59,672 bases of DNA, from the NCBI GenBank assembly GCA_030695565.1, contig JAUYRZ010000071.1, positions 1 to 59,672 of the forward strand, read 5' to 3'. The position numbers were made by a program, and so were the translations under genes. This document shows positions 1 through 59,672 of the stretch, piece after piece. The stretch is from Archangium sp. (lineage in GTDB: Bacteria > Myxococcota > Myxococcia > Myxococcales > Myxococcaceae). Every line of letters begins with the position of its first letter. Within the stretch, counting starts at the first letter, position 1. Below the pieces are notes generated by a model. The model did no database searches. It worked only from the letters and a program-made list of their open reading frames with translations, and was not told the DNA's origin.

Positions 1-156
1 CGCCTTCGCCACGGCGCTTGGTGCTTCGGTTTTTCCGTCAGCGTGGAAATGGCCTCCTGAGCCACTCCAGATCCACTTACCTTCGTCACCCGCCGCGACC
101 TGTCCGCGACGGGCTATTTCACCGCTCTCCCGAAGGGAGAGGGAGTCAGCTTTCAC
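1..156. other. Left-edge non-coding stretch with hairpin
   Basis: No convincing gene is seen. Positions 125-141 form a perfect hairpin: CTCTCCC, loop GAA, GGGAGAG. It lies just downstream of the minus-strand gene ending at 157, so it could help end that transcript, although no T-run follows in that direction. Similar CTCTCCC/GGGAGAG motifs recur at 50781-50816, so this is probably one member of a dispersed hairpin family. The first 120 bases may be the end of an unseen neighbour. Confidence 0.4.
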
Positions 157-1044
157 TTATTCCCTGCTCGCCTCGAGCACGCGAGACAGCTGCTCGACGC
201 GAGTCCTCAGCTCAGCGCGATCCTTGCGCTTCGGATCGATCTTCAACAACCGGGTCAGCCGCTCGACCGCTTCGCTCGCCAGGTCGACGTCCTTCAGTTG
301 CTCGGCGCGATCGATCAACTCCAGCGTGTACGCCTTCGCGTCATCGATCTGGTCGTACTGAAACAACCCATCGATCGCGCTGAGCCGCGCGAAGTCATCA
401 CGCTTCGCATCGCCGGCGATCAACTTGAGATCGACCAGCGCCCCGTACACGTCACCCTTGGCCGCCTTCACCAACGCCGCCGAGGTGCCCACGCGCACGT
501 GGAACATGCCCTCTTCGATCACCACGAACCGATCCGCCAACGCGGGCAGCGACTTCCGCGCGAGCGCCTCGGCCATGCCGTCGAGCACCTCGAGCCAATC
601 GCCCATCGCGCCGGCCATCTCGGCCATGAACTTCTCGCGCCGTTCGCCCGCTTCGGGCACGCGCAGCAAATACCCCTCGACCACCTTGAACCGCGCCTCG
701 AGCGTGCCGTCATCGGGCCGGTTCTCGAGCGCGCCATTGAGCGCGGTCAACAGGTTCACCGACGCGAGCGACAGGTCGGTCGGAGCGAGCTCGCCGCCCT
801 TGAGCCTGCGCCACAGCTCTTCGGCCGCGGCGGCGGGGAAACGCGAGAACTGCCCGGTGCCTTTCCAGCGCTCGTGCCACCCCATGGCGATGGCGAGCGG
901 GAAATCTTCTTTCGTCAGCTCGAGGAACTCCGCCTCGGTGACGGCGACACCGTAGTGGCCCAGCGAGCCGAGAATGGCGGCGTTCGAGTACTTCTCGATA
1001 CCCGTGGTGTGCCAGGCCTTGTCGACGCGGTCGACCGAACTCAT
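157..1044 (-). CDS. Hypothetical protein, tandem paralogue B
   Basis: A 295-residue soluble-looking protein with no signal peptide or membrane helix. It is clearly paralogous to the gene immediately upstream (1044-1922): both start with V-D-K-x-W, then S-I/A-I-L-G-x-L-G-H-Y-G, W-K-G-T-G-Q-F and F-P-x-A-A-A-x-E-L. The C-terminal half is helical with alternating charged and aliphatic residues, and shares an A-x-x-A-L/I-D-x-L-F-Q motif with the paralogue. Its ATG overlaps the upstream stop by one base (TGATG), which implies translational coupling. I do not recognise the family; a helical-repeat or scaffold role is only a guess. Confidence 0.85.
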   Translation of the reverse strand: MSSVDRVDKAWHTTGIEKYSNAAILGSLGHYGVAVTEAEFLELTKEDFPLAIAMGWHERWKGTGQFSRFPAAAAEELWRRLKGGELAPTDLSLASVNLLTALNGALENRPDDGTLEARFKVVEGYLLRVPEAGERREKFMAEMAGAMGDWLEVLDGMAEALARKSLPALADRFVVIEEGMFHVRVGTSAALVKAAKGDVYGALVDLKLIAGDAKRDDFARLSAIDGLFQYDQIDDAKAYTLELIDRAEQLKDVDLASEAVERLTRLLKIDPKRKDRAELRTRVEQLSRVLEASRE

Positions 1045-1922
1045 CAGTGGTGCCCGCCGGTGTGGGCGTGGGCGCGATCGAGGCGGGCCCGCACTTCACG
1101 GAGGTACGTCACGTCGGCGCCGGCCTTCTGCGCGATGTGGCTGAGCAGGTGGGCGATCGAATCGGCGAGGCCCCACTTCTCCTGCCTGGCCGCTTCGTCG
1201 AACACGGCGATGCCCAGCGGCTTGGCGGCCTCGAACTCCTCGAGCTGAAAGAGCGCGTCGAGGGCGGCGTAGCGCGCGAACACGTCACGCGTGGTGTCTT
1301 CAGCCCACTTCTTCAGGTCGGCCACGGCGCCTTCACGCTCGCCGGTCTGCGCACGCACGAGCGCGGTCATGCAGCCGTCGCGGTCGGTGAAGAGCACTTC
1401 GTGCACGAGCGCGAAACGCATCGCGTCTTCCTTCTTCCCGGCCTTGGCGAGCCGCTCGGGCAGCTCGTTGAAGGTCTGCGCCCACGACTCGAGGAAGGTG
1501 ACCAGCTCACGCAGGAACGCGTCGCGGCTCTCACCCTTCGGCGGCAGGCGGGGAACCATGTCGTCCCAGTTCTTGAAGGCGTCGTTGAGCTTCGCGTCTT
1601 CGCGGCCGGCGACGAGCTTGAGGGCGTTGGCGATGAGATCGAGCACCACGTGCGCGGTCTTCATGGGGGTGGGCTGATCAGGGAGCAGCCGATTGAACAG
1701 CTCGTTGGCCGCCGCATAGGGGAACGGGGCGAACTGGCCGGTGCCCTTCCACTTCGGCTTCCACTCGATCGCCAGGTCGAGCGGGAAACGCTCGGCGGCG
1801 CTCGCTTTGAACGAGGCCTCGTCGATCGTGATGCCGTAGTGCCCGAGCGTCCCGAGGATCGACTCGGTCGAGTAGGTGGTGAGCCCCTTGTCCTTCCACT
1901 GCTTGTCCACGCGTGCCGTCAT
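1044..1922 (-). CDS. Hypothetical protein, tandem paralogue A
   Basis: A 292-residue protein, first of the tandem pair. The N-terminal 90 residues carry the shared block I-L-G-T-L-G-H-Y-G, W-K-G-T-G-Q-F and F-P-Y-A-A-A. There is no signal peptide or membrane segment, so it is probably cytoplasmic. It follows the crotonase gene on the same strand with a 30-base gap, so all three may share a transcript. The paralogues have drifted far apart outside the shared blocks, which indicates an old duplication. Function is not recognised. Confidence 0.85.
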   Translation of the reverse strand: MTARVDKQWKDKGLTTYSTESILGTLGHYGITIDEASFKASAAERFPLDLAIEWKPKWKGTGQFAPFPYAAANELFNRLLPDQPTPMKTAHVVLDLIANALKLVAGREDAKLNDAFKNWDDMVPRLPPKGESRDAFLRELVTFLESWAQTFNELPERLAKAGKKEDAMRFALVHEVLFTDRDGCMTALVRAQTGEREGAVADLKKWAEDTTRDVFARYAALDALFQLEEFEAAKPLGIAVFDEAARQEKWGLADSIAHLLSHIAQKAGADVTYLREVRARLDRAHAHTGGHH

Positions 1923-1952
1923 GCCGCGGCGTTAAGCACGCAGGCCGGGTGA

Positions 1953-2717
1953 TCAGCGACCGAAATCACCATGACGCCCCGCCCCGCCGGCAAAGCGCGC
2001 GGCGCCGGAGACGCCTTCTTTCTGAAGCGCAGCCAGCCCCCCGTTGAATTCCTGAAGGAGCGCCTCGGGGAGCGGATGGTCGAACTGGCTGACCGCGCTC
2101 GCACGATCGGCGCGCATGCAGAGCTGAGGGAACGCGGCGATCTCCCGGGCGAGCTGTTCGGCAGCCTCGCGGGCAGTTCCTTTCGGGACCACGCGATTGA
2201 CCAGGCCGATGGAGAGCGCCTCGTCTGCGCCGACTGCTCGCCCGGTGAGAATCAGGTCGAGCGCGCGCGAGAGGCCGATCATTCGGGGCAAGCGCACGGT
2301 GCCACCGTCGATCAACGGCACGCCCCAGCGGCGGCAGAACACACCGAGCACTGAATCGGCTTCGGCCACGCGCAGATCGCACCACAACGCGAGCTCGAGA
2401 CCGCCTGCGACGGCGTGACCCGCGATGGCCGCGATCACCGGCTTGGACAGCGCCATGCGGCTGGGCCCCAGGGGGCCTGCTCCGCTGGGCTCGACGCGGT
2501 TCTGGCGCTCGGTGCCGATCGACTTGAGATCCGCGCCCGCGCAGAAGGTGCCGCCTTCACCCCAGAGCACCGCCACCTTCGCATCGTCATCACGCTCGAA
2601 GGCGAGGAAGGCTTCGACCAGGGCATCTGCCGTGGGCCCGTCGACCGCGTTGCGGGCTTCGGGGCGATGCAGCACGACCGTGAAGACGCTGCCCTGCTTC
2701 TCGATGCGCACGCTCAT
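1953..2717 (-). CDS. Crotonase / enoyl-CoA hydratase family protein
   Basis: A 254-residue crotonase-fold protein that should act on an acyl-CoA thioester. The oxyanion-hole segment F-C-A-G-A-D-L-K lies near residue 58 and A-I-A-G-H-A-V-A-G-G-L-E-L-A near 95, followed by C-D-L-R-V-A. The glutamate in G-G-L-E matches the first catalytic acid of enoyl-CoA hydratase. The second (in Q-P-E of the rat enzyme) is replaced here: the region reads V-F-C-R-R-W-G-V-P-L-I-D-G-G-T. The downstream Asp may take part in catalysis, so hydratase activity should not be assumed. Divergent from the VOC gene 89 bases away. A decayed second copy lies at 3926-4200. Confidence 0.9.
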   Translation of the reverse strand: MSVRIEKQGSVFTVVLHRPEARNAVDGPTADALVEAFLAFERDDDAKVAVLWGEGGTFCAGADLKSIGTERQNRVEPSGAGPLGPSRMALSKPVIAAIAGHAVAGGLELALWCDLRVAEADSVLGVFCRRWGVPLIDGGTVRLPRMIGLSRALDLILTGRAVGADEALSIGLVNRVVPKGTAREAAEQLAREIAAFPQLCMRADRASAVSQFDHPLPEALLQEFNGGLAALQKEGVSGAARFAGGAGRHGDFGR

Positions 2718-2806
2718 GCGCCAACTCTTTCACAGCGCGGCCCGGCGTCTACGGTGCGGCGACGGCGAGAGTGTTCCGAGCGCCGCGGTGCGCGTAGCCT
2801 GCCGAC

Positions 2807-3199
2807 ATGTTCATCACCGGGTTGGACCACGTGCAGCTCGCTGCTCCGAAGGGATGCGAAGCCGAGGCGCGGCGCTTCTTCGTCGACCTCCTGGGCCTCA
2901 CCGAGATCCCCAAGCCACCAGCGCTGGCAGTGCGCGGAGGACTCTGGCTTCGCTGCGGGAGGCAGGAGCTGCACATCGGAGTCGAGGACGACTTTCGCGC
3001 GGCGAAGAAGGCCCACCCCGCGTTCCGGGTTGCCGACCTCGCCGCGCTCGATGCGCTGCGCGACCGGCTCACCGACGCGGGAGCTCCGATGCGCGAAGAC
3101 GCTGAAGCGGTTCCGGGAGTCGTGCGCTTCTTCGCCGACGATCCCTTCGGAAACCGAATCGAGTTCCTGACCGCAGGTTCGCGGCCCGCAGCGCTGTAA
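2807..3199 (+). CDS. VOC-superfamily protein (glyoxalase/bleomycin-resistance fold)
   Basis: A 130-residue single-module vicinal-oxygen-chelate protein. Likely metal ligands are the His of D-H-V-Q-L near residue 8, the His of E-L-H-I-G near 56 and the Glu of R-I-E-F-L near 121, the usual His/His/Glu pattern of metal-dependent members. The F-A-D-D-P-x-G-N-R motif before the last strand is typical. Such small proteins usually dimerise; the substrate cannot be predicted. Divergent from the crotonase gene, and 11 bases upstream of the outer-membrane-like gene. A partial, frameshifted copy is at 4201-4523. Confidence 0.9.
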   Translation: MFITGLDHVQLAAPKGCEAEARRFFVDLLGLTEIPKPPALAVRGGLWLRCGRQELHIGVEDDFRAAKKAHPAFRVADLAALDALRDRLTDAGAPMREDAEAVPGVVRFFADDPFGNRIEFLTAGSRPAAL

Positions 3200-3210
3200 G
3201 GTTCACCGCG

Positions 3211-3774
3211 ATGCTCTCGCTCGTTCTCTCGTTGGCCATTTCGCAAACCGCCGTGGGGCCACCAGCAGAGCCAGTCGACGGGTTGGTTGCCGCTCGAATG
3301 AATCCCCGTCTGCGCCTGGGTTTTCACGTCACTGGTGGCGCGGGCGCTGGCGGAGGCACGTCTTCACAGGGCGTGGGATTGATGGGCGAGATCGGAGTCG
3401 TGTTGCGCGACCAGTTCTCCCTCACCTTCAGAAACTCAGGCATGGCGCTTCCGGGCTTCGGGTTGATGGTCATGGCGCTGGTCGGGCTCGACTACTCGCT
3501 CTCTGACAAGTTCACCGTCGGAGGCGGCGGGGGCGCCATGTTCCTCATCGCGCCCACCAACTCGTCGATGAGCATCGTGCTGCCATTTCGAGTCACTTTC
3601 GCCCCCTTCTCCCGCGAGCCGGAGGCGGTCGCGCGCAGAGGTTTGTTGGTGTCACTCGAGGCGGGGCCGGCCTACGGCTTCCGCACGTACGCGGGGCGTG
3701 GCTCTCCTGCGCCGATGCCGATCACCCTCTTCGGTTTCTCAGCCCAGCTCTCCGTCGGCTTCGCGTGGTGGTGA
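3211..3774 (+). CDS. Outer-membrane beta-barrel-like protein
   Basis: A 187-residue protein starting with a short hydrophobic signal-like segment (M-L-S-L-V-L-S-L-A-I-S). The body has alternating hydrophobic/polar strands rich in Gly and aromatic residues and ends in aromatic residues (G-F-A-W-W), as expected of a small beta-barrel or outer-membrane-like protein. It has a diverged relative at 5304-5851 whose last residues are nearly the same (G-Y-A-W-W). The stop is followed by a 5' fragment of the kinase gene. Specific function unknown. Confidence 0.75.
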   Translation: MLSLVLSLAISQTAVGPPAEPVDGLVAARMNPRLRLGFHVTGGAGAGGGTSSQGVGLMGEIGVVLRDQFSLTFRNSGMALPGFGLMVMALVGLDYSLSDKFTVGGGGGAMFLIAPTNSSMSIVLPFRVTFAPFSREPEAVARRGLLVSLEAGPAYGFRTYAGRGSPAPMPITLFGFSAQLSVGFAWW

Positions 3775-3790
3775 GCCAGGGTTCGCCGCC

Positions 3791-3925
3791 ATGGATGAAC
3801 AGGTCGAACGCATTCGGGAAGCGCTCGCGAAGCAGGGAGCGACGCTGCAAGACGTGAAGCCGCTGCACGGCGGGGCGTGTCAGGAGAACTTCCGCGTCGA
3901 GCTCGTCGTGAATGGAGCGCCGCTG
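3791..3925 (+). pseudogene. 5' fragment of APH-family kinase gene
   Basis: These 135 bases match the first 135 bases of the intact kinase gene at 5868-6854 with only four differences, all near the 3' end of the fragment. The upstream junction also matches: both copies follow an outer-membrane-like gene ending in the same TGGTGGTGA context. After GCGCCGCTG at 3917-3925 the match stops and crotonase-derived sequence begins. The coding frame therefore keeps about 45 kinase residues and then reads antisense crotonase sequence. It cannot encode a working kinase. Confidence 0.9.
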
Positions 3926-4200
3926 CGGCGGCAGAACACGCCCAACACGGCGTCGGCTTCGGCGACGCGCAGATCGCACCACGACGCGAGCTCGAGACAG
4001 CCTGCGACGGCGTGGCCCGCGATGGCCGCGATCGCCGGCTTGGAGAGCTCCAGGCGGCTGGGCTCGACGCGGTTCTGGCGCTCGGTGCCGATCGACTTGA
4101 GATCCGCCCCCGCGCAGAAGGTGCCGCCTTCACCGCAGAGCACCGCCACCTTCGCTTCGTCGTCACGCTCGAACGCGAGGAAGGCTTCAACCAGAGCGTC
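3926..4200 (-). pseudogene. Internal fragment of crotonase gene
   Basis: Read on the minus strand this encodes about 90 residues matching the middle of the crotonase at 1953-2717, including F-C-A-G-A-D-L-K-S-I-G and A-I-A-G-H-A-V-A-G-C-L-E-L-A. About 21 bases present in the intact gene are missing, near the segment encoding G-P-L-G-P-S-R. Both ends of the gene are absent. The fragment is bounded by kinase sequence on the left and VOC sequence on the right, so it is a deletion remnant of a duplicated block. Confidence 0.9.
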
Positions 4201-4523
4201 GAAGCGCGGCGCTTCTTCGTCGACCTCCTCGGACTCACCGAGATCCCCAAACCACCAGCGTGGCACTGCGCGGAGGGCTCTGGCTTCGCTGCGGGAGCCA
4301 GGAGTTGCACATCGGAGTCGAGGAGGACTTTCGCGCGGCGAAGAAGGCCCATCCCGCATTCCGGGTTGCAGACCTCGTGGCGCTCGATGCGCTGCGCGAC
4401 CGGCTCGCGGCCGCGGGAGTGCCGATGCGCGAAGACTCTGAAGCGATACCCGGAGTCGTGCGCTTCTTTGCTGACGACCCCTTCGGCAACCGAACCGAGT
4501 TCCTTGCCGCAGGTGAGCGGTGA
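4201..4523 (+). pseudogene. 5'-truncated, frameshifted VOC gene copy
   Basis: Matches the VOC gene at 2807-3199 from its E-A-R-R-F-F-V-D-L-L segment to near its end, but lacks the first 19 or so codons, including the start and the first metal-binding His. Near 4258 one base is missing relative to the intact gene (GCGTGGC instead of GCGCTGGC), shifting the frame. Downstream of that the protein is again recognisable (E-L-H-I-G-V-E, F-F-A-D-D-P-F-G-N-R). The copy ends at TGA 4521-4523. Confidence 0.88.
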
Positions 4524-4684
4524 TCGTGAGCACCTCCACCACAATCAGAGAGGGTGGTGCCTCCTCCGAAAACGGAGGGCCGGAAGGGAAGCGGGTCGCT
4601 GGAGTGGGTCCCTGCGCCCTACTGGACTTGCCCGCGAGCCGGATCACCGCGAGTGCACCAGCCAGAGCCAACCGTCGATGAGGA

Positions 4685-4761
4685 AACAAAATCCACAACG
4701 CTGAGCCCTCGTCAGGGGGGCAGAGGCTCAGGGATAAAGTTTACAAAGCGAGAGTTAGCTC
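4685..4761 (+). repeat. Direct repeat unit 1 (107-base offset)
   Basis: Aligns without gaps to 4792-4868, offset exactly 107 bases, with roughly two thirds identity. Shared blocks are AACAAAAT at the left, GCTGAG, GGGGGGCA in the centre, GTTTACAAAGCG near the right and GTTAG at the right edge. The centre can form a small hairpin (CCCT-CGTC-AGGG); in this unit CTGAGCC at 4702 and GGCTCAG at 4725 could also pair. Nature unknown. Confidence 0.7.
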
Positions 4762-4791
4762 GTGTGGAGGGGCCGTAACCTTCAATGAGTC

Positions 4792-4868
4792 AACAAAATT
4801 GATGAGGCTGAGACCCCCTTGGGGGGGCACCGGCTTGTGGACAGAGTTTACAAAGCGTCGGTTAGGTC
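4792..4868 (+). repeat. Direct repeat unit 2 (107-base offset)
   Basis: Second unit of the pair, aligned base for base with 4685-4761. The central hairpin is kept with a different sequence (CCCCC-TT-GGGGG instead of CCCT-CGTC-AGGG), so pairing rather than sequence may be conserved. The right edge reads GTTAGGT. There is no gene between the units. Confidence 0.7.
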
Positions 4869-5034
4869 AACGCTTCGTTCAGCGCGTGTACGGATGCGCC
4901 GTGCCGCGAGGCCAGCTCGCGAACGAAGCCCAAGCACCGCAACGGAACCGGCCGTCTTCCCCAGAGCCTACGGGCACACCGCCGAGCGTGCCCTCATCGA
5001 TGCTGCACCCGACGCGCGGTTCAACGCTCCGTAT

Positions 5035-5307
5035 ATGGCGTTGCTTCGAGAGGGCACGAATCCGGTCTGGGGTGCGTTCGTGCTGGCGTGCGTCGCCGGC
5101 TGCCTGGGGCTCGACTTCTATTGGCTGTTCACGGAGAGCGGGCCCATCGCCTGGCTCGCGGAGGCTGAGGCGCGCGTGATGTTTGGGCACTGGGCGCCGA
5201 AGGTCACGTTCCTGATCCTGTTGTTGGCGCAGGTCGGAGCAGTGATCGTGCTCAAGCTGATCATCGAGAAGCTCACCGGCAAGCGCCTCACCACGCCCGT
5301 CTCATGA
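5035..5307 (+). CDS. Small membrane protein, two predicted helices
   Basis: A 90-residue protein when started at ATG 5035; the frame stays open upstream to 4819 but that part is in the repeat region and looks non-coding. Two hydrophobic segments are visible: N-P-V-W-G-A-F-V-L-A-C-V-A-G-C-L-G-L (residues 9-26) and V-T-F-L-I-L-L-L-A-Q-V-G-A-V-I-V-L-K-L (about 57-75), followed by a basic tail. Its TGA overlaps the ATG of the next gene (ATGA at 5304-5307), suggesting coupled expression. Family not recognised. Confidence 0.6.
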   Translation: MALLREGTNPVWGAFVLACVAGCLGLDFYWLFTESGPIAWLAEAEARVMFGHWAPKVTFLILLLAQVGAVIVLKLIIEKLTGKRLTTPVS

Positions 5308-5851
5308 TCGCGCTCGCCCTCATGCTGGCACTCTCCCAGGCCAAGCCTATCGAGGTCAGCGAGGAGCGAGAGCGCCCGCGCGTCAAAGCCGCGCTAAGCG
5401 TCGGGGGCGGACCGATTCTGCCGATCCTTTCGCCCTTCCCTTCCAATTCTCCCTCGAGCTGGGCGTGGGCGGGGCTGGCGGTTGAAGGCGGCGTCGTGTT
5501 GAACGATCGGATCGTCTTTTCAGGCCGCGCGTCGTTCTTCACCAACTTCGGCGCCCTCGCATCGGAGGAAACGCGGGGCTCGACTTCGCGGTCTCCGATC
5601 ACTTTGCCCTTGGCGCGGGCGTCGGCGTGCTCTGGGTGGCGAGCACCTTCCGAAGCATCGCGGGAATGATGGTTCCAGTTCGAATCGGCGTCGCGCCGTG
5701 GGCACGGAAGCCAACCGAGACGCGACGCAGCGGGCTGCTGATCTGCTTCGAGCTCGCGGGTGGCGTCACGGGCGATGCTTCGCGTGGCCTGGGAGGGCCC
5801 TACAGTCCAGCCGCCTCTGCGCTGCTCACCGTCGGCTACGCGTGGTGGTGA
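5304..5851 (+). pseudogene. Frameshifted outer-membrane-like gene, paralogue of 3211-3774
   Basis: The 5' part (from ATG 5304) encodes a signal-like segment (M-I-A-L-A-L-M-L-A-L-S-Q-A) and then strand-like sequence up to about 5565. The continuation homologous to the intact paralogue is in another frame: A-G-L-D-F-A-V-S-D-H-F-A-L-G corresponds to V-G-L-D-Y-S-L-S-D-K-F-T-V-G of the gene at 3211, and both end G-F/Y-A-W-W. One indel near 5555-5570 would restore a protein of about 180 residues. It is either a recent pseudogene or a sequencing error. Apart from the ends, the paralogues are strongly diverged. Confidence 0.8.
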
Positions 5852-5867
5852 GCTAGGGTGCGCCGCC

Positions 5868-6854
5868 ATGGATGAACAGGTCGAACGCATTCGGGAAGCG
5901 CTCGCGAAGCAGGGAGCGACGCTGCAAGACGTGAAGCCGCTGCACGGCGGCGCCTGCCAGGAAAACTTCCGCGTCGAGCTCGTCGTGAATGGAGCGCCGC
6001 TGAGGCTGGCGTTGCGAAGCGATGCTCCGACGTCGCTGCCCGGCAGCATCAAGCGCAAGGCCGAGTTCGCGGTGATCGAAGCGGCCGTCAACGCGGGCGT
6101 GAAGACGCCGCCGGTGCGTTGGCTTCAGCACGATCTGCTGCGCAAAGGTTCTGACGCGTACTTCCTCGAGTGGGCGCAAGGCGAGGCGATCGGCCGGCGC
6201 GTGGTGCGCAACCCCGAGCTGGAATCGGCGCGCGCGAAGCTGCCTCTGGAGTTGGCGGACACGCTGGCGAAGCTGCACACCGTCACGCCGAAGACCGCCC
6301 TGCCCTTCACCGCACCCGAACAAGGTCCGGCGCGTTCGGCGCTCGACGACCTGCGCAAGATGCTCGACGGCCTGCCCGGCGTGTACCCAGCGACCGAGTT
6401 CGCCATCAACTGGCTCGCGGCGCGGTTGCCCTCGAACGAAGAGACCGTGCTCGTGCATGGCGACTTTCGCACCGGAAACTTCCTGGTCACGCCAGACGGG
6501 TTGTCGGCCCTGCTCGACTGGGAGTTCTCACACTTCGGATCGCCCTACGAAGATCTCTCGTGGGTCTCGGTGCGCGACTGGCGCTTCAACCGCCTCGACA
6601 AACCCATCGGTGGTTTCGCGGCGCGCGCTCCGTTCTACGCGGCGTACGAACGCGCGAGCGGCCGCCAGGTCGACCTCGAGCAAGTGCTCTGGTGGGAGAT
6701 CTGCGGGAACCTTCGCTGGGCCGTGGGCAGCGTGTTCCAGGGCGAGCGCTACCTCTCAGGTGAACAACGCGATCTCGAGCTCATCGCGATCGCCCGCCGC
6801 AACGTCGAGATGGAATTCGAAGCGCTGCGGCTCATTCGCCGCGGGAGGCTGTAG
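5868..6854 (+). CDS. APH-family phosphotransferase (kinase fold)
   Basis: A 328-residue protein of the aminoglycoside phosphotransferase/choline-kinase fold. The catalytic loop is V-H-G-D-F-R-T-G-N (residues about 196-204), and the metal-binding Asp is in L-L-D-W-E near 214, followed by a typical H-F-G-S-P-Y-E-D-L-S-W. In bacteria this subgroup commonly sits with acyl-CoA genes and is related to the kinase-like part of ACAD10, so drug resistance is unlikely. ATG 5868 is chosen because its first 45 codons are duplicated at 3791-3925 with the same start; the frame opens earlier, in the upstream pseudogene. The DUF6285-like gene follows after three bases. Confidence 0.9.
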   Translation: MDEQVERIREALAKQGATLQDVKPLHGGACQENFRVELVVNGAPLRLALRSDAPTSLPGSIKRKAEFAVIEAAVNAGVKTPPVRWLQHDLLRKGSDAYFLEWAQGEAIGRRVVRNPELESARAKLPLELADTLAKLHTVTPKTALPFTAPEQGPARSALDDLRKMLDGLPGVYPATEFAINWLAARLPSNEETVLVHGDFRTGNFLVTPDGLSALLDWEFSHFGSPYEDLSWVSVRDWRFNRLDKPIGGFAARAPFYAAYERASGRQVDLEQVLWWEICGNLRWAVGSVFQGERYLSGEQRDLELIAIARRNVEMEFEALRLIRRGRL

Positions 6855-6857
6855 ACC

Positions 6858-7247
6858 ATGCAGAACCGACCTGATCATTCGACGCTGCTCGACGCGATCG
6901 CGAGCTTCTTGATGTCGGACCTGGTGCCGAAGCTGGAGGCCGACAAGGCGCTGCAGTTTCGCGTGTTGATCGCGGCCAATCTGGCGACCGTGGTGGCTGG
7001 CGAAGTGCGCACCGGGGCGGCTCGATTCGCTTCAGAAGCGGGCCGGCTGCAGGCGCTGCTCGCGAGCCCAGAACTTCCACGCGATGACGCCGCCCTCGAG
7101 GCGCTCAACCGCTCGCTCGCCACCGCGCTGCGGAAGAACGAACTCTCACCCGCGAAGCTCGACGCTGCGCTGGAGCATCTCTTCGTCACCGCGAAGGAGA
7201 CGCTCGAGGTCACCAACCCGCGCTTCGAGTTGAACGAAGAGATCTGA
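6858..7247 (+). CDS. DUF6285-like protein
   Basis: A 129-residue, mostly helical acidic protein: L-L-D-A-I-A-S-F-L near the N-terminus, then R-V-L-I-A-A-N-L-A-T-V-V-A-G-E-V and a C-terminal segment ending N-P-R-F-E. This pattern and the position directly after an APH-family kinase fit the DUF6285 family, which as I recall is regularly encoded next to such kinases and acyl-CoA dehydrogenases. The start lies three bases after the kinase stop, so the two are co-expressed. A partner or regulator of the kinase is an inference. The 3' end overlaps the convergent hydrolase gene by 38 bases. Confidence 0.8.
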   Translation: MQNRPDHSTLLDAIASFLMSDLVPKLEADKALQFRVLIAANLATVVAGEVRTGAARFASEAGRLQALLASPELPRDDAALEALNRSLATALRKNELSPAKLDAALEHLFVTAKETLEVTNPRFELNEEI

Positions 7248-8391
7248 TCAGCGCGAGCACGGCGAACGCGAGCAGGCCCCAGCTGTCCGCCACGCCGCAG
7301 CTGCAGCCGACGGGCGGCGCGACGATCGGATCCCCCGGCGTTCCGGCGTCCGTCATCACTGCGCCCGCATCCTGTTCGGTGCCCGCGTCAGCATCAACGA
7401 CGGTGCCCGCATCGATCTCGCCTGCGTCGGCGATGCCCGCGTCAGGGGTTCCTGCATCGTTTGGCCCCGCGTCGACAGTCCCCGCGTCGACTGCGCCCGC
7501 ATCGACAGCACCCGCATCGGGAACACCGGCGTCCACCATCGGCTGACCCGCATCGACGCCGCAGCCGCCGAGCCGAAAGTCGACCATGGTGACCGTGCCG
7601 GCCGTCGCGTCGTTCTGCGCGGTCGCCTCGAGGCACGGCATGGTCTGGCCGAGCAGGTAGCGCTTGAAGAAGTCGACCGCGTACCGCTTGAAGATCGCCG
7701 AGCGCACGGTGCTGGTGGCTGCAGCGCCTCCGCAGCCGAACGAGCAGATGCCGCTGATCGGCTCCTGCGGATCGCAGTGGTTCGCGTTGACGACCTTGAG
7801 GCGCGCCTTCGGGCCCGTCACCGTGGTGAACCAGCCCGTCGCGTTCGCCTGCGAGTTGCACGTCGACGGCTCAGCGAAGAGAAAGATCGTCGGAGCGTTC
7901 ACCATCGACGCCACCGCCGTACCCAGGTTGGTGTTCTCGACGGGATCGAACAGCATCACCGCGGCGACCGGGCGCTGCGCCGCGGCCAGAAACGCGGAGA
8001 GCCCACCGGCGCTGTGGCCTGCGAAACCGAGCTTCGTCGAATCGATGCCGCCCGCGGTCACCTGCTGATCCATCGCGGCGATCAACACCCGGGCATTTCG
8101 CGCGTGATCCGAACCACACGCCGAGAGGAAGCCGGGAAACTGCGGCACCACCGTCACGATGCCCAGCGCGCCCAGGGCCTGAGCGAGCCCCGCCGCGTTG
8201 TCTTTGTTGTTCTGAAACCCGTGCCCGAAGGCGACCAGCGGAAAGGGACCGGAGCCGGAGGGGCGGTAGACGTCGACTTCAGACGTCGCCGAAGCCGCTC
8301 CACAGTTCGGCACCGTCACCATCGCCGTCGTCTTGGTGACCTGCGCAAACGCCGGGCTCGCCACGATCAACACCCACACCAGGATTCGCAT
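7210..8391 (-). CDS. Secreted alpha/beta hydrolase with DAG-repeat linker and C-terminal anchor
   Basis: A 393-residue exported protein. A signal peptide ends at A-F-A-Q near residue 17. The hydrolase domain (about 20-265) has G-H-G-F (oxyanion region), the nucleophile elbow G-H-S-A-G-G near 125, an Asp candidate in F-D-P-V-E and a His candidate in N-A-N-H-C, resembling chlorophyllase or polyester-hydrolase-like enzymes. From about 280 to 355 comes a low-complexity linker of D-A-G units. The end has Cys residues (G-C-S-C-G), a hydrophobic helix and an Arg-rich tail, resembling the MYXO-CTERM type of sorting signal. Several Cys residues suggest disulfides. The substrate is unknown. Confidence 0.85.
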   Translation of the reverse strand: MRILVWVLIVASPAFAQVTKTTAMVTVPNCGAASATSEVDVYRPSGSGPFPLVAFGHGFQNNKDNAAGLAQALGALGIVTVVPQFPGFLSACGSDHARNARVLIAAMDQQVTAGGIDSTKLGFAGHSAGGLSAFLAAAQRPVAAVMLFDPVENTNLGTAVASMVNAPTIFLFAEPSTCNSQANATGWFTTVTGPKARLKVVNANHCDPQEPISGICSFGCGGAAATSTVRSAIFKRYAVDFFKRYLLGQTMPCLEATAQNDATAGTVTMVDFRLGGCGVDAGQPMVDAGVPDAGAVDAGAVDAGTVDAGPNDAGTPDAGIADAGEIDAGTVVDADAGTEQDAGAVMTDAGTPGDPIVAPPVGCSCGVADSWGLLAFAVLALIRSLRSTRSAGW

Positions 8392-8481
8392 GCGGCGCTG
8401 TCTAGCGACTGCCTGCCGTCATTTCCAGTCGGCCCGAAATGTTCACCAAACGGTCGCGATGGCACCGCGCGCCTGATCACG

Positions 8482-8520
8482 TTGACAAAATGTCAGTCTG
8501 GCAGCCTCGGAATGCTGACA
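8482..8520. promoter_or_regulatory. Inverted repeats upstream of gspC
   Basis: TGACA-AAA-TGTCA (8483-8495) is a perfect dyad, and a further CTGACA at 8515-8520 pairs with TGTCAG at 8491-8496. The sites lie 27-80 bases upstream of the -24/-12 motif, a plausible position for a regulator-binding site. TTGACA at 8482 alone resembles a -35 box, but no good -10 follows at 17 bases. Confidence 0.4.
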
Positions 8521-8545
8521 ACCAACTGAGATTACTCAGGAATAC

Positions 8546-9496
8546 ATGGCACCTGGCTTGCTGTTCGGCGTGCCTGTGGAAGTCCTCTTCAAACGTCATT
8601 TCTGGCTGGTCCACCTGCTCTTCATCTTCGCGGTGGCCTGGCTCGTCATGCGCACGGCAAACGCCTTCATCGAGGCGGCCCTTCTCCCTCTCCCGACTGG
8701 AAGGTCGGGGCCGGTGAAGGCGCAGCGGCTGTTGCCCATGGCCGCGCTCAATCTCGATCGGGTGGCCAAGGCCCTCGGCCTGCCGGTGCCCAAGCCTGAA
8801 CCGTTGGTGCAAGAGCCGACCACCCCGGTGGTCGATCAGAACGCCGCGCCGGTGCACACCACCCTGCGGGTCAAGCTGCTCGGCACGCTGGTGAGCGAGA
8901 ACATGCCGGAGTGGTCGGTGGCCAGCATTCAAGACGTGGTCACCCTCAAGACCAACACGTACATGATCGGCGATCGCGTGCAGGGCGCCGAGGTGATGGA
9001 GATCGAGCGCCTGCGGGTGATCGTGATCAACAACAACCGCCGCGAGTTCATCGACGCCACGCCCGGCGACATGAGCGGTGCACCGCCCCCGCCCGCGCCC
9101 GTGATCTCGGCCAGGGCCGTCGACAGTGGCCCGCCGCCCTCCGTCGCGCTGGGCGCGAGCGTGAAGCAGATTTCAGACAACGACTACGAGATCCCCCGCG
9201 CTGAGATCGACAAGACGCTGGCGAACTTGAACGACGTGGCCATGCAGGCGCGCATCGTGCCGGCCTTCAAAGACGGCGTGGCGCAGGGGTTCAAGCTCTT
9301 CTCCATCCGCCCGGATTCCATCTATTCGAAGATCGGCATCCAGAACGGTGACGTCATCAAGCGCATCAACGGGTTCGACCTGAACAGCCCGGAGAAGGCG
9401 CTTGAGATCTACTCCAAGCTCAAAGAGTCCTCGCGCATCGACATCGAAGTCGAGCGCAACGGGGCCGCTGTCCGCAAGACCTACAACGTCAAGTGA
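8546..9496 (+). CDS. gspC: Type II secretion inner-membrane protein GspC
   Basis: 316 residues from ATG 8546 (AGGA five bases upstream) or 306 from GTG 8576. It links the inner-membrane platform to the secretin. One transmembrane helix (W-L-V-H-L-L-F-I-F-A-V-A-W-L-V, about 21-35) is followed by a Pro-rich linker, the homology-region domain that contacts GspD (about 105-160) and a C-terminal PDZ domain with I-Q-N-G-D-V-I-K-R-I-N-G near 270. It is the first gene of the gsp operon and overlaps gspD by four bases. GTG 8576 gives M-E-V-L-F-K-R and would be required if the overlapping sigma54-like site is real. Confidence 0.93.
   Translation: MAPGLLFGVPVEVLFKRHFWLVHLLFIFAVAWLVMRTANAFIEAALLPLPTGRSGPVKAQRLLPMAALNLDRVAKALGLPVPKPEPLVQEPTTPVVDQNAAPVHTTLRVKLLGTLVSENMPEWSVASIQDVVTLKTNTYMIGDRVQGAEVMEIERLRVIVINNNRREFIDATPGDMSGAPPPPAPVISARAVDSGPPPSVALGASVKQISDNDYEIPRAEIDKTLANLNDVAMQARIVPAFKDGVAQGFKLFSIRPDSIYSKIGIQNGDVIKRINGFDLNSPEKALEIYSKLKESSRIDIEVERNGAAVRKTYNVK
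8547..8562 (+). promoter_or_regulatory. Candidate sigma54 -24/-12 promoter for the gsp operon
   Basis: TGGCACCTGGCTTGCT matches the sigma54 consensus TGGCACG-N4-TTGCW at every fixed position except the seventh, with the exact 16-base layout. It overlaps the first possible gspC start (ATG 8546). If active, transcription would begin near 8573, and translation would have to start downstream, for example at GTG 8576. The match could be coincidental because ATG 8546 has its own AGGA ribosome-binding site. Confidence 0.45.
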
Positions 9497-11919
9497 AGCA
9501 CCTGAAAATGAACCGAACGATCTTCGCTCTGCTCACGACCGCCTCGCTCATCGCCGTAGCCCAGGCGCCTGCCCCGAATCCCCCGGGGGAGAAGCCCATC
9601 ACGCCCAACAAGCGCGCGAGCTGTGAGGAGCAGCGCCGCAAGGGCCGCTACAACATCTACTTCGACAAGGTCGAGATCGAGAAGCTGGTGCAGACGGTGG
9701 CTGACGTCACCTGCCGCACCTTCATCCTCCCTGAGAACATCCGCGGGAAGATCTCCATCATCGGGCCTGAGAACGGCAAGGTCGAGGTCACCTCCGATCA
9801 GTTCTACGCGGCGTTCCTGGCGGCGCTCGATTCGAACAGCCTCGCCGTCTACGAGCACGGCAAGTTCCTGAAGATCGTCGACAAGCAGCGCGCCAAGCAG
9901 TTCCCCATTCCCACCATCGTCGACCCGAACGAGAGCTACACGCTCAACGAGCAGATGGTGACGCGCGTCTTCAAGGTGAAGAACGTGGAGATCGAGCAGC
10001 TGCGCGGCGTGTTGCAGCAGCTGGTCACGCCGTCGGGCGACACCATTCCGTTCCAGCCCGACACCATCATCATCAACGACCTCGGCTCGAACATGCACCG
10101 CCTCGAGAAGGTGGTGAACCAGCTCGACTCGCGCGCCGCGGCCGACGAGATCCGCATCATCCAGGTGCAGTACGCCACCGCGCAGGAGATCGCCGACAAG
10201 GTGCAGAAGCTCTTCGAGTCGAAGGGCAACAAGCCCGGTCAGCGCCCCGGCATCATCGCAGCCCCACCGCCCCCGCCGGGAACCGGTGCGGTTCAACCAG
10301 CCCCCGGGGCCCCGGGCGCGACTGAGGGCGGCGGTACGGCCACCCTCTCGCAGATCATTCCCGACGAGCGCACCAACAAGCTCATCGTGATCGCCAGCCC
10401 CGCGGGCTTCGAGCGCATCATGGCGCTGGTGCGCGAGATCGACATTCCGATCTCGGGTGAAGGCCGCATCAACGTCTACCCCCTGGAGAACGCGAGCGCC
10501 GAAGACGTCGCCTCCACGCTGCAGACACTGGCGCAGGGCACCGCCAATCGCCCCAAGGCGGGCCCGCCCCCCCCGCCGGGTGCCGGCGCCAGGGCCGGAG
10601 GTGCAGCCGCTGAGCTGTTCGCCGGCGAGGTGAAGATCAGCGCCGACAAGGCCACCAACTCGTTGGTGATCATCGCCAGCCAGAACGACTTCCGCAGCCT
10701 GGTGCGCGTGGTGGAGAAGCTCGACATTCGCCGCCGCCAGGTCTTCGTGGAAGCGGTGATCATGGAGGTCAACCTCGATCGCAACTCGGATCTCGGCATC
10801 AACCTGCACGCCGGCCTGCCGCTGCCCGACGGCCAGGGTGGCACCATGCCCGTGTTGTTCGGCACCAAGTACAGCGGCTCGGTGCCGCCTTCGCTCAACC
10901 TCACCAGCCTGCTGGGCATGAGCGGCTTCCTCGCGGGGTTGCAGGGCCCGACGATCCCCAACCTCAACATCGGCGGCACCCCGATCCCCGCGTTCGGGCT
11001 CGTGATCAACGCGCTGCAGAAGTCGAGCGACGTGAACGTGCTCTCCACGCCGCACATCCTCACGACGGACAACGAAGAAGCAGAGATCACGGTGGGCCAG
11101 AACGTGCCCTTCCAGTCGGGCTTCTCGGCCGGTGGCCTCGGAGGGCTGGGTGGTCTGGCCGGGCTCGCAGGTCAGTCAGGGTTGGGCGGCGCCCTGGGCG
11201 GCCTCGGTGGCCTGGGTGGTTTGGGGGGAGGCCTGGGCGGCGGGCCGATCGGCGCCATCCAGCGGCAGAACGTCGATCTGAAGCTGACCATCAAGCCGCA
11301 GATCAACGACAGCGACTACGTGCGCCTGGTCATCAACGAGCAGATTGAAGAGATCGCCTCGTCAGACCCGGTGCTCGGCCCCACCACCTCGAAGCGCAGC
11401 GCCAAGACCACGGTGATCGCGAAGGATCAGGAGACCGTGGTCATCGGCGGCATCATGCAAGACCGCATCGTGGAGTCGGTCTCGAAGACCCCGATCCTCG
11501 GCGACATCCCGCTGATCGGGAACCTCTTCCGGCAGCAGACGAAGAAGAAGGTGAAGACCAACCTGCTGCTCTTTCTCACGCCGTACATCATTCGCGAGTC
11601 GAGCGACTTCCGCCGCATCTTCGAACGGAAGATGAAGGAGCGTCAGGAGTTCGTAGAGCAGTTCTACGGTGCGTCGACGACCTACGACGTGGCGATCGAC
11701 TTCCAGCGCAAGTCGGGCCCGATGGCGCGCATGGGCCAGATCATCAACAGGGAGATGAATCGCCTGGAGAACGGCGGCCCCGGGACGGGCACCGAGAAGT
11801 TGATTCAGCCGGTCACCCCCGCGAACCCGGTGATGCCGCCTGAAGACGGCACTGCGCCGGTGCCGGTGCCAGAGCCGAACCCTGAAACGCTGAAAGTGCA
11901 GCCGCCGGAGATCAACTGA
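9493..11919 (+). CDS. gspD: Type II secretion secretin GspD
   Basis: An 808-residue outer-membrane channel subunit. The GTG at 9493 overlaps the gspC stop (GTGA); ATG 9508 is an alternative. A signal peptide ends around A-V-A-Q-A. Periplasmic N0-N3 repeats (about 50-430) include Y-N-I-Y-F-D-K-V-E-I and R-V-F-K-V-K-N-V-E. The secretin domain follows, with V-F-V-E-A-V-I-M-E-V and the late V-P-F-Q-S-G and L-L-L-F-L-T-P-Y-I-I motifs. Pro-rich insertions separate N-domains, and a Gly-Leu-rich insert occupies about residues 547-590, inside the secretin domain. The C-terminal tail is Pro-rich, perhaps for pilotin binding. It ends at the A of gspE's ATG. Confidence 0.96.
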   Translation: MKHLKMNRTIFALLTTASLIAVAQAPAPNPPGEKPITPNKRASCEEQRRKGRYNIYFDKVEIEKLVQTVADVTCRTFILPENIRGKISIIGPENGKVEVTSDQFYAAFLAALDSNSLAVYEHGKFLKIVDKQRAKQFPIPTIVDPNESYTLNEQMVTRVFKVKNVEIEQLRGVLQQLVTPSGDTIPFQPDTIIINDLGSNMHRLEKVVNQLDSRAAADEIRIIQVQYATAQEIADKVQKLFESKGNKPGQRPGIIAAPPPPPGTGAVQPAPGAPGATEGGGTATLSQIIPDERTNKLIVIASPAGFERIMALVREIDIPISGEGRINVYPLENASAEDVASTLQTLAQGTANRPKAGPPPPPGAGARAGGAAAELFAGEVKISADKATNSLVIIASQNDFRSLVRVVEKLDIRRRQVFVEAVIMEVNLDRNSDLGINLHAGLPLPDGQGGTMPVLFGTKYSGSVPPSLNLTSLLGMSGFLAGLQGPTIPNLNIGGTPIPAFGLVINALQKSSDVNVLSTPHILTTDNEEAEITVGQNVPFQSGFSAGGLGGLGGLAGLAGQSGLGGALGGLGGLGGLGGGLGGGPIGAIQRQNVDLKLTIKPQINDSDYVRLVINEQIEEIASSDPVLGPTTSKRSAKTTVIAKDQETVVIGGIMQDRIVESVSKTPILGDIPLIGNLFRQQTKKKVKTNLLLFLTPYIIRESSDFRRIFERKMKERQEFVEQFYGASTTYDVAIDFQRKSGPMARMGQIINREMNRLENGGPGTGTEKLIQPVTPANPVMPPEDGTAPVPVPEPNPETLKVQPPEIN

Positions 11920-13709
11920 TGAGCGTCGTGGGCGATATTCTGGAGAGCACGCTGACCGAGCGCACGCATGTCGTGACGCACGGGCCGGCGTATCTCTTCG
12001 GCCGCCCGCTGGGCGAGATCCTGGTGGCCAACTTCGGCCTTCCCCGGGAGAAGCTCGACGAGGCGCTCGCCGCGCAGTTGGAAAAGGGCGGCCGCCTCGG
12101 TGAGGTGCTGATCGGCCTCAAGTCGGTGACCGACGAGCAGGTGACGCGCGCGCTCGCCGCACAGTTGGACCTCGAGTTCGTCGACGTGATCGGCTTCGAC
12201 GACGTCGACCCTGAGCTCGTGAAGAAGGTGCCGATCAACTTCGCGAAGCAGGCGAAGTTCATTCCGCTCAAGCGCGAGGGTGAGTTCATCGCCATCGCGG
12301 TGGCAGACCCGCTCGATACCGCGGTGGTCGATCACGCACGCACCATGCTGGATGGCGAGGTGCTCGCGAAGGTCGCGCGTGGCACCACCATCATCGACGC
12401 CATCAACTCGGTCTACGACCGCTCGCTCAACGAGGCCGAGCAGGTCGTCGGCGAGATGGAGGCGCAGGATCTCGACGCCGCCGAGCAGGTGCTCGAGTCG
12501 GAGCAGGACCTCCTCGACACCGGTGACGAAGCCCCGATCATCCGCCTGGTGAACTCGCTGCTGTTCCGCGCGGCGAAGGAGCGGGCGTCTGACATTCACA
12601 TCGAGCCGATGGAGCGCGAGCTGGCCGTGCGCTTCCGCATCGACGGCGTGCTGCAGAACGTCATCAAGCCGCCCAAGCGCTACCAGAACTCGATCTTGAG
12701 CCGCGTGAAGATCATGGCGCAGCTCAACATCGCCGAGAAGCGCCTGCCGCAAGACGGCCGCATCAAGATCAAGCTGGCCGGCCGCGACATCGACATTCGT
12801 GTCTCCACGATCCCCACGGTGCACGGCGAGAGCATCGTGATGCGTCTGCTCGACAAGAGCGCGACCCTGCTCGACCTCGCAGAGATCGGGATGAACTCGA
12901 CGATCCTCGCGCAGCTCGACGAGTTGATCCGGCGCTCCCACGGCATCGTCCTGGTCACCGGCCCCACGGGCTCGGGCAAGACCACCACGCTCTACGGCGC
13001 GCTCACCCGCATCAACACGCCTGAGGTGAAGATCCTCACAGTCGAAGATCCGGTCGAATATCAACTGAAGGGCATCAACCAGATGCCCCTCAACCCGAAG
13101 ATTGGGCTGACCTTCGCGAGCGGCCTGCGCGCCTTCCTCCGGCAAGACCCCGACATCATCATGGTCGGCGAAATCCGCGACAAGGAGACGGCGCAGATCG
13201 CCATCGAAGCCTCGCTCACGGGTCACCTCGTGTTCTCCACGGTGCACACCAACGACTCTGCAGGCGCTGTCACGCGTCTGGTCGAGATGGGCGTCGAGCC
13301 CTTCCTCGTCTCGAGCTCGTTGATGGCCGTGATGGCCCAGCGCCTGGTGCGCCGGGTCTGCAAGGAGTGCCGCGAGGAGTACCTGCCCAGCGACGAAGAG
13401 GTCGCCAAGCTGGGCATGAGCATGGATCGGTTCCGCGCGTTCGGCGGAGGCAAGGTGTACCGGGCCAGCGCGCGAGGCTGCACCGCGTGTAGCCGGGTGG
13501 GTTACCGCGGCCGCACCGGCATCTACGAGCTGCTCGTGCTCGACGACGACATCCGCCAGCTGGTCTTGAAGAACGTCGACTCCGGAACGGTGAAGAAGAA
13601 GGCGATGGAGAAGGGCATGCTCGCCCTGCTCGACGACGGCGCGCTCAAGGTCGCGCGCGGAGAGACCACCATCGCGGAGATTCTCTCGGTCACCCAGGAG
13701 GACCTCTAA
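11919..13709 (+). CDS. gspE: Type II secretion ATPase GspE
   Basis: A 596-residue cytoplasmic hexameric ATPase that powers pseudopilus assembly. The N-terminal GspE/MshE domain (about 20-160) precedes the ATPase core. Walker A is G-P-T-G-S-G-K-T-T near 347, the Asp box V-E-D-P-V-E-Y near 378, Walker B D-I-I-M-V-G-E-I-R-D near 411, and the His box T-V-H-T-N-D near 443. A four-Cys zinc motif typical of GspE is present (C-K-E-C near 482; C-T-A-C near 521). The ATG overlaps the gspD stop by one base (TGATG). gspF starts six bases after its stop. Confidence 0.97.
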   Translation: MSVVGDILESTLTERTHVVTHGPAYLFGRPLGEILVANFGLPREKLDEALAAQLEKGGRLGEVLIGLKSVTDEQVTRALAAQLDLEFVDVIGFDDVDPELVKKVPINFAKQAKFIPLKREGEFIAIAVADPLDTAVVDHARTMLDGEVLAKVARGTTIIDAINSVYDRSLNEAEQVVGEMEAQDLDAAEQVLESEQDLLDTGDEAPIIRLVNSLLFRAAKERASDIHIEPMERELAVRFRIDGVLQNVIKPPKRYQNSILSRVKIMAQLNIAEKRLPQDGRIKIKLAGRDIDIRVSTIPTVHGESIVMRLLDKSATLLDLAEIGMNSTILAQLDELIRRSHGIVLVTGPTGSGKTTTLYGALTRINTPEVKILTVEDPVEYQLKGINQMPLNPKIGLTFASGLRAFLRQDPDIIMVGEIRDKETAQIAIEASLTGHLVFSTVHTNDSAGAVTRLVEMGVEPFLVSSSLMAVMAQRLVRRVCKECREEYLPSDEEVAKLGMSMDRFRAFGGGKVYRASARGCTACSRVGYRGRTGIYELLVLDDDIRQLVLKNVDSGTVKKKAMEKGMLALLDDGALKVARGETTIAEILSVTQEDL

Positions 13710-13715
13710 GCCGCC

Positions 13716-14969
13716 ATGCCCGTCTTCGAATACAGAGGCCTGAGCGCCGCAGGAAAGAACGTGGAGGGCCTCAAGGAAGCCGAGAGCCCCAAGACGTTGC
13801 GGTCGGTGTTGCGCAAAGACGGCATCTTCCTCACCGACGTGGTGGGGCAGGCCGAAGGCGCGATCAAGCCGGGCGGCAAGGCGAAGGCGACCTCGCTGGG
13901 CAGCACCGAGGTCAACTTCAAGCTGAGCGGCGGCAGCGTCAGCACCGACGACATCGCCGTGATGACCCGCCAGCTGGCTACCCTGCTCAAGGCCGGCGTC
14001 TCGCTCGTCGAAGCGCTGGCCGCGATGGTCGATCAGGTCGAGAAGGAGAAGTTGAAGCGCATCCTCTCCGACGTGAAGCAGCGGGTGAACGAAGGCAGCT
14101 CGTTGGGTGACGCGCTCAACACGCACGTGAAGGTGTTCGGCCCGCTGTTCGTGAACATGATTCGCGCGGGTGAGAGCTCGGGCGCGCTCGACTCGGTGCT
14201 GCTCCGTCTGGCCGAGTTCACCGAAGGCCAGGCCCGCCTCAAGCAGAAGATCGTCGGCACGATGATCTACCCGGCCATCATGTTGGTCATCGGCGGCGGC
14301 GTGCTCATCATGCTGATGACCGTGGTGGTGCCGAAGGTGACGAAGATCTTCGACGACATGAAGGTCAACCTGCCGTGGACCACCAAGCTGTTGATCTGGA
14401 GCTCGAACTTCCTCCAGGACTACTGGTTCGTGGTGGTGCCGGCGCTCATCGCCAGCGCGATCGGGCTCTACAAGTGGGCGGGCTCGGAGAAGGGCAAGCC
14501 GGTGTGGGATCGCGTGGTCTTGAAGATCCCCGTGTTCGGCCCGCTGGTGCGGCACCTCTCGGTGGCCCGCTTCACCCGCACGCTCGCCACGTTGCTCAAG
14601 TCAGGCGTGCCGCTGCTCACTGCGCTCGACATCGTGAAGAACGTCATCACCAACAGCACGATGTCGGCGGTGGTCGACACGGCCCGTGACGCGATTCGTG
14701 AAGGTGAGAGCATCGCGGCGCCGCTGAAGAAATCGGGCGAATTTCCGCCGCTCGTCTACCACATGGTCGGCATCGGCGAGCGCTCGGGCCAGCTGGAAGA
14801 CATGCTGCTCAACGTGGCGGAGAGCTACGAGTCGAGCGTCAACGTGCGCATCGGCGCGCTCACGGCGCTGCTCGAGCCGATGATGATCGTGATGATGGGT
14901 GCGGTGATCGCGTTCGTCGCCTTCTCCATCTTGATGCCCATTCTGCAGATGAACTCGATGGTGCGGTGA
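13716..14969 (+). CDS. gspF: Type II secretion platform protein GspF
   Basis: A 417-residue polytopic inner-membrane protein with the two GspF cytoplasmic domains. The N-terminus P-V-F-E-Y-R-G-L-S-A-A-G-K is typical. Domain 1 has T-R-Q-L-A-T-L-L-K-A-G-V near 90 and domain 2 the equivalent F-T-R-T-L-A-T-L-L-K-S-G-V near 290. Hydrophobic helices lie near 185-210, 230-250 and 385-410. It contacts GspE and GspL and anchors assembly of the pseudopilus. A 37-codon membrane-peptide gene begins nine bases after its stop. Confidence 0.96.
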   Translation: MPVFEYRGLSAAGKNVEGLKEAESPKTLRSVLRKDGIFLTDVVGQAEGAIKPGGKAKATSLGSTEVNFKLSGGSVSTDDIAVMTRQLATLLKAGVSLVEALAAMVDQVEKEKLKRILSDVKQRVNEGSSLGDALNTHVKVFGPLFVNMIRAGESSGALDSVLLRLAEFTEGQARLKQKIVGTMIYPAIMLVIGGGVLIMLMTVVVPKVTKIFDDMKVNLPWTTKLLIWSSNFLQDYWFVVVPALIASAIGLYKWAGSEKGKPVWDRVVLKIPVFGPLVRHLSVARFTRTLATLLKSGVPLLTALDIVKNVITNSTMSAVVDTARDAIREGESIAAPLKKSGEFPPLVYHMVGIGERSGQLEDMLLNVAESYESSVNVRIGALTALLEPMMIVMMGAVIAFVAFSILMPILQMNSMVR

Positions 14970-14977
14970 GGACTCCC

Positions 14978-15091
14978 ATGCACGCTCCGGTTGTTCAAAA
15001 GCACGACCTGTTGATTCAGCGAGGCGTCACGCTCGCGCTGCTCACCCTCGCCGCGACGCTCGTCTGCGCGGCGCTCGTTTTGTACGTCTGA
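14978..15091 (+). CDS. 37-residue single-helix membrane peptide in gsp operon
   Basis: A short ORF between gspF and gspG, starting at ATG 14978 and ending TGA 15089-15091. The product has a polar N-terminus (M-H-A-P-V-V-Q-K-H-D), a basic residue, and one long hydrophobic helix (G-V-T-L-A-L-L-T-L-A-A-T-L-V-C-A-A-L-V-L, about 16-35). It fills almost the whole gspF-gspG gap. I do not know a named family for it. It could be a small platform subunit, a pseudopilin chaperone, or simply a spacer. Upstream GAGGAC gives a weak ribosome-binding site. Confidence 0.6.
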   Translation: MHAPVVQKHDLLIQRGVTLALLTLAATLVCAALVLYV

Positions 15092-15104
15092 AAGGAAGAA
15101 GCAC

Positions 15105-15527
15105 ATGAAACCCGCATTGGCTCGTCACCTGGCCCGTCGTCGTCGCTCTGCACGGGGCATGACGCTCATCGAGATCATCGTCGTCATCACCATCCTGTCG
15201 CTGCTGATGGCCGCGGTCGGTATCGCCGTCATTCCCCAGCTCGATCAGGCGAAGGTCGATCGCGCGTACCTCGACATCGCGAACATCAGCAACGCGCTGA
15301 AGACCTACTACGCCAAGAAGGGCAACTACCCGGACACCGGCGGCGGGCTCAAGGCCGTGGTCGACGCGCAGATCCTCGAGAAGATGCCGGTCGACCCGTG
15401 GGACCACGAGTACGTGTACCTGAACGAGGGCGGCAAGCCGGTCGTGATGTCGTACGGCAAGGACGGCGCTCCTGGTGGCACCGAGAGCGACGCCGACATC
15501 TCCTCGAAAGACAGCAGGAAGAAGTAG
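15105..15527 (+). CDS. gspG: Major pseudopilin GspG
   Basis: A 140-residue major pseudopilin that forms the periplasmic piston. A basic leader (residues 1-18) ends in R-G, and prepilin peptidase would cleave before M-T-L-I-E, leaving Glu at mature position 5. The helix I-I-V-V-I-T-I-L-S-L-L-M follows. The globular part has the GspG motifs Y-Y-A-K-K-G-N-Y-P and P-V-D-P-W-D-H-E-Y, and an acidic C-terminus (E-S-D-A-D-I) suited to the calcium site. GGAAGAAG just upstream is a good ribosome-binding site. No prepilin peptidase gene is in this window. Confidence 0.97.
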   Translation: MKPALARHLARRRRSARGMTLIEIIVVITILSLLMAAVGIAVIPQLDQAKVDRAYLDIANISNALKTYYAKKGNYPDTGGGLKAVVDAQILEKMPVDPWDHEYVYLNEGGKPVVMSYGKDGAPGGTESDADISSKDSRKK

Positions 15528-15536
15528 CCCGAGGCC

Positions 15537-15653
15537 ATGAAGAAACCGGACGATGACAAGCAGAACGGGCTTTCGCCCCTGACGATCGCGGTGGCGCTGG
15601 GCGCCAGTGCGGGCGTCTGGCTCGTCATCGACGTGCTCCGGAGGATCTTCTGA
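15537..15653 (+). CDS. 38-residue single-helix membrane peptide in gsp operon
   Basis: A short ORF between gspG and gspH: ATG 15537, TGA 15651-15653, the last base shared with the gspH start (TGATG). The peptide has a highly charged N-terminus (M-K-K-P-D-D-D-K-Q), one helix (L-T-I-A-V-A-L-G-A-S-A-G-V-W-L-V-I, about 15-31) and a basic end (L-R-R-I-F). The coupling to gspH and the complete use of the gap argue for a real gene. Topology resembles other tiny inner-membrane subunits; function unknown. Confidence 0.65.
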   Translation: MKKPDDDKQNGLSPLTIAVALGASAGVWLVIDVLRRIF

Positions 15654-16333
15654 TGCGCAGGCGCGGCTTGACGTTGATCGAGATCGTGGTCGCGTTGAGC
15701 ATCGTCACCCTGCTCTTCGCGGGCGTGGTGATGAGCGTGGGCGCGTTGACCGGCGCCAAGGCCAAGGAATCATCGACCGAGCTCGCTGGCACCATTCGCT
15801 CGCTCTACGACACGGCCGCGTTGTCGGGCCGCACCTGCCGGTTGGTGTTCACCATGCCGCCGGAGAAAGACGACGAGACGCCGGTCACCTGGCGCGCGGA
15901 GTGCGCGAAAGCGGGCGCCACCGCGTCGGCCAAACGCGAAGAGGAGCTCAAAGAGGCGCAGAAGCCGCTCAAGGACAAGGTGGCGGAAGACTCGCGCTTT
16001 CGCAGACTCGATTCCGACGACGCGCCCACCCTGCAGCAGCTGCAAGAGCAGGAGAAGAACCGCGTCGATGAGTCGGCGAAGTTCTCGGACTTCTCGAGTG
16101 AAGACGTGGTCGAGAAGACGTTGCCCTCGAGCGTGAAGATCGAAGTGTGGACCAGCAAGCAGCGGCAGGCGGCCAAGTCGGGCACGGCCTACCTGTACTT
16201 CTTTCCTCAGGGCTACACCGAGCGCGCGCAGGTCTGGGTCAAGCAGGGCGAGAACACCTGGACGCTCACCATCTCTCCGCTCACCGGGAAGACGAAGATC
16301 CACAACGAGGATCTCGAGGTTCCCCACTCATGA
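15653..16333 (+). CDS. gspH: Minor pseudopilin GspH
   Basis: A 226-residue minor pseudopilin. A very short leader M-R-R-R-G precedes the cleavage site before L-T-L-I-E, with Glu5 and a hydrophobic helix V-V-A-L-S-I-V-T-L-L-F-A. Residues about 85-150 form a charged, probably coiled-coil insertion (K-R-E-E-E-L-K-E-A-Q) not found in short GspH proteins. The C-terminus has strand-rich sequence ending in a typical I-S-P-L-T-G-K-T-K. The order after gspG and before gspI supports the assignment although GspH sequences are variable. Its stop overlaps the gspI start (ATGA). Confidence 0.88.
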   Translation: MRRRGLTLIEIVVALSIVTLLFAGVVMSVGALTGAKAKESSTELAGTIRSLYDTAALSGRTCRLVFTMPPEKDDETPVTWRAECAKAGATASAKREEELKEAQKPLKDKVAEDSRFRRLDSDDAPTLQQLQEQEKNRVDESAKFSDFSSEDVVEKTLPSSVKIEVWTSKQRQAAKSGTAYLYFFPQGYTERAQVWVKQGENTWTLTISPLTGKTKIHNEDLEVPHS

Positions 16334-17265
16334 GCACTGTCTTTCTGGGTCGCTCCTCGCTGTCTCGCGCGCCGTTCCGGCGCTACCGGCTCCGCTCCCG
16401 GGCCTTCACGTTGCTCGAGGTGGTCGTCGCGCTCGCCATTCTCGGCGTGTCGCTGGTGGCCGTACTCGACATCAACGCGAGCGCTGTCTACTCGCACGTG
16501 TACGCGAAGAAGCTGACCGTCGCGACGCTGCTGGCCCGCTCGAAGATGACGGACCTCGAGCAGAAGCTCTACGACGAGGCGCTCAGCCCCGACGACGACG
16601 AAGACGCGGGTGACTTCAGCGCCGAAGGCTGGCCCGGGTACAAGTGGCGCGCGAAGATCATCGTTCCCAAGACCAACGGGCTCACCCCGGAGCAGCTTTT
16701 CGGTGCGCTCTTCAACTTCCCCATGGGTGGTGAAGGCGAAGGAGGCATGCTCAGCAGTCTGTTCGGTGGTGCTTCGGGCAGCGCGGCCGCGGGTGCAGCA
16801 GGTGCGGCGGCGGCAGGTGGTGCTCCCGGTGCGGCAGGCGCAGGCGGGTTGCTCGGAGCGCTCGGGCCGATGGCCGGCATGGCGCAGCAGCAGTTCACCC
16901 AGATGGTCGACCAGCTTCAGAAGTCGGTGCGTGAAGTGCACCTCACGGTCACCTGGAAAGAAGGGAAGATCACCGAGAGCATCGACGTGGTGACCCACGT
17001 GGTCTCGCTCGGGCCCGGCAGCGATCGCAACGGCGGCGCCGCCGCGGCCGCGGGCAACCCCGGCGCACAGAACGGCAACCTGGTGCGCCCCGATGGCACT
17101 CCGGCCCGTGCGCCGCGGCAGGGCCCGAACGGCAACTTCGTCGACGACGACGGCACGCCCCTGATGCCGGGCGCGCAGAACCAGCTGAGCAGCCCGCAGT
17201 TCAACCAACTCAACATGCTCAACGGGCCCCGGCCCCAGTTGAACAACCAGATCATCAAACGATGA
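16330..17265 (+). CDS. gspI: Minor pseudopilin GspI, enlarged
   Basis: 311 residues from ATG 16330, chosen because of the ATGA overlap with gspH and because the leader follows directly. The leader is 28 residues and ends R-A before F-T-L-L-E-V-V, so position -1 is Ala instead of the usual Gly; prepilin peptidases tolerate this less often. The leader is encoded by a copy of the dispersed hairpin repeat (16342-16398). The mature protein is far longer than ordinary GspI (about 120 residues): a Gly/Ala-rich insert lies near 146-181 and the C-terminal 80 residues are Pro/Asn/Gly-rich. GspI starts the tip complex with GspJ and GspK. Confidence 0.9.
   Translation: MSTVFLGRSSLSRAPFRRYRLRSRAFTLLEVVVALAILGVSLVAVLDINASAVYSHVYAKKLTVATLLARSKMTDLEQKLYDEALSPDDDEDAGDFSAEGWPGYKWRAKIIVPKTNGLTPEQLFGALFNFPMGGEGEGGMLSSLFGGASGSAAAGAAGAAAAGGAPGAAGAGGLLGALGPMAGMAQQQFTQMVDQLQKSVREVHLTVTWKEGKITESIDVVTHVVSLGPGSDRNGGAAAAAGNPGAQNGNLVRPDGTPARAPRQGPNGNFVDDDGTPLMPGAQNQLSSPQFNQLNMLNGPRPQLNNQIIKR
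16342..16398 (+). repeat. Dispersed hairpin repeat, shortened copy inside gspI
   Basis: The sequence from TTTCTGGGTCGCT through TCTCGCGCGCCGTTCCGGCG to GGCTCCGCTCC matches the 87-base unit repeated at 27853-28157, with the central hairpin segment missing. It encodes the basic prepilin leader of GspI (S-L-S-R-A-P-F-R-R). Confidence 0.75.
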
Positions 17266-17936
17266 GCGCCCGACGCACAGGTTTCACTTTGATGGAGGTG
17301 GTCATCGCGATCGCGATCACCTCGTTCATCGGCGTCGTGATCGGCGTGAGCTTCAACACGACCATTCAGAACAAGGAGATCATCGAAGGCCAGGCCGAGC
17401 ACTACCGCATGCTGCGCACCGCGATGAACCGCATGGTGCGTGAGATCGGCGCCGCCTACGTGAGCGACCGCTACGATCCCAAGCGATACCGCGACGCCTA
17501 CGACCGCCCCAGCAACTTCGTGGGCAAACGCGACACGCTGCTGTTCACCACCCTCTCGCACCAGCGGCTCTACAGCGACGCGAAGGAATCGGATCAGATG
17601 GTGGTCGAGTACTCCGTGAAGACCTCGCCCGATCAGAAGGCGCGCGGGCGGACGGATCTCGTGCGGCGCGAGAAGGTGCTGCTCGAGGAGCGCATGGAGC
17701 GCGGTGGCACCGAAGACTCCCTCTTCGAAGGCGCCAAGAAGATCGAGTTCCAGTACTGGAACAGCGAACGCAAGCAGTGGGAAGACGAGTGGGACACGCG
17801 GCGCGCTGAGCGAAAGAGCATCTTGCCCACGCGCGTGAAGATCACGATGACCGCGGTCGACGAGAGCGGCAAAGAGGTCAAGTACACCACCCAGACCCGC
17901 ATCATGTTGAACACCGAGTTCCCGAGGTACGAATGA
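17262..17936 (+). CDS. gspJ: Minor pseudopilin GspJ
   Basis: A 224-residue minor pseudopilin. The leader M-S-A-R-R-T-G is cleaved before F-T-L-M-E-V-V, with Glu at mature position 5. The globular part contains M-V-R-E-I-G-A-A-Y and a C-terminal L-P-T-R-V-K-I-T-M strand typical of GspJ. It joins GspI and GspK in the pseudopilus tip. The start overlaps the gspI stop by four bases (ATGA) and its end overlaps gspK in the same way, so the three tip subunits are translationally coupled. Confidence 0.93.
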   Translation: MSARRTGFTLMEVVIAIAITSFIGVVIGVSFNTTIQNKEIIEGQAEHYRMLRTAMNRMVREIGAAYVSDRYDPKRYRDAYDRPSNFVGKRDTLLFTTLSHQRLYSDAKESDQMVVEYSVKTSPDQKARGRTDLVRREKVLLEERMERGGTEDSLFEGAKKIEFQYWNSERKQWEDEWDTRRAERKSILPTRVKITMTAVDESGKEVKYTTQTRIMLNTEFPRYE

Positions 17937-19375
17937 GATCCGGGAAACTCAAGACCGTCTCCCCCCGCGCGCGGAAGAGCGAACGTGGCATCGCCATGCT
18001 GCTGGTGCTGGTCGGCATCGCCGTGCTCGCGCTGGTGGCCAACGAGGTCCGCTACAACTCGATCGTCGAGCTGCGCCTGGCCACCAACCAGCGTGACGAG
18101 CTGCGCGCGCACTACATGGCCAAGTCGGGCATTGCGATGTCGCGGCTCATGCTGCGCTTCCAGAAGCAGCTCGACGCGATCCAGATCCCCAACCTGGGCG
18201 GCATGCTCGCGGGAATCATGGGCGGAGGCGGCGCGGGTGGTGCAAACCCGCTGGCTGCCCTGCTCGGCGGTGCGGGTGGCGCGAACCCGCTCGCTGCGCT
18301 CGGTGGAGCGGGTGGCGCCGGCGCCCTGGCCGGTCTGCTCGGTGGTGCAGGTGGCGCCGGCGGTGCGGGTGCGGGCGGCGGCAGCATGTCGATTCAGCTG
18401 TGGAAGATGGCGAAGATCGACTGCCACATGCTCGCGCAGATGGTGCCCGAGTACGACGAGAAGGACGCGGTCATCAAGAAGTCGGGTATCAGCAAGAAGT
18501 TCGACTTCGACGACGAGAACCCCGAGCTGGGTAAGGCGCAGGCCACCCGCCGCTTCGGCGCCTTCACCGGTTGTTTCGACACGGTGATCACCGACGAAGA
18601 AGAGCGCATCAACTTGAACAAGCTCGACGCGCCGCAAGGCACCTCGATGCCGCTGCTGCTGATGCTCATCAGCACGCTCGGCGACAAGAAGTACGAGTTC
18701 CTCTTCGAGAAAGAAGACTCGAACCGGGTGAAGCTCACCCCGGTCGAGGTGATCACCAACTTCCGCGACTGGGTCGACGAAGACGAGACCGGCTCGACCT
18801 TGAACCTCTCCGGCTCGGGTGACCCCTTCTTGAAGGGCTTCTCCGACGAGAACGGTGGCTACGTGAAGTACGACCCTGCCTACCGCGCGAAGAACGCCCG
18901 CTTCGACAGCCTCGACGAGCTCTTCATGGTGCACGGCGTGAACGACCGGTTCATGGCGGCCTTCAAGGAGAAGCTCACGGTCTACCCGAACGTGAACTCG
19001 CGCCTGAACATCAACACCGACGACCCGGTGCTGCTCGAGGTGGCGATCCGCTCGGTGGCCGACCCGCTCCGCCCCGACCCCCGCATGGCCGACCCCATCT
19101 TCATGGACACGCTCATCAAGAAGATCCGCGCGGCGCGGGTGTTCGCGCTGTTCGGCATGAGCGTGAACGACTTCGTGATGATCGTCGCGGCCGCCGGCAT
19201 CCCCATCAACGCTTCGATTCAGAGCAACGTGCAGGGCAACCGTTTCATCGGCGACAAGAGCACCACCTACCGGGTCCGCGTGACCGGCAGCGCGGGTGAC
19301 GTCACGCGCACCATCACGGCGGTGGTGCGGCTCGACGACACGCTCGGCCGTCTCGTTTATTGGAGAGAGGAATAA
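17933..19375 (+). CDS. gspK: Pseudopilus tip protein GspK
   Basis: A 480-residue tip subunit. A 19-residue basic leader ends E-R-G before I-A-M-L-L-V-L-V; the Glu5 found in other pseudopilins is absent, as is normal for GspK. The first mature helix is followed by a very Gly/Ala-rich insert at about residues 89-153 (repeats of G-G-A-N-P-L-A-A-L), and then the alpha-domain with L-N-I-N-T-D-D-P-V-L-L (helix-hairpin-helix-like, near 360). Usual GspK proteins are about 300-330 residues, so this one is enlarged mainly by the insert. Confidence 0.94.
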   Translation: MRSGKLKTVSPRARKSERGIAMLLVLVGIAVLALVANEVRYNSIVELRLATNQRDELRAHYMAKSGIAMSRLMLRFQKQLDAIQIPNLGGMLAGIMGGGGAGGANPLAALLGGAGGANPLAALGGAGGAGALAGLLGGAGGAGGAGAGGGSMSIQLWKMAKIDCHMLAQMVPEYDEKDAVIKKSGISKKFDFDDENPELGKAQATRRFGAFTGCFDTVITDEEERINLNKLDAPQGTSMPLLLMLISTLGDKKYEFLFEKEDSNRVKLTPVEVITNFRDWVDEDETGSTLNLSGSGDPFLKGFSDENGGYVKYDPAYRAKNARFDSLDELFMVHGVNDRFMAAFKEKLTVYPNVNSRLNINTDDPVLLEVAIRSVADPLRPDPRMADPIFMDTLIKKIRAARVFALFGMSVNDFVMIVAAAGIPINASIQSNVQGNRFIGDKSTTYRVRVTGSAGDVTRTITAVVRLDDTLGRLVYWREE

Positions 19376-19378
19376 CCC

Positions 19379-20959
19379 ATGGCTCGCGTTCTCGGCCTCG
19401 ACTTAGGCAGCCACACCCTCAAGGGCGTCATCGTCGAGACGACCTACCGCGGGGCGACCGTGAAGAGTTACTTCACCGCCCCCGTTCCGCCCGACGGTGA
19501 ACGTCTCGACCGGCTCAAGGCCGCGCTGCCCCTGCTCCTCGAGCAAGGCGCAGGCCTGGTCGACTCGGTGGTCATCTCGTTGCCCGGCACCACGCTGGCC
19601 ACGCACCCCATCGCCCTGCCCTTCAGCGACCCCAAGAAGATCGAGTCGACGCTCGCCTTCGAAGTGGAGAGCCAGCTCCCCTACGATCTCGACGACGCGG
19701 TGTACGACCACCAGGTCGGCGTCTCCGACGAGAAGGGGGCGCAGCTCCTCGTGGGCGTGGCACGGAAGACCGAGCTCAAGCCCACCCTCGACGCGCTGAA
19801 GGAGGCGAAGCTCGACCCGCGCATCGTCACGCACGCGGGCCTCGTCTACCAGAACCTGATCGCCACCCTTCCCCCCAGCACCGTGGAGGGGGATGCGGCA
19901 GTGGCCGTGCTCGATCTCGGTCACGAACGCTGCAGCCTCGCCATCGGCAAACCCGGCGGCTCGGTGGAGTTCGCCCGCACCTTCGCCGGCGGCGGCTGGT
20001 CGCTCACCAAGGCGCTCTCCAACGAGTTCAAGATCAGCCTCGCCGACGCGCAGGCGTGGAAAGAAGAACACGGCGCGGTGGGCACCGAAGTGGTCGGCGC
20101 CGAAGCCGAGCGTGCGTCGGGCGCCTTCATGCGCGCGCTGCAGCCCGTGCTGCGCGACCTGCGCTCTTCGCTCAAGTCGTACAACGCGCGCTCGAATCAC
20201 CGCACCGTCGGGGTGTTGTTGCTGTGCGGCGGCACCTCGAAGTTGAAGGGCCTCGCCGAGCAGCTGGGCACGGATCTCAACCTGCCCACGCGGGCCCTCG
20301 AGCTCCCCGCGGAGACGCGTGAGGTCATCGGGGTGAACCGGCCCGAAGCGGCGCAGGCCTACGCGCTCGCGCTGCGAGGCACGGCCACCGGCACCAAGGC
20401 GCCCCGCTTCAACCTGCGGCGCGGTGAGTTCGCCTTCAAGAGCGACTTCGACTTCGCGTCCGACAAGCTCGGGCAGATCGCCGCGTTCGCCGTGGTGCTC
20501 TTCGTCTTGCTGATCGCCAGCGGCATCGTGCGCAACTCGGTGCTGGAGCGCCGGGAGAAGCAGGTCGACGCGGTGTTGTGCGACGTCACGCAACGCATTC
20601 TGGGCAAGTGCGAGAAGGACTTCACCATCGCCCTCTCGTTGCTCAAGGGCCAGGAGAGCCCGGCCGCCGGCATTCCCCCGCGCACCGCCGCGACGTTGCT
20701 GGCCGAGCTCACCTCGCACGTGCCGCCCGACATGAAGGTCACCTTCGACAAGGTGGTCATCGATCTCGATCGCATCTCGTTGAGCTCGGAGACCGAGAAC
20801 TCCAAGTCGTTGGAGGAGCTGATCGGCGCGCTCAAGACCTACAAGTGCTTCAAGGAAGTGAACGAGGGCCGCGTCGAGAAGAGCAAAGACGGCACCAAGG
20901 TCACCACCCGCCTCGACATTCAGGTCGAGTGCCCCACTGACGCGGAGCCCCAGGGATGA
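19379..20959 (+). CDS. gspL: Type II secretion protein GspL (PilM-like cytoplasmic domain)
   Basis: A 526-residue inner-membrane subunit that recruits GspE. The N-terminal 350 residues have the actin-like fold: G-L-D-L-G-S-H-T-L-K near 5 (phosphate-1 region), V-L-D-L-G-H-E near 176 and L-L-C-G-G-T-S-K-L near 282. These nucleotide-site motifs are better preserved than in enterobacterial GspL and recall PilM of type IV pili. One transmembrane helix (I-A-A-F-A-V-V-L-F-V-L-L-I-A-S, about 364-380) precedes a periplasmic ferredoxin-like domain like that of PilN/GspL. It starts three bases after gspK and overlaps gspM by four bases. Confidence 0.93.
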   Translation: MARVLGLDLGSHTLKGVIVETTYRGATVKSYFTAPVPPDGERLDRLKAALPLLLEQGAGLVDSVVISLPGTTLATHPIALPFSDPKKIESTLAFEVESQLPYDLDDAVYDHQVGVSDEKGAQLLVGVARKTELKPTLDALKEAKLDPRIVTHAGLVYQNLIATLPPSTVEGDAAVAVLDLGHERCSLAIGKPGGSVEFARTFAGGGWSLTKALSNEFKISLADAQAWKEEHGAVGTEVVGAEAERASGAFMRALQPVLRDLRSSLKSYNARSNHRTVGVLLLCGGTSKLKGLAEQLGTDLNLPTRALELPAETREVIGVNRPEAAQAYALALRGTATGTKAPRFNLRRGEFAFKSDFDFASDKLGQIAAFAVVLFVLLIASGIVRNSVLERREKQVDAVLCDVTQRILGKCEKDFTIALSLLKGQESPAAGIPPRTAATLLAELTSHVPPDMKVTFDKVVIDLDRISLSSETENSKSLEELIGALKTYKCFKEVNEGRVEKSKDGTKVTTRLDIQVECPTDAEPQG

Positions 20960-21510
20960 GCGCCATCACCGATCTGCAGACGACGATTCAGACCTCCTTC
21001 GCGGCGCTCTCCGCACGTGAGAAGCGCATGGTGGGCGGCGCGGGCCTGGCCGTGAGCGTGTTCGTCATCTTCATGGTGGTCTTCTCCTTCAACAGCAAAG
21101 CCGACGCGATCCGCAGGCGTACCGCCGACAAGATCATCAAGCTCGACGAGGTGCAGACGCTGGCCTCGGGCTACCGCGACGCCAAGGCCAAGCAGGACAT
21201 GCTCGAGGGGCAGCTGCGGGCTTCCAACGTGCGCCTGGTCAGCTACCTCGAAGAGAAGGCCAAGCCCGCGGGCATCGAGCTGCCGTCGATCAACCCCAAG
21301 GCCGACGTGCCGCTGGAGGGCTCGAAGATCGTGGAGAGCGCGGTCGAGGTCACCCTCACCGACGTGAAGCTGAACCGGCTGGTCGATTTCCTCACCGCGG
21401 TCGAAGCAGGCCCCGGCATCGTCAAAGTGAAGTACCTGCGCCTGGAGCCCCGGCCCGCGCAGGAGACCGTCACCGCGTGGCTGACCGTCGCCACCTACAA
21501 GTTGAAGTGA
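20956..21510 (+). CDS. gspM: Type II secretion protein GspM
   Basis: A 184-residue bitopic inner-membrane protein. A short cytoplasmic N-terminus with L-S-A-R-E-K-R-M-V precedes one helix (G-A-G-L-A-V-S-V-F-V-I-F-M-V-V-F-S-F, about 29-46). A coiled-coil stretch and a ferredoxin-like periplasmic domain (residues about 95-184) pair with GspL. Length, topology and position after gspL support the call. Its ATG overlaps the gspL stop (ATGA). Confidence 0.92.
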   Translation: MSAITDLQTTIQTSFAALSAREKRMVGGAGLAVSVFVIFMVVFSFNSKADAIRRRTADKIIKLDEVQTLASGYRDAKAKQDMLEGQLRASNVRLVSYLEEKAKPAGIELPSINPKADVPLEGSKIVESAVEVTLTDVKLNRLVDFLTAVEAGPGIVKVKYLRLEPRPAQETVTAWLTVATYKLK

Positions 21511-21520
21511 GTTGACCACC

Positions 21521-22468
21521 ATGGCCGAGAAGAAGCCCAGTCTCTGGAAACGCATCGTCGGCTACACGGCGTTCGCGATCTTCGCGCTCGTCGCGACGTT
21601 CTTCCTCACCTTCCCCTACGACACGATGCGCGAGACGCTGCGCAGCCAGGCCATGGCCCAGGGCTACGCGCTGAAGATCGGCGCGTTGGGCCCTGGGTTC
21701 TTCGCGGTGCGCGCGGGCAACGTCGAGATGATGAAGCTGCCGAACCTCGCCGTGGTTGACGAGAACACCCCGGCGCCGGTGCCCATGATGGTCGACTCGA
21801 TCTCCATCGGGCCTGCGCTGTTTCCCCCCGGGCTCTCGGTGAACATGAAGCTGCTGGGCGGCAGCATCAGCGGCCGGGTCACCGGGCTGACCGGCACGCG
21901 CCGGGTGCGGGTGGACATCGAAGATCTCGATCTCGCCAAGGGCAACCTGAAGGCTTCGTCGGGCATCGACATGTCGGGCGAAATCGAAGGCCACCTCGAC
22001 GTCACCATTCCCTTCATCGCCGGCGCGCCCAACACCCCCGCCGAGCCTGACCTCTCGCAGGCGTCGGGCACGATGAACCTGATCACCAGGGGCCTGGCCA
22101 TCAACGGCGGTACGGCGAACATCACCATCGCGCAGTTCGGCCCCGACCCCACCCCGGTGGATCTGCCGAAGATTCAGCTCGGTGAGATCAGCGGCAAGGT
22201 GAAGATCGACAAGGGCGCGGCGACCATCGAGGAGTTCAAGTCGAAGAGCGCCGATCTCGAGATCGGCATCAGCGGCACCCTCAAGCTGGCCAAGCGGCTC
22301 GAGTACTCGGAGCCTGCGATGGAGGTGCGCGTGAAGCCCGACCCCGAGTTCCAGAAGCGCCTGGGCCTGTTGGGCAGCGCGTTGTCGATGATCGGCGCGG
22401 ACCCGAAAGATCCCACCTGGCGCATGGGCCGGCTCACCGGCTACCTCGGCCGCCCGCAGTTCCGCTGA
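21521..22468 (+). CDS. gspN: Type II secretion protein GspN
   Basis: 315 residues from ATG 21521; a TTG at 21512 opens the frame slightly earlier but the ATG is the likelier start. One N-terminal helix (T-A-F-A-I-F-A-L-V-A-T-F-F-L-T-F, about 14-29) and a long periplasmic beta-rich region with repeated G-x-V/I-S-G patterns, as in the AsmA-like GspN family. GspN is non-essential in some systems and absent in others; in myxobacteria it closes the gsp cluster, as here. The next gene starts after two bases. Confidence 0.88.
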   Translation: MAEKKPSLWKRIVGYTAFAIFALVATFFLTFPYDTMRETLRSQAMAQGYALKIGALGPGFFAVRAGNVEMMKLPNLAVVDENTPAPVPMMVDSISIGPALFPPGLSVNMKLLGGSISGRVTGLTGTRRVRVDIEDLDLAKGNLKASSGIDMSGEIEGHLDVTIPFIAGAPNTPAEPDLSQASGTMNLITRGLAINGGTANITIAQFGPDPTPVDLPKIQLGEISGKVKIDKGAATIEEFKSKSADLEIGISGTLKLAKRLEYSEPAMEVRVKPDPEFQKRLGLLGSALSMIGADPKDPTWRMGRLTGYLGRPQFR

Positions 22469-22470
22469 CC

Positions 22471-23184
22471 ATGGCACCGCTGGTCGCCCTGGCGATCCTC
22501 GCGGCATCTCCCGTGGAGATGCGGCAGGACTCAGACCTCGAGTTCGCCGTCGACGAGGCCTTTCAACAAGACGGGGGCGTGCAGTACTTCTACGAGCTCG
22601 CTGAGCCGGGCCCTCAACCCTCGAGCGCGCTCACCCGTTTCCGCGCGATGGATCCCGAGTCGACCCTCGACGACCCGTACGTCGTGGTGATGAGCCGACT
22701 GGTCTACACGGTCGAGCGCGACATCTCGTTCTTCACCGAAGCGCGCGCCCGCGACGTGAGCTACTTGCAGCAGGTGGCGCCCGACATGGGCGTGCGCCTC
22801 GAGCCCGACGGCACCTTCCGGGTCAACCGGACTCCCAGCAATCGGTTCAAGCTGACCTGGTTCGAGGAGCCGGTCGCCGGCAAAGCCCCGGCGATGACGG
22901 CCTTCTTCGGGCTGCTCCCTCAAGGAGCCAAGCCCGCCTCCGTGGTGCTGCAGAAGAACTTCGACTTTGCGCGCGTGATGGGTTGGCGCACGGGTGAACG
23001 GGCGATCACCTACACCGCCCACTTCGCGATCGCCCCGGGCCGAACCCGGGTGGTCGTCTGCTCCATGAGCCTGATGCATCACCTGCCCCCCTTCTTCCTC
23101 GGAGGCCGCGGCCGCGTCTTCCGCGAATCGGTCGACGGCGCGGCGTCGTTGATTGGTCAGCTGAGGGCGTGGACAGAAGAGTGA
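22471..23184 (+). CDS. Hypothetical exported protein downstream of gspN
   Basis: A 237-residue protein with a short hydrophobic N-terminus (L-V-A-L-A-I-L-A-A-S) that may be a weak signal peptide. The rest is soluble: V-Y-T-V-E-R-D-I-S-F-F-T-E-A-R and a late M-S-L-M-H-H-L-P-P-F-F. It has no recognised motif. The start lies two bases after gspN, so it is probably the last gene of the gsp transcript and may be an accessory factor or a substrate. A short hairpin follows the stop. Confidence 0.75.
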   Translation: MAPLVALAILAASPVEMRQDSDLEFAVDEAFQQDGGVQYFYELAEPGPQPSSALTRFRAMDPESTLDDPYVVVMSRLVYTVERDISFFTEARARDVSYLQQVAPDMGVRLEPDGTFRVNRTPSNRFKLTWFEEPVAGKAPAMTAFFGLLPQGAKPASVVLQKNFDFARVMGWRTGERAITYTAHFAIAPGRTRVVVCSMSLMHHLPPFFLGGRGRVFRESVDGAASLIGQLRAWTEE

Positions 23185-23198
23185 GACGCGGCGGCCCA

Positions 23199-23214
23199 CA
23201 CATCCGCTGATGTG
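23199..23214. terminator. Hairpin after the gsp operon
   Basis: CACATC-CGCT-GATGTG is a perfect six-base stem with a four-base loop, 15 bases after the last stop codon of the operon. No T-run follows, so it is a weak terminator candidate or a transcript-end stabiliser. Confidence 0.35.
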
Positions 23215-23297
23215 AGGTGGGTTGCAGTGACCCAGCGCGCGCGCGTCGAATCTCAGCTACTGATTTTCACACGTCCTGCTTCCTGGAGCCCCCCTAC

Positions 23298-25772
23298 ATG
23301 CGCCGAACCGCTTTCCCGAAGTTGGCCGTTGCAGCCTGTCTTTCTCTCGCGGTCCTCGCAGGCTGCGGCGGCACCATCACGCCCCCGCCCGTGCCGAGCT
23401 GCAGCGACGGCATCAGCAATGGCACCGAGTCAGACGTCGATTGCGGCGGCAGCTGCGGCATCTGCGCCACCGGCAAGGCGTGTGCGGCGGGCGCCGACTG
23501 TGCGACGGGCGTCTGCACTGGCAGCACCTGCCGGGCTGCCGACTGCGTTGACGGCATCAACAACGGCGCAGAGACCGACGTCGACTGCGGCGGAACGTGC
23601 GCGAAGTGCGAGAGCCCGAAGTCCTGCGCGACGGCCTCCGACTGCGCCAGCGGCGTGTGCACGGCGAAGACCTGCAGCGCCTCGCTCTGCACCGACGGCG
23701 TGAAGAACGGCACCGAGACCGACCTCGACTGCGGCGGCAGCTGCGCCACCAAGTGCGCGGCCGGAGCGGCGTGCGCGCTTCCCACCGACTGCACCAGCGA
23801 CGTATGCGACTCGGGCGCCTGCCGCGCGTCGTCGTGCGCCGACACCGTCAAGAATGGCAGCGAGACCGCCATCGACTGCGGCGGCAGCTGCAGCACGAAG
23901 TGCGCGAACGCGGCCGGGTGCCTGCTGGGCGGCGACTGCGCCAGCGGCGTCTGCGACTCCACGACCTTCACCTGCAGCGCGGCGCTCTGCACCGACGCCG
24001 TGAAGAACGGAGACGAGACCGACATCGACTGCGGTGGCAGCTGCACCACCCGGTGCGCGAACGCGGCCACGTGCACGAACGCGGCGGACTGTGTGAGCGG
24101 CGTGTGCAACGGCACCTGCTCCACGCCGGCCTGCGTGGACAGGGTGAAGAACGGCGCCGAAACCGACGTGGACTGCGGCGGCAGCTGCGCCACGAAGTGC
24201 GCCGACCTGAAGGCCTGCGCTGCCCCGAGCGACTGCACCAGCAGCGTCTGCAGCTCAGGCTCGTGCGCGGTGCCCAGCTGCACCGACACCCTGCGGAACG
24301 GCTCGGAGACGGACGTCGATTGCGGCGGCAGCTGCACCCCGTGTGCGACGGGGGGCGTGTGCGCGATGGGCACCGACTGCACCAGCGGCGTGTGCAACGC
24401 GAACGCATGCGCGGCGCCCAGCTGTACCGACACGCGCAAGAACGGTTCGGAGACCGATGTCGACTGCGGCGGCAGCTGCACCGACTGCATCGCCACCCGG
24501 GCCTGTCTCAGCGGGGCGGACTGCGTCAGCCAGGTCTGCACCAACGCCATCTGCCAGGCCGAGAGCTGCACCGACGCCGTGAAGAACGGCACCGAGACCG
24601 ACCGCGATTGTGGTGGCACTTGCGCGGCGTGCGCCGACGGCCTGGTCTGCCAGGGCACCGCCGATTGCCGCAGCCGGGTCTGCACCAACAGCACCTGCCA
24701 GCCCTCGAGCTGCACCGATGGAACCCAGAACGGCACCGAGACCGATCAGGATTGTGGCGGCACCTGCGCTCCCTGCGCCGATGCCTCAGATTGCCAGGTG
24801 ACGGCCGACTGCCTGAGCCGGGTCTGCACCAACAACCTCTGCCAGGCCCCTTCCTGCACGGACACCGTGAAGAACGGCGCCGAGAGCGACCTCGACTGCG
24901 GTGGTGGCACCTGCCCCGTGTGCGCCGACACGTTGGTCTGCCGCGGCGGCGCTGACTGCGCGAGCGGCGTGTGCGTCGGTGGCACCTGCCGCGCGCCCAG
25001 CTGCTCAGATGTGGTGAAGAACGGCGTCGAGACCGATGTGGACTGCGGTGGTGCCTGCTCGCCGTGCGCGACCACGAAGCGGTGCCTGGCGGGCGCCGAT
25101 TGCCAGAGCAGCGTGTGCTCCGGGGGAACCTGCCAGGCCCCCAGCTGCTTCGACCTGGTGAAGAACGCCGTCGAGACGGACATCGACTGTGGTGGTGGAA
25201 CCTGCGCGCGGTGCAACGACACGAAGCGGTGCCTGGGTAGCTCCGACTGCAGCAGCGGGGTGTGCACCGCGGGCCTGTGCCGCGCCCCCGCCTGCAACGA
25301 CGGCGTGAAGAACGGCACCGAATCCGACCGGGACTGCGGTGGAAGCTGCGCGCCGTGCGCCAATGGACTGGCCTGCAATGCAGGTGCGGACTGCACCAGC
25401 GGCAGCTGCACGAACAACGTGTGCGCGACTCCCCTGCTCAACGGGTGCAGCATCGACACGGCGACAGACCTCACCGGCGGCGCAGGGGTGGTGATCACCT
25501 TCGCGAACGGCAACCTCACCTACGCCCCCAAGTGCATCAAGGTCAGCGCGGGGACCCCAGTCACCTTCAACGGCAACTTCGCCAGCCACCCGATGATCGG
25601 CGGCACGGTGAGCGGCGGCGTAGCGACCCCGGCGTCGAGCGGCCCCTTCATTCCGGTCACGAACGCCGGCACCAGCAAGACCTTCACGATGAGCGCCCCG
25701 GGCAACTTCCCGTATTACTGCCAGCCCCACGCCACCCTCGGGATGAACGCGGCGATCTTCGTCGTGCCCTGA
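23298..25772 (+). CDS. Lipoprotein with 14 Cys-rich repeats and C-terminal cupredoxin domain
   Basis: 824 residues from ATG 23298; the frame is open upstream, but this start gives a clean signal peptide with lipobox L-A-G-C near residue 23. Residues about 35-715 hold 14 tandem repeats of roughly 48 residues with the pattern C-x-D-x-x-x-N-G-x-E-T-D-x-D-C-G-G-x-C-x-x-C, then D-C-x-S-x-V-C-x-x-x-x-C; each repeat carries about eight Cys, probably paired. The last 105 residues look like a plastocyanin-type cupredoxin: H in F-A-S-H-P, then [11 protein letters not shown], giving His, Cys, His, Met copper ligands. A surface stalk carrying an electron-transfer or copper head is the likely design. Confidence 0.9.
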
Positions 25773-25787
25773 CTCGAACAGCCATGC

Positions 25788-25816
25788 TGAGGCCGCTTGC
25801 ATTCGCGGCGGCCTCA
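25788..25816. terminator. Hairpin after the Cys-rich lipoprotein gene
   Basis: TGAGGCCGC at 25788-25796 and GCGGCCTCA at 25808-25816 form a perfect nine-base stem with an 11-base loop, between the stop at 25772 and the next start at 25831. There is no T-run after it, so it may stall or stabilise the transcript end instead of terminating it. Confidence 0.45.
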
Positions 25817-25830
25817 CGCTTGGAGGGCCC

Positions 25831-26298
25831 ATGCGCTTTGGGCTCTTCGTGCTGGCATTGGTGGCTGTTCTCGCAGGATCAGCCTGCGGGCGTCGGAGGC
25901 CCGCTCCGCTTCTTCTGGCGGCGCCCCTGGCCATCATCTCCCCCAACGACGGCACGGGCCGCTGTGTCGAGCGGTTGCTCGCCCGATCCCGCTACACCGG
26001 GTACATCGAGCAGACCGTCGACAAGGAGATGGGCTTCTTCCGCGTGATGGCGCGAAACACCTACGCCGTGGTCGAGCGCAACAAACGCGGCCCGGTGGTG
26101 CCCAGGGGCAAGCTGCCGGCCGACGTGAAGTTCTACAACGTGCAGTGCACCAGCGACGAGCAGGCGGTCATCACGCCGATGAACGAGACCGGCGCGCTCG
26201 ACGATCGTTTCGTGATGGATGCCCGGCAGCACGACGAGCTGCTCCGGTACGGCGGCTCGATCGGCGTCATCCCGGCGGGCCTGCCTGCGATGCGCTGA
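25831..26298 (+). CDS. Hypothetical small exported protein or lipoprotein
   Basis: A 155-residue protein with a signal peptide (L-F-V-L-A-L-V-A-V-L-A-G-S-A-C). The Cys could be a lipid-attachment site but the -3 residue is Gly, so the lipobox is poor. The remainder (residues 35-155) is soluble, with C-V-E-R-L-L-A-R-S-R-Y and M-G-F-F-R-V-M-A-R-N; a motif of two Cys may form a disulfide. R-Y-T-G-Y-I-E-Q-T-V-D-K-E-M-G-F-F loosely recalls the V-Y-T-V-E-R-D-I-S-F-F segment of the protein at 22471, so the two may be distant relatives. Function unknown. Confidence 0.75.
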   Translation: MRFGLFVLALVAVLAGSACGRRRPAPLLLAAPLAIISPNDGTGRCVERLLARSRYTGYIEQTVDKEMGFFRVMARNTYAVVERNKRGPVVPRGKLPADVKFYNVQCTSDEQAVITPMNETGALDDRFVMDARQHDELLRYGGSIGVIPAGLPAMR

Positions 26299-26961
26299 CT
26301 ACGGGGCTGGCATCGGTCCGTCGTCGGACTGCTCCAGCACGACCACCGACAGCTCGGTGCTCGCCTTCTGCTTCTTCGCGAGCACCCGCACCACCCGGCC
26401 CTCCTTCACGAAGGTGCCGGGCTCGCGCTCCTTCCAGCCGCCAGAGGGCAACACCGAGCGGTAGAAGTCGATCACCTCTTCCTGCGTGGCCTTCGCGGTG
26501 AACGAGACGGCGGTGGCCAACTCGACGTTGAAGGTGGTGGGCGACTTCGCGCCGGGGAACACCGGCAACCTGCCGCCCTGCGCCTGCTTGCGATTCTTCA
26601 GGTCGGCCGCGCCGAGCACCAGGGTGGTGGTGCCGTCGGCTTCGGGCCAGCCGTAGACCAGGAAGCTCACCATGCGCACGTCGTCGAGCGCGACCACCCG
26701 GGGCAGCTTGAGGCCGGTGATGCGGCCCATCTTCGGGGGAATGAAGTAGCCCGCTTCGGCAAACCGTGCGGCGTAGTGGAGCAGCAGGCGATCGAGCTCC
26801 CACGTCGACCTGGCGAGGAACACCGCCATCGGCAAGCCGCCGCCTTCGAGCTGTTTTCCCACGGGCACCAGCTGCACCTGGCCTGGCACGTCCCACGAGA
26901 AGGGGGCTGGGCCTGCATCGGGCGCAGCGCTCAACACCGCGGCTGCGACCAGCACGAACAT
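26299..26961 (-). CDS. Hypothetical exported protein, last gene of Tad-like operon
   Basis: 220 residues from ATG 26961, which overlaps the stop of the preceding TadE-like gene by one base (TGATG); an ATG at 26970 is possible but would overlap by ten. A signal peptide (F-V-L-V-A-A-A-V-L-S-A-A) is followed by a globular domain. The segment A-T-Q-E-E-V-I-D-F-Y-R-S-V-L-P-S-G-G-W near 165 is a pattern I recall from small secreted domains in which a paired helix and strand unit is repeated. Its position suggests a role with the pilin-like proteins. It converges on the gene at 25831 with no spacing. Confidence 0.8.
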   Translation of the reverse strand: MFVLVAAAVLSAAPDAGPAPFSWDVPGQVQLVPVGKQLEGGGLPMAVFLARSTWELDRLLLHYAARFAEAGYFIPPKMGRITGLKLPRVVALDDVRMVSFLVYGWPEADGTTTLVLGAADLKNRKQAQGGRLPVFPGAKSPTTFNVELATAVSFTAKATQEEVIDFYRSVLPSGGWKEREPGTFVKEGRVVRVLAKKQKASTELSVVVLEQSDDGPMPAP

Positions 26962-28163
26962 CACGGGCAATTCTTACCGAGGAAACATTTGGGCCGGGTC
27001 ATGTTGGGCACCATGCCTGCGCCCGCGCCACCCGTGATGAAGGTCGGAGTGCCTTCACCTCCGACGTAGTCGAGCATTCCCGACTCCACGCCTGAGTAAC
27101 TGAAGTGAAACTCGTCGGCGTTGGTGGGCGCGCTGCCGGCGAACCGGGTCGCGAAGGCGGCGCCTGCGCCACCACCCCCGCCCCACATGCGGCTGATCAT
27201 CCCGCGGTACGCGGAGGAGTTGCAGGACAGCTTGCACTCTTCAGTTTCTTCATTCGCGAGGCCCCAGTCGTTGGTGAGGAGCGCCAGGGAGCCTCGGCAC
27301 GCGCCGTTGACGGGCAGCCCCATGCCGCAGATGGGAATGGGCGTGGTGCGCACGATCTTGTGCTCGAAGAAGCCGCCATTGTCGTTCTGCAGGAAGCGGC
27401 GCGGAATGTTGATCGCCTTCACCTTCGCAGAGGCCGTGCAGTTGAGCCCACCTTCCGGGCGCATCACCACCGCAGCCGTCGTGGAGGGTAGAAAACGCAA
27501 CGAGTCTTCTTGCTCGCAGCGCACGTCGACGCCGCTGCCTTCGGTCAACGCGCGGCCGATCACCGCGCCGCCGTTGGTGTTGCTCAGGCCGTTGAAGTCA
27601 GCGAACCGGCTCTGCGCCATCGGCCCCACGCCCGTGACGGAATCGAGCGTGCGGCGAAACGGAACAACGTTGGTGCCACCGTTGAGTTCACGCGATTGCA
27701 CGCGGCGGCCCGAGGCATCCCAGATGGCGTAGGTCTGCGCGTCTTGCACCTTGAGCGCGAGCTGCGCGTACTCGGCCATGTGAATGCCGATCAGCAGTAC
27801 ACCCACGAAGACGATGCTCCCGAGCGCCAACTCCACGGTTGCCTGGCCTGACTTTCTGGTCGCTTCGCCTCGGCCAGTCTTCCGCTGCGCTCCAGACTGT
27901 CTCGCGCGCCGTTCCGGCGCATGCGGCTCCGCTCCGGCTTTTCTGGTCGCTGCGCCTCGGCCAGTCTTCCGCTGCGCTCCAGACTGTCTCGCGCGCCGTT
28001 CCGGCGCATACGGCTCCGCTCCGGCTTTTCTGGTCGCTTCGCCTCGGCCAGTCTTCCGCTGCGCTCCAGACTGTCTCGCGCGCCGTTCCGGCGCATGCGG
28101 CTCCGCTCCGGCTTTTCTGGTCGCTTCGCCTCGGCCAGTCTTCCGCTGCGCTCCGGTTTTCAT
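26961..28163 (-). CDS. TadE-like pilin-type protein with repeat-derived N-terminus
   Basis: 400 residues. ATG 28163 overlaps the upstream stop by one base (TGATG). Residues 1-100 are a basic tandem repeat of 29 residues (R-R-A-R-Q-S-G-A-Q-R-K-T-G-R-G-E-A-T-R-K) encoded by 3.5 copies of a dispersed hairpin repeat. Then comes the TadE signature G-Q-A-T-V-E-L-A-L and a helix (G-S-I-V-F-V-G-V-L-L-I-G-I). The exported part has V-Q-D-A-Q-T-Y-A-I-W-D-A-S-G-R and several Cys. TadE-like pseudopilins belong to Flp/Tad pilus systems, but no Tad motor or secretin gene is near. A normal TadE has only about ten residues before its G-Q-A-x-V-E motif. Confidence 0.85.
   Translation of the reverse strand: MKTGAQRKTGRGEATRKAGAEPHAPERRARQSGAQRKTGRGEATRKAGAEPYAPERRARQSGAQRKTGRGAATRKAGAEPHAPERRARQSGAQRKTGRGEATRKSGQATVELALGSIVFVGVLLIGIHMAEYAQLALKVQDAQTYAIWDASGRRVQSRELNGGTNVVPFRRTLDSVTGVGPMAQSRFADFNGLSNTNGGAVIGRALTEGSGVDVRCEQEDSLRFLPSTTAAVVMRPEGGLNCTASAKVKAINIPRRFLQNDNGGFFEHKIVRTTPIPICGMGLPVNGACRGSLALLTNDWGLANEETEECKLSCNSSAYRGMISRMWGGGGGAGAAFATRFAGSAPTNADEFHFSYSGVESGMLDYVGGEGTPTFITGGAGAGMVPNMTRPKCFLGKNCP
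27853..28157 (-). repeat. Tandem 87-base hairpin repeat, about 3.5 copies, in coding sequence
   Basis: Copies begin at 27853, 27940, 28027 and 28114 (the last is partial). Each unit contains short inverted repeats: CTGG/CCAG, CAGTCT/AGACTG and GCGCCG-TTC-CGGCGC. 87 is a multiple of three, so the array stays in frame as 29-residue protein repeats. Related single copies are at 16342, 30517 and 49609. There are no unique spacers. Confidence 0.9.
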
Positions 28164-29764
28164 CAGTGAAGCCCCTCGAAGCCGACGTTGCGAAGCGCCT
28201 GATACGCGTCGCGCTGAAAACGGAACTCGGTGGCTGAGAGCGCGCGGTTCATGTCGCGCGGCGAGGCGTCGACATCGATGGGCGCCAACGTCGCGCGCCA
28301 GAACGGGTTGAGCAGGTTGGGGAACTCCTCCCAGTGATCTCGCCGGTGGTAGTACGCGATGCCCGTGGCCACCGCGCCCTGGCTCGAGATGTTCATGCCG
28401 TTGCCGGTCCTGGTGTGAAGCTCGCGGCCACGGCCATCCCACTCGCTGGCGGGGCCGGTGGCACTGAAGGGGAACTTGAAGTGCAGCTCCCAGGGGAACT
28501 TCTTCATCGTGAGATCGCGCTGGAGCGCCACGATCACCTTGGGCTGCCCCCACGCATCGGCCTCCGAGTTGTTCGGCTGAAAGCCAATCGTGCGGACCCA
28601 GACTGAGGGGCACAGCGGCGTGCAGTCGCCCATCGTGTGGTGCACTTCGGGGTCGGGCTCCATCGCGTCGCCGCTCTGGCCGTATTCGTGTTGGTCGCCT
28701 TGATCGATCAGGTGGGTCGACCGCACGTGCGCGAGCACCGGCTGCGTTCGGGTGCACGAGCCCGCGTTGATCGTCATGGTGCCATGATCATCGCCCCACG
28801 CCTCGGTGCCCGCCGGCACGGTGCCGTGCGTCTGGCTGGCGGCCCAATAGGCGCTGCCTGACTTGCCGCCGAAGACGATCGACAGCTCGCTGTAGTTGCC
28901 GGCGATCTGCGTGATCCCTGCGAGGGTCTTGCCGGGCATCTGCGAGCGGCCCGTGACGAAGGCGTTGCCGCGCGAGCCCATCGCCGCCAGCAGCATGTTC
29001 TCATTCCAGGTGGCGCGCAGGCACAAGCCCGCGCCGCCCGGGGCTTCACCCGTGAGCTGACCGGTGGTGTCACCGCCCGAGTCGCAATCGAGCTCGGCCA
29101 TGGTGATGCCCTGCGGCGTGTTCGGCTCGGCGCCCCGGCCGGTGTCGACCACCGAGATGTCGTCTTGCCGCGAGAGCGCGACGATCTGCCGGGTCAGCTG
29201 CTGCGTGGTGATCTGCCGGTAGAACTCGCCGCGCAGGTTGCCGGGGTTGGTGGTGAACATGCTGTCAGACAGTTCACCGCGCAGGCCGGCGATCATTCCC
29301 TGGATGGCCTTGCTCTCTTCACCGGCCGCCTGGTCCATCGACTTCCACTCGGCGGGGGTGAACTCGGTGCCCATGTACGTGCCGACCGCGTCGCGGAAGT
29401 CGATCAGCTGCCGGCGGGCACGCAGGTTCTGGGGCCGTCGCATGCAGGGCTCGTTGAGCAGGTCGGCCGCGCCCTTGCGACTGTTGTGGCCCAGCGCGCG
29501 CGCGTAACCGGTCCACGAGATGAGCGACTGATCAGCCGCCTGCGCCACCCAGTAGGAGACCTCGAGCCGGTTCACCGCGGCCATGTTGTTGAACGTGCGC
29601 GCGGTCATCACCGCGTTGGAGAACGCCGCCGCGTCAGCGAGGTTCTGCAGCTCGTGCTTCTGCCGGATGCGCAGACCCAGGCCGATGGTCATGGTCACCA
29701 TCAAGGCGAGGAACAACATGGTGAGAGAGAGCAGAACGAGGTTCTGACCGCGACGGGACCTCAT
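28163..29764 (-). CDS. TadG-like pilus-associated protein
   Basis: A 533-residue protein with the Tad-type N-terminus R-R-G-Q-N-L-V-L-L-S-L, a helix (T-M-L-F-L-A-L-M-V-T-M-T-I-G-L-G-L) and the motif H-E-L-Q-N-L-A-D-A-A-A-F-S-N-A, which matches the TadE/TadG N-terminal family. The large exported part (about 35-533) has no von Willebrand motif that I can see and contains scattered Cys. ATGA overlap with the gene upstream and TGATG overlap with the one downstream make it the second gene of a four-gene operon. It may be a tip or anchoring subunit. Confidence 0.82.
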   Translation of the reverse strand: MRSRRGQNLVLLSLTMLFLALMVTMTIGLGLRIRQKHELQNLADAAAFSNAVMTARTFNNMAAVNRLEVSYWVAQAADQSLISWTGYARALGHNSRKGAADLLNEPCMRRPQNLRARRQLIDFRDAVGTYMGTEFTPAEWKSMDQAAGEESKAIQGMIAGLRGELSDSMFTTNPGNLRGEFYRQITTQQLTRQIVALSRQDDISVVDTGRGAEPNTPQGITMAELDCDSGGDTTGQLTGEAPGGAGLCLRATWNENMLLAAMGSRGNAFVTGRSQMPGKTLAGITQIAGNYSELSIVFGGKSGSAYWAASQTHGTVPAGTEAWGDDHGTMTINAGSCTRTQPVLAHVRSTHLIDQGDQHEYGQSGDAMEPDPEVHHTMGDCTPLCPSVWVRTIGFQPNNSEADAWGQPKVIVALQRDLTMKKFPWELHFKFPFSATGPASEWDGRGRELHTRTGNGMNISSQGAVATGIAYYHRRDHWEEFPNLLNPFWRATLAPIDVDASPRDMNRALSATEFRFQRDAYQALRNVGFEGLH

Positions 29765-30543
29765 GGCGTGGGCTCACAATTCTGGCGACGGAAGAGCGCG
29801 CGCCGCGGAGGGGTCATCATGCGCATCGCCGCGCTGCCCACGACGGGGAACACGTATTCCTCCTCGTTGAAGCGGCGGAGAAACTCGGAGCGAAACCCGT
29901 TGAGCGAGTTCGCGCCCGCCTGTGTCCAGCGCGCCTGCTGCGTGGGGATGAGCGGGTTGGTCTTGGTGTAGTCGCCCATGCCGAAGTACGCCCGGTACAT
30001 GGTGGCCATCACCCAGTTCGCGAAGGGGATGCGCAGCGGGTACCAGTACACGACGCGCAGCTCGAGCCGGTACCCCTCCGTGTCGGGATCATCGAAGTCG
30101 TCTTCGGCGCGCGCTCGCACCTGGGCCACGCGCGGCGAAGGGCGGAAGATCCACACCACCGCGCTCTTGTGCGGGTCGTCGGCGTTCGCGTCGTACTGGT
30201 TGTCGAAGGGCTTGTTGCGGGTGCGCAGCGCGAAGGCGGTGGCGAGCTTTTCGGCCGGCGTGTTGCCGCCCGTCGCTTCGCCCAAGTACGAGGTGAAACT
30301 CGGCAGCAGCGCCGCGATGGCCGCGTGCGTCATCGCGGTGCAGTCGCCGTGGCGCACCACGCCCACGCGCACCGCGGAGTAGGCCGCGTGTTCGGCGAAC
30401 AGGCGGCCCTGCATCAGCATGAAGAGCTGGAGCGTACCGAGCACCATGAAGAGAGCCAGCGGCATGGTCAGCGCGGTTTCGACGGCGGCTTGGCCGGATT
30501 CACGGGTTGGCCCCTCTTTCTGGGTCGCTTCGCCTCGGCGCAT
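29761..30543 (-). CDS. TadE-like pilin-type protein
   Basis: 260 residues from ATG 30543. The signature E-S-G-Q-A-A-V-E-T-A-L lies near residue 17, followed by a helix (M-P-L-A-L-F-M-V-L-G-T-L-Q-L-F-M-L-M) and A-E-H-A-A-Y-S-A-V-R-V-G-V, typical of TadE. The first 15 residues (M-R-R-G-E-A-T-Q-K-E-G) are encoded by part of the dispersed hairpin repeat at 30517-30573, so the repeat supplies the start codon. The frame extends further upstream but without homology. First gene of the Tad-like operon, divergent from the sigma54 activator. Confidence 0.83.
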   Translation of the reverse strand: MRRGEATQKEGPTRESGQAAVETALTMPLALFMVLGTLQLFMLMQGRLFAEHAAYSAVRVGVVRHGDCTAMTHAAIAALLPSFTSYLGEATGGNTPAEKLATAFALRTRNKPFDNQYDANADDPHKSAVVWIFRPSPRVAQVRARAEDDFDDPDTEGYRLELRVVYWYPLRIPFANWVMATMYRAYFGMGDYTKTNPLIPTQQARWTQAGANSLNGFRSEFLRRFNEEEYVFPVVGSAAMRMMTPPRRALFRRQNCEPTP

Positions 30544-30573
30544 CTGCCGCTTTGCTGCAGCCGCGCTCGCCCG
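30517..30573. repeat. Dispersed hairpin repeat at the start of the TadE-like gene
   Basis: TTTCTGGGTCGCTTCGCCTC at 30517-30536, then diverged sequence CCGCTTTGCTGCAG and CGCTCGCCCG, align with the 87-base unit at 27853. It covers the start codon and leader of the TadE-like gene and part of the divergent promoter region. Confidence 0.65.
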
Positions 30574-30726
30574 TGGTGGAGAGGGAGCGCATCGTTCAGG
30601 TGGCCCGGGGCGCTGCACGGGGCGGAGTGTCTGCTTTCCACCCTCAGACCTCCATCGGTCAGCATGCCGGTGTGTCTCGAGTGTGGGCCTTGGTGCGCCC
30701 GTGAGCGTCATGGTAGGTCGCCGCGC

Positions 30727-32361
<1,635 letters not shown>

Positions 32362-32427
32362 AGGCCTGAATTCACGGGGCGCGCGCGCCAATAGATCGGC
32401 CGGGCGGGTGGGTCGTTTCCATGGCCC

Positions 32428-32940
32428 ATGACCGCGCTGCCCCCGATGACCGAGCTGTACGCCCAGCACCGCCGCCGGGCCCTGGCGATTGCCCGAAGAA
32501 TCCTGAGGGACGCTGACGAAGCCGAAGACGTGGTGCAGGAGGTGTTCACCCGCCTCTTCAGCCAGAACGTGCGCTTCGACGGAAAGGCGGCGTACACCAC
32601 GTGGCTGCATCGCATCCTGGTGAACTCGTCGATCAACTCGCTGCGCGCGAAGAAACGCCGCGGCCGGTTGGAGAGCACCGTGGGGCCCGCGATCGATCCC
32701 GAAGAAGCGGCGGTGGGCAACGAGCGCCACGCCCTGTTCCTCGAGGGGCTCGAACATCTCTCCGAGCAGCACCGGCTGGTGGTCACCCTGCGCGATCTGC
32801 GCGGCTACTCGTACCCGGAGATCGCTCGCATGTTGCAGCTGCCGGAGGGCACCGTGAAGAGCGCGCTCAATCGTGGCCGCACGAGGCTGATGGCGCACAT
32901 GGCGTCGGTCGCCAGCGATGAAGAACCGGCCCCTGCGTAG
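32428..32940 (+). CDS. ECF-type RNA polymerase sigma factor
   Basis: A 170-residue sigma70-family protein with only regions 2 and 4. Region 2 includes A-R-R-I-L-R-D-A-D-E-A-E-D-V-V-Q-E-V-F near 22 and Y-T-T-W-L-H-R-I near 58. Region 4 has S-E-Q-H-R-L-V-V-T-L-R-D-L near 110 and the helix-turn-helix Y-P-E-I-A-R-M-L-Q-L-P-E-G-T-V-K-S. The start could also be the second Met (32446). No anti-sigma factor is adjacent: the next gene is convergent, with directly abutting stop codons (TAGCTA at 32938-32943). The control mechanism is therefore unknown. Confidence 0.92.
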   Translation: MTALPPMTELYAQHRRRALAIARRILRDADEAEDVVQEVFTRLFSQNVRFDGKAAYTTWLHRILVNSSINSLRAKKRRGRLESTVGPAIDPEEAAVGNERHALFLEGLEHLSEQHRLVVTLRDLRGYSYPEIARMLQLPEGTVKSALNRGRTRLMAHMASVASDEEPAPA

Positions 32941-33630
32941 CTACTCTTCTTTTACTCCGACGAACTGATCAGCCTTCTCCTTGAACAACACGTTGAAGGT
33001 GGTCAACGAGCCGTAGCAACGCGTCACGTACTGCTGCATGTCGACCTTGTCCGTGTCGGTGAGCTTGGGGTGCGTGTTGATCTTCTGCTCCAAGGTGCGG
33101 AGCCTGTCGCGCACCATCACCACCTTGTGAAACAGCGCATCGATGGGCAGGTCTTTGGCCTGCAGTTTCTCATCGGCGGGAATGAGGCGCACCGTGCCGC
33201 CTTCCCATTTGCCGGCGAGGGGAACGTCGGCGAGACCCGAGGCCTCGAGAAAGAGCTCCATCAATTCCTGTCGGGTCATGCTGTCTCCTTCGAAGTCGAT
33301 CGATTCGCCGGGATCGTGGGCGGACACGCGTGAGGGGGCGGCGTGGACCTGCTCGGTCCCATCAGCCCGACGAACCACGGGGCCGATGGGTTTGAGCGCC
33401 TTGGCCCGCCGGAGCTGAGGCACGGCCGCCACCGTGGCCGTGACATTTTCGCCTCGGGCCACGAAGGCATCGCACAAGGGTGCGGAAGGCTTGAACAGGC
33501 CGCGGTTTTCCTGAACCCGGCAGGTGCCCACCCAGCCCTTGAGCGGGTCGAGCGAGTGAGCACGCCAGAGCTTGCAGTTGCCGCAGACCCGCTCGTGAGG
33601 CTCGAAGGTGGGCAACGCCTCGTCAGACAT
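32941..33630 (-). CDS. Hypothetical protein with Cys motif
   Basis: A 229-residue cytoplasmic protein. The N-terminus has C-G-N-C-K-L-W followed by C-R-V and C-D-A-F, spaced like a small metal-binding site (C-x2-C-x18-C-x14-C by count). The C-terminal half (about 120-229) is helical and contains [31 protein letters not shown] and ends V-G-V-K-E-E. Family not recognised. Divergent from the EF-G gene 65 bases away. Confidence 0.8.
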
Positions 33631-33695
33631 GCAGGTCGCCTGTAGGCGCGCAGCGCTTGTGTTTCAAGCAGGCTTTCGGTACGCGGGCCGCCGCT

Positions 33696-35831
33696 ATGGC
33701 TCTCATCCCTCTCGAACGAATCCGCAACATCGGCATCTCCGCCCACATCGACTCGGGCAAGACCACGCTCACCGAGCGCATCTTGTTCTACACGGGCAAG
33801 ATTCGCGAAATCCACGAAGTGCGCGGCAAGGACGGCGTCGGCGCGACGATGGACTCGATGGATCTCGAGCGCGAGAAGGGCATCACCATCCAGTCGGCCG
33901 CGACGTACGCGATCTGGTCGGGCGCCCTCGGCAAGACCGAAGAGCACAACATCAACATCATCGACACCCCCGGCCACGTGGACTTCACCATCGAGGTGGA
34001 GCGTTCGCTCCGCGTGCTCGACGGCGCGATCCTCGTGCTCGACTCGGTGGCCGGCGTGCAGAGCCAGTCGATCACCGTGGACCGCCAGATGAAGCGCTAC
34101 GGCGTTCCCCGCATCTGCTTCGTGAACAAGATGGACCGCGCCGGCGCGAACTACCTGCGCTGCGTCGACATGCTCAAGGAGAAGCTCGGCCACCACGCCG
34201 TGCCGATTCAGGTGAACATGGGCGCCGAAGACAAGTTCATGGGCGTCATCGACCCCGTCGACTTCAAGGCCTACTTCTTCGACGGCGAGAAGGGCGAGAA
34301 GGTTCGCTGCGAAGAAGTGCCCGCCGAGTACCTCGAAGAGACCAAGAAGCGCCGCCTCACGATGATCGAGCAGGTCGCCGACGTCGATGACAAGCTCGCC
34401 GAGAAGTTCATCGGCGGTGAAGAGGTCTCTGCCGACGACCTGCGCCAGGCGATCCGCCGCGCGACCATCTCGCTCAAGATGACCCCGGTCATGTGCGGCT
34501 CGGCCTACAAGAACAAGGGCGTGCAGGTGCTGCTCGACCAGGTCTGCGCCCTGCTCCCCTCGCCCCCGGAAGTCGAAAACGTCGCGCTCGATCAGCGCAA
34601 CTCCGAAGCGAAGGTCATCCTCAAGTCCGACTTCAACCTGCCGTTCGTGGGCCTGGCGTTCAAGCTCCAGCAGGATCAGTACGGCCAGCTGACCTACTTC
34701 CGCATCTACCAGGGCACCGTGAAGATGGGCGACACCATCATCAACAACAGCCGTGGCCAGCGGAAGGAGCGCGTGCCCCGCATGTTCCGCATGCACTCCG
34801 ATCGCCGTGAAGAGTTGAACGAGGCGAAGGCCGGCGACATCGTCGCGTTCTACGGCGTCGAAGCGACCTCAGGCGACAGCTTCACCGCCCCCGAGCTCTA
34901 TTACACGCTGACCTCGATGCACGTGCCCGACGCCGTGATCTCGCTGGCCGTCTCGCCCAAGGATCGCACCGGCGAAGCGAACTTCAGCAAGGCGCTCAGC
35001 CGCTTCACCCGCGAAGACCCCACGTTCCGCGTGCGCCGCGACGAAGAGTCGGCCCAGACCATCATCTCGGGCATGGGCGAACTCCACCTCGACATCTACA
35101 TGGAGCGCATGCGCCGCGAGTACGACTGCGAAGTCGTCTCGGGCAAGCCCCAGGTCGCCTACCGCGAGACCATCACCCAGCGTGGTGAGTTCGCGTACAC
35201 GCACAAGAAGCAGACGGGTGGCTCAGGCCAGTTCGCCCGCGTGTGCGGCTTCATGGAGCCGCTGCCCAGCGACGCCGTCGAGCAGTACGAGTTCGTCAAC
35301 GAGACGGTCGGCGGCACGATCCCCAAGGAGTACATCCCGGGCATCGAGAAGGGCTTCCTCGAGGCCATCAAGAAGGGCTCGTTGATCGGCTTCCCCGTGG
35401 TCGGTATCCGCTGCGTGGTGAACGACGGCGCGTACCACGACGTCGACTCGTCCGAGCAGGCGTTCAAGATGGCCGCCATCATGGCGTTCCGCGAAGGCTA
35501 CGCGCAGGCGAAGCCGGTCGTCATGGAGCCCATCATGAAGGTCGAAGTGCGCGCCCCTGCTGAGTTCCAGGGCTCGGTCGTCGGCCAGGTCAACCAGCGC
35601 CGCGGCATGATCCTCGAGACGGGCACGGCCGAGGGTCACGTCACCGTGGTCGCCGAAGTGCCGCTCAACACGATGTTCGGTTACTCGACCGACCTTCGCT
35701 CGGGCACGCAGGGCAAGGCCGAGTTCTCCATGGAGTTCGCCAAGTACGCGGCGGTGCCCAAGGGTGAGCAGGAGACGATGATGAAGAACTTCAAGGACAA
35801 GAACGCCGCCGACGCGGCAGCGCGCAAGTAA
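33696..35831 (+). CDS. Elongation factor G, mitochondrial-EFG1-like (spdEFG) type
   Basis: 711 residues from ATG 33696. This GTPase drives ribosomal translocation. G1 is [13 protein letters not shown] near 17; G2 region [11 protein letters not shown] near 65; G3 D-T-P-G-H near 93; G4 N-K-M-D near 147. The Ser in H-I-D-S-G-K, the phrase [16 protein letters not shown] and a longer segment between G2 and G3 match mitochondrial EFG1 and its bacterial spdEFG relatives, and differ from ordinary EF-G (H-I-D-A-G-K, with V-M-D-W). Domains II-V are complete. The gene stands alone, not in the str operon, so another EF-G probably exists elsewhere. A hairpin terminator follows. Confidence 0.93.
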
Positions 35832-35856
35832 GCGTTCTTCGCCTCGTCGAACCCGG

Positions 35857-35894
35857 AGCCGGCGCCTCGAAAGAGGGGTCGGCTTCGTTGTTTT
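35857..35894 (+). terminator. Rho-independent terminator after the EF-G gene
   Basis: A 12-base stem with two mismatches (AGCCGGCGCCTC at 35857-35868 and GAGGGGTCGGCT at 35873-35884) closes a GAAA loop and is followed by TCGTTGTTTT. It lies 26 bases after the stop codon. This is the best terminator in the window. Confidence 0.75.
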
Positions 35895-35936
35895 CAAAGT
35901 GATTGCGCAGGCGAGAGCCGCCCCTAAAGTGGCGTC

Positions 35937-37732
<1,796 letters not shown>

Positions 37733-37736
<4 letters not shown>

Positions 37737-38809
37737 CCCCGGCACCCTTTCAGCACCACGTGGCGATGGGCGACCCTCAGGCGCCTTTTGCCACCGTGCT
37801 CTCGATTCTCGATCGACACGGTTTGCTCGGCGACGATGGGCGGTTGCACGGTGACGTGCAGCTGGTCTCGATGGGCGATCACTTCGACTGGGGTCAGGCT
37901 TCCGAGCGCAAGAAGGCCACCGACGACGCGACGGCGATGCTGGCGTGGTTGAGCGCGCACCCGCCGGAGCAGGTGATCATCATCGCGGGCAACCACGATC
38001 TCGCGCGGGTCTGCGAGCTCGCCCCCTTCACGGATGACGCTTCCTTCGAGGCGGCGTGGGCGATGGCCAGCGCGGCGTATCGCTCCGGCAAACCCGACCC
38101 GGAAGCCTCGAAGCAGTTCCTCGAGCGCTACCCGCACGTGCCCGACGCGGAGTGCCTGGCGCGTGACTTCTCCTGTTACTCGGCGGAGCAGCAGCGGCTG
38201 GTGACGGAGTTGCTCCGCACGCGCAGGCTTCGGCTGGCGCACGCGCACGCGGGGCTGCTGCTGGTGCACGCGGGGGTCACCGAAGAAGACTTCGCCTCCA
38301 TCGGTCAGGTGCCCGCGAACGCGGCCGACGCAGCGGCGAACCTCAACGCGTTTCTCGATGCGCGGGTCGATCAGTGGAAGGCCGGCGCGCTCGACCTCAC
38401 CCCGCTCCACCTGCCGGGTTCGTCGACGGGCGTCGCGCGCGGGGTGCTCTTTCACCGGCCGGCGGTGCCCACGGGCGACGCGCAGTTCTCCGGGCCGCCG
38501 AGGCGCCGGTACGATCCACGTCAGCTGCCCGCCGCGTTTCCCCAGGCCATCGGGCACATCCGCGACAAGAAGTGCCGCGAGCTGCTGGGGGCGTGGGCCG
38601 ACGAGCTGCCTCCGGTCGACGGCGTGCTGCGTTCGCTGCGCATCGATGGCGAGACCTTGCGGTACGCGCGCGGCACTCCGGCAGATGCGCGGCTCTACTT
38701 CCTCGACGCAGGCATGAACCACCCCGCGGCCACCAGCTACGAGCTGTTCGATCTCGAACGGCGGCGACCGCTTCAGCCGAGGTCGAAGTTCGCGATCAGC
38801 GGAACGTGA
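37733..38809 (+). CDS. Metallophosphoesterase (calcineurin-like)
   Basis: 358 residues from GTG 37733, chosen because of the GTGA overlap with the acyl-CoA synthetase stop and because the first metal motif follows after 13 residues. Motifs in order: G-D-P-Q near 13 (the usual G-D-x-H with His replaced by Gln), G-D-H-F-D near 44, G-N-H-D near 85, H-A-G-V near 180, and a late G-H-I near 275. The set fits the two-metal phosphoesterase fold seen in diadenosine tetraphosphatase and Ser/Thr phosphatase families; the substrate is unknown. The 3' end overlaps the convergent EEP gene by 37 bases. Confidence 0.85.
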
Positions 38810-39717
38810 TCCGACAGCCCGCTGAAGGGGCTCGTGCGATCGCCGAAGGTGCAGGTGTCTTTGAGATCGATGAAGCCCAGGTCGCCTGAAGCGAACAGGT
38901 GATCGAGGTGCATGCGCAGGTGCATGAAGCCCGCAGTGGCGAACGACTGCGAGCGTGAAGCGTCGATCTGCTTGAGCTGCTCCTGGGCGCCGCGCAACTT
39001 CGCCTCTTCCGTGAGGTAGCGGTACACGGGCGTCATCGGAGCGGTGTTGAAGTCGCCCACCACCAGGTACGGCTCATCGTGAGCGGTGACCTGCGCGTAC
39101 TGGGCCACGGCCTTCGCTTCGGCGATCTGGTTCTGCCCGAAGCCCATCTTGCCCGGCTGGCTCCAGAACTCTTTGGCCCAGGGCGTGGGGAGCGAGAGGT
39201 GCGTGTTGAAGAGGTGAAAGCGGCGGCCCTGGAGATCTTCCAGCCGCAGGTGCGCAGCGATGCGCGTCTGCTTCACCTTCTTGAGGCTCTCGTTGCGGTG
39301 GTGCGTGATGGGGTGCGGGCGATGGCCGTTGTCGGCGATCACCTCGAGCTTCTGCGAGTTCACCAGCATCGCCAGGCCCGTGGTGTAGAGCTTGATCGAG
39401 CCCAGCTGGTACACGTGCGCGGGGAAGTACCAGGCGCGATACGGCATCACGAGGCCGCGGCGTTTGAACTCGTCACCCAGATGCCGGAGGAAGGCCTCCA
39501 GCTGGTTTTCGGCGGGGTGAGCACCGCGGTGAGCCACGCCCGCGCGAAGGGACTGCGTCTCGACTTCCTGGAGCGCGACCAGGTCAGGCAACGGATCGAG
39601 GTTGCAGAGCGCGGTGGCGATGCGGCTCTTCGAGGCCGCAGTGCTCGCCAGACCCTTGAGGCCGTGACCGAAGTAGCGAACGTTGTAGCTGACGATTCGC
39701 ACGGGCGACTGGAGCAT
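38773..39717 (-). CDS. Endonuclease/exonuclease/phosphatase (EEP) family protein
   Basis: A 314-residue protein of the EEP (DNase I-like) fold. Motifs: S-Y-N-V-R-Y-F near 10, L-Q-E-V-E near 49 (catalytic Glu), F-N-T-H-L near 169, V-G-D-F-N-T near 221, H-L-D-H near 272 and L-S-D-H-V-P near 302 (terminal Asp-His pair). There is no signal peptide, so it should act in the cytoplasm on nucleic acid or a phosphoester. It lies 43 bases after the TfuA gene on the same strand and may be co-transcribed with the ycaO-tfuA pair. Confidence 0.88.
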   Translation of the reverse strand: MLQSPVRIVSYNVRYFGHGLKGLASTAASKSRIATALCNLDPLPDLVALQEVETQSLRAGVAHRGAHPAENQLEAFLRHLGDEFKRRGLVMPYRAWYFPAHVYQLGSIKLYTTGLAMLVNSQKLEVIADNGHRPHPITHHRNESLKKVKQTRIAAHLRLEDLQGRRFHLFNTHLSLPTPWAKEFWSQPGKMGFGQNQIAEAKAVAQYAQVTAHDEPYLVVGDFNTAPMTPVYRYLTEEAKLRGAQEQLKQIDASRSQSFATAGFMHLRMHLDHLFASGDLGFIDLKDTCTFGDRTSPFSGLSDHVPLIANFDLG

Positions 39718-39760
39718 ACCCGTCGGCGGCAGCTCGCGCTGTACGCAGATGTTGCGTCAA

Positions 39761-40765
39761 TCAGCGGCGCTGATGGAGGGCTGACTGAAGCGCGGCGCCC
39801 TCGAGGTGCGAGGGGCCATCGGCGACGAACTGTTCGGGCGCAGAGAGCACCAATTCTTCGAGCGCCAGGGCCTCCGCCCACGCCGCCAGCTGATCCTCCG
39901 CGAACGGGCCGGAGAGTCGCCTTCGCCAGCGGGCGACGCTTTCGGGGTTGGGTTCGATGCCGGCCTGGCGCGCGAAATCGGCCAGCAGGAGCGTCTTGAC
40001 CCCTTCGTTCGCAGGGGCGGCGTTGAGGCGGCCGGTGAGCCGGGTGCGTCGCACGAAGGAGGAGAGCGGGAGCGCTTCGGGGGTTCGGGAGGCGGGCGCG
40101 AGCTGGGCCGCGGCCTCCAGACAGGCGCGCGCGTCAGCGGCTTTGAGATCGACGGCGTGGGCGAGCACCTGCTGGTGGAGCTCGACGGGCCAGCCGAGCG
40201 CCTGGAAGACGGAGCTCCAGGTGCGTGATTGATAGAACTGCGCTTCAGCGGTGGTGTGCAGCGCGCGGGCTCTCGCGGCGGTGAGCACGCCGTTGCGTTG
40301 AGCGGCCCGGGCTGTGGCGAAGACGTTCACCCAGGGCACGGTGAGCGCGCGGTAGTGCTGCGTGGCGTCGGCGTGGAGCAGCGCGACCGCGGCGTCGTCG
40401 TTCCATTCGCCGGTGACGAAGCGGCGGGCGATTTCGCCGATGGGCGTGATCACGCCCGGGAGCTCGGCGGCTCGCAGCGCGCCCATGCTGCTGGAGCCCA
40501 GGAGCGTGACGCCTGAGGCGTGCGCGGCCAGTAGCTCGTGATGCCAGACGGAGGGCGCTGATTCGAAGACACCGTCGATGAGGACGATGGTGTCGGGCTT
40601 CGTCTCGAGGGCTCGGAAGACGTCGCCTTGCCTGGCGGGCGGGCGGAAGTCGGCGCGCAGGAGCTTCTTCGCTTCGTGGTGCGGCAGGGTGGGTCCCAGG
40701 AAGACGACCGTCCTCTCTCTCTCCCTCGGGGAGACGGAGGCTTTGACTCGAGGGGCCTTCTTCAC
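39761..40765 (-). CDS. TfuA-like protein, YcaO partner
   Basis: 334 residues starting at GTG 40765, which overlaps the ycaO stop by four bases. The TfuA core (about 20-140) has V-V-F-L-G-P-T-L, then D-T-I-V-L-I-D-G-V-F near 58 and L-G-S-S-S-M-G-A-L-R-A-A-E-L near 88, all typical. TfuA proteins assist YcaO enzymes in making peptide thioamides by handling the sulfur donor. The C-terminal half is variable and helical. The first 18 residues (with S-P-R-E-R-E-R) look repeat-derived, so the native start might be nearer the V-V-F-L-G-P segment. Confidence 0.9.
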   Translation of the reverse strand: MKKAPRVKASVSPRERERTVVFLGPTLPHHEAKKLLRADFRPPARQGDVFRALETKPDTIVLIDGVFESAPSVWHHELLAAHASGVTLLGSSSMGALRAAELPGVITPIGEIARRFVTGEWNDDAAVALLHADATQHYRALTVPWVNVFATARAAQRNGVLTAARARALHTTAEAQFYQSRTWSSVFQALGWPVELHQQVLAHAVDLKAADARACLEAAAQLAPASRTPEALPLSSFVRRTRLTGRLNAAPANEGVKTLLLADFARQAGIEPNPESVARWRRRLSGPFAEDQLAAWAEALALEELVLSAPEQFVADGPSHLEGAALQSALHQRR

Positions 40766-41808
40766 AGCAACTCCGAGACGAGCAGATCGGGACTGACGGC
40801 CTTCACCACGAACGGTGACGAGCGCAGCTGCACGAGGGCGACTTCACCTTTCACCAACTTCGACAACGGTCTGCGCTCGGTGCGCCGCGGTGCCTTGCGT
40901 GGCGTCACGCCCTGGAGCGTTCTGAGCAGCGCCCCACCCTCCTCCCGCGCTCCCACCAGCACGTCTTCGCGCGCGCCGTGGATCTCGGTCAGTCGCGACT
41001 GCGCAGCCTCGAGCCAGGCAGCTTCAGCGGCAGCGGCCCACGTGCGGCGGCAGGCGTAGCCGGCGGTCAGCGGAACGGGCCCGCCTTCGAGATCGAAGAT
41101 CAACGCGCCGGCCACGGAGAGCGTCGTTCCCTTCGGCGTGAGGTCGAAGAGGAAGCAGGCGAACCCGCGCTCCTCCAGGTTCTGGGCTCCCACGGGAGAT
41201 TTCACCAGGCGGCGAAGCGCCTCGTGCGGAGTCCACCCTTCAGGCAGCACACGGGCCAACGCGTCGCGTTCGACCAGCTCGAGCACGGCGTGCTCTTCGG
41301 CTGCAGCGAGTGAAGTGGGATGCGCGCCGAGACCGTTCGATCGCCAGGTGGTGATGGAAGGGCCCATCCAGCAGCGGCCGGCGGGCGGGCAGTACACGCT
41401 CTGCGCGGGCACCAGGCAGGGCTCGGCATCCCCCAGTCCACGTGCAGGCACCCACGCGACGCACAGACCATCTACGTCCCACGGTGAGCCGGTGGGGCCG
41501 GTGCCGAACTCGAAGGTGCTCACGTCGGGCGCTTCGGCGGCGGCGAGCTCGATCGCTTCACCCAGCGCGCTCCACTGGGCGTGCTCGAGGGTGAGGCCCT
41601 TGCCCTGCGAGACCTGGAGCACGTGGCCTCGCGGGCGCACGGCACCGACCACTTCCACACCGCAGCGATCGAGTCCGGTGAGGCGCGCGAGCCGGGTGAC
41701 GCCGAAGTCGGCAGCGAGTCGTCGGAGCGAAGGGGCGGTGCGCACGAGGCGGGTGTAGAGGGTTGGCGAAGGGAAGAGAAGCCGCTCGAAGCGCCCCGGC
41801 TGCGTCAC
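40762..41808 (-). CDS. YcaO-domain cyclodehydratase/thioamidase
   Basis: 348 residues from GTG 41808, which has AAGGA eight bases upstream. YcaO enzymes use ATP to phosphorylate a peptide backbone amide. The ATP-binding signature G-K-G-L-T-L-E-H-A-Q-W-S-A-L-G-E-A-I-E lies near residue 67, and the later motif E-E-H-A-V-L-E-L-V-E-R-D-A near 165 fits the fold. The C-terminus does not carry the P-x-P-x-P motif of azoline-forming enzymes. With TfuA this is the set that makes thioamides in thioviridamide-type peptides and in methyl-coenzyme M reductase. No leader-peptide-binding domain or precursor is seen nearby. Confidence 0.9.
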   Translation of the reverse strand: MTQPGRFERLLFPSPTLYTRLVRTAPSLRRLAADFGVTRLARLTGLDRCGVEVVGAVRPRGHVLQVSQGKGLTLEHAQWSALGEAIELAAAEAPDVSTFEFGTGPTGSPWDVDGLCVAWVPARGLGDAEPCLVPAQSVYCPPAGRCWMGPSITTWRSNGLGAHPTSLAAAEEHAVLELVERDALARVLPEGWTPHEALRRLVKSPVGAQNLEERGFACFLFDLTPKGTTLSVAGALIFDLEGGPVPLTAGYACRRTWAAAAEAAWLEAAQSRLTEIHGAREDVLVGAREEGGALLRTLQGVTPRKAPRRTERRPLSKLVKGEVALVQLRSSPFVVKAVSPDLLVSELL

Positions 41809-41922
41809 CTGCGCGTCCTTGCAACGAAGGGAGAGGCCAGCCCGCGACGAGCACGGGGAGAGCCGAAACCACCCCGTTCGCTCCTGTGCTTTTGCGTCTC
41901 TCCACCTGCTACGTGGCCGCCC

Positions 41923-42852
41923 GTGACGAAGAGGGGCACCGGAATCGCGTTGATCGCCGTCGCGGCGACGTTGTGGGGCACCTGGCCGCTCTACACACGC
42001 GCGGGCGGCCCCACCGGCGTGAGCATCGGCTTCCTCGCGCTCCTGATGATGGCCCTGCCCGCGCCGTTCGTCTTCCGTCGCGCCGCCTTCGCCGACCGCG
42101 GCGCGGTGATCGCACTGGTTCTCGTGGGGCTCGCCGACGCCGGCAACATGCTCCTCTACTTCCAGGCGTTGGAGCGGGGCCCCATCGTGGTCGCCGTGCT
42201 CTCGCACTACCTCGCCCCGACCCTCGTCGCGATCAGCGCGCCCTTCGTCCTCGGTGAACGCGGCTCTCCCCGCGCCCTGTGGGCCAGCCCCGTGGTGCTG
42301 GTGGGCCTGGGCCTCGTGCTCAGTCACGGAAGCACGACCGCCGGCTGGGCCACCACCGCGGTGCTCGGAGCAGGCAGCGCCGTCTTCTACGCAGTCGTCG
42401 TGCTCGGCAGCCGGCGCGCGGCAAAGTCCTTCACACCGATCGCGGTGATGGCGCTGCACTCCGTCATCGCGGCGGTGGTGCTGGCGGTGCTCTTCGGTCG
42501 GGAGGTCTTCCCGATCGTCGCCGATCGCGGCCTCGCCATCGTGCTGTTCGGGTGTTTGGTGAACGGGCTCATCGCCGCGTGGCTCTTCAACCTGAGCCTG
42601 CAACGCATCGAGGCTCAGCTCGTCGGGCTCTTCACGTATCTGGAGCCGGTCACCGCGGCGATGCTGGGCGTGGCGGTGCTCGGCGATCCGTTTGGTTTCA
42701 CCAGCGCGGCGGGCCTGGTGCTGGTGGTGCTCGCGGGGGCGTGGGCTGCGACTGGCCCCCCCCCCGACCGTCAGCGCATCGCTGACGTGCCCATGGCCGA
42801 CGGGGCATCTTCTTTGGGCGGCGGCGCGGCTTCCGTCTTGCGGAACTCGTAA
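41923..42852 (+). CDS. EamA/DMT-family transporter
   Basis: 309 residues from GTG 41923, the first start before the first membrane helix (R-G-T-G-I-A-L-I-A-V-A-A-T-L-W-G-T-W-P-L). It has about ten hydrophobic helices in two EamA halves, typical of the drug/metabolite transporter superfamily. The last 82 bases overlap the convergent outer-membrane gene. A run of ten C bases at 42756-42765 lies near the end; one base fewer or more would change the last 30 residues. A shift there would end the protein at 42785 and nearly remove the overlap. Divergent from ycaO, 114 bases apart. Confidence 0.88.
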   Translation: MTKRGTGIALIAVAATLWGTWPLYTRAGGPTGVSIGFLALLMMALPAPFVFRRAAFADRGAVIALVLVGLADAGNMLLYFQALERGPIVVAVLSHYLAPTLVAISAPFVLGERGSPRALWASPVVLVGLGLVLSHGSTTAGWATTAVLGAGSAVFYAVVVLGSRRAAKSFTPIAVMALHSVIAAVVLAVLFGREVFPIVADRGLAIVLFGCLVNGLIAAWLFNLSLQRIEAQLVGLFTYLEPVTAAMLGVAVLGDPFGFTSAAGLVLVVLAGAWAATGPPPDRQRIADVPMADGASSLGGGAASVLRNS

Positions 42853-44456
42853 CCCACCTCGAGATCGACCGCGAAGCCGAACTGGTTGTCGAAGCGCCCC
42901 AGATCTGCGTTCACGCGGAACGTCTTGTACACGCGCCCATTGAGAAACAAGAACGGGAGGATCCTCAACCGCGCACCCGCGAACGCGATCGACTTGTCGC
43001 CGAACAACCCGATCACCTTGTTGCCGTTGGGCGTGCCGAGCTCGGTCCACGACTCCACGCCGCGCAGGTAATAGCTGCCGAACACCTGCACGAAGCTCAG
43101 CACCGGCACCTCGACGTGCGCCACGAAGTTCACCGCGGGCGAGGCGCTGGTGCCTTCCATCGCGAGCGTGAGGCCCACCACGTTGCGCACGCCCCAGCTG
43201 CCTTCCACGTAGTAGCCGAAGCGGTCCGTGAGGCCGTTCTCCAGGATGTAGCGCTGCTTGGGGATGTAGTTGCCCGCGCCCGCCGAGGTATCCGTGCGGT
43301 AGTCGCGGTTCAAGTACGCGAAGCGGTCGACCTCGTAGAAGGTGTCGAAGTAGCTGGGCGCGTACTTGTTGCCGAGGAACCGCGCCTCGACCACCAGGCG
43401 GAACGCGTGGATGACCTCTTTGGCCGCCACGTTGAAGCGGCCGAGCATGCCTGCGGTGAAGCCACCGTCGCCGCCGATGAGCATCGAGTAGTCGAGGTAC
43501 GGCTTGATATCGACGTTCTCCGTCTTCACGATTTTCATCTCGGCGTCGAAGCCGATCAGGCCCGCGGGCTTGAACGAGGTGGTGAGCGGCCGGCCGTCTG
43601 CTGCCACGCGCGACCTCGACGCGTCATTCGAGAGCTGAAACGGCGCGCGCCAATCGAGACCACCCGTGACGCCGATGGAGAAGGTCTTCGCCATCAGGTT
43701 CTGCGGCTTGAAGAACGAGAGCGGCTTGAAGAACGCCAGGCCCGAGAGCTGGTTCCACTCCAGCAGGTCGTTGGTCATCAGCTCGAAGCCGCCGTAGTCG
43801 TTGTACATGTCGACCTGCGCCGAGGCGCGCGGGTAGTCGATGTTGATGCTCGGAGAGTATCGGCGGGTGATCGCGCCGTGACCGATCGACGAGGCGTAGC
43901 GCTGACCTGCGCTGACGTAGATCTGGTCTTCCTTCCGCCCGTACGTGACGTATTTGAGGATGCGGCCGAAGTCGTGGAAGGTGTCGTAGTCCTCCACGCG
44001 CAGACGGCCGATGCGCTCGATCAAATACGGCTGGTGCGTCACGGGGTTGTTGGCGAAGTTGACGATCTCGATGCGCAAGGGAACGCCGAGCCCGATGCCC
44101 AGCTTCGCGTCGAACAGCCGCAGGTCGACCATCGGCTCGACCAGCGCGTAGTAGGCGTCTTCGAAACGATCGACACCGACGGACACGCCGATGCGGGTGT
44201 TCTTCACGGTGAGCCGGTCGCTGCCCAGGTAGACCGACAGCTCGCCCTTCACGAACTCAGGCCGGGTGTCGCGCTTCTCCATCTCGGCGACAGGCGCAGG
44301 TGGCGGCAGCGGCGTCGCCACCGGCACGTCAGACACGATCACGCCTGCGTCGATCACGCCGGCATCGGGCGCGACCTCGTACGGATCAGCGGCGAGCTCC
44401 TCTCCAGCCCCGCCGTCACTGAGGGCGAGACAGGCAACGACCACCAGCTGGAGCAT
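42771..44456 (-). CDS. Outer-membrane beta-barrel-like protein
   Basis: A 561-residue protein. The signal peptide is short (M-L-Q-L-V-V-V-A-C-L-A-L-S). A D-A-G-containing, Pro-rich stretch (about 25-60) is followed by alternating strand sequence with many aromatic residues (Y-Y-A-L-V-E-P-M-V-D-L-R, F-R-L-V-V-E-A-R-F, F-G-Y-Y-V-E-G-S-W-G-V). The mature end Q-F-G-F-A-V-D-L-E-V-G-Y-E-F fits a terminal strand, but a polar tail (E-A-A-P-P-P-K-E-D) follows it. Probably a large barrel porin-like protein of unknown function. It may share a transcript with the two upstream minus-strand genes. Confidence 0.8.
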   Translation of the reverse strand: MLQLVVVACLALSDGGAGEELAADPYEVAPDAGVIDAGVIVSDVPVATPLPPPAPVAEMEKRDTRPEFVKGELSVYLGSDRLTVKNTRIGVSVGVDRFEDAYYALVEPMVDLRLFDAKLGIGLGVPLRIEIVNFANNPVTHQPYLIERIGRLRVEDYDTFHDFGRILKYVTYGRKEDQIYVSAGQRYASSIGHGAITRRYSPSINIDYPRASAQVDMYNDYGGFELMTNDLLEWNQLSGLAFFKPLSFFKPQNLMAKTFSIGVTGGLDWRAPFQLSNDASRSRVAADGRPLTTSFKPAGLIGFDAEMKIVKTENVDIKPYLDYSMLIGGDGGFTAGMLGRFNVAAKEVIHAFRLVVEARFLGNKYAPSYFDTFYEVDRFAYLNRDYRTDTSAGAGNYIPKQRYILENGLTDRFGYYVEGSWGVRNVVGLTLAMEGTSASPAVNFVAHVEVPVLSFVQVFGSYYLRGVESWTELGTPNGNKVIGLFGDKSIAFAGARLRILPFLFLNGRVYKTFRVNADLGRFDNQFGFAVDLEVGYEFRKTEAAPPPKEDAPSAMGTSAMR

Positions 44457-44465
44457 GGCTTTTCC

Positions 44466-45167
44466 TTACTTGCCGCAGGGGTTCATCGGCTTGAGGAACT
44501 TCACGAGCTGCGCCTCGTCGGCAACGGTACCCGCAAGGTCGAGCTCCTCGGCAGACTTCTCGGGGGCGGGGTCGAGCTGACTCCACACGCCGACCTGCAG
44601 CTGGTCACCGGGGCACTCGAAGAGGATGGCGTTGTTGAGCCCCGCTTCGGGCGCGCCGCCGCGGGTATCGAGCTGGCCGCGCGAGGCGACGTAGGCGAAC
44701 TTGCGGCCATCGATGGTGAGCTGGCCGCGCTTCACGATGTCCTTCGCTTCGATGTTGATGCCGTTCTGCTGGAGCGCGCGCGGGTCGGTCTCCTTGCCGA
44801 GCAAGAAGTCCTTCCCCTTCTTGTTGTTCTCGTTCGCCATGATGCGGAAGTACGAGAACGTGTGGCCGTCACCGAGCACGAACCCGCCATCGGGCAGCAT
44901 CTCGCGATCGGTGAGGATGGTGGTCTGCGCGAAGTACATGTTGAGGCTCGCCACCACCGTGTAGCCCTCGGGGATCGTGCCGAGCTGCTCGAGCGCGTTC
45001 TTCTGGCGCTCAGCGGGGTCGGTCACGCCAGAGCCCACGTCTTTGACGGCCTTCACGCCGAGGCCCACGACGATCATGCTACCCAGACAGATCAAGCCCG
45101 CGAGCCCACCACAGCCGAGCAGAACGTAGAGCCAGGGGGAGCGCTGCTTGGGAGAAGCCGTTTCCAT
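44466..45167 (-). CDS. Hypothetical membrane-anchored protein
   Basis: A 233-residue protein with one N-terminal helix (W-L-Y-V-L-L-G-C-G-G-L-A-G-L-I-C-L-G-S-M, about 12-31) and a soluble domain that includes I-P-E-G-Y-T-V-V-A-S-L-N-M-Y and P-D-G-G-F-V-L-G-D-G-H-T-F-S-Y-F. The helix without a cleavage site suggests a stable anchor. The gene sits nine bases upstream of the outer-membrane gene and 40 bases after the FHA gene, so the three probably form an operon. Not recognised as a known family. Confidence 0.75.
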   Translation of the reverse strand: METASPKQRSPWLYVLLGCGGLAGLICLGSMIVVGLGVKAVKDVGSGVTDPAERQKNALEQLGTIPEGYTVVASLNMYFAQTTILTDREMLPDGGFVLGDGHTFSYFRIMANENNKKGKDFLLGKETDPRALQQNGINIEAKDIVKRGQLTIDGRKFAYVASRGQLDTRGGAPEAGLNNAILFECPGDQLQVGVWSQLDPAPEKSAEELDLAGTVADEAQLVKFLKPMNPCGK

Positions 45168-45207
45168 GGCGCGCGGGTATAGCCGCGAACGAACGCGGCC
45201 TCACTGT

Positions 45208-46788
45208 TCATTCAGCGCCGTTCAGATCCTCCAGGCTGCGGAGCAGCCCGCGGCTCATGCCGAAGCAGGGGTGCTCCTTCTCGAAGTGCGCGGGGATGTT
45301 CTGCAGCACCTCACGCGCGATCTTCACGTTCGGGTACTTCTGGTTCATCTCTTTTTGGTAATCGACCAGCATGCCGGAGCACTTGCGATCGAGCTCCGGG
45401 CGGATCTCACGCATGCGGGAGCGGGCGATCTCCAGCAGCTCGGGCGGGCGATCCGGCGTCGCTTCCAGGAGCAGCCAGGCGTCGCGGTACTGCTTCCACG
45501 AACGGAACAGGTTCATCGCGCCGACCGTACGCAGGTCGTACATCCGCGACGCGCGCTCGAGATCTTCCTTGGCCCGCCGCCCCGCTTCTTCCGCGCTCAT
45601 CTGCGGAATGGGGATCACCTCGACCCAGACGTTCCAGATTCGCCAGGTGTCTTCACCGGGGGGGTTCAAGATGTTGTCGAACACGATCTCGTTCGGATCG
45701 TTGATCTTGAGCTGGGTCGAGGGGAGCACGATCTCCAGCTGGCGCTGCGCCACCTCCACCGTATCGGGCGGAATGCTGTTGAGCTGCACGCCGTTGAGCT
45801 CGATCGACACCTCGTCCTTCGAACAATCGCGCGCCTGGTAGTGCAACACCCCGACGATCGCGGTGGGCGAGGCGAAGCTGAAGTTGAACGACTTCATGTC
45901 GGGCCGCTCGAAGTCGACGTCGTCGCCCAGGCCGTACGAATCGGGCACCGCCTCTCCGTTGGGAGACAGGGTGATCGTCTCGACCTTGCGCTCGACCTTC
46001 CTGGGAATGATCGCGATCACCAGGAAGACCAGCGCCGCGATGATCGCCCCGCCGCCGAAGACGCCGACGGCGATCTTCCCGGGCAGCGGCAAGTCAGACC
46101 ACAGCAGCATGGCCCGGCCGCTGCTCGACTTGCCCAATTCGCGGCGAGCGCGCGCGCGTTCGGCGGCCGAGATGGCGACGGGCTCATCACCACCCGAGGC
46201 ACCGCGCCCTGCACGGGCCGGCACGGCTGAGCCGCGTTTCTGCAGCGACTTCGGCGGAGGCACCACGAAGTTGGCCGTCGCGTCAGCGGAGGCGTCGCCG
46301 TTGAGCTCAGGCACCTCGGGCTCTTCGGCGGCGGGCTCTTCGACCGGGGCTGCCCTGCGGGCCGGCGACTTCTTCACGATCGCCGCGGGCTCGCGCGGCG
46401 GCTTGAGCATGGTGGCGTTGGGATCTTCTTCCGGCTCTTCTGCCGCCGCTTCGTCGATGGTCGAAGACGGCGGCCCCATCACGGTGTCGTTGCTCTCGGG
46501 CGCGATGAACTCGAGCGTCACGTCGCCGATCGCGATGCGATCACCGTTCTTGAGCGGCATGGCCGCCTTGAGCGTCTTGGCGTTGAGCTTGGTGCCGTTG
46601 GCGCTCTTCATGTCCTCCACGAAGTGGACGCCACCGTCTTCATAGACGCGCGCGTGACTGCGCGAAGAAGACGGGTCCTTGATGACGACGTCGTTGTCCG
46701 CGGTACGACCCAGACGGGCCTCACCGCTTTCGAAGGAGAACTCCTCCGATTCGGTACCGACCTGGCTGACTCTGAGGGTGAAGGCCAC
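45208..46788 (-). CDS. FHA-domain protein with one transmembrane helix
   Basis: 526 residues from GTG 46788 (V-A-F-T-L-R-V); the longer frame would overlap the divergent esterase gene. An FHA domain occupies residues 1-95: A-R-L-G-R near 25, S-S-R-S-H-A near 43 and S-A-N-G-T-K-L near 63. An acidic, Pro-rich linker (about 100-245) precedes a helix (I-A-V-G-V-F-G-G-G-A-I-I-A-A-L-V-F-L-V-I-A, about 263-283). The C-terminal 230 residues lie outside the membrane. Phosphothreonine binding inside the cell may be coupled to an extracytoplasmic domain. First gene of a likely three-gene operon. Confidence 0.85.
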   Translation of the reverse strand: MAFTLRVSQVGTESEEFSFESGEARLGRTADNDVVIKDPSSSRSHARVYEDGGVHFVEDMKSANGTKLNAKTLKAAMPLKNGDRIAIGDVTLEFIAPESNDTVMGPPSSTIDEAAAEEPEEDPNATMLKPPREPAAIVKKSPARRAAPVEEPAAEEPEVPELNGDASADATANFVVPPPKSLQKRGSAVPARAGRGASGGDEPVAISAAERARARRELGKSSSGRAMLLWSDLPLPGKIAVGVFGGGAIIAALVFLVIAIIPRKVERKVETITLSPNGEAVPDSYGLGDDVDFERPDMKSFNFSFASPTAIVGVLHYQARDCSKDEVSIELNGVQLNSIPPDTVEVAQRQLEIVLPSTQLKINDPNEIVFDNILNPPGEDTWRIWNVWVEVIPIPQMSAEEAGRRAKEDLERASRMYDLRTVGAMNLFRSWKQYRDAWLLLEATPDRPPELLEIARSRMREIRPELDRKCSGMLVDYQKEMNQKYPNVKIAREVLQNIPAHFEKEHPCFGMSRGLLRSLEDLNGAE

Positions 46789-46863
46789 GGCCGCACGGGA
46801 ATACAGCGGGCCCTCCGGGTCAAGCTCTTGTCGCAGTGCTTCCCGCTGTGTACGGCTGCGGGC

Positions 46864-47583
46864 ATGCACACCGAAATCGCTGGCCTGTCAGTCGAAGTGT
46901 TCCAGGCCACGCAGACAGCCCCCTCGGCCGCGGTCATCCTCTGTCACGGCTTCGGCGCGCCCGGGGACGACCTGGTCGGGCTTGCTCCTGAGCTGGCCAG
47001 TGCGGTGCCGGCCTTGCGTGACGTGCGCTTCTATTTTCCCGCAGCGCCCTTGACCCTCGAGATGGGGTTTGGCGATTCACGGGCGTGGTGGCTCATCGAC
47101 ATGGGCGCGGTTCAGAAGTTGGCCCACGACCCGGCGGCGCAGCGGGAGTTCCGCCGCAAGGAGCCCGAAGGCATGCCGGCGGCGCGCAAAGCCCTGCTGG
47201 CGCTGGTGCAAGACGTCGCGGCGCACACCGGCCTGCCGATGAAGAAGATCATCCTGGGGGGCTTCAGCCAGGGCGCAATGATCGCCACCGACGTGGCGCT
47301 GCGGTTGGAAGAGGCGCCCGGCGGGTTGTGCGTGTTGTCGGGCACGCTGCTGATCGAAGACGCGTGGAAGCAAAAGGCGAAGGCGCGGGCGGGGCTGCCC
47401 GTCTTTCAGTCACACGGCCGGCAGGATCCGATTCTTCCCTACGTGGCAGCGGAGTGGCTCAAGGAGCTGTTCCTCGAGTCGGGCATGGAGCACGAGTTCG
47501 TGCCGTTCGATGGCGGTCACACCATCGGGCCGCAGGCCTTCACGAAGCTGGGCGCGTTTCTGGCCCAGCAGGTCACGCGCTGA
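46864..47583 (+). CDS. Carboxylesterase/phospholipase-type alpha/beta hydrolase
   Basis: 239 residues from ATG 46864. H-G-F-G-A-P-G-D-D near 28, nucleophile elbow G-G-F-S-Q-G-A near 138, Asp in H-G-R-Q-D-P near 185 and His in D-G-G-H-T-I near 217 give the full catalytic triad of the acyl-protein-thioesterase/carboxylesterase family. The product is about the family's usual length (220-240). No signal peptide, so it is cytoplasmic. Divergent from the FHA gene with about 75 bases between start codons. The natural ester is unknown. Confidence 0.9.
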   Translation: MHTEIAGLSVEVFQATQTAPSAAVILCHGFGAPGDDLVGLAPELASAVPALRDVRFYFPAAPLTLEMGFGDSRAWWLIDMGAVQKLAHDPAAQREFRRKEPEGMPAARKALLALVQDVAAHTGLPMKKIILGGFSQGAMIATDVALRLEEAPGGLCVLSGTLLIEDAWKQKAKARAGLPVFQSHGRQDPILPYVAAEWLKELFLESGMEHEFVPFDGGHTIGPQAFTKLGAFLAQQVTR

Positions 47584-47592
47584 GCTCCCAGG

Positions 47593-48009
47593 TCAGCCCC
47601 ACGGGTTGATCACCCTCAGGGCGAGGTCGTCGAAATGGCGCACATTCCGGGTGGCCAGCGCCGCCCTTCGTGAGAGCGCGATCCCTGCGATCTGGGTGTC
47701 GCGCATGTCGACCGGCCGACCGGCTCTCTGGCGACGTGCTGCCAGGGTGGCCGCTTGCGCAGCGGCGTCACTGTCGAAAGCGAGCACCCGCTGGTCGAGA
47801 TCCTCTTCGAGCAAACGCTCGAAGCTCGACTGAACGGTCTGGCGCCGCTTTCCCGCGGGTAACAAAGCGAGGCCGAGGCGGGTCTCGAACTCGGTGATGC
47901 TGGTGATCCAGATCGCCTCTGAGGGCTGCAGGTCGAGCCAATCGATCACTTCGCGATCTGGTGAACTGCGCATCAGGGCTGACAGCACGTTCGTGTCGAG
48001 GATGATCAT
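47593..48009 (-). CDS. PIN-domain toxin VapC/FitB
   Basis: A 138-residue PIN-domain ribonuclease, usual length for VapC. Catalytic acids: D-5 in I-L-D-T-N, the Glu of T-E-F-E-T near 41, and the Asp of D-M-R-D-T-Q-I-A near 99. The C-terminal R-N-V-R-H-F is common in the family, which cuts structured RNAs such as tRNA. The start overlaps the antitoxin stop by four bases (ATGA). It is expected to be held inactive by the upstream RHH antitoxin. Confidence 0.93.
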   Translation of the reverse strand: MIILDTNVLSALMRSSPDREVIDWLDLQPSEAIWITSITEFETRLGLALLPAGKRRQTVQSSFERLLEEDLDQRVLAFDSDAAAQAATLAARRQRAGRPVDMRDTQIAGIALSRRAALATRNVRHFDDLALRVINPWG

Positions 48010-48254
48010 CGCTTGAAGTCGGCAGGCCGCACGAGCTGACCGCGCAGCTCAGGAATCTCGCGGGTGAGGCCGACCTTCTTGAACCGCGAGGCGATCCGGC
48101 TGCCCAGCTTCACAGGGGCGCGCTCATCACCTTTCACCGCATCGCGCAGAATGTCCCGAAGCTCGGCCTCCATGCTCACCCCATGCCGCGCGGCGCGCCG
48201 CTTCAAGCGGACCTTCACCTCTTCCTCCAGCTGTCGCACGACGATCTGAGCCAT
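48006..48254 (-). CDS. Ribbon-helix-helix antitoxin (FitA/VapB-like)
   Basis: An 82-residue protein. The N-terminal ribbon M-A-Q-I-V-V-R-Q-L and helices V-K-V-R-L-K-R-R-A-A-R-H-G-V-S-M-E-A-E-L-R form an Arc/FitA-type DNA-binding fold; the C-terminal part (about 40-82) would wrap the toxin. It precedes the toxin and overlaps it by four bases. A palindromic operator begins directly upstream of the start codon, as expected for autoregulation. Confidence 0.92.
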   Translation of the reverse strand: MAQIVVRQLEEEVKVRLKRRAARHGVSMEAELRDILRDAVKGDERAPVKLGSRIASRFKKVGLTREIPELRGQLVRPADFKR

Positions 48255-48255
48255 T

Positions 48256-48271
48256 TGATATCAAGATATCG
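48256..48271. promoter_or_regulatory. Palindromic operator of the toxin-antitoxin pair
   Basis: TGATATCAAGATATCG lies two bases upstream of the antitoxin start. It holds two GATATC palindromes (48257-48262 and 48265-48270) separated by AA, an eight-base repeat spacing that suits two RHH dimers side by side. The AT-rich element stands out from its GC-rich surroundings and may overlap the -10 region. Confidence 0.65.
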
Positions 48272-48351
48272 ACGCACCACCTTGCGCGCAAACCACCCCT
48301 CCGGTGTGAAGCCAGTTCGCGCGCAGCGGGGGAGCGAATACCATCCGCGCC

Positions 48352-49350
48352 ATGCGACTTCTCTTCACCTGGTGCTGCGCCCTGGCGTTGATCGGCTGCG
48401 AGGGCACCGCGGGCGAACCCGATGGCGGCACGCCGATGCGGGTCGATGCGGGTCTGTTCGACGCAGGGCCGCCAATCATCGAATACGACCGCTTCACGCT
48501 GCGCACCATGGGTTGGCCCTCGGGCGCGCGGGTGCGTGGCGCGGCGGTGCTCGACAACGTGTTGTTCGTGGCCAGCGATCAAGGCCTGCTCTCACTCGCC
48601 GCCACCGAGACACGGTGGGTGCCGGTCACCACGCCGTTGATGGGCGATCAGAAGCCGACCTCGCTCACTCGCGTCGACCAGTCGCTGGTGATGACCGCTG
48701 CAGGCACGGCGGCCGGTGGGCTGTACGTGAAGCCCTTCGATGGAGTCTGGGCGCAGGTGACGGCGGCGCCGCCGAACCCGAGCTGGTTGCTGGTGAAGAA
48801 GTCCACTGACTACCTGCTGGCCACCACCGGCGGGCTCTATGCGTCGACCTCGCTCTCGGGCCCGTGGGTTCGAAGGAGCGCAGCCAACACGCCGCTGTTC
48901 ACCGCGCCCCTCGCCCGCCTCGTCGCGGAGCCGCAGCAGCAGAAGCTCTTCGCCTCCGCTGTGAACGGCCCGTTGTTCGAGTCGGCCGATCTCGGCGCGA
49001 CCTGGACCGCCCATTCCCTGCGCGGTGCGGTGGAAGCGCTGACGGCCAGCGGCCTCGTGGTGCTGGTGTCGACGGCGATGGATGGCCAGCAGCGCAGCGA
49101 CAACTACGGCAACACCTTCCGTCCCACAGCCACGCCGATCGCCGATGGCCTGCTGTTCTACGCGGCAGAAGGCACACGCTTCTACGCGGGTGGCACGGGC
49201 GGCCTGAAGACGAGCGACGACAACGGAGTCACCTTCACCGACGAAAGCGATGGGCTGCCGGTGGGTACGACGGTGCGCGCGCTCTTCTTCGCCGGCAGCT
49301 ACGTGATCGCGGATACCCCCGACGGGCCGTTCATCAATCAACTGCCGTAG
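48352..49350 (+). CDS. Lipoprotein with propeller-like repeats
   Basis: A 332-residue lipoprotein; lipobox A-L-I-G-C near residue 16 follows a short signal. After a D-A-G-type linker (about 25-45) the body has repeated blade-like patterns: V-L-D-N-V-L-F-V-A-S-D-Q-G-L, L-L-A-T-T-G-G-L-Y, L-F-E-S-A-D-L-G-A-T-W and Y-A-G-G-T-G-G-L-K-T-S-D-D-N-G, which resemble BNR/sortilin-type beta-propeller blades. The product is probably attached to the outer membrane. It is similar in plan to the protein at 57650. Ligand unknown. Confidence 0.82.
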   Translation: MRLLFTWCCALALIGCEGTAGEPDGGTPMRVDAGLFDAGPPIIEYDRFTLRTMGWPSGARVRGAAVLDNVLFVASDQGLLSLAATETRWVPVTTPLMGDQKPTSLTRVDQSLVMTAAGTAAGGLYVKPFDGVWAQVTAAPPNPSWLLVKKSTDYLLATTGGLYASTSLSGPWVRRSAANTPLFTAPLARLVAEPQQQKLFASAVNGPLFESADLGATWTAHSLRGAVEALTASGLVVLVSTAMDGQQRSDNYGNTFRPTATPIADGLLFYAAEGTRFYAGGTGGLKTSDDNGVTFTDESDGLPVGTTVRALFFAGSYVIADTPDGPFINQLP

Positions 49351-49353
49351 GCG

Positions 49354-49566
49354 CTACTTGCTGATCTTCTCTTCGACTTCGCCCGAGCCGTTCTCTTCCT
49401 GGTTCTGCTTGGGGTTGGTCGGCCAGCCGAAGGTCTTCGGCACATGCCCGCCACCGCGCGAACCGCTGCTCCACTCGCGGCGGTGATGCTCGATGTCGAC
49501 TTCCGGCCGCGCGGAGAAGGGGACCGGGAGGTTCTTCGGATCAGACTCGTGGTTCGAGGCGCTCAT
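49354..49566 (-). CDS. Small hydrophilic hypothetical protein
   Basis: A 70-residue, strongly charged and probably disordered protein without helix-forming or membrane segments (E-H-H-R-R-E-W near 26, E-N-G-S-G-E-V-E-E-K near 58). It lies convergent to the lipoprotein gene, four bases apart. Third-position GC is high, which supports coding, but there is no other evidence and no recognised family. Confidence 0.5.
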   Translation of the reverse strand: MSASNHESDPKNLPVPFSARPEVDIEHHRREWSSGSRGGGHVPKTFGWPTNPKQNQEENGSGEVEEKISK

Positions 49567-49608
49567 CGAGCCAAATGACTAGCGCATCCCAAGGACTTCG
49601 GCACCCGT

Positions 49609-49698
49609 CTTTCCTGGTCGCGTCGCCTTGGCCCAGCTCTCCGCTTCGCTCCGATGCTGGCTCGTCCGGCGTTCCGCCAGACCGGCGCCGCTCCGGTA
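49609..49698. repeat. Dispersed hairpin repeat, intergenic copy
   Basis: The segment CTTTCCTGGTCGC...CTCTCCGCTTCGCTCC...CCGGCGTTCCGCC...GCCGCTCCGG is a diverged copy of the 87-base unit at 27853. It lies between the small gene at 49354-49566 and the acyltransferase start at 49711, so it can act as promoter-proximal or untranslated sequence. Confidence 0.75.
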
Positions 49699-49710
49699 AG
49701 GTTGTGGTTC

Positions 49711-50826
49711 ATGTCTGGCCCCCTGCCCCGGATCTACGCCTTCGACTGGCTCCGCGGCGTCGCGGTGCTGGTGATGCTGCAGACCCACGCGCTGGTGTTG
49801 CTGCTGCCTGAGATTCACAAGACCGCCTTCTTCACGCGCCTCGTGGCCATCGATGGGCTGGTCGCGCCTTCGTTCATCTTCTCGGCGGGTTTCGCTCTCG
49901 CGCTGGTTCAGGTGCGCGCGGGTCTCGCGGGCAGACGTGAGGAGCAGGCGAAGAAGACACTCAAGCGCATCGGCGAGGTGTTGCTCGTCGCCAGCTTCAT
50001 CAACTTCATCTGGTTCCCCATCTGGCGCGAACCGAAGTGGCTGCTGCGCATCGACATCCTCCACTGCATCGGGCTGTCGCTGCTGCTGGTGATGCCTTTC
50101 CTCGTCGGGCTCTCCACCCGGCCTCGTTTGCTGCGCTGGGTGACCTTGATCCTCGCGTTGGTGATCTTCGGGGTCTCGCCCTATGGCGAGCAGGTCACTG
50201 GCTTCTGGACGCTCTTTCTCAACACGAAGACTGGCTGGCTCGATGCGACCACGGGCGCCGCTTTCCCGCTGCTGCCCTGGGCAGGGTACGTGTTTCTGGG
50301 CGCCAGCTTCGGGGCCACCATCGGCGCGATGAAGTCAGAGAAGGAGCTGTGGGCCTGGCTCGCGTTGCTGCTCGGCATCGGGGCCGTGCTGGTCTGGCAG
50401 GCTCAAGCCGTCAGCGCGATCTACCCGCCTCACAACTTCTGGGTCACTGACCCGGCGGATGCCGCTCGGAGGTGGTTGCAGGTGCTCAGCCTCGTGGCCG
50501 TCTTCCGGCTCATCGAGATGAAGTGGCCCGCGAGTGCTCAGACGCGCGTGATGAAGTGGTTGGCGGCGTTTGGTGGTGCGTCGTTGTCTGCGTACTTCTT
50601 CCACCAGATGTTGCTGTATCAACGCTTCGTCGGCGTGTTCACCCGCTTCTTCCGCGAGAAGGCTGACTGGCCGCTGTACTGGGTTCTCGTTGTTGCGCTC
50701 ATTGCCGCGACCTGGGTCTGCGTGCAGGCCTGGGATCGCGTCGAGAAGAAGCTGCGGAGGCGCGCGGCCCCTCACCCCGACCCTCTCCCCGCTTCGCACG
50801 CTTCGCAGGGAGAGGGAGAGCGGTGA
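49711..50826 (+). CDS. DUF1624/heparan acetyltransferase-like membrane protein
   Basis: 371 residues from ATG 49711, chosen because the upstream in-frame sequence is the dispersed repeat. The start I-Y-A-F-D-W-L-R-G-V-A-V-L-V-M-L-Q-T-H-A is the signature of the acyltransferase group that includes heparan-alpha-glucosaminide N-acetyltransferase and DUF1624 (Asp, Arg-Gly and His conserved). About ten helices follow, with a second group near 80-100 and the last at about 330-350. The C-terminal 20 residues (P-H-P-D-P-L-P-A ... G-E-G-E-R) come from a second dispersed hairpin at 50781-50816. Probably transfers an acyl group to an envelope sugar. Confidence 0.85.
   Translation: MSGPLPRIYAFDWLRGVAVLVMLQTHALVLLLPEIHKTAFFTRLVAIDGLVAPSFIFSAGFALALVQVRAGLAGRREEQAKKTLKRIGEVLLVASFINFIWFPIWREPKWLLRIDILHCIGLSLLLVMPFLVGLSTRPRLLRWVTLILALVIFGVSPYGEQVTGFWTLFLNTKTGWLDATTGAAFPLLPWAGYVFLGASFGATIGAMKSEKELWAWLALLLGIGAVLVWQAQAVSAIYPPHNFWVTDPADAARRWLQVLSLVAVFRLIEMKWPASAQTRVMKWLAAFGGASLSAYFFHQMLLYQRFVGVFTRFFREKADWPLYWVLVVALIAATWVCVQAWDRVEKKLRRRAAPHPDPLPASHASQGEGER
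50781..50816. repeat. Hairpin repeat encoding the acyltransferase C-terminus
   Basis: CCCTCTCCC at 50781-50789 and GGGAGAGGG at 50808-50816 form a perfect nine-base stem. It sits between convergent genes whose stops abut (50826/50827) and is related to the hairpin at 125-141. It may act as a shared terminator while also encoding the last residues of the acyltransferase. Confidence 0.65.
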
Positions 50827-51354
50827 TTACTTTTTCGGCAGAACCGCTTCGACCTTCTTCTTCACTTCATCGCTCGTGGGCTCCGCGCCTGAGGCCAGGT
50901 GCGCCACGACGGTGCCTTCGGGCGAGACCAGGAACTTGTTGAAGTTCCACGCCACCTCGCCGCCGTTCTCCTTCAGGCCCGTGAGGTACTTGTAGAGCGG
51001 GTGCGCCGCGTCGCCCTTCACGGGGATCTTCGCGAACAACGGGAAGCTCGTCTTGAACTTCAGCTCGCAGAACTTCTTGATCTCTTCGTTGCTGCCCGGC
51101 TCCTGGCCGCCGAAGTCGTTCGAGGGGAACGCGAGGATCTCGAAGCCCTTGTCTTTGTACTGCTGGTACAGCGCCTCGAGGCCTTTGTACTGGGGCGTGT
51201 AACCGCACGCCGAAGCGGTGTTGACGATCATCAGCGCTTTGCCTTTGTACGCGCTCAACGAAACGTCTTTGCCGTCGATCGTCTTCATCGAAAAGTCGTA
51301 AACGCTCATAGGTGCTCCCGCGAGGGTGAGGGCCAACAGAGTAGAGGTCAGCAT
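50827..51354 (-). CDS. Glutathione-peroxidase-family peroxidase, exported
   Basis: 175 residues from ATG 51354; a GTG at 51363 is also possible. A signal-like N-terminus (M-L-T-S-T-L-L-A-L-T-L-A-G-A) suggests export to the periplasm. The peroxidatic Cys is in N-T-A-S-A-C-G-Y-T near 49, the Gln of F-G-G-Q-E-P-G near 85, and the Trp of V-A-W-N-F-N-K-F near 136, the standard catalytic set. Reducing partner is probably thioredoxin-like, as in bacterial Cys-type members. Convergent with the acyltransferase with abutting stops. Confidence 0.92.
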   Translation of the reverse strand: MLTSTLLALTLAGAPMSVYDFSMKTIDGKDVSLSAYKGKALMIVNTASACGYTPQYKGLEALYQQYKDKGFEILAFPSNDFGGQEPGSNEEIKKFCELKFKTSFPLFAKIPVKGDAAHPLYKYLTGLKENGGEVAWNFNKFLVSPEGTVVAHLASGAEPTSDEVKKKVEAVLPKK

Positions 51355-51395
51355 GGGTCCCACCGACTAACCGGGACCTTGCCAGCGCGCCAGAC

Positions 51396-52460
51396 TCAGT
51401 GCGATTCGAGCATCGGCTCGAAGCGCGCCTTGTTGCCCGCCTTGTGAAAGGCGTCTTCGGCCGAGATCTTCTTCTCGGTGGCGAGCTTGAAGAGGATGTC
51501 GTCCATCGACTGCATGCCCTGGGCTTTACCCGACTGGATGATCGAGCTGATCATCGGCGTGTTGCCTTCGCGGATCACGTTGGGCAGGCCCGGCGTCTTG
51601 AGCAGAATCTCGTGCACCGCCACGCGCCCTGCCCCATCAGGCGTGCGGAGCAGCAGCTGCGAGACCACCGCCGCCAACGACTCCGAGAGCATGGTGCGCA
51701 CCTGCTGCTGCTGATCGGTCGGGAACGCGTCGATCACCCGGTCGATGGTCTTGGGCGCGCTGTTGGTGTGCAGCGTGCCGAACACCAGCACGCCCATCTC
51801 GGCCGCCGTGATCGCGAGCGAGATGGTCTCCATGTCGCGCATTTCGCCGACGAGGATGACGCCGGGGTCCTGGCGGATGGCGCTGCGCAACGCGTTCGAG
51901 AAGCTCTTGGTGTCCACCCCCACCTCCCGCTGAGAGAGCGTGGAGCGCTTGTTGGGGTGCACGAACTCCACCGGGTCTTCGATGGTGATGATGTGGCGCG
52001 CGCTGTTCGCGTTCACCTGATCGATGATCGCCGCCAGCGTGGTCGACTTGCCTGAGCCGGTCGGGCCGGTCACCAGCACCAGCCCCTGCTCCAGGGTGGC
52101 CAACTGCGCGAGGGCCGCCGGCGCCTTCAGCTCTTCGAGCGTGCGAATGCGCTCGGGAATGATGCGGAAGACGGCCGCTGCCCCACGCTCCTGGTTGAAG
52201 AAGTTCGCGCGAAAACGGGCGAGCCCGGGGATCGCGTAGGCGAAGTCGAGATCGAGGTTGGTGGTGTAGTGCGCCCACTGCTTCTCACTGGCGAGCTCCT
52301 GCAGGTGCGAGCGCAGGCTCTCGTCGTTGAACACCGGCCAGTCGGCGATGGGCGCGACCACGCCGTGACGGCGCAGGTGCGGCGCGTTGCCAGCGGCGAG
52401 GTGGAGGTCGGAACCACCCTGATCCTTGAGCAGCTTGAAGAGAACGTCGAGGCGAGCCAT
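51396..52460 (-). CDS. PilT-type twitching ATPase
   Basis: A 354-residue ATPase. The N-terminal PAS-like domain (G-G-S-D-L-H-L near 15) is followed by Walker A G-P-T-G-S-G-K-S-T near 132, Asp box I-E-D-P-V-E-F near 160, Walker B G-V-I-L-V-G-E-M-R-D near 195 and the His box L-H-T-N-S near 224. Such ATPases disassemble pilus filaments. It follows the larger PilT-like gene by nine bases. Length and motifs match PilT/PilU; the exact paralogue cannot be told without alignment. Confidence 0.92.
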   Translation of the reverse strand: MARLDVLFKLLKDQGGSDLHLAAGNAPHLRRHGVVAPIADWPVFNDESLRSHLQELASEKQWAHYTTNLDLDFAYAIPGLARFRANFFNQERGAAAVFRIIPERIRTLEELKAPAALAQLATLEQGLVLVTGPTGSGKSTTLAAIIDQVNANSARHIITIEDPVEFVHPNKRSTLSQREVGVDTKSFSNALRSAIRQDPGVILVGEMRDMETISLAITAAEMGVLVFGTLHTNSAPKTIDRVIDAFPTDQQQQVRTMLSESLAAVVSQLLLRTPDGAGRVAVHEILLKTPGLPNVIREGNTPMISSIIQSGKAQGMQSMDDILFKLATEKKISAEDAFHKAGNKARFEPMLESH

Positions 52461-52469
52461 GGCGTCCTT

Positions 52470-53882
52470 TCAGGCGAAACGTTTGGGATCTTCGGCGAAG
52501 CGGCGCGCCACTTCTTTGGTGACCTGCCCCGTCTTCACCAGGTCGGCGATCGAGTCATCGAGCAGCGTCATGCCGTCACCCCGCCCCGTCTGCATGATGG
52601 AGCGAATCTGAAAGGTCTTCTCTTCGCGAATGAGGTTCGAGACCGACGGCTTCACGTACAGCACCTCGAGCGCGGGCACGCGGCGCGCACCATCAGCGGT
52701 GGGGATCAAGCGTTGCGAGACGACGGCGCGCAGTGACTCCGAAACCATCGCGCGGATCTGTGACTGCTGCTTGGGCGGGAAGACGTCGAGCACGCGGTTG
52801 ATGGTGCGAATGGCGTTGTTGGTGTGCAGCGTGCCGAGCACCAGGTGACCCGTCTCGGCCGCGGTGATGGCCAGCGAGATGGTCTCGAGATCGCGCAGCT
52901 CGCCGATCACGATGATGTCGGGGTCTTCACGGAGCGCGGCGCGCAGCGCGTTGGCGAACGACTTGGTGTGTTTGCCCGCCTGCCGCTGATTCACGATGCA
53001 CTGCTTCTTCGAGTACACGTACTCGATCGGATCCTCGACCGTGATGATGTGATCCTGCCGCGACTCGTTGAGCATGTTGACGATCGCCGCGAGCGTCGAC
53101 GACTTGCCCGAGCCCGCGGGCCCCGTGAAGAGCACCAGCCCCTGGTGAAAGTCAGCCAGCTTCGCGAGCGTGCCCGGCAACCCCAGCTCGCCCAGCGTCG
53201 GCGGGTTCAGCGGAATCGGGCGGAACACCGCGTCGTAGCCGCGCTGCTGTTTGTAGAAGCTGGCGCGAAAGCGGCCCAGCCCCGGCAGCACCAGCGCCGC
53301 GTCGTAGTCCTGCTCCTCTTCGAGGATCTTCTGCTCCGCAGGAGTCAGCCCCTCGCGGATGATGTTCTCGACCTCTTGCGGGCTGAACTGGCCGAGCTTG
53401 AGCTCCTTGAGCACGCCGCCGATGCGCATCTGCATCGGCGCGCCCGAGTGAATGTGCACGTCACTGGCGCGCGCTTCGACGGCCTTGGTGAGCACGTCTT
53501 TGAGAGTGACCACGCTCTTGCGCGCGGATGGAATCGCGGCAGGTACGGGCGCCGTGGGCAGGTTGACCACGTGACCTTGCGGCCGTTGCGCGGGCGCGGG
53601 TGCAGCTGCAGGTGCGGGCGCAGGGGCCGCCGCGGCGGGTCGGGGCGCTGAAGGTGCAGGCGCCGCCCCCCCCCCTTGTTTGGCGAGGTATTGCTGCTGT
53701 GCCTGCTGCAGCCACTTGAGCTGCTCGCCGCTGATCACCTTGAGCTCGAGCAGCAGATCGCCGAGCGGTGGTGAGGGCTGCATCGCGCCTTGCCGCTGAG
53801 TGGCCGCGGTCAGGGCGTCTTGCGTGACGAGTTTGTAGTGCAGCGCGATCTTGCCGAGGAGCGAGTCTTCCTGTGACGCCAT
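52470..53882 (-). CDS. PilT-like ATPase with extra N-terminal domain
   Basis: A 470-residue protein. Residues 1-65 look like a GspE/MshE-type N-terminal domain (L-L-G-K-I-A-L-H-Y-K-L-V, then G-D-L-L-L-E-L-K-V-I-S), followed by a Pro/Ala-rich linker (about 73-110) and a PilT-type ATPase: Walker A G-P-A-G-S-G-K-S-S near 250, E-D-P-I-E-Y-V near 278, D-I-I-V-I-G-E-L-R-D near 316, L-H-T-N-N near 348. A run of ten G (C10 on the plus strand, 53666-53675) encodes part of the linker. The extra domain could couple it to a platform or regulator. Upstream of the second PilT gene, likely the same operon. Confidence 0.9.
   Translation of the reverse strand: MASQEDSLLGKIALHYKLVTQDALTAATQRQGAMQPSPPLGDLLLELKVISGEQLKWLQQAQQQYLAKQGGGAAPAPSAPRPAAAAPAPAPAAAPAPAQRPQGHVVNLPTAPVPAAIPSARKSVVTLKDVLTKAVEARASDVHIHSGAPMQMRIGGVLKELKLGQFSPQEVENIIREGLTPAEQKILEEEQDYDAALVLPGLGRFRASFYKQQRGYDAVFRPIPLNPPTLGELGLPGTLAKLADFHQGLVLFTGPAGSGKSSTLAAIVNMLNESRQDHIITVEDPIEYVYSKKQCIVNQRQAGKHTKSFANALRAALREDPDIIVIGELRDLETISLAITAAETGHLVLGTLHTNNAIRTINRVLDVFPPKQQSQIRAMVSESLRAVVSQRLIPTADGARRVPALEVLYVKPSVSNLIREEKTFQIRSIMQTGRGDGMTLLDDSIADLVKTGQVTKEVARRFAEDPKRFA
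53666..53675. repeat. C10 homopolymer inside the PilT-like gene
   Basis: Ten consecutive C bases on the plus strand are read as Gly codons in the linker of the minus-strand PilT-like gene. A change by one base would separate the N-terminal domain from the ATPase domain. A second C10 run lies at 42756-42765. Confidence 0.9.
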
Positions 53883-54000
53883 GCTGGTGGCAGATGCTAC
53901 CTGCCGCGCTTCACTTCGTTTCGCTTCTTTTCGCCCCCCACGCGGATGAAGAAGGGTGAAGAGGTGTGTGCCTGCGCATACCTGTGGTTAGGGTACCCGC

Positions 54001-55785
54001 GTGTCTGCGAAACCCGACCCGAAGAACGAGAAGAAGCCCCCGCTTCCCGTCACCCTCAAACGTCTCTACTCGTTGGCCTGGCCCGAACGCTGGCCCTTGC
54101 TCTTCGCCACCCTTTTCCTGGTCGGCAGCAGCGTGGGCAACCTCGCTTTCCCCCGGGCGATGGGCACGCTCTTCGACGAGTCACTGCTGGGGCTGAAGGC
54201 CGGTGCAGTCGATCTGGACCGCGTCGATCAGATGGCGCTCATCTTGATCGTCATCTTTGCCGGCACCGCGATCGCCTCGGCGTTGCGCTTCCTCATCTAC
54301 AGCCGCGCGGGCGAACGCATCGTCAGCAAGCTGCGAGGCGATCTCTACGCGTCGCTGCTCAGCCAGGAGATCGGCTTCTTCGACACGCAGAAGACCGGCG
54401 ATCTCACCAGCCGGCTCTCCTCCGATGCCGCGGTGCTGCAGAACACCGTCACCGCCAGCTTGAGCATGGTGCTGCGCAACCTGATGATCGCCGTCGGCGC
54501 GCTGGGCATGCTGCTCTACACCTCGCCCAAGTTGACCTTGATGATGATGGGCGTGGTCCCGCCCGTCGCGCTCTCGGCGGTTTTCTACGGCCGGCGGGTG
54601 CGCAAGCTGTCGCGTGAATCGCAAGACGCGCTCGCGAGGGCCAGTGACGTGGCCGTGGAGTCGTTGGGGGGCATTCGCACGGTGCGTGGTTTTGCCGCCG
54701 AGAAGAAAGAGGTCGCGCGCTATCGCGAGGCCGTCGACAGCTCGCTCCAGCTCGCCTTCAAGCGCATCAAGCTCTCCGCGATGTTCTTCGGCATCGCGTT
54801 CTTCGCGGCGTTCGGCGCGGGCGATTTCGTCTTCTGGTACGGCGCGCGAATGATGGCCTCGGGTGCACTCTCGCCCGGCGCGTTGTTCTCGTTCCTCTTC
54901 TACACGATGCAGCTCGCCTTCGGCCTCGCAGCCCTGGCCGAGCTGTGGACGGAAGTGCAGCGAGCCGCGGGCGCCGCCGAACGGGTGTTCGACCTGCTGC
55001 ACCGCAAGCCGGAGATCCCTTCCACCGAAGGCCGCCAGCTCGCCACCGTGCAGGGCCAGCTGGAGTTCAAGGACGTCTCGTTCGCCTACCCCACCCGCCC
55101 CGACACCAAGGTGCTGCAAAACTTCTCGCTCGCGCTCAAGCCGGGCGAAGTGGTGGCGGTGGTGGGCCCTTCAGGCGCGGGCAAGTCGACCATCGCCTCG
55201 TTGCTCTACCGCCTCTATGATCCCGCAGGCGGCCGGCTGGAGCTCGATGGCGTACCGTTCAACGAGCTCGACGCCGAGTGGTTGCGCCGGCAGGTGGGCG
55301 TGGTCGCGCAAGAGCCCCTGCTCTTCTCCACCTCGGTGGCCGACAACATCCGCTACGGCCGGCCGGAAGCGACCGATGAAGAGGTGGAGGCCGCGGCGAA
55401 GCTGGCCAACGCCGACCCGTTCATCTCCACCTTCCCCGACAAGTACAAGACGCTGGTGGGCGAACGCGGCATTCAGCTCTCCGGTGGCCAGAAGCAGCGC
55501 GTGGCCATCGCGCGCGCGGTGCTGAAGAACCCCCGCATTCTCATCCTCGACGAGGCCACCTCAGCGCTCGACGCCGAGAGCGAACACCTGGTGCGAGAGG
55601 CCCTGGAGCGTCTGATGGAGGGGCGCACCACGTTGGTGATCGCGCACCGGCTCTCGACCGTGAAGGGCGCGGATCGCGTGGTGGTGCTCGACGCGGGCGC
55701 GATCGTGCAGTCAGGAACCCACTCGGATTTGGTGGGGACCGAGGGGCTCTACCGCAGGCTGGTGGAACGACAGTTTGCCGCCTGA
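54001..55785 (+). CDS. ABC exporter (fused membrane and ATPase domains)
   Basis: 594 residues from GTG 54001 (S-A-K-P-D-P). Six helices in residues 20-320 form the exporter domain, including L-L-F-A-T-L-F-L-V-G-S-S. The ATPase domain has Walker A G-P-S-G-A-G-K-S-T near 386, Q-loop V-V-A-Q-E-P near 435, signature L-S-G-G-Q-K-Q-R near 492, Walker B I-L-I-L-D-E-A-T-S-A-L-D near 512 and H-loop I-A-H-R-L-S near 544. This is the half-transporter type (MsbA/ABCB-like) that works as a dimer on lipids or peptides. Divergent from the PilT-like gene. Substrate unknown. Confidence 0.94.
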   Translation: MSAKPDPKNEKKPPLPVTLKRLYSLAWPERWPLLFATLFLVGSSVGNLAFPRAMGTLFDESLLGLKAGAVDLDRVDQMALILIVIFAGTAIASALRFLIYSRAGERIVSKLRGDLYASLLSQEIGFFDTQKTGDLTSRLSSDAAVLQNTVTASLSMVLRNLMIAVGALGMLLYTSPKLTLMMMGVVPPVALSAVFYGRRVRKLSRESQDALARASDVAVESLGGIRTVRGFAAEKKEVARYREAVDSSLQLAFKRIKLSAMFFGIAFFAAFGAGDFVFWYGARMMASGALSPGALFSFLFYTMQLAFGLAALAELWTEVQRAAGAAERVFDLLHRKPEIPSTEGRQLATVQGQLEFKDVSFAYPTRPDTKVLQNFSLALKPGEVVAVVGPSGAGKSTIASLLYRLYDPAGGRLELDGVPFNELDAEWLRRQVGVVAQEPLLFSTSVADNIRYGRPEATDEEVEAAAKLANADPFISTFPDKYKTLVGERGIQLSGGQKQRVAIARAVLKNPRILILDEATSALDAESEHLVREALERLMEGRTTLVIAHRLSTVKGADRVVVLDAGAIVQSGTHSDLVGTEGLYRRLVERQFAA

Positions 55786-55791
55786 ACTGAA

Positions 55792-56130
55792 TCAGGCGGC
55801 GACAGGCAACGAAATCACCCGAATCAGCCGGGTCATTTCGTGCTCGAGGTTGGCGTAGAGCGCAGGGGCCGGAGCGAGATCGCCGGTGCCTCCGCAGACC
55901 TCGAGCGCACGCGCGCCTTCGGTGGCTGGCTTGGCCCCCAGGCTGACCAGCGCACCCTTGAGCCGATGCGCCGCGCGTTTGACGGCCAACGCGTCACCCG
56001 CGGTGATCGCCTTGCCCACGTCACGCACCAGACCATCGGCCTCACCCCGAAAGAGATCGAGCACCTCATTCACGAGGGACTCATCACCAGCGCAGTTTTC
56101 CCGAAGCGCGTTCCAATCAAGCGGTTCCAT
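55792..56130 (-). CDS. Histidine phosphotransfer (HPt) protein
   Basis: 112 residues from ATG 56130, preceded by AGGAGG six bases upstream; a longer open frame exists but has no support. The helical HPt domain contains the phosphorylated His in A-A-H-R-L-K-G-A-L-V-S-L-G-A near residue 57, and an upstream acidic stretch E-V-L-D-L-F. Such proteins relay phosphate between hybrid kinases and response regulators. No kinase is adjacent. Convergent with the ABC exporter gene (stop six bases away). Confidence 0.88.
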   Translation of the reverse strand: MEPLDWNALRENCAGDESLVNEVLDLFRGEADGLVRDVGKAITAGDALAVKRAAHRLKGALVSLGAKPATEGARALEVCGGTGDLAPAPALYANLEHEMTRLIRVISLPVAA

Positions 56131-56303
56131 CAAATCCTCCTGAGGCATTGTGTACCCGCCTCTCCTTGATGACCCTCTCGCACCGAGGGAAGCCATCATC
56201 GTCAGACCCTTTGTGCAAGCGCTGGACCCGAACACCCCAATTGTTCCCCCGCCGGCATTCGAAGGTTGCGTGGGGCCGGTGAGCAGTTTGAAATCACCGA
56301 CCG

Positions 56304-57164
56304 ATGCCCGCCGATACGCAGCTGCTCGCCGCCGTCCCCCTGTTCGAGCGGTTCAATGACGAAGAGCGGGAGCTCCTGGCCTCACAACTCGATGAGGTCG
56401 AGTTCCAGGCAGGGCAGATGATTTTCCGCCGAACGGATCCCGGAGGGGCGATCTTCATCGTGGCTTCTGGGGAGGTGGAGGTCTTCATCGAAGACAGCAC
56501 CGGGTCGCGCATCGTCTTCGAGACCGTCAAACCCGGGCATTTCTTCGGAGAACTCTCGTTGCTCGACGGCGAGTCGCGCAGCGCTTCGGCCCAGGCACTG
56601 GCGGTCACCCGGGCCCTGCGCATCGACCGGCAAGACCTGGAGAACCTCTTCGCGCGGCACCCCACCGCCGCGATGGACGTGCTGGGCGTCATCGGGCGGC
56701 GGCTGCGTGAGGCGGATCGTTTACTGGGCGTCAGGCCCCGCTTCTCACCCAACGAAGCCGCTGAAGAACGGGTCACCTGGGTGCAGGCCATCGCCGACGC
56801 CGCTGCTGACTTCTCCGGCCGCTTCAGCTTCTTGCTGGTGCACGCAGCGTGGTTCGCGGTGTGGATCGCGCTCAACGTGGGCTTCTTCAACGTGACGCCG
56901 TTCGACCCGTTCCCCTTCGGGTTGCTCACCATGATCGTCTCGCTCGAGGCGATCTTCTTGTCCTGCATGGTGTTGATCAGCCAGAACCGGTCAGGCCAGA
57001 AGGAGCGCATCCGCTCCGAGGTCGAATACGAGGCGAACATTCGCGCCGGCCTCGAGGTGACTCAGCTCCACGTGAAGATCGACGCGATGCTGGATCAGCT
57101 GGGCACCCGGCTTCACCTGCTGGAGAAGCAGGTGAGTCAAAAGCCACCGAATGGTCAGAGCTGA
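56304..57164 (+). CDS. Cyclic-nucleotide-binding protein with DUF1003 membrane domain
   Basis: A 286-residue protein. Residues 1-130 form a CRP-like cyclic nucleotide-binding domain: L-L-A-A-V-P-L-F near 8 and the phosphate-binding segment F-G-E-L-S-L-L-D-G-E-S-R-S-A-S-A near 80, with the Arg required for cNMP contact. A linker leads to a DUF1003 region with two helices (F-L-L-V-H-A-A-W-F-A-V-W-I-A-L near 175 and F-G-L-L-T-M-I-V-S-L-E-A-I-F-L near 211). The C-terminus is a coiled coil. DUF1003 proteins are poorly characterised; here it may be a cNMP-responsive membrane sensor. Confidence 0.9.
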   Translation: MPADTQLLAAVPLFERFNDEERELLASQLDEVEFQAGQMIFRRTDPGGAIFIVASGEVEVFIEDSTGSRIVFETVKPGHFFGELSLLDGESRSASAQALAVTRALRIDRQDLENLFARHPTAAMDVLGVIGRRLREADRLLGVRPRFSPNEAAEERVTWVQAIADAAADFSGRFSFLLVHAAWFAVWIALNVGFFNVTPFDPFPFGLLTMIVSLEAIFLSCMVLISQNRSGQKERIRSEVEYEANIRAGLEVTQLHVKIDAMLDQLGTRLHLLEKQVSQKPPNGQS

Positions 57165-57230
57165 CCCGGTAGCGCAGGTGAGCGGAGACCCTCGTTACGA
57201 GGCGTTGGCGTTGATCGATACTGCCGCTCC

Positions 57231-57605
57231 ATGAAGCCAGCCTCTTTCTTCAGCCCGCAGTTCTTCCGTCAGCGCACCGAGAACTCCGCTTCTGGTTCGA
57301 ACGCGGGCACCGAGTACCTGCGGCTGCAAGGTCACGCCGCCGAGCTGCATGAGCAGCGGCTGTATCTGGTGCCCGGTGGAACGCTCGACGTGATCGCCGA
57401 AGCACTCGGTGGCGTGGGCCTGGGCCGCATCGCCTACACGCCGGGGCTGCAGGCGGCGCTCAAGCGGAGCGAGACGTTCCTCACCTATCGCTTCACCGCC
57501 CCGCTCACCGCTCAGGAGGGTGAGTGCTTTCAGGTGAACTGCCACGGGCACGATCAGCTGCCTGCGTTTCACTTCGTGATCGAGGTCGGTTCGCTGGCCC
57601 CCTGA
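57231..57605 (+). CDS. Hypothetical protein
   Basis: A 124-residue soluble protein with one Cys pair in the C-terminal half (E-C-F-Q-V-N-C-H-G). It contains G-G-T-L-D-V-I-A-E-A-L-G-G-V-G-L-G and ends F-H-F-V-I-E-V-G. The gene is 66 bases after the DUF1003 gene and 44 before the next, on the same strand. Not recognised as a known family. Confidence 0.65.
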   Translation: MKPASFFSPQFFRQRTENSASGSNAGTEYLRLQGHAAELHEQRLYLVPGGTLDVIAEALGGVGLGRIAYTPGLQAALKRSETFLTYRFTAPLTAQEGECFQVNCHGHDQLPAFHFVIEVGSLAP

Positions 57606-57649
57606 ATGCAACTCCGGGTTGTGCCGAACAGGCCACCTGGAGGTGTGTG

Positions 57650-58849
57650 ATGTCGTTTTCCCGAACGTGCCTGGTGTGGGTGCTCGCAGCCATCGCTGCC
57701 GGCTGCGGCCCCACGCCCGAAGAACCGCTGCTTTCGCTCTCGCCTGATCGTTCGAGCTTCGATGGAAAGACCGAGCGGGTGGTGGTGCGGATCCGCGGCT
57801 GGGCCCTGGGTGGAATCCCCGCGGAGGGTGCGGTGCGCCTCACCTCACCCGTCGGCCACTTCGTCGAAGGCGAGGTGGTGACGCTCACCGAAGGCTTCGC
57901 CACGGCGACCTACGTGTGTTCGCCTGAAGAAGAGGCCGCGTGTTCGGGATCGGTGCGGCTCGCCGCTGAATGGGGCGAGGTGAACGCCACCACGCAGGTG
58001 TACATCGCGGCCGCGCTGGTCATCACGCCGGTCACCTGGGAAGTGGTCTCGACGCGCACGGCGGCCGCGCTGCTGGCGATCGCGACTTCGCCCGATGGTT
58101 CGGCGTGGGCGGTGGGTGAACGCGGCGCGGTGGTGCAGTTGATCGGCCGGCAGTGGCACGTGATCGCCAGCCCGGTGCGCACGAGGCTGCGCGCGATCAC
58201 CTTCGACATGGCCGGCAATCCGGTGATCGTCGGTGATGAAGGCGTGATGCTGCGGTGGCTCGACGGAGCGCTCAGGCGCCAGACATTCCCCGACAGCGGC
58301 TCGTTCACCGCCGTGGCGGTGGATGGCGATGGCCTGCTGCACGTGGGCTCCGAAGCCGGTCTCCTCTCCACGCTCGTGGGTGACGAGCTCGAGGCGAAGC
58401 TCGATCTGCGCACGCCCGTGCTGGGCATGGCGCCCCTCGACGGCGACGTGTGGGCCAGTGGTGATGGCCTGCTCGCGCGCTTCTCGGCCTCGCAGTGGAT
58501 GAACCTGCCGATGCCGCTGACCGCGAAGCTGACGGTGGTGCAGTCGGGCAGCGACGGCTTGTGGCTGGGCGGTGAACGTCAGGGCGCGACCAGCGTCACC
58601 GGCGTGGTCGTCGAAGGGCCGAACCCCAGTTGGCGCAGCACCCTGCTGCCCGAGCCCGTGAAGGCGTTCGCCGAAGTGCCGGGTGTGCCCGAGCGGTTCG
58701 CGCTCACCACCGCGCATCTCTACCGCCAGCTGGAAGGCGCGCAGTGGAAGGCGGTCGAGGTGCCCGCCGCCGGTGTCGCGATGACCAGCCGCAAGAGCGG
58801 TGACCTGGTGATCGTCGGGCCCGCGGGCTTCTCCTTGCTGCGTAAATGA
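57650..58849 (+). CDS. Lipoprotein with propeller-like repeats
   Basis: 399 residues from ATG 57650 (GGAGG seven bases upstream). Lipobox I-A-A-G-C near residue 19. A short Ig-like beta domain (about 30-125, with two Cys) is followed by blade-like repeats with patterns S-P-D-G-S-A-W-A-V-G-E-R-G-A, D-M-A-G-N-P-V-I-V-G-D-E-G-V and V-D-G-D-G-L-L-H-V-G-S-E-A-G-L, as in beta-propellers. It has the same plan as the lipoprotein at 48352. Likely exposed on the outer membrane; partner unknown. Confidence 0.85.
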   Translation: MSFSRTCLVWVLAAIAAGCGPTPEEPLLSLSPDRSSFDGKTERVVVRIRGWALGGIPAEGAVRLTSPVGHFVEGEVVTLTEGFATATYVCSPEEEAACSGSVRLAAEWGEVNATTQVYIAAALVITPVTWEVVSTRTAAALLAIATSPDGSAWAVGERGAVVQLIGRQWHVIASPVRTRLRAITFDMAGNPVIVGDEGVMLRWLDGALRRQTFPDSGSFTAVAVDGDGLLHVGSEAGLLSTLVGDELEAKLDLRTPVLGMAPLDGDVWASGDGLLARFSASQWMNLPMPLTAKLTVVQSGSDGLWLGGERQGATSVTGVVVEGPNPSWRSTLLPEPVKAFAEVPGVPERFALTTAHLYRQLEGAQWKAVEVPAAGVAMTSRKSGDLVIVGPAGFSLLRK

Positions 58850-58957
58850 AGCTGCGGGGCCAAATCTCCTCCCAATTCCAGCCCCTTACATTCGTTGTCA
58901 CAAGAATCGACACGGTCGCGTTGAGGGAATTGAACCCCTCACGAAAGGATGGACCGC

Positions 58958-59672
58958 ATGTCGTTCGCGCCCCGCACCCCGTCTTCCGTCGCCCCGTACG
59001 AGTCTTCTGGTGGCCGCCTCATCACCACCGATGGCCGCGCCCTGCCCCTCATCGGCGCCTCGCTGGCTGCCGACGCGAAGGGCGGCCTCGTGCGCATCAC
59101 GCTCGAGCAGACCTTCCGCAACCCGCACGACGAGCCGCTGCGCGTGACCTACTCGCTGCCGCTGCCGGCCGACGGCGCGGTGAGTGGCTTTGCCTTCCGC
59201 ATCGGTGAAGAGCGCGTGGTGGGCCAGGTCGACGCGAAGGCGCGCGCGCGACAACGTTTCGAAGACGCGATCCTCGAGGGGCGCACCGCGGCGATCCTCG
59301 ATCAGGAGCGCTCCAGCCTCTTCACCCAGGAGGTGGGCAACGTGCCGCCGCGCACCCAGGTGATCTGCGAGGTGCAGATCGATCAGAAGCTCACCTGGCT
59401 GCCCGACGGCGCGTGGGAGTGGCGTTTCCCCACCGTGGTGGCGCCCCGCTACCTCGGCGCACCCGGCCGGGTGGCGGATCATGCGCAAGTCTCCGTCGAC
59501 GTGGCGGATGCCGAGCTGCCGGTGAAGCTCTCGCTCTCGATGGCCATCCGCGATCGATTGCCGGAGAACGCGCGACCAGAGAGCCCCAGCCACACGCTCC
59601 ACTCGGGCCGGGGGCTGCAACGAACTGACGTGACCTTCGCCGATGAACGCGGCGCGGGGCTCGATCGCGACG
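58958..59672 (+). CDS. VIT-domain protein (5' part, runs off the window)
   Basis: ATG 58958 with AAGGA nine bases upstream starts a frame open to the right edge, 238 codons so far. It contains the vault/inter-alpha-trypsin (VIT) domain: F-R-N-P-H-D-E-P-L-R-V-T-Y-S-L-P-L-P near residue 57, then A-V-S-G-F-A-F-R-I-G, A-R-A-R-Q-R-F-E-D-A, L-F-T-Q-E-V-G-N-V-P-P near 120. VIT proteins normally continue with a von Willebrand type A domain, which would lie beyond the edge. There is no clear signal peptide. Probably a secreted or surface adhesion-like protein, but this cannot be checked here. Confidence 0.85.
   Translation, partial: MSFAPRTPSSVAPYESSGGRLITTDGRALPLIGASLAADAKGGLVRITLEQTFRNPHDEPLRVTYSLPLPADGAVSGFAFRIGEERVVGQVDAKARARQRFEDAILEGRTAAILDQERSSLFTQEVGNVPPRTQVICEVQIDQKLTWLPDGAWEWRFPTVVAPRYLGAPGRVADHAQVSVDVADAELPVKLSLSMAIRDRLPENARPESPSHTLHSGRGLQRTDVTFADERGAGLDRD

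What the first reader, a model, noticed from the sequence alone, without database searches (positions are those of the whole stretch)
14978..15653. Two micro-membrane-peptide genes flank the major pseudopilin gene
A 37-codon ORF between gspF and gspG and a 38-codon ORF between gspG and gspH each encode one hydrophobic helix with a polar N-terminus. The second shares its last base with the gspH start codon. They fill the gaps on either side of gspG and are not part of the standard gsp gene list. They may be small platform or assembly factors specific to myxobacterial type II secretion.
Basis: partly seen in the sequence, partly recalled or inferred. Interest (0 to 1): 0.7.

Follow-up and report, generated by a model that had tools for sequence, protein, structure and literature searches.

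The report
Two overlooked membrane microproteins beside gspG
Two 37-38-residue, single-helix membrane proteins really are encoded on either side of the main pseudopilin gene of a myxobacterial protein-secretion operon; one is conserved across almost all of its bacterial family and beyond, so it is probably an unannotated small subunit of that secretion machine.

Summary
Both ORFs lie at the stated coordinates, and they are the two most hydrophobic ORFs of 20-59 codons in the whole window.

"FG" (14978-15091, 37 aa) was found once per genome, between gspF and gspG, in 93 of the 96 same-family genomes searched. Homologues sit in the same slot in five other families of the class. FG is absent from Anaeromyxobacter, families f4/f7, the other classes sampled, and 30 genomes of the phylum of a Bdellovibrionales MAG.

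"GH" (15537-15653, 38 aa) is confined to one clade of the family (18 genomes). In the sister clade (Myxococcus, Corallococcus, Archangium) its slot holds a GspG-like protein with an uncleaved membrane anchor.

Both show purifying selection (0 of 1000 neutral simulations as extreme), coding-type GC3 and one conserved helix face. Neither has a family model or derives from the membrane segments of GspC-GspN. One same-genus MAG has lost both with gspE-gspK present, so they are not indispensable.

Most likely FG, and less surely GH, are accessory single-helix subunits of the type II secretion platform, working as CydX does in cytochrome bd oxidase. Coding status is well supported, membership of the machine is inferred from linkage, and the binding partner is not shown.

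The parts
14978..15091 (+). FG microprotein ORF (37 aa): one transmembrane helix with conserved D-x-[WL]-[IL]-Q-R just before it and L...A..L...G..L-Y along one face; predicted N-in
15537..15653 (+). GH microprotein ORF (38 aa): G-L-S-P then one transmembrane helix with conserved A, W, D/E and basic C-terminal flank; stop overlaps the gspH start (TGATG); predicted N-out, weakly
14967..14977 (+). gspF stop plus spacer TGAGGACTCCC; GAGG is a possible ribosome-binding site for FG
   Evidence: read directly from sequence
13716..14969 (+). gspF, inner-membrane platform protein (417 aa)
   Evidence: TIGR02120 489 bits
15105..15527 (+). gspG, major pseudopilin (140 aa)
   Evidence: TIGR01710 92 bits; PF08334
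15653..16333 (+). gspH minor pseudopilin (226 aa), assigned by prepilin motif, order and weak GspH model matches
8546..9496 (+). gspC (316 aa)
   Evidence: NF041515 294 bits
9493..11919 (+). gspD secretin (808 aa)
   Evidence: TIGR02517
11919..13709 (+). gspE ATPase (596 aa)
   Evidence: TIGR02533
16330..22468 (+). gspI, gspJ, gspK, gspL, gspM, gspN in order
   Evidence: gspM PF04612 45 bits; gspI, J and N by order and conserved synteny

Best explanation
FG and GH are genuine bitopic microproteins made from the gsp operon. FG is most likely a small accessory subunit of the type II secretion inner-membrane assembly platform. Its one helix (N-terminus in the cytoplasm) would pack by a conserved face (L25, A29, L32, G36, L39/Y40 in the 41-codon numbering, with D14-W16-Q18-R19 at the cytoplasmic edge; W16 and G36 are the family consensus, L and A in the window) against GspF and/or the neighbouring GspL/M/C helices, and so stabilise the platform or tune the hand-over of GspG into the pseudopilus. 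GH would be a later, clade-specific addition doing a related job near GspG/GspH. Shown: coding status, purifying selection, strict linkage to the gsp locus, and a conserved helical face. Inferred: topology, location in the machine, partner and effect.
For: FG occurs once per genome at the gspF-gspG junction in 93 of 96 same-family genomes, E 1e-7 to 2e-19 with no internal stop; of the other three, two (G007, G014) gave no or only a weak GspG match. A profile from this family alone scores 11 FG-slot proteins from other families above nearly all shuffles that keep their segment composition (0-4 of 500 as high). GH: 18 genomes at E below 1e-13, at the gsp locus. Purifying selection: FG 135.7 synonymous to 120.3 non-synonymous changes, omega-like 0.35; GH 55.0 to 54.0, 0.40; 0 of 1000 simulations as low for either. 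GC3 is 0.86 for FG and 0.93 for GH. Conservation has helical periodicity, P=0.005 for FG and 0.02 for GH. FG flanks are more basic on the N side (56 sequences against 8). Synteny C-N is kept across the phylum while these two slots vary. PulF is reported to be a trimer with its second membrane helix at the periphery (PMC10790770), and GspC/L/M membrane segments interact with each other (PMC3815138), so lateral helix docking is plausible. CydX, 37 aa and encoded in the operon of its partners, is a direct precedent (PMC4325964).
Against: No expression, interaction or mutant data exist here. FG evolves faster than GspG and GspF (omega-like 0.35 against 0.17 and 0.09). MAG G001 lost both with gspE-gspK present, and shows no private change at otherwise near-invariant columns of its GspF or GspG. 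Related families f4, f5 and f7 work without FG. Nothing points to GspF rather than GspG, GspL or GspM as the partner.
Confidence: 0.5

Rival explanations
1. Pseudopilin helper: FG and/or GH pair in the membrane with the GspG (or GspH) transmembrane segment before extraction, as holdase, guide or competitor of the pseudopilin, rather than with the platform.
For: They flank gspG on both sides. In the sister clade the GH slot holds a GspG-like protein with an uncleaved N-terminal anchor and no prepilin motif, so a pseudopilin-related function has been placed in that slot at least once. One f7 genome carries a GspG-like membrane protein in the F-G slot (L060).
Against: GspG N-termini of FG-bearing and FG-lacking lineages look alike by eye; GspG of G001 has no private changes at otherwise near-invariant columns; neither microprotein resembles the GspG, GspH or G2 membrane segments.
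Confidence: 0.22
2. Translational couplers or spacers: the act of translating the short ORFs sets gspG and gspH expression, and the peptides matter little.
For: The GH stop overlaps the gspH start (TGATG). In G001 the GH slot still holds a 37-codon ORF ending in the same TGATG overlap although its sequence is unrelated and not membrane-spanning.
Against: Amino-acid-level purifying selection, a conserved helical face, hydrophobicity kept across families, and no FG-gspG overlap. A coupler needs no particular sequence.
Confidence: 0.12
3. Operon passengers: small membrane proteins with an unrelated job (for example a stress peptide) that happen to be co-transcribed with gsp.
For: The F-G gap also accepts other genes: an lspA-like gene in family f13. 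G001 lost both microproteins without losing gsp genes.
Against: FG is single copy and was found only at the gsp locus across 93 genomes of one family and in further families. No FG was found away from gsp, on plasmids or in phage, Pfam or NCBIfam models.
Confidence: 0.14
4. Chance ORFs in spacer DNA.
For: In Markov-resampled gaps, 10-12% contain some ORF of at least 30 codons.
Against: Hydrophobicity, conservation, intact frames and synonymous bias.
Confidence: 0.01

Closest known systems
CydX, CydY and CydZ of cytochrome bd oxidase (PMC4325964)
   Same: About 37 residues, single helix with a tryptophan at its start, encoded in the operon of the large membrane partners, few fixed residues, patchy presence and different small proteins in different lineages
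   Different: No sequence relationship tested or claimed; CydX function is proven by deletion, FG and GH are untested; the partner is an enzyme, not a secretion machine
GspC, GspL and GspM, the bitopic components of the type II secretion platform
   Same: Single membrane helix, same operon, same membrane
   Different: These have large periplasmic or cytoplasmic domains and are all present in this operon in addition; FG and GH profiles do not match their membrane segments
Pseudopilins GspG-K
   Same: Short hydrophobic N-terminal helix proteins from the same operon
   Different: FG and GH lack the prepilin peptidase motif G-[FM]-T-L-x-E and any globular domain
AcrZ and KdpF type small membrane proteins
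   Same: Tiny bitopic partners of large membrane complexes
   Different: AcrZ is reported to interact with AcrB and change its resistance profile (PMC7267776); no such test exists for FG or GH, and no sequence comparison was made

Membership tests
Type II secretion (gsp) operon as host system | gspC-gspN complement in conserved order | tested here: met
   (I, J, N by order)
Type II secretion component (functional subunit) | Obligate genomic linkage to the gsp locus | tested here: met
   FG 93 of 96 family genomes, single copy at gspF-gspG; GH 18 genomes
Type II secretion component (functional subunit) | Physical association with, or requirement for, secretion | not testable with these tools
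   No such experiment found
CydX-like operon-encoded small subunit (works like) | Under about 50 aa, one hydrophobic helix, purifying selection, beside its partner genes | tested here: met
CydX-like operon-encoded small subunit (works like) | Binds a large membrane partner and alters its stability or activity | not testable with these tools
   Needs co-purification and deletion
Pseudopilin (N_methyl) | Prepilin peptidase motif followed by a helix | tested here: not met
   No motif in P0001 or P0002; no PF07963 match
Truncated GspC, GspL, GspM or GspF membrane segment | Sequence match of the microprotein profile to that membrane segment above composition-matched shuffles | tested here: not met
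Remnant of the GspG-like G2 protein of the sister clade | GH profile matches the G2 N-terminal anchor | tested here: not met
   hhalign probability 1.7%; scores within shuffles
Any catalogued family (Pfam, NCBIfam, PHROGs, PDB sequences) | Match at a meaningful E-value | tested here: not met

The most novel reading that the evidence does not exclude
FG is a previously unrecognised subunit of the type II secretion platform of one bacterial class (Myxococcia), inherited from near the root of the class and lost in some families. It would be a single-helix partner that docks on the GspF trimer or the GspF-GspLM interface and modulates pseudopilus assembly, with GH a second, younger subunit of the same kind.
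Probability: 0.38. Interest if true: 0.72.

Novelty: new variant of a known kind. Interest (0 to 1): 0.5.

Why it matters
Type II secretion is treated as a closed list of about a dozen Gsp proteins. A microprotein conserved across a family with 26 sampled genera and into five further families, yet absent from Pfam and NCBIfam, suggests the platform has small subunits that annotation misses. It gives a simple genetic test (in-frame deletion in Myxococcus xanthus) of how the GspF platform is stabilised and fed with pseudopilin. In M. xanthus an insertion in MXAN_2510, within or next to the type II secretion operon, left sporulation below 0.1% of wild type and reduced social motility (PMC9765219), so a phenotype would be readable.

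Tried and rejected
Chance ORFs: rejected. FG and GH as relatives of each other: rejected. Either as a broken-off GspC, L, M, F or G membrane segment: rejected. GH as the stump of G2, the GspG-like protein occupying the same slot in the sister clade: attractive, but no sequence support. Compensatory changes in GspF/GspG of the double-loss genome G001: no private change at otherwise near-invariant columns. GspG N-terminal signature tracking FG presence: none seen by eye. The 76-aa ORF in the same slot of L178/L269 is not recognisable as FG. M. xanthus ribosome-profiling and locus-tag literature: nothing on the small ORFs. Plasmids: no FG. Folding FG or GH alone was not attempted, since a lone 37-residue helix would say nothing about a partner, and fused constructs were not used. 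A first GspG alignment (A3) used wrong strands and was discarded in favour of A4.

Full report
What was checked. FG runs 14978-15091 (37 codons) and GH 15537-15653 (38 codons). The last A of the GH stop is the first base of the gspH start (TGATG). They sit in an otherwise standard type II secretion operon: GspC NF041515 294 bits, GspD TIGR02517, GspE TIGR02533, GspF TIGR02120 489 bits, GspG TIGR01710 92 bits, GspM PF04612, and H, I, J, K, L, N by motif, model or order. FG and GH are therefore additions to the usual list, not replacements of GspC, L or M.

Chance. Gaps resampled from their own dinucleotide statistics gave a hydrophobic ORF of at least 30 codons in 0.06% of trials for the F-G gap and in 0 of 20,000 for the G-H gap. 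Among all 20-59-codon ORFs on both strands of the 59.7-kb window, FG (2.65) and GH (2.18) have the highest 17-residue hydropathy.

Distribution of FG. The window belongs to an 8.5-Mb draft genome close to MAGs labelled Archangium. A profile of FG (A1) hits 93 of 96 genomes of the same family, each strongly once and with no stop inside. Of the three without it, G007 has no GspG match and G014 only a weak one, and G001 is discussed below. The same slot holds FG relatives in families f2, f3, f6, f9 and f10, often longer (43-87 aa) with a short extra tail. With a profile built only from the window's family, these 11 proteins outscore nearly all shuffles that preserve the composition of each segment (0-4 of 500 as high), which supports homology; the 76-aa ORF in L178/L269 does not pass. 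FG is absent where gspG follows gspF closely: families f4, f5 and f7, an Anaeromyxobacter genome (sp. PSR-1, L176), the sampled genomes of other classes, and 30 of 30 genomes read from the phylum of a Bdellovibrionales MAG. On a GspF+GspG tree this looks like one early origin in the class with losses, although the root and some deep branches are weakly supported.

Distribution of GH. GH (A2) has 18 strong genomic matches, in genera g1, g2, g5, g6, g11, g14, g18 and g19, all in one clade of the family, with a few losses inside it. Its sister clade (Myxococcus, Corallococcus, Archangium, Pyxidicoccus, Hyalangium and others) instead has a roughly 145-160-aa GspG-like protein in the same slot. That protein has an uncleaved N-terminal helix and no prepilin motif. 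Its profile matches GspG structures by sequence (EpsG 3gn9, E 3e-12), and its predicted fold matches them by structure (4lw9, E 3.5e-5, model pLDDT 81). GH is not a recognisable stump of that protein.

Coding evidence. Position-specific GC is coding-like (GC1/2/3: FG 0.70/0.55/0.86, GH 0.68/0.49/0.93). In disjoint close pairs FG has 135.7 synonymous and 120.3 non-synonymous changes (29 pairs; neutral expectation 0.718 non-synonymous, observed 0.470) and GH 55.0 and 54.0 (5 pairs; 0.713 expected, 0.495 observed). None of 1000 simulations was as low for either. Omega-like ratios are 0.35 and 0.40, against 0.17 for GspG and 0.09 for the GspF tail. In the window's own GH-bearing clade FG evolves faster (0.61) but still below neutrality. 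Both peptides are thus constrained, less tightly than their neighbours.

Anatomy. FG: variable N-terminus, then D-x-[WL]-[IL]-Q-R, then a helix whose conserved positions (L25, A29, L32 invariant, G36, L39/Y40 in the 41-codon numbering; the window itself has L at 16 and A at 36) fall on one face (P=0.005). Basic charge sits on the N side in 56 sequences against 8, so N-in is predicted. GH: acidic N-terminus, G-L-S-P, helix with conserved A25, W28 and D/E32 on one face (P=0.02), basic C-flank; the charge next to the helix suggests the opposite orientation (16 against 0), though total N-flank charge makes this uncertain. A conserved helical face is what a packed helix shows and what a mere lipid anchor or spacer need not show.

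The double loss. In MAG G001 (same genus; 79% complete, 5% contamination) gspF and gspG are separated by a short clean spacer with no FG. The GH slot carries an unrelated, non-hydrophobic 37-codon ORF with the same TGATG overlap, while gspE-gspK are present on the 6.8-kb contig. G001 is nested inside the FG/GH-bearing genus on the tree. It shows dispensability there, not that the genes are spurious. It also hints that the two may be lost together, but a single event cannot show that.

Mechanism. The best-supported reading is an accessory bitopic subunit of the inner-membrane platform. What is shown: real, constrained genes; strict linkage to gsp; a conserved helix face. What is inferred: that FG docks on GspF and/or the L/M/C helices, stabilising the platform or modulating GspG hand-over. 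External support: PulF is reported to be a trimer with TMS2 at the periphery (PMC10790770), and GspC, L and M membrane segments interact with each other (PMC3815138). The functional precedent is CydX: 37 aa, in the operon of its partners, few fixed residues, a tryptophan at the helix start, and different small proteins (CydY, CydZ) in other lineages (PMC4325964). This is likeness of working, not family membership. Rivals kept open are a pseudopilin-directed helper (0.22), an unrelated operon passenger (0.14) and a translational coupler (0.12). The coupler is weakened by amino-acid-level constraint but gains something from the retained TGATG ORF in G001.

Novelty. No Pfam, NCBIfam, PHROGs or PDB-sequence match to either protein, and no paper found in the held library describes small proteins at these positions; subscription literature was not searched. 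The system is type II secretion, so this is a new variant of a known kind rather than a new kind.

Noticed in passing
L152:3422-3868 (Myxococcus xanthus AM003) and L117-L166; alignment A5: A GspG-like pseudopilin with an uncleaved N-terminal helix and no prepilin motif sits between gspG and gspH in a whole sister clade (Myxococcus, Corallococcus, Archangium, Pyxidicoccus); possibly a membrane-fixed decoy, cap or starter for the pseudopilus.
   Followed up: partly
L214, L215, L216, L220, L221, L225 (family f13, another class): A gene of about 185 aa that reads like signal peptidase II (lspA) is inserted between gspF and gspG; identified by eye from motifs, not by a model search.
   Followed up: no
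L060 (family f7, G055:C635): A 215-aa protein with a membrane helix and a GspG-like C-terminal part lies between gspF and gspG.
   Followed up: no
L010 / L260 / L109 (MAG G001), G-H slot: GH is replaced by an unrelated 37-codon ORF that keeps the TGATG overlap with gspH, which suggests that the overlap itself may be selected.
   Followed up: partly
L036 (G011), G-H slot: A 95-codon ORF resembling the GspG C-terminal domain but with little hydrophobicity; possibly a decayed copy of the GspG-like protein.
   Followed up: no
window 23217-25772: 851-aa ORF downstream of gspN with a C-terminal plastocyanin/azurin-type copper domain (PF00127); a possible secreted protein.
   Followed up: no
L141 and L155 (records BNCN01000003 and BNCN01000010): Records labelled Comamonas sp. 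KCTC 72670 carry Myxococcus-type gsp loci (FG nearly identical to that of Myxococcus); the species label looks wrong.
   Followed up: no

Follow-up and report, generated by a model that had tools for sequence, protein, structure and literature searches.

The TadE-like pilin gene near the middle of a 59,672-nucleotide stretch of Archangium sp. (contig JAUYRZ010000071.1, hereafter the window) opens with a tandem repeat of an 87-base unit. How did a DNA repeat come to code the N-terminus of a pilin, and does the unit occur elsewhere? A first-pass annotation made from the sequence proposed that a dispersed hairpin repeat had been captured as protein and had then grown. We give a probability of roughly 0.75 to the reading that a dispersed and probably mobile MIRU-like element of about 86–87 bp, of which the array is one site, was captured in the leader of this gene. 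The genome holding the window is called G000 and the five other genomes of the genus G001–G005; all are draft assemblies, in which repeat numbers can be wrong.

The array and the gene that carries it

The features of the locus are as follows.

26961..28163, minus strand: TadE-like pilin gene with the repeat in its leader; orthologues in all five other genomes of the genus
27846..28163, minus strand: predicted leader of the TadE-like protein, 105 residues and the cleavage glycine, nearly all coded by the array; cleavage predicted from G/XXXXE
27853..28157, plus strand (orientation of the element, antisense to the gene): tandem array of the element, 3.5 units of 87 bp, with full units at 27853–27939, 27940–28026 and 28027–28113 and a partial unit from 28114
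28161..28165, minus strand: TGATG, the upstream stop overlapping the TadE-like start
28163..29764, minus strand: upstream gene, Tad/TadG-like (Pfam PF13400, 23.5 bits, cut-off 22.3)

Tandem Repeats Finder (TRF) returned a period of 87 over 27853–28154, with 3.5 copies, 98% matches, 0% indels and a score of 590, and the minus-strand frame is open across the array, from MKTGAQRKTGRGEATRKAGAEPHAPERRARQS... as far as RKSGQATVEL, much as first described. Since the array is mostly spanned by ORFs in at least five frames, the open TadE-like frame alone counts for little. The long basic N-terminus of 29-residue repeats, put at about 100 residues, comprises 105 residues before the glycine, with 8 K/R and 3 D/E per unit by manual count. 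A translation start downstream of the array had been raised as an objection; in the sequence as read, the first in-frame start codon (ATG, GTG or TTG) within or past the array is the GTG of ATVEL. An 18-base core of the unit has seven matches in the window at up to three mismatches, four of them inside the array (0.36 expected; none of 100 shuffles reaches seven), and a 35-base core has three (0.00 expected). A match to Presenilin over the repeat (Pfam, E 0.013, under the cut-off) was dismissed as composition.

The protein is named TadE-like because its match to Pfam PF07811, over residues 1–37 after the array, lies under the cut-off (E 0.12; 13.0 bits, cut-off 22.9); both neighbouring genes pass their Pfam cut-offs (TadE and Tad, respectively). 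TadV is said, in work by Tomich and colleagues from 2006, to mature TadE and TadF in another species. PMC10191384 describes type IV prepilins as having a hydrophilic leader whose last residue is G or A, followed by a hydrophobic stretch in which position 5 is E; all of these features are present here (RKSG/QATVELALGSIVFVGVLLIGI), and the motif, given as G/XXXXE in the description in PMC12075869, follows directly after the array. Its G, Q, A, T and E are invariant in 11 of 11 aligned relatives. Because the array ends ahead of this site, it is probably a leader that is removed and missing from the mature pilin, which would explain how so large an insertion is tolerated. A low-confidence AlphaFold model of the precursor (mean pLDDT 48.2) has no secondary structure in residues 1–102 and a helix over 103–152.

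Leader length in the relatives

Counted from the ATG to the residue before the G of GQAT, the leader has 105 residues in G000, 36 in G001 and 49 in G003, corresponding to 3.5, 1 and 1.5 units. G002, G004 and G005 hold no unit, and their leaders have 2, 4 and 3 residues. A scan of named genomes for the locus gave 12 loci (Archangium, Myxococcaceae and Myxococcales MAGs), five of which are G001–G005; the seven further relatives have leaders of 3–8 residues, their possible starts, some TTG or GTG, being read by eye. The expectation that a normal TadE N-terminus is very short and that relatives would lack the repeat is thus borne out, and among the orthologues looked at none has a long N-terminus free of the DNA repeat. 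A sequence of the form GGGG-C(T/C)(T/C)CACTG stands ahead of the ATG in all six genomes of the genus.

For G000 and G001 the identity of the unit is 94.3%, above that of the mature TadE DNA (78.6%) and the upstream DNA (85.7%). Between G000 and G003 the unit is 77.9% identical, close to its flanks (72.2% and 79.7%); in G003 both arms of the central palindrome have changed and are still palindromic, and the peptide is altered. From this retention of the palindrome while the peptide changes, it seems that the nucleic acid rather than the peptide is kept, and the G003 leader may also record the arrival of a different subtype of the element.

These comparisons bear on the view that the long basic peptide is selected for itself, with the copy number tuning it, for example in secretion, in membrane or nucleic-acid contact or in the ratio of minor pilins. 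The frame is open in three species at the same site, the peptide is strongly basic and the G000/G001 unit is the best conserved of the three stretches compared. Against this, three of the six genomes of the genus manage with no such insert, the G003 peptide differs with its DNA palindrome kept, and inserts of the same kind lie in SelB and in non-coding junctions, as described below. We regard selection for the peptide as unlikely.

The three genomes with the insert, G000, G001 and G003, are 81–82% identical to one another in protein and 74–77% identical to G002 and G004. A five-protein tree of the six genomes gave support values of 36, 46 and 76, so that a single gain in the group of three is consistent with the identities and the monophyly of that group is weakly supported.

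A dispersed family of palindromic elements

With one unit as DNA query, G000 (8.5 Mb in 134 contigs) yielded 51 matches at E <= 10, of which 37 lie below 1e-3 and several stand in tandem at 86–87 bp. A covariance model of about 86–90 bp was built from an alignment of 22 G000 copies, those of the window included, and found 72 matches in G000 at E <= 0.01; the word dispersed had, if anything, understated the case. At E <= 1e-4 there are 83 matches in G001 and 135 in G003, with up to 150 candidates scored per genome in all of these model counts. At one locus of G000 (L142, C132:1-20000) at least eight copies stand within 10 kb. The element was found in 3 of 96 genomes of the family, in 3 of 193 genomes of a phylum set with the model and in 3 of 195 with the DNA query, in each case the same three of the six genomes of the genus, which are also the three with an insert in the TadE-like leader; weak copies may have escaped these scans, in which 45, 22 and 4 candidates were scored per genome, respectively. 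In the Rfam search of window positions 15000–31000 no family reached its gathering threshold.

The alternative of an ordinary minisatellite, in which coding DNA slipped locally and other sites are alike by chance or base composition, accords with the tandem arrangement and with copy-number differences in whole units. It is refuted by the dispersed copies, which reach E-values of 2.6e-15 outside the array with the DNA query and 6.3e-25 genome-wide with the model (itself built with these copies), and further opposed by two-sided covariation and by empty sites in relatives; we give it next to no weight.

The unit had first been described as three short inverted repeats. A plain inverted-repeat search of 27700–28300 found no inverted arms within one unit. 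The alignment of the 22 copies yields a fold of 20 pairs in five short helices with support from covariation: 11 of the 20 pairs have changed on both sides; the 32 cells concerned compare with 7.2 in shuffles, none of 500 shuffles reaching that number, and the signal is lost when the partners are slid, with the proviso that the fold was taken from the alignment used for the test and is somewhat favoured by it. The window unit folds no better than its shuffles (z 0.66 and 0.08 on the two strands), and the same holds for a further copy, L006 (z 0.65 and 0.35). What the covariation reflects, in our reading, is that a palindromic nucleic acid has been conserved; it is no proof of a stable RNA.

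Short, palindromic, GC-rich and dispersed, with many copies intergenic, the family resembles a REP-type element moved by a REP-associated tyrosine transposase. That origin is weakened by the distribution of the transposase domain, PF01797 (Y1_Tnp), for which a single match was obtained in G003 and none in the other two genomes, G000 and G001, and it appears distinctly improbable.

Copies lie at contig ends, or within about 80 bases of them, in G003 (C1, C8, C15, C23, C59 and C66) and in G001 (C188, C236 and C1032); arrays thus seem to break the assemblies, and true copy numbers may be higher. A short-read assembly might accordingly be suspected of having multiplied or misplaced the unit. The independent assemblies of G001 and G003, however, agree on where the insert lies, each with flanks of its own, and we consider an artefact of this kind highly improbable as an account of the array, while the objection may apply to its exact copy number.

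Positions of the copies and empty sites

A rough sequence rule assigns 38 of the 72 matches of G000 to subfamily A and 28 to subfamily B; the other six are the units that make up the TadE and SelB arrays. The motif [AGT]TGA, which occurs in 1144 of 16570 ten-base windows (6.9%) as background, is found at the 3' end of 28 of the 38 A copies as against 1 of the 28 B copies, and at the 5' end of 15 A copies as against no B copy; 10 A copies lack it at the 3' end and 23 at the 5' end. Genes next to the A copies were accepted as supported on codon usage, for which 33 long ORFs of the window served as training set. A supported co-directed gene follows 23 A copies and starts at the end of the element in 16 of them; a supported gene precedes 17 copies, and in 8 of these it stops at the start of the element. 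A start codon on the left and an NTGA on the right are both present in 20 A copies, inner copies of tandems being counted singly; in 15 of these the two lie exactly 86 nt apart, and the copy is spanned by a 29-codon ORF that shares 4 nt with the next start. The left start of the 15 is [AG]TGA in ten and ATGC or ATGT in five. The family is dispersed and palindromic, as proposed, and is more than a dispersed hairpin, being associated with start and stop codons in the manner of MIRUs.

Empty counterparts of such sites occur in the relatives. At the start of EngB an empty [AG]TGA is present in G001, G002 and G004, and the site is filled in G000 and G003; at the start of PurN it is empty in G004 and G005 and holds two units in G000; at the start of UppP it is empty in G001, G003 and G004 and filled in G000. 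These sites came from one joined query and were picked for conserved genes, so that they are no random sample. The PurM-PurN junction of G001 and G003 holds other sequence, which in G001 (L157) includes a different inverted repeat with arms of about 29 bases starting AAAAGGGGACAGGCTGCTTTTCGGAGTCG. The CysD matches in relatives, at 46% identity, were not used for empty sites, and the UppP locus of G002, which starts 54 bases before the motif, was not counted.

Subfamily B is intergenic, unlike A (L100, L102, L111, L112, L114, L116 and other G000 loci), and several of its copies lie inside C-rich/G-rich intergenic palindromes of the kind ccctctccccctc ... ggggagagggg. One G000 copy (L090, C78:57545-57634) carries start codons at both of its ends, of which the left lies on the other strand, as between divergent genes.

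Tandem periods

The 26 stretches in which the period was examined are arrays noted in G000, G001 and G003, genomes that hold at least these. Where [AG]TGA is kept at the inner junctions the TRF period is 86 in 11 of 11 arrays; of the 19 junction starts in them, 14 open an 86-nt ORF, and 17 open a frame that ends in [AG]TGA within 70–200 nt. Arrays inside proteins step by 87, both in TadE and in SelB and in each case in G000 and G003. Five arrays near gene starts (L082, L180, L181, L182 and L185) lack an inner TGA and also have period 87; they may be read as longer coupled ORFs or N-terminal extensions. There are exceptions, L186 and L190 having period 86 and no TGA, both at contig ends, and L184 having period 85. 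Intergenic B arrays have periods of 85 (L105), 84 (L110) and 83 (L187), which gives a range of 83–87 for the family; TRF returned no result for L191.

Four tandem units precede a gene starting MTKTYAVGDTFTL at L083 (G000 C132:7200-7538), units of 85 and 78 nt among them. The ORF of the last, 78-nt unit is in frame with the next gene, and the locus is possibly a halfway stage between coupling and N-terminal extension.

This pattern of periods is what the keeping of a coupling or of a reading frame would give; 86 may also simply be the natural length of the unit. Since arrays occur at many sites that are not in frame, the family as a whole is prone to grow in tandem, and growth does not follow from capture as coding sequence. 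Of the proposal of capture and then growth, the difference in copy number between species is borne out.

In-frame copies in other proteins

Further element copies of the window, and the genes that hold them, are these.

16330..17265, plus strand: GspI-like pseudopilin gene (N_methyl above cut-off; gspI TIGR01707 at 27.8 bits, short of its cut-off of 44.35)
16342..16404, plus strand: shortened element copy, in frame, in the GspI-like leader (34.7 bits)
29761..30618, minus strand: second TadE-like gene (Pfam TadE, 34.9 bits, cut-off 22.9)
30517..30599, plus strand: diverged, subfamily B-like element copy in the leader of the second TadE-like gene (33.5 bits)
49610..49700, plus strand: fourth element site of the window (64.9 bits), with no NTGA at its ends

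The copy of the element family in the TadE-like leader, a nucleic-acid repeat that has become coding sequence as was first proposed, is in frame and not unique. A prepilin-motif scan over the 72 G000 matches returned the TadE-like, second TadE-like and GspI-like genes; frames at C87 and C114 were dismissed, being unsupported as genes. The second TadE-like gene starts either at GTG 30618, where the relatives have GTG, or at ATG 30543 inside the element. Its copy is missing in all four relatives with an orthologue (G002 has a distant match only), and the GspI-like copy is missing in all five relatives of the genus. Three pilin-like captures in one window are a small number, and the window was chosen for one of them. 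The window also holds an 851-aa ORF (23217–25772, plus strand) in which a Cys-rich repeat of about 48 residues recurs many times (TRF periods near 144–153 over 23634–25360) and whose C-terminus looks, by eye, cupredoxin-like.

Outside the pilins, SelB has a site at residue 437 that is free of any insert in G004 and holds two 29-codon units (58 residues) in G000 and three (87 residues) in G003. SelB was also matched in G002, the insert being compared in the three genomes named. The protein was identified by TIGR00475, above cut-off in G000 and G004, and by SelB Pfam domains in G000, G003 and G004. Just past the SelB stop in G000 (L115, C41) there is a peptide like a reversed, decayed copy of the element (CRERQAGRESEAGWPQ), followed by a response-regulator-like protein.

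How the leader may have arisen

The main subfamily usually sits where the stop of one gene overlaps the start of the next ([AG]TGA). At such a site its ORF of 29 codons runs from the left end of the element and closes in a TGA overlapping the start of the following gene; with translation handed on at -4 nt, an insertion would do little harm, and a tandem copy of 86 nt (2 mod 3) would set up the same coupling geometry again. A copy that lacks this geometry could persist if its length is a multiple of three and it lies in an unimportant part of a protein. In the TadE-like gene the reversed element stands just after the ATG, in a leader that is normally 2–4 residues long and is expected to be cut after the glycine by prepilin peptidase. 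A basic, repeat-coded peptide would suit a cytoplasmic leader; the repeat stops just before the cleavage motif and recurs in steps of 87 nt (29 codons). The TadE array runs in reverse and does not end in an NTGA; that it came in at a stop/start overlap is proposed from its position.

More broadly, the family may be a second, independently evolved, coupling-preserving mobile element from outside the mycobacteria, with an 86-nt fold that recreates the stop/start overlap so that tandem copies stay coupled, and with shifts of length to multiples of three leading to cleavable leaders or loop insertions in proteins, prepilin leaders acting as a sink for captures; we hold the chances of this to be even.

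Related genomes show the element side by side in its empty, coupled, tandem and in-frame stages, a route that can be traced from non-coding mobile DNA to protein. MIRU-like behaviour would be extended to the Myxococcota, it can now be tested whether stop/start overlaps are targets for insertion or only tolerate it, and prepilin leaders, being removed, suggest themselves as permissive entry points for new coding sequence.

Comparison with known systems

The mycobacterial interspersed repetitive units, or MIRUs, were reportedly described by Supply and co-workers in 1997. The present family appears to work like them, a likeness in habit to elements known here by description. In the accounts given, MIRUs are units of 40–100 bp at 41 places in M. 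tuberculosis H37Rv (PMC2734929) that are apparently mobile, their insertions falling at start codons and bringing an ORF coupled at -4 nt (PMC12548453). As far as these accounts go, both families consist of scattered units in that size range, often in tandem and in variable number (here between species), both occupy start-codon sites with an inner ORF coupled at -4 nt (here in subfamily A in the main), and for both the empty junctions in relatives are a few bases long. MIRU-type coupling does not extend to subfamily B (1 of 28) or to the TadE array. Unlike MIRUs as there described, the present family comes from another phylum, has an intergenic subfamily and has reversed and in-frame copies inside proteins. 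Among the matches listed from the open-licence literature, no title concerned a MIRU-like element in myxobacteria, and none combined in-frame growth with cleavable leaders as landing places.

The Rickettsia palindromic elements (RPE), as described in PMC2229807, are likewise short palindromic repeats whose ORF is fused in frame in conserved proteins; in-frame insertion of this type is seen here in the TadE-like, second TadE-like and GspI-like genes and in SelB. RPE are given there as 105–146 bp with terminal inverted repeats, and differ from the present family, on that description, in its tandem steps of 29 codons, its sites in leaders and SelB and its stop/start coupling as the main habit. 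The enterobacterial RU-1, RU-2 and RU-3 are also small mobile repeats carrying ORFs within genes (PMC2759123); the stop/start-codon habit of the present family has no counterpart in that description of them.

The pilin-like genes themselves resemble, by description, the Tad minor pilins TadE, TadF and TadG and the myxobacterial KilL, KilM and KilN, as presented in PMC12075869. In both cases pilin-like genes adjoin one another and their products share a leader, the G/XXXXE motif and a hydrophobic helix. The TadE-like protein of the window stands apart from the pilins so described in having a leader of about 105 residues that is built of repeats.
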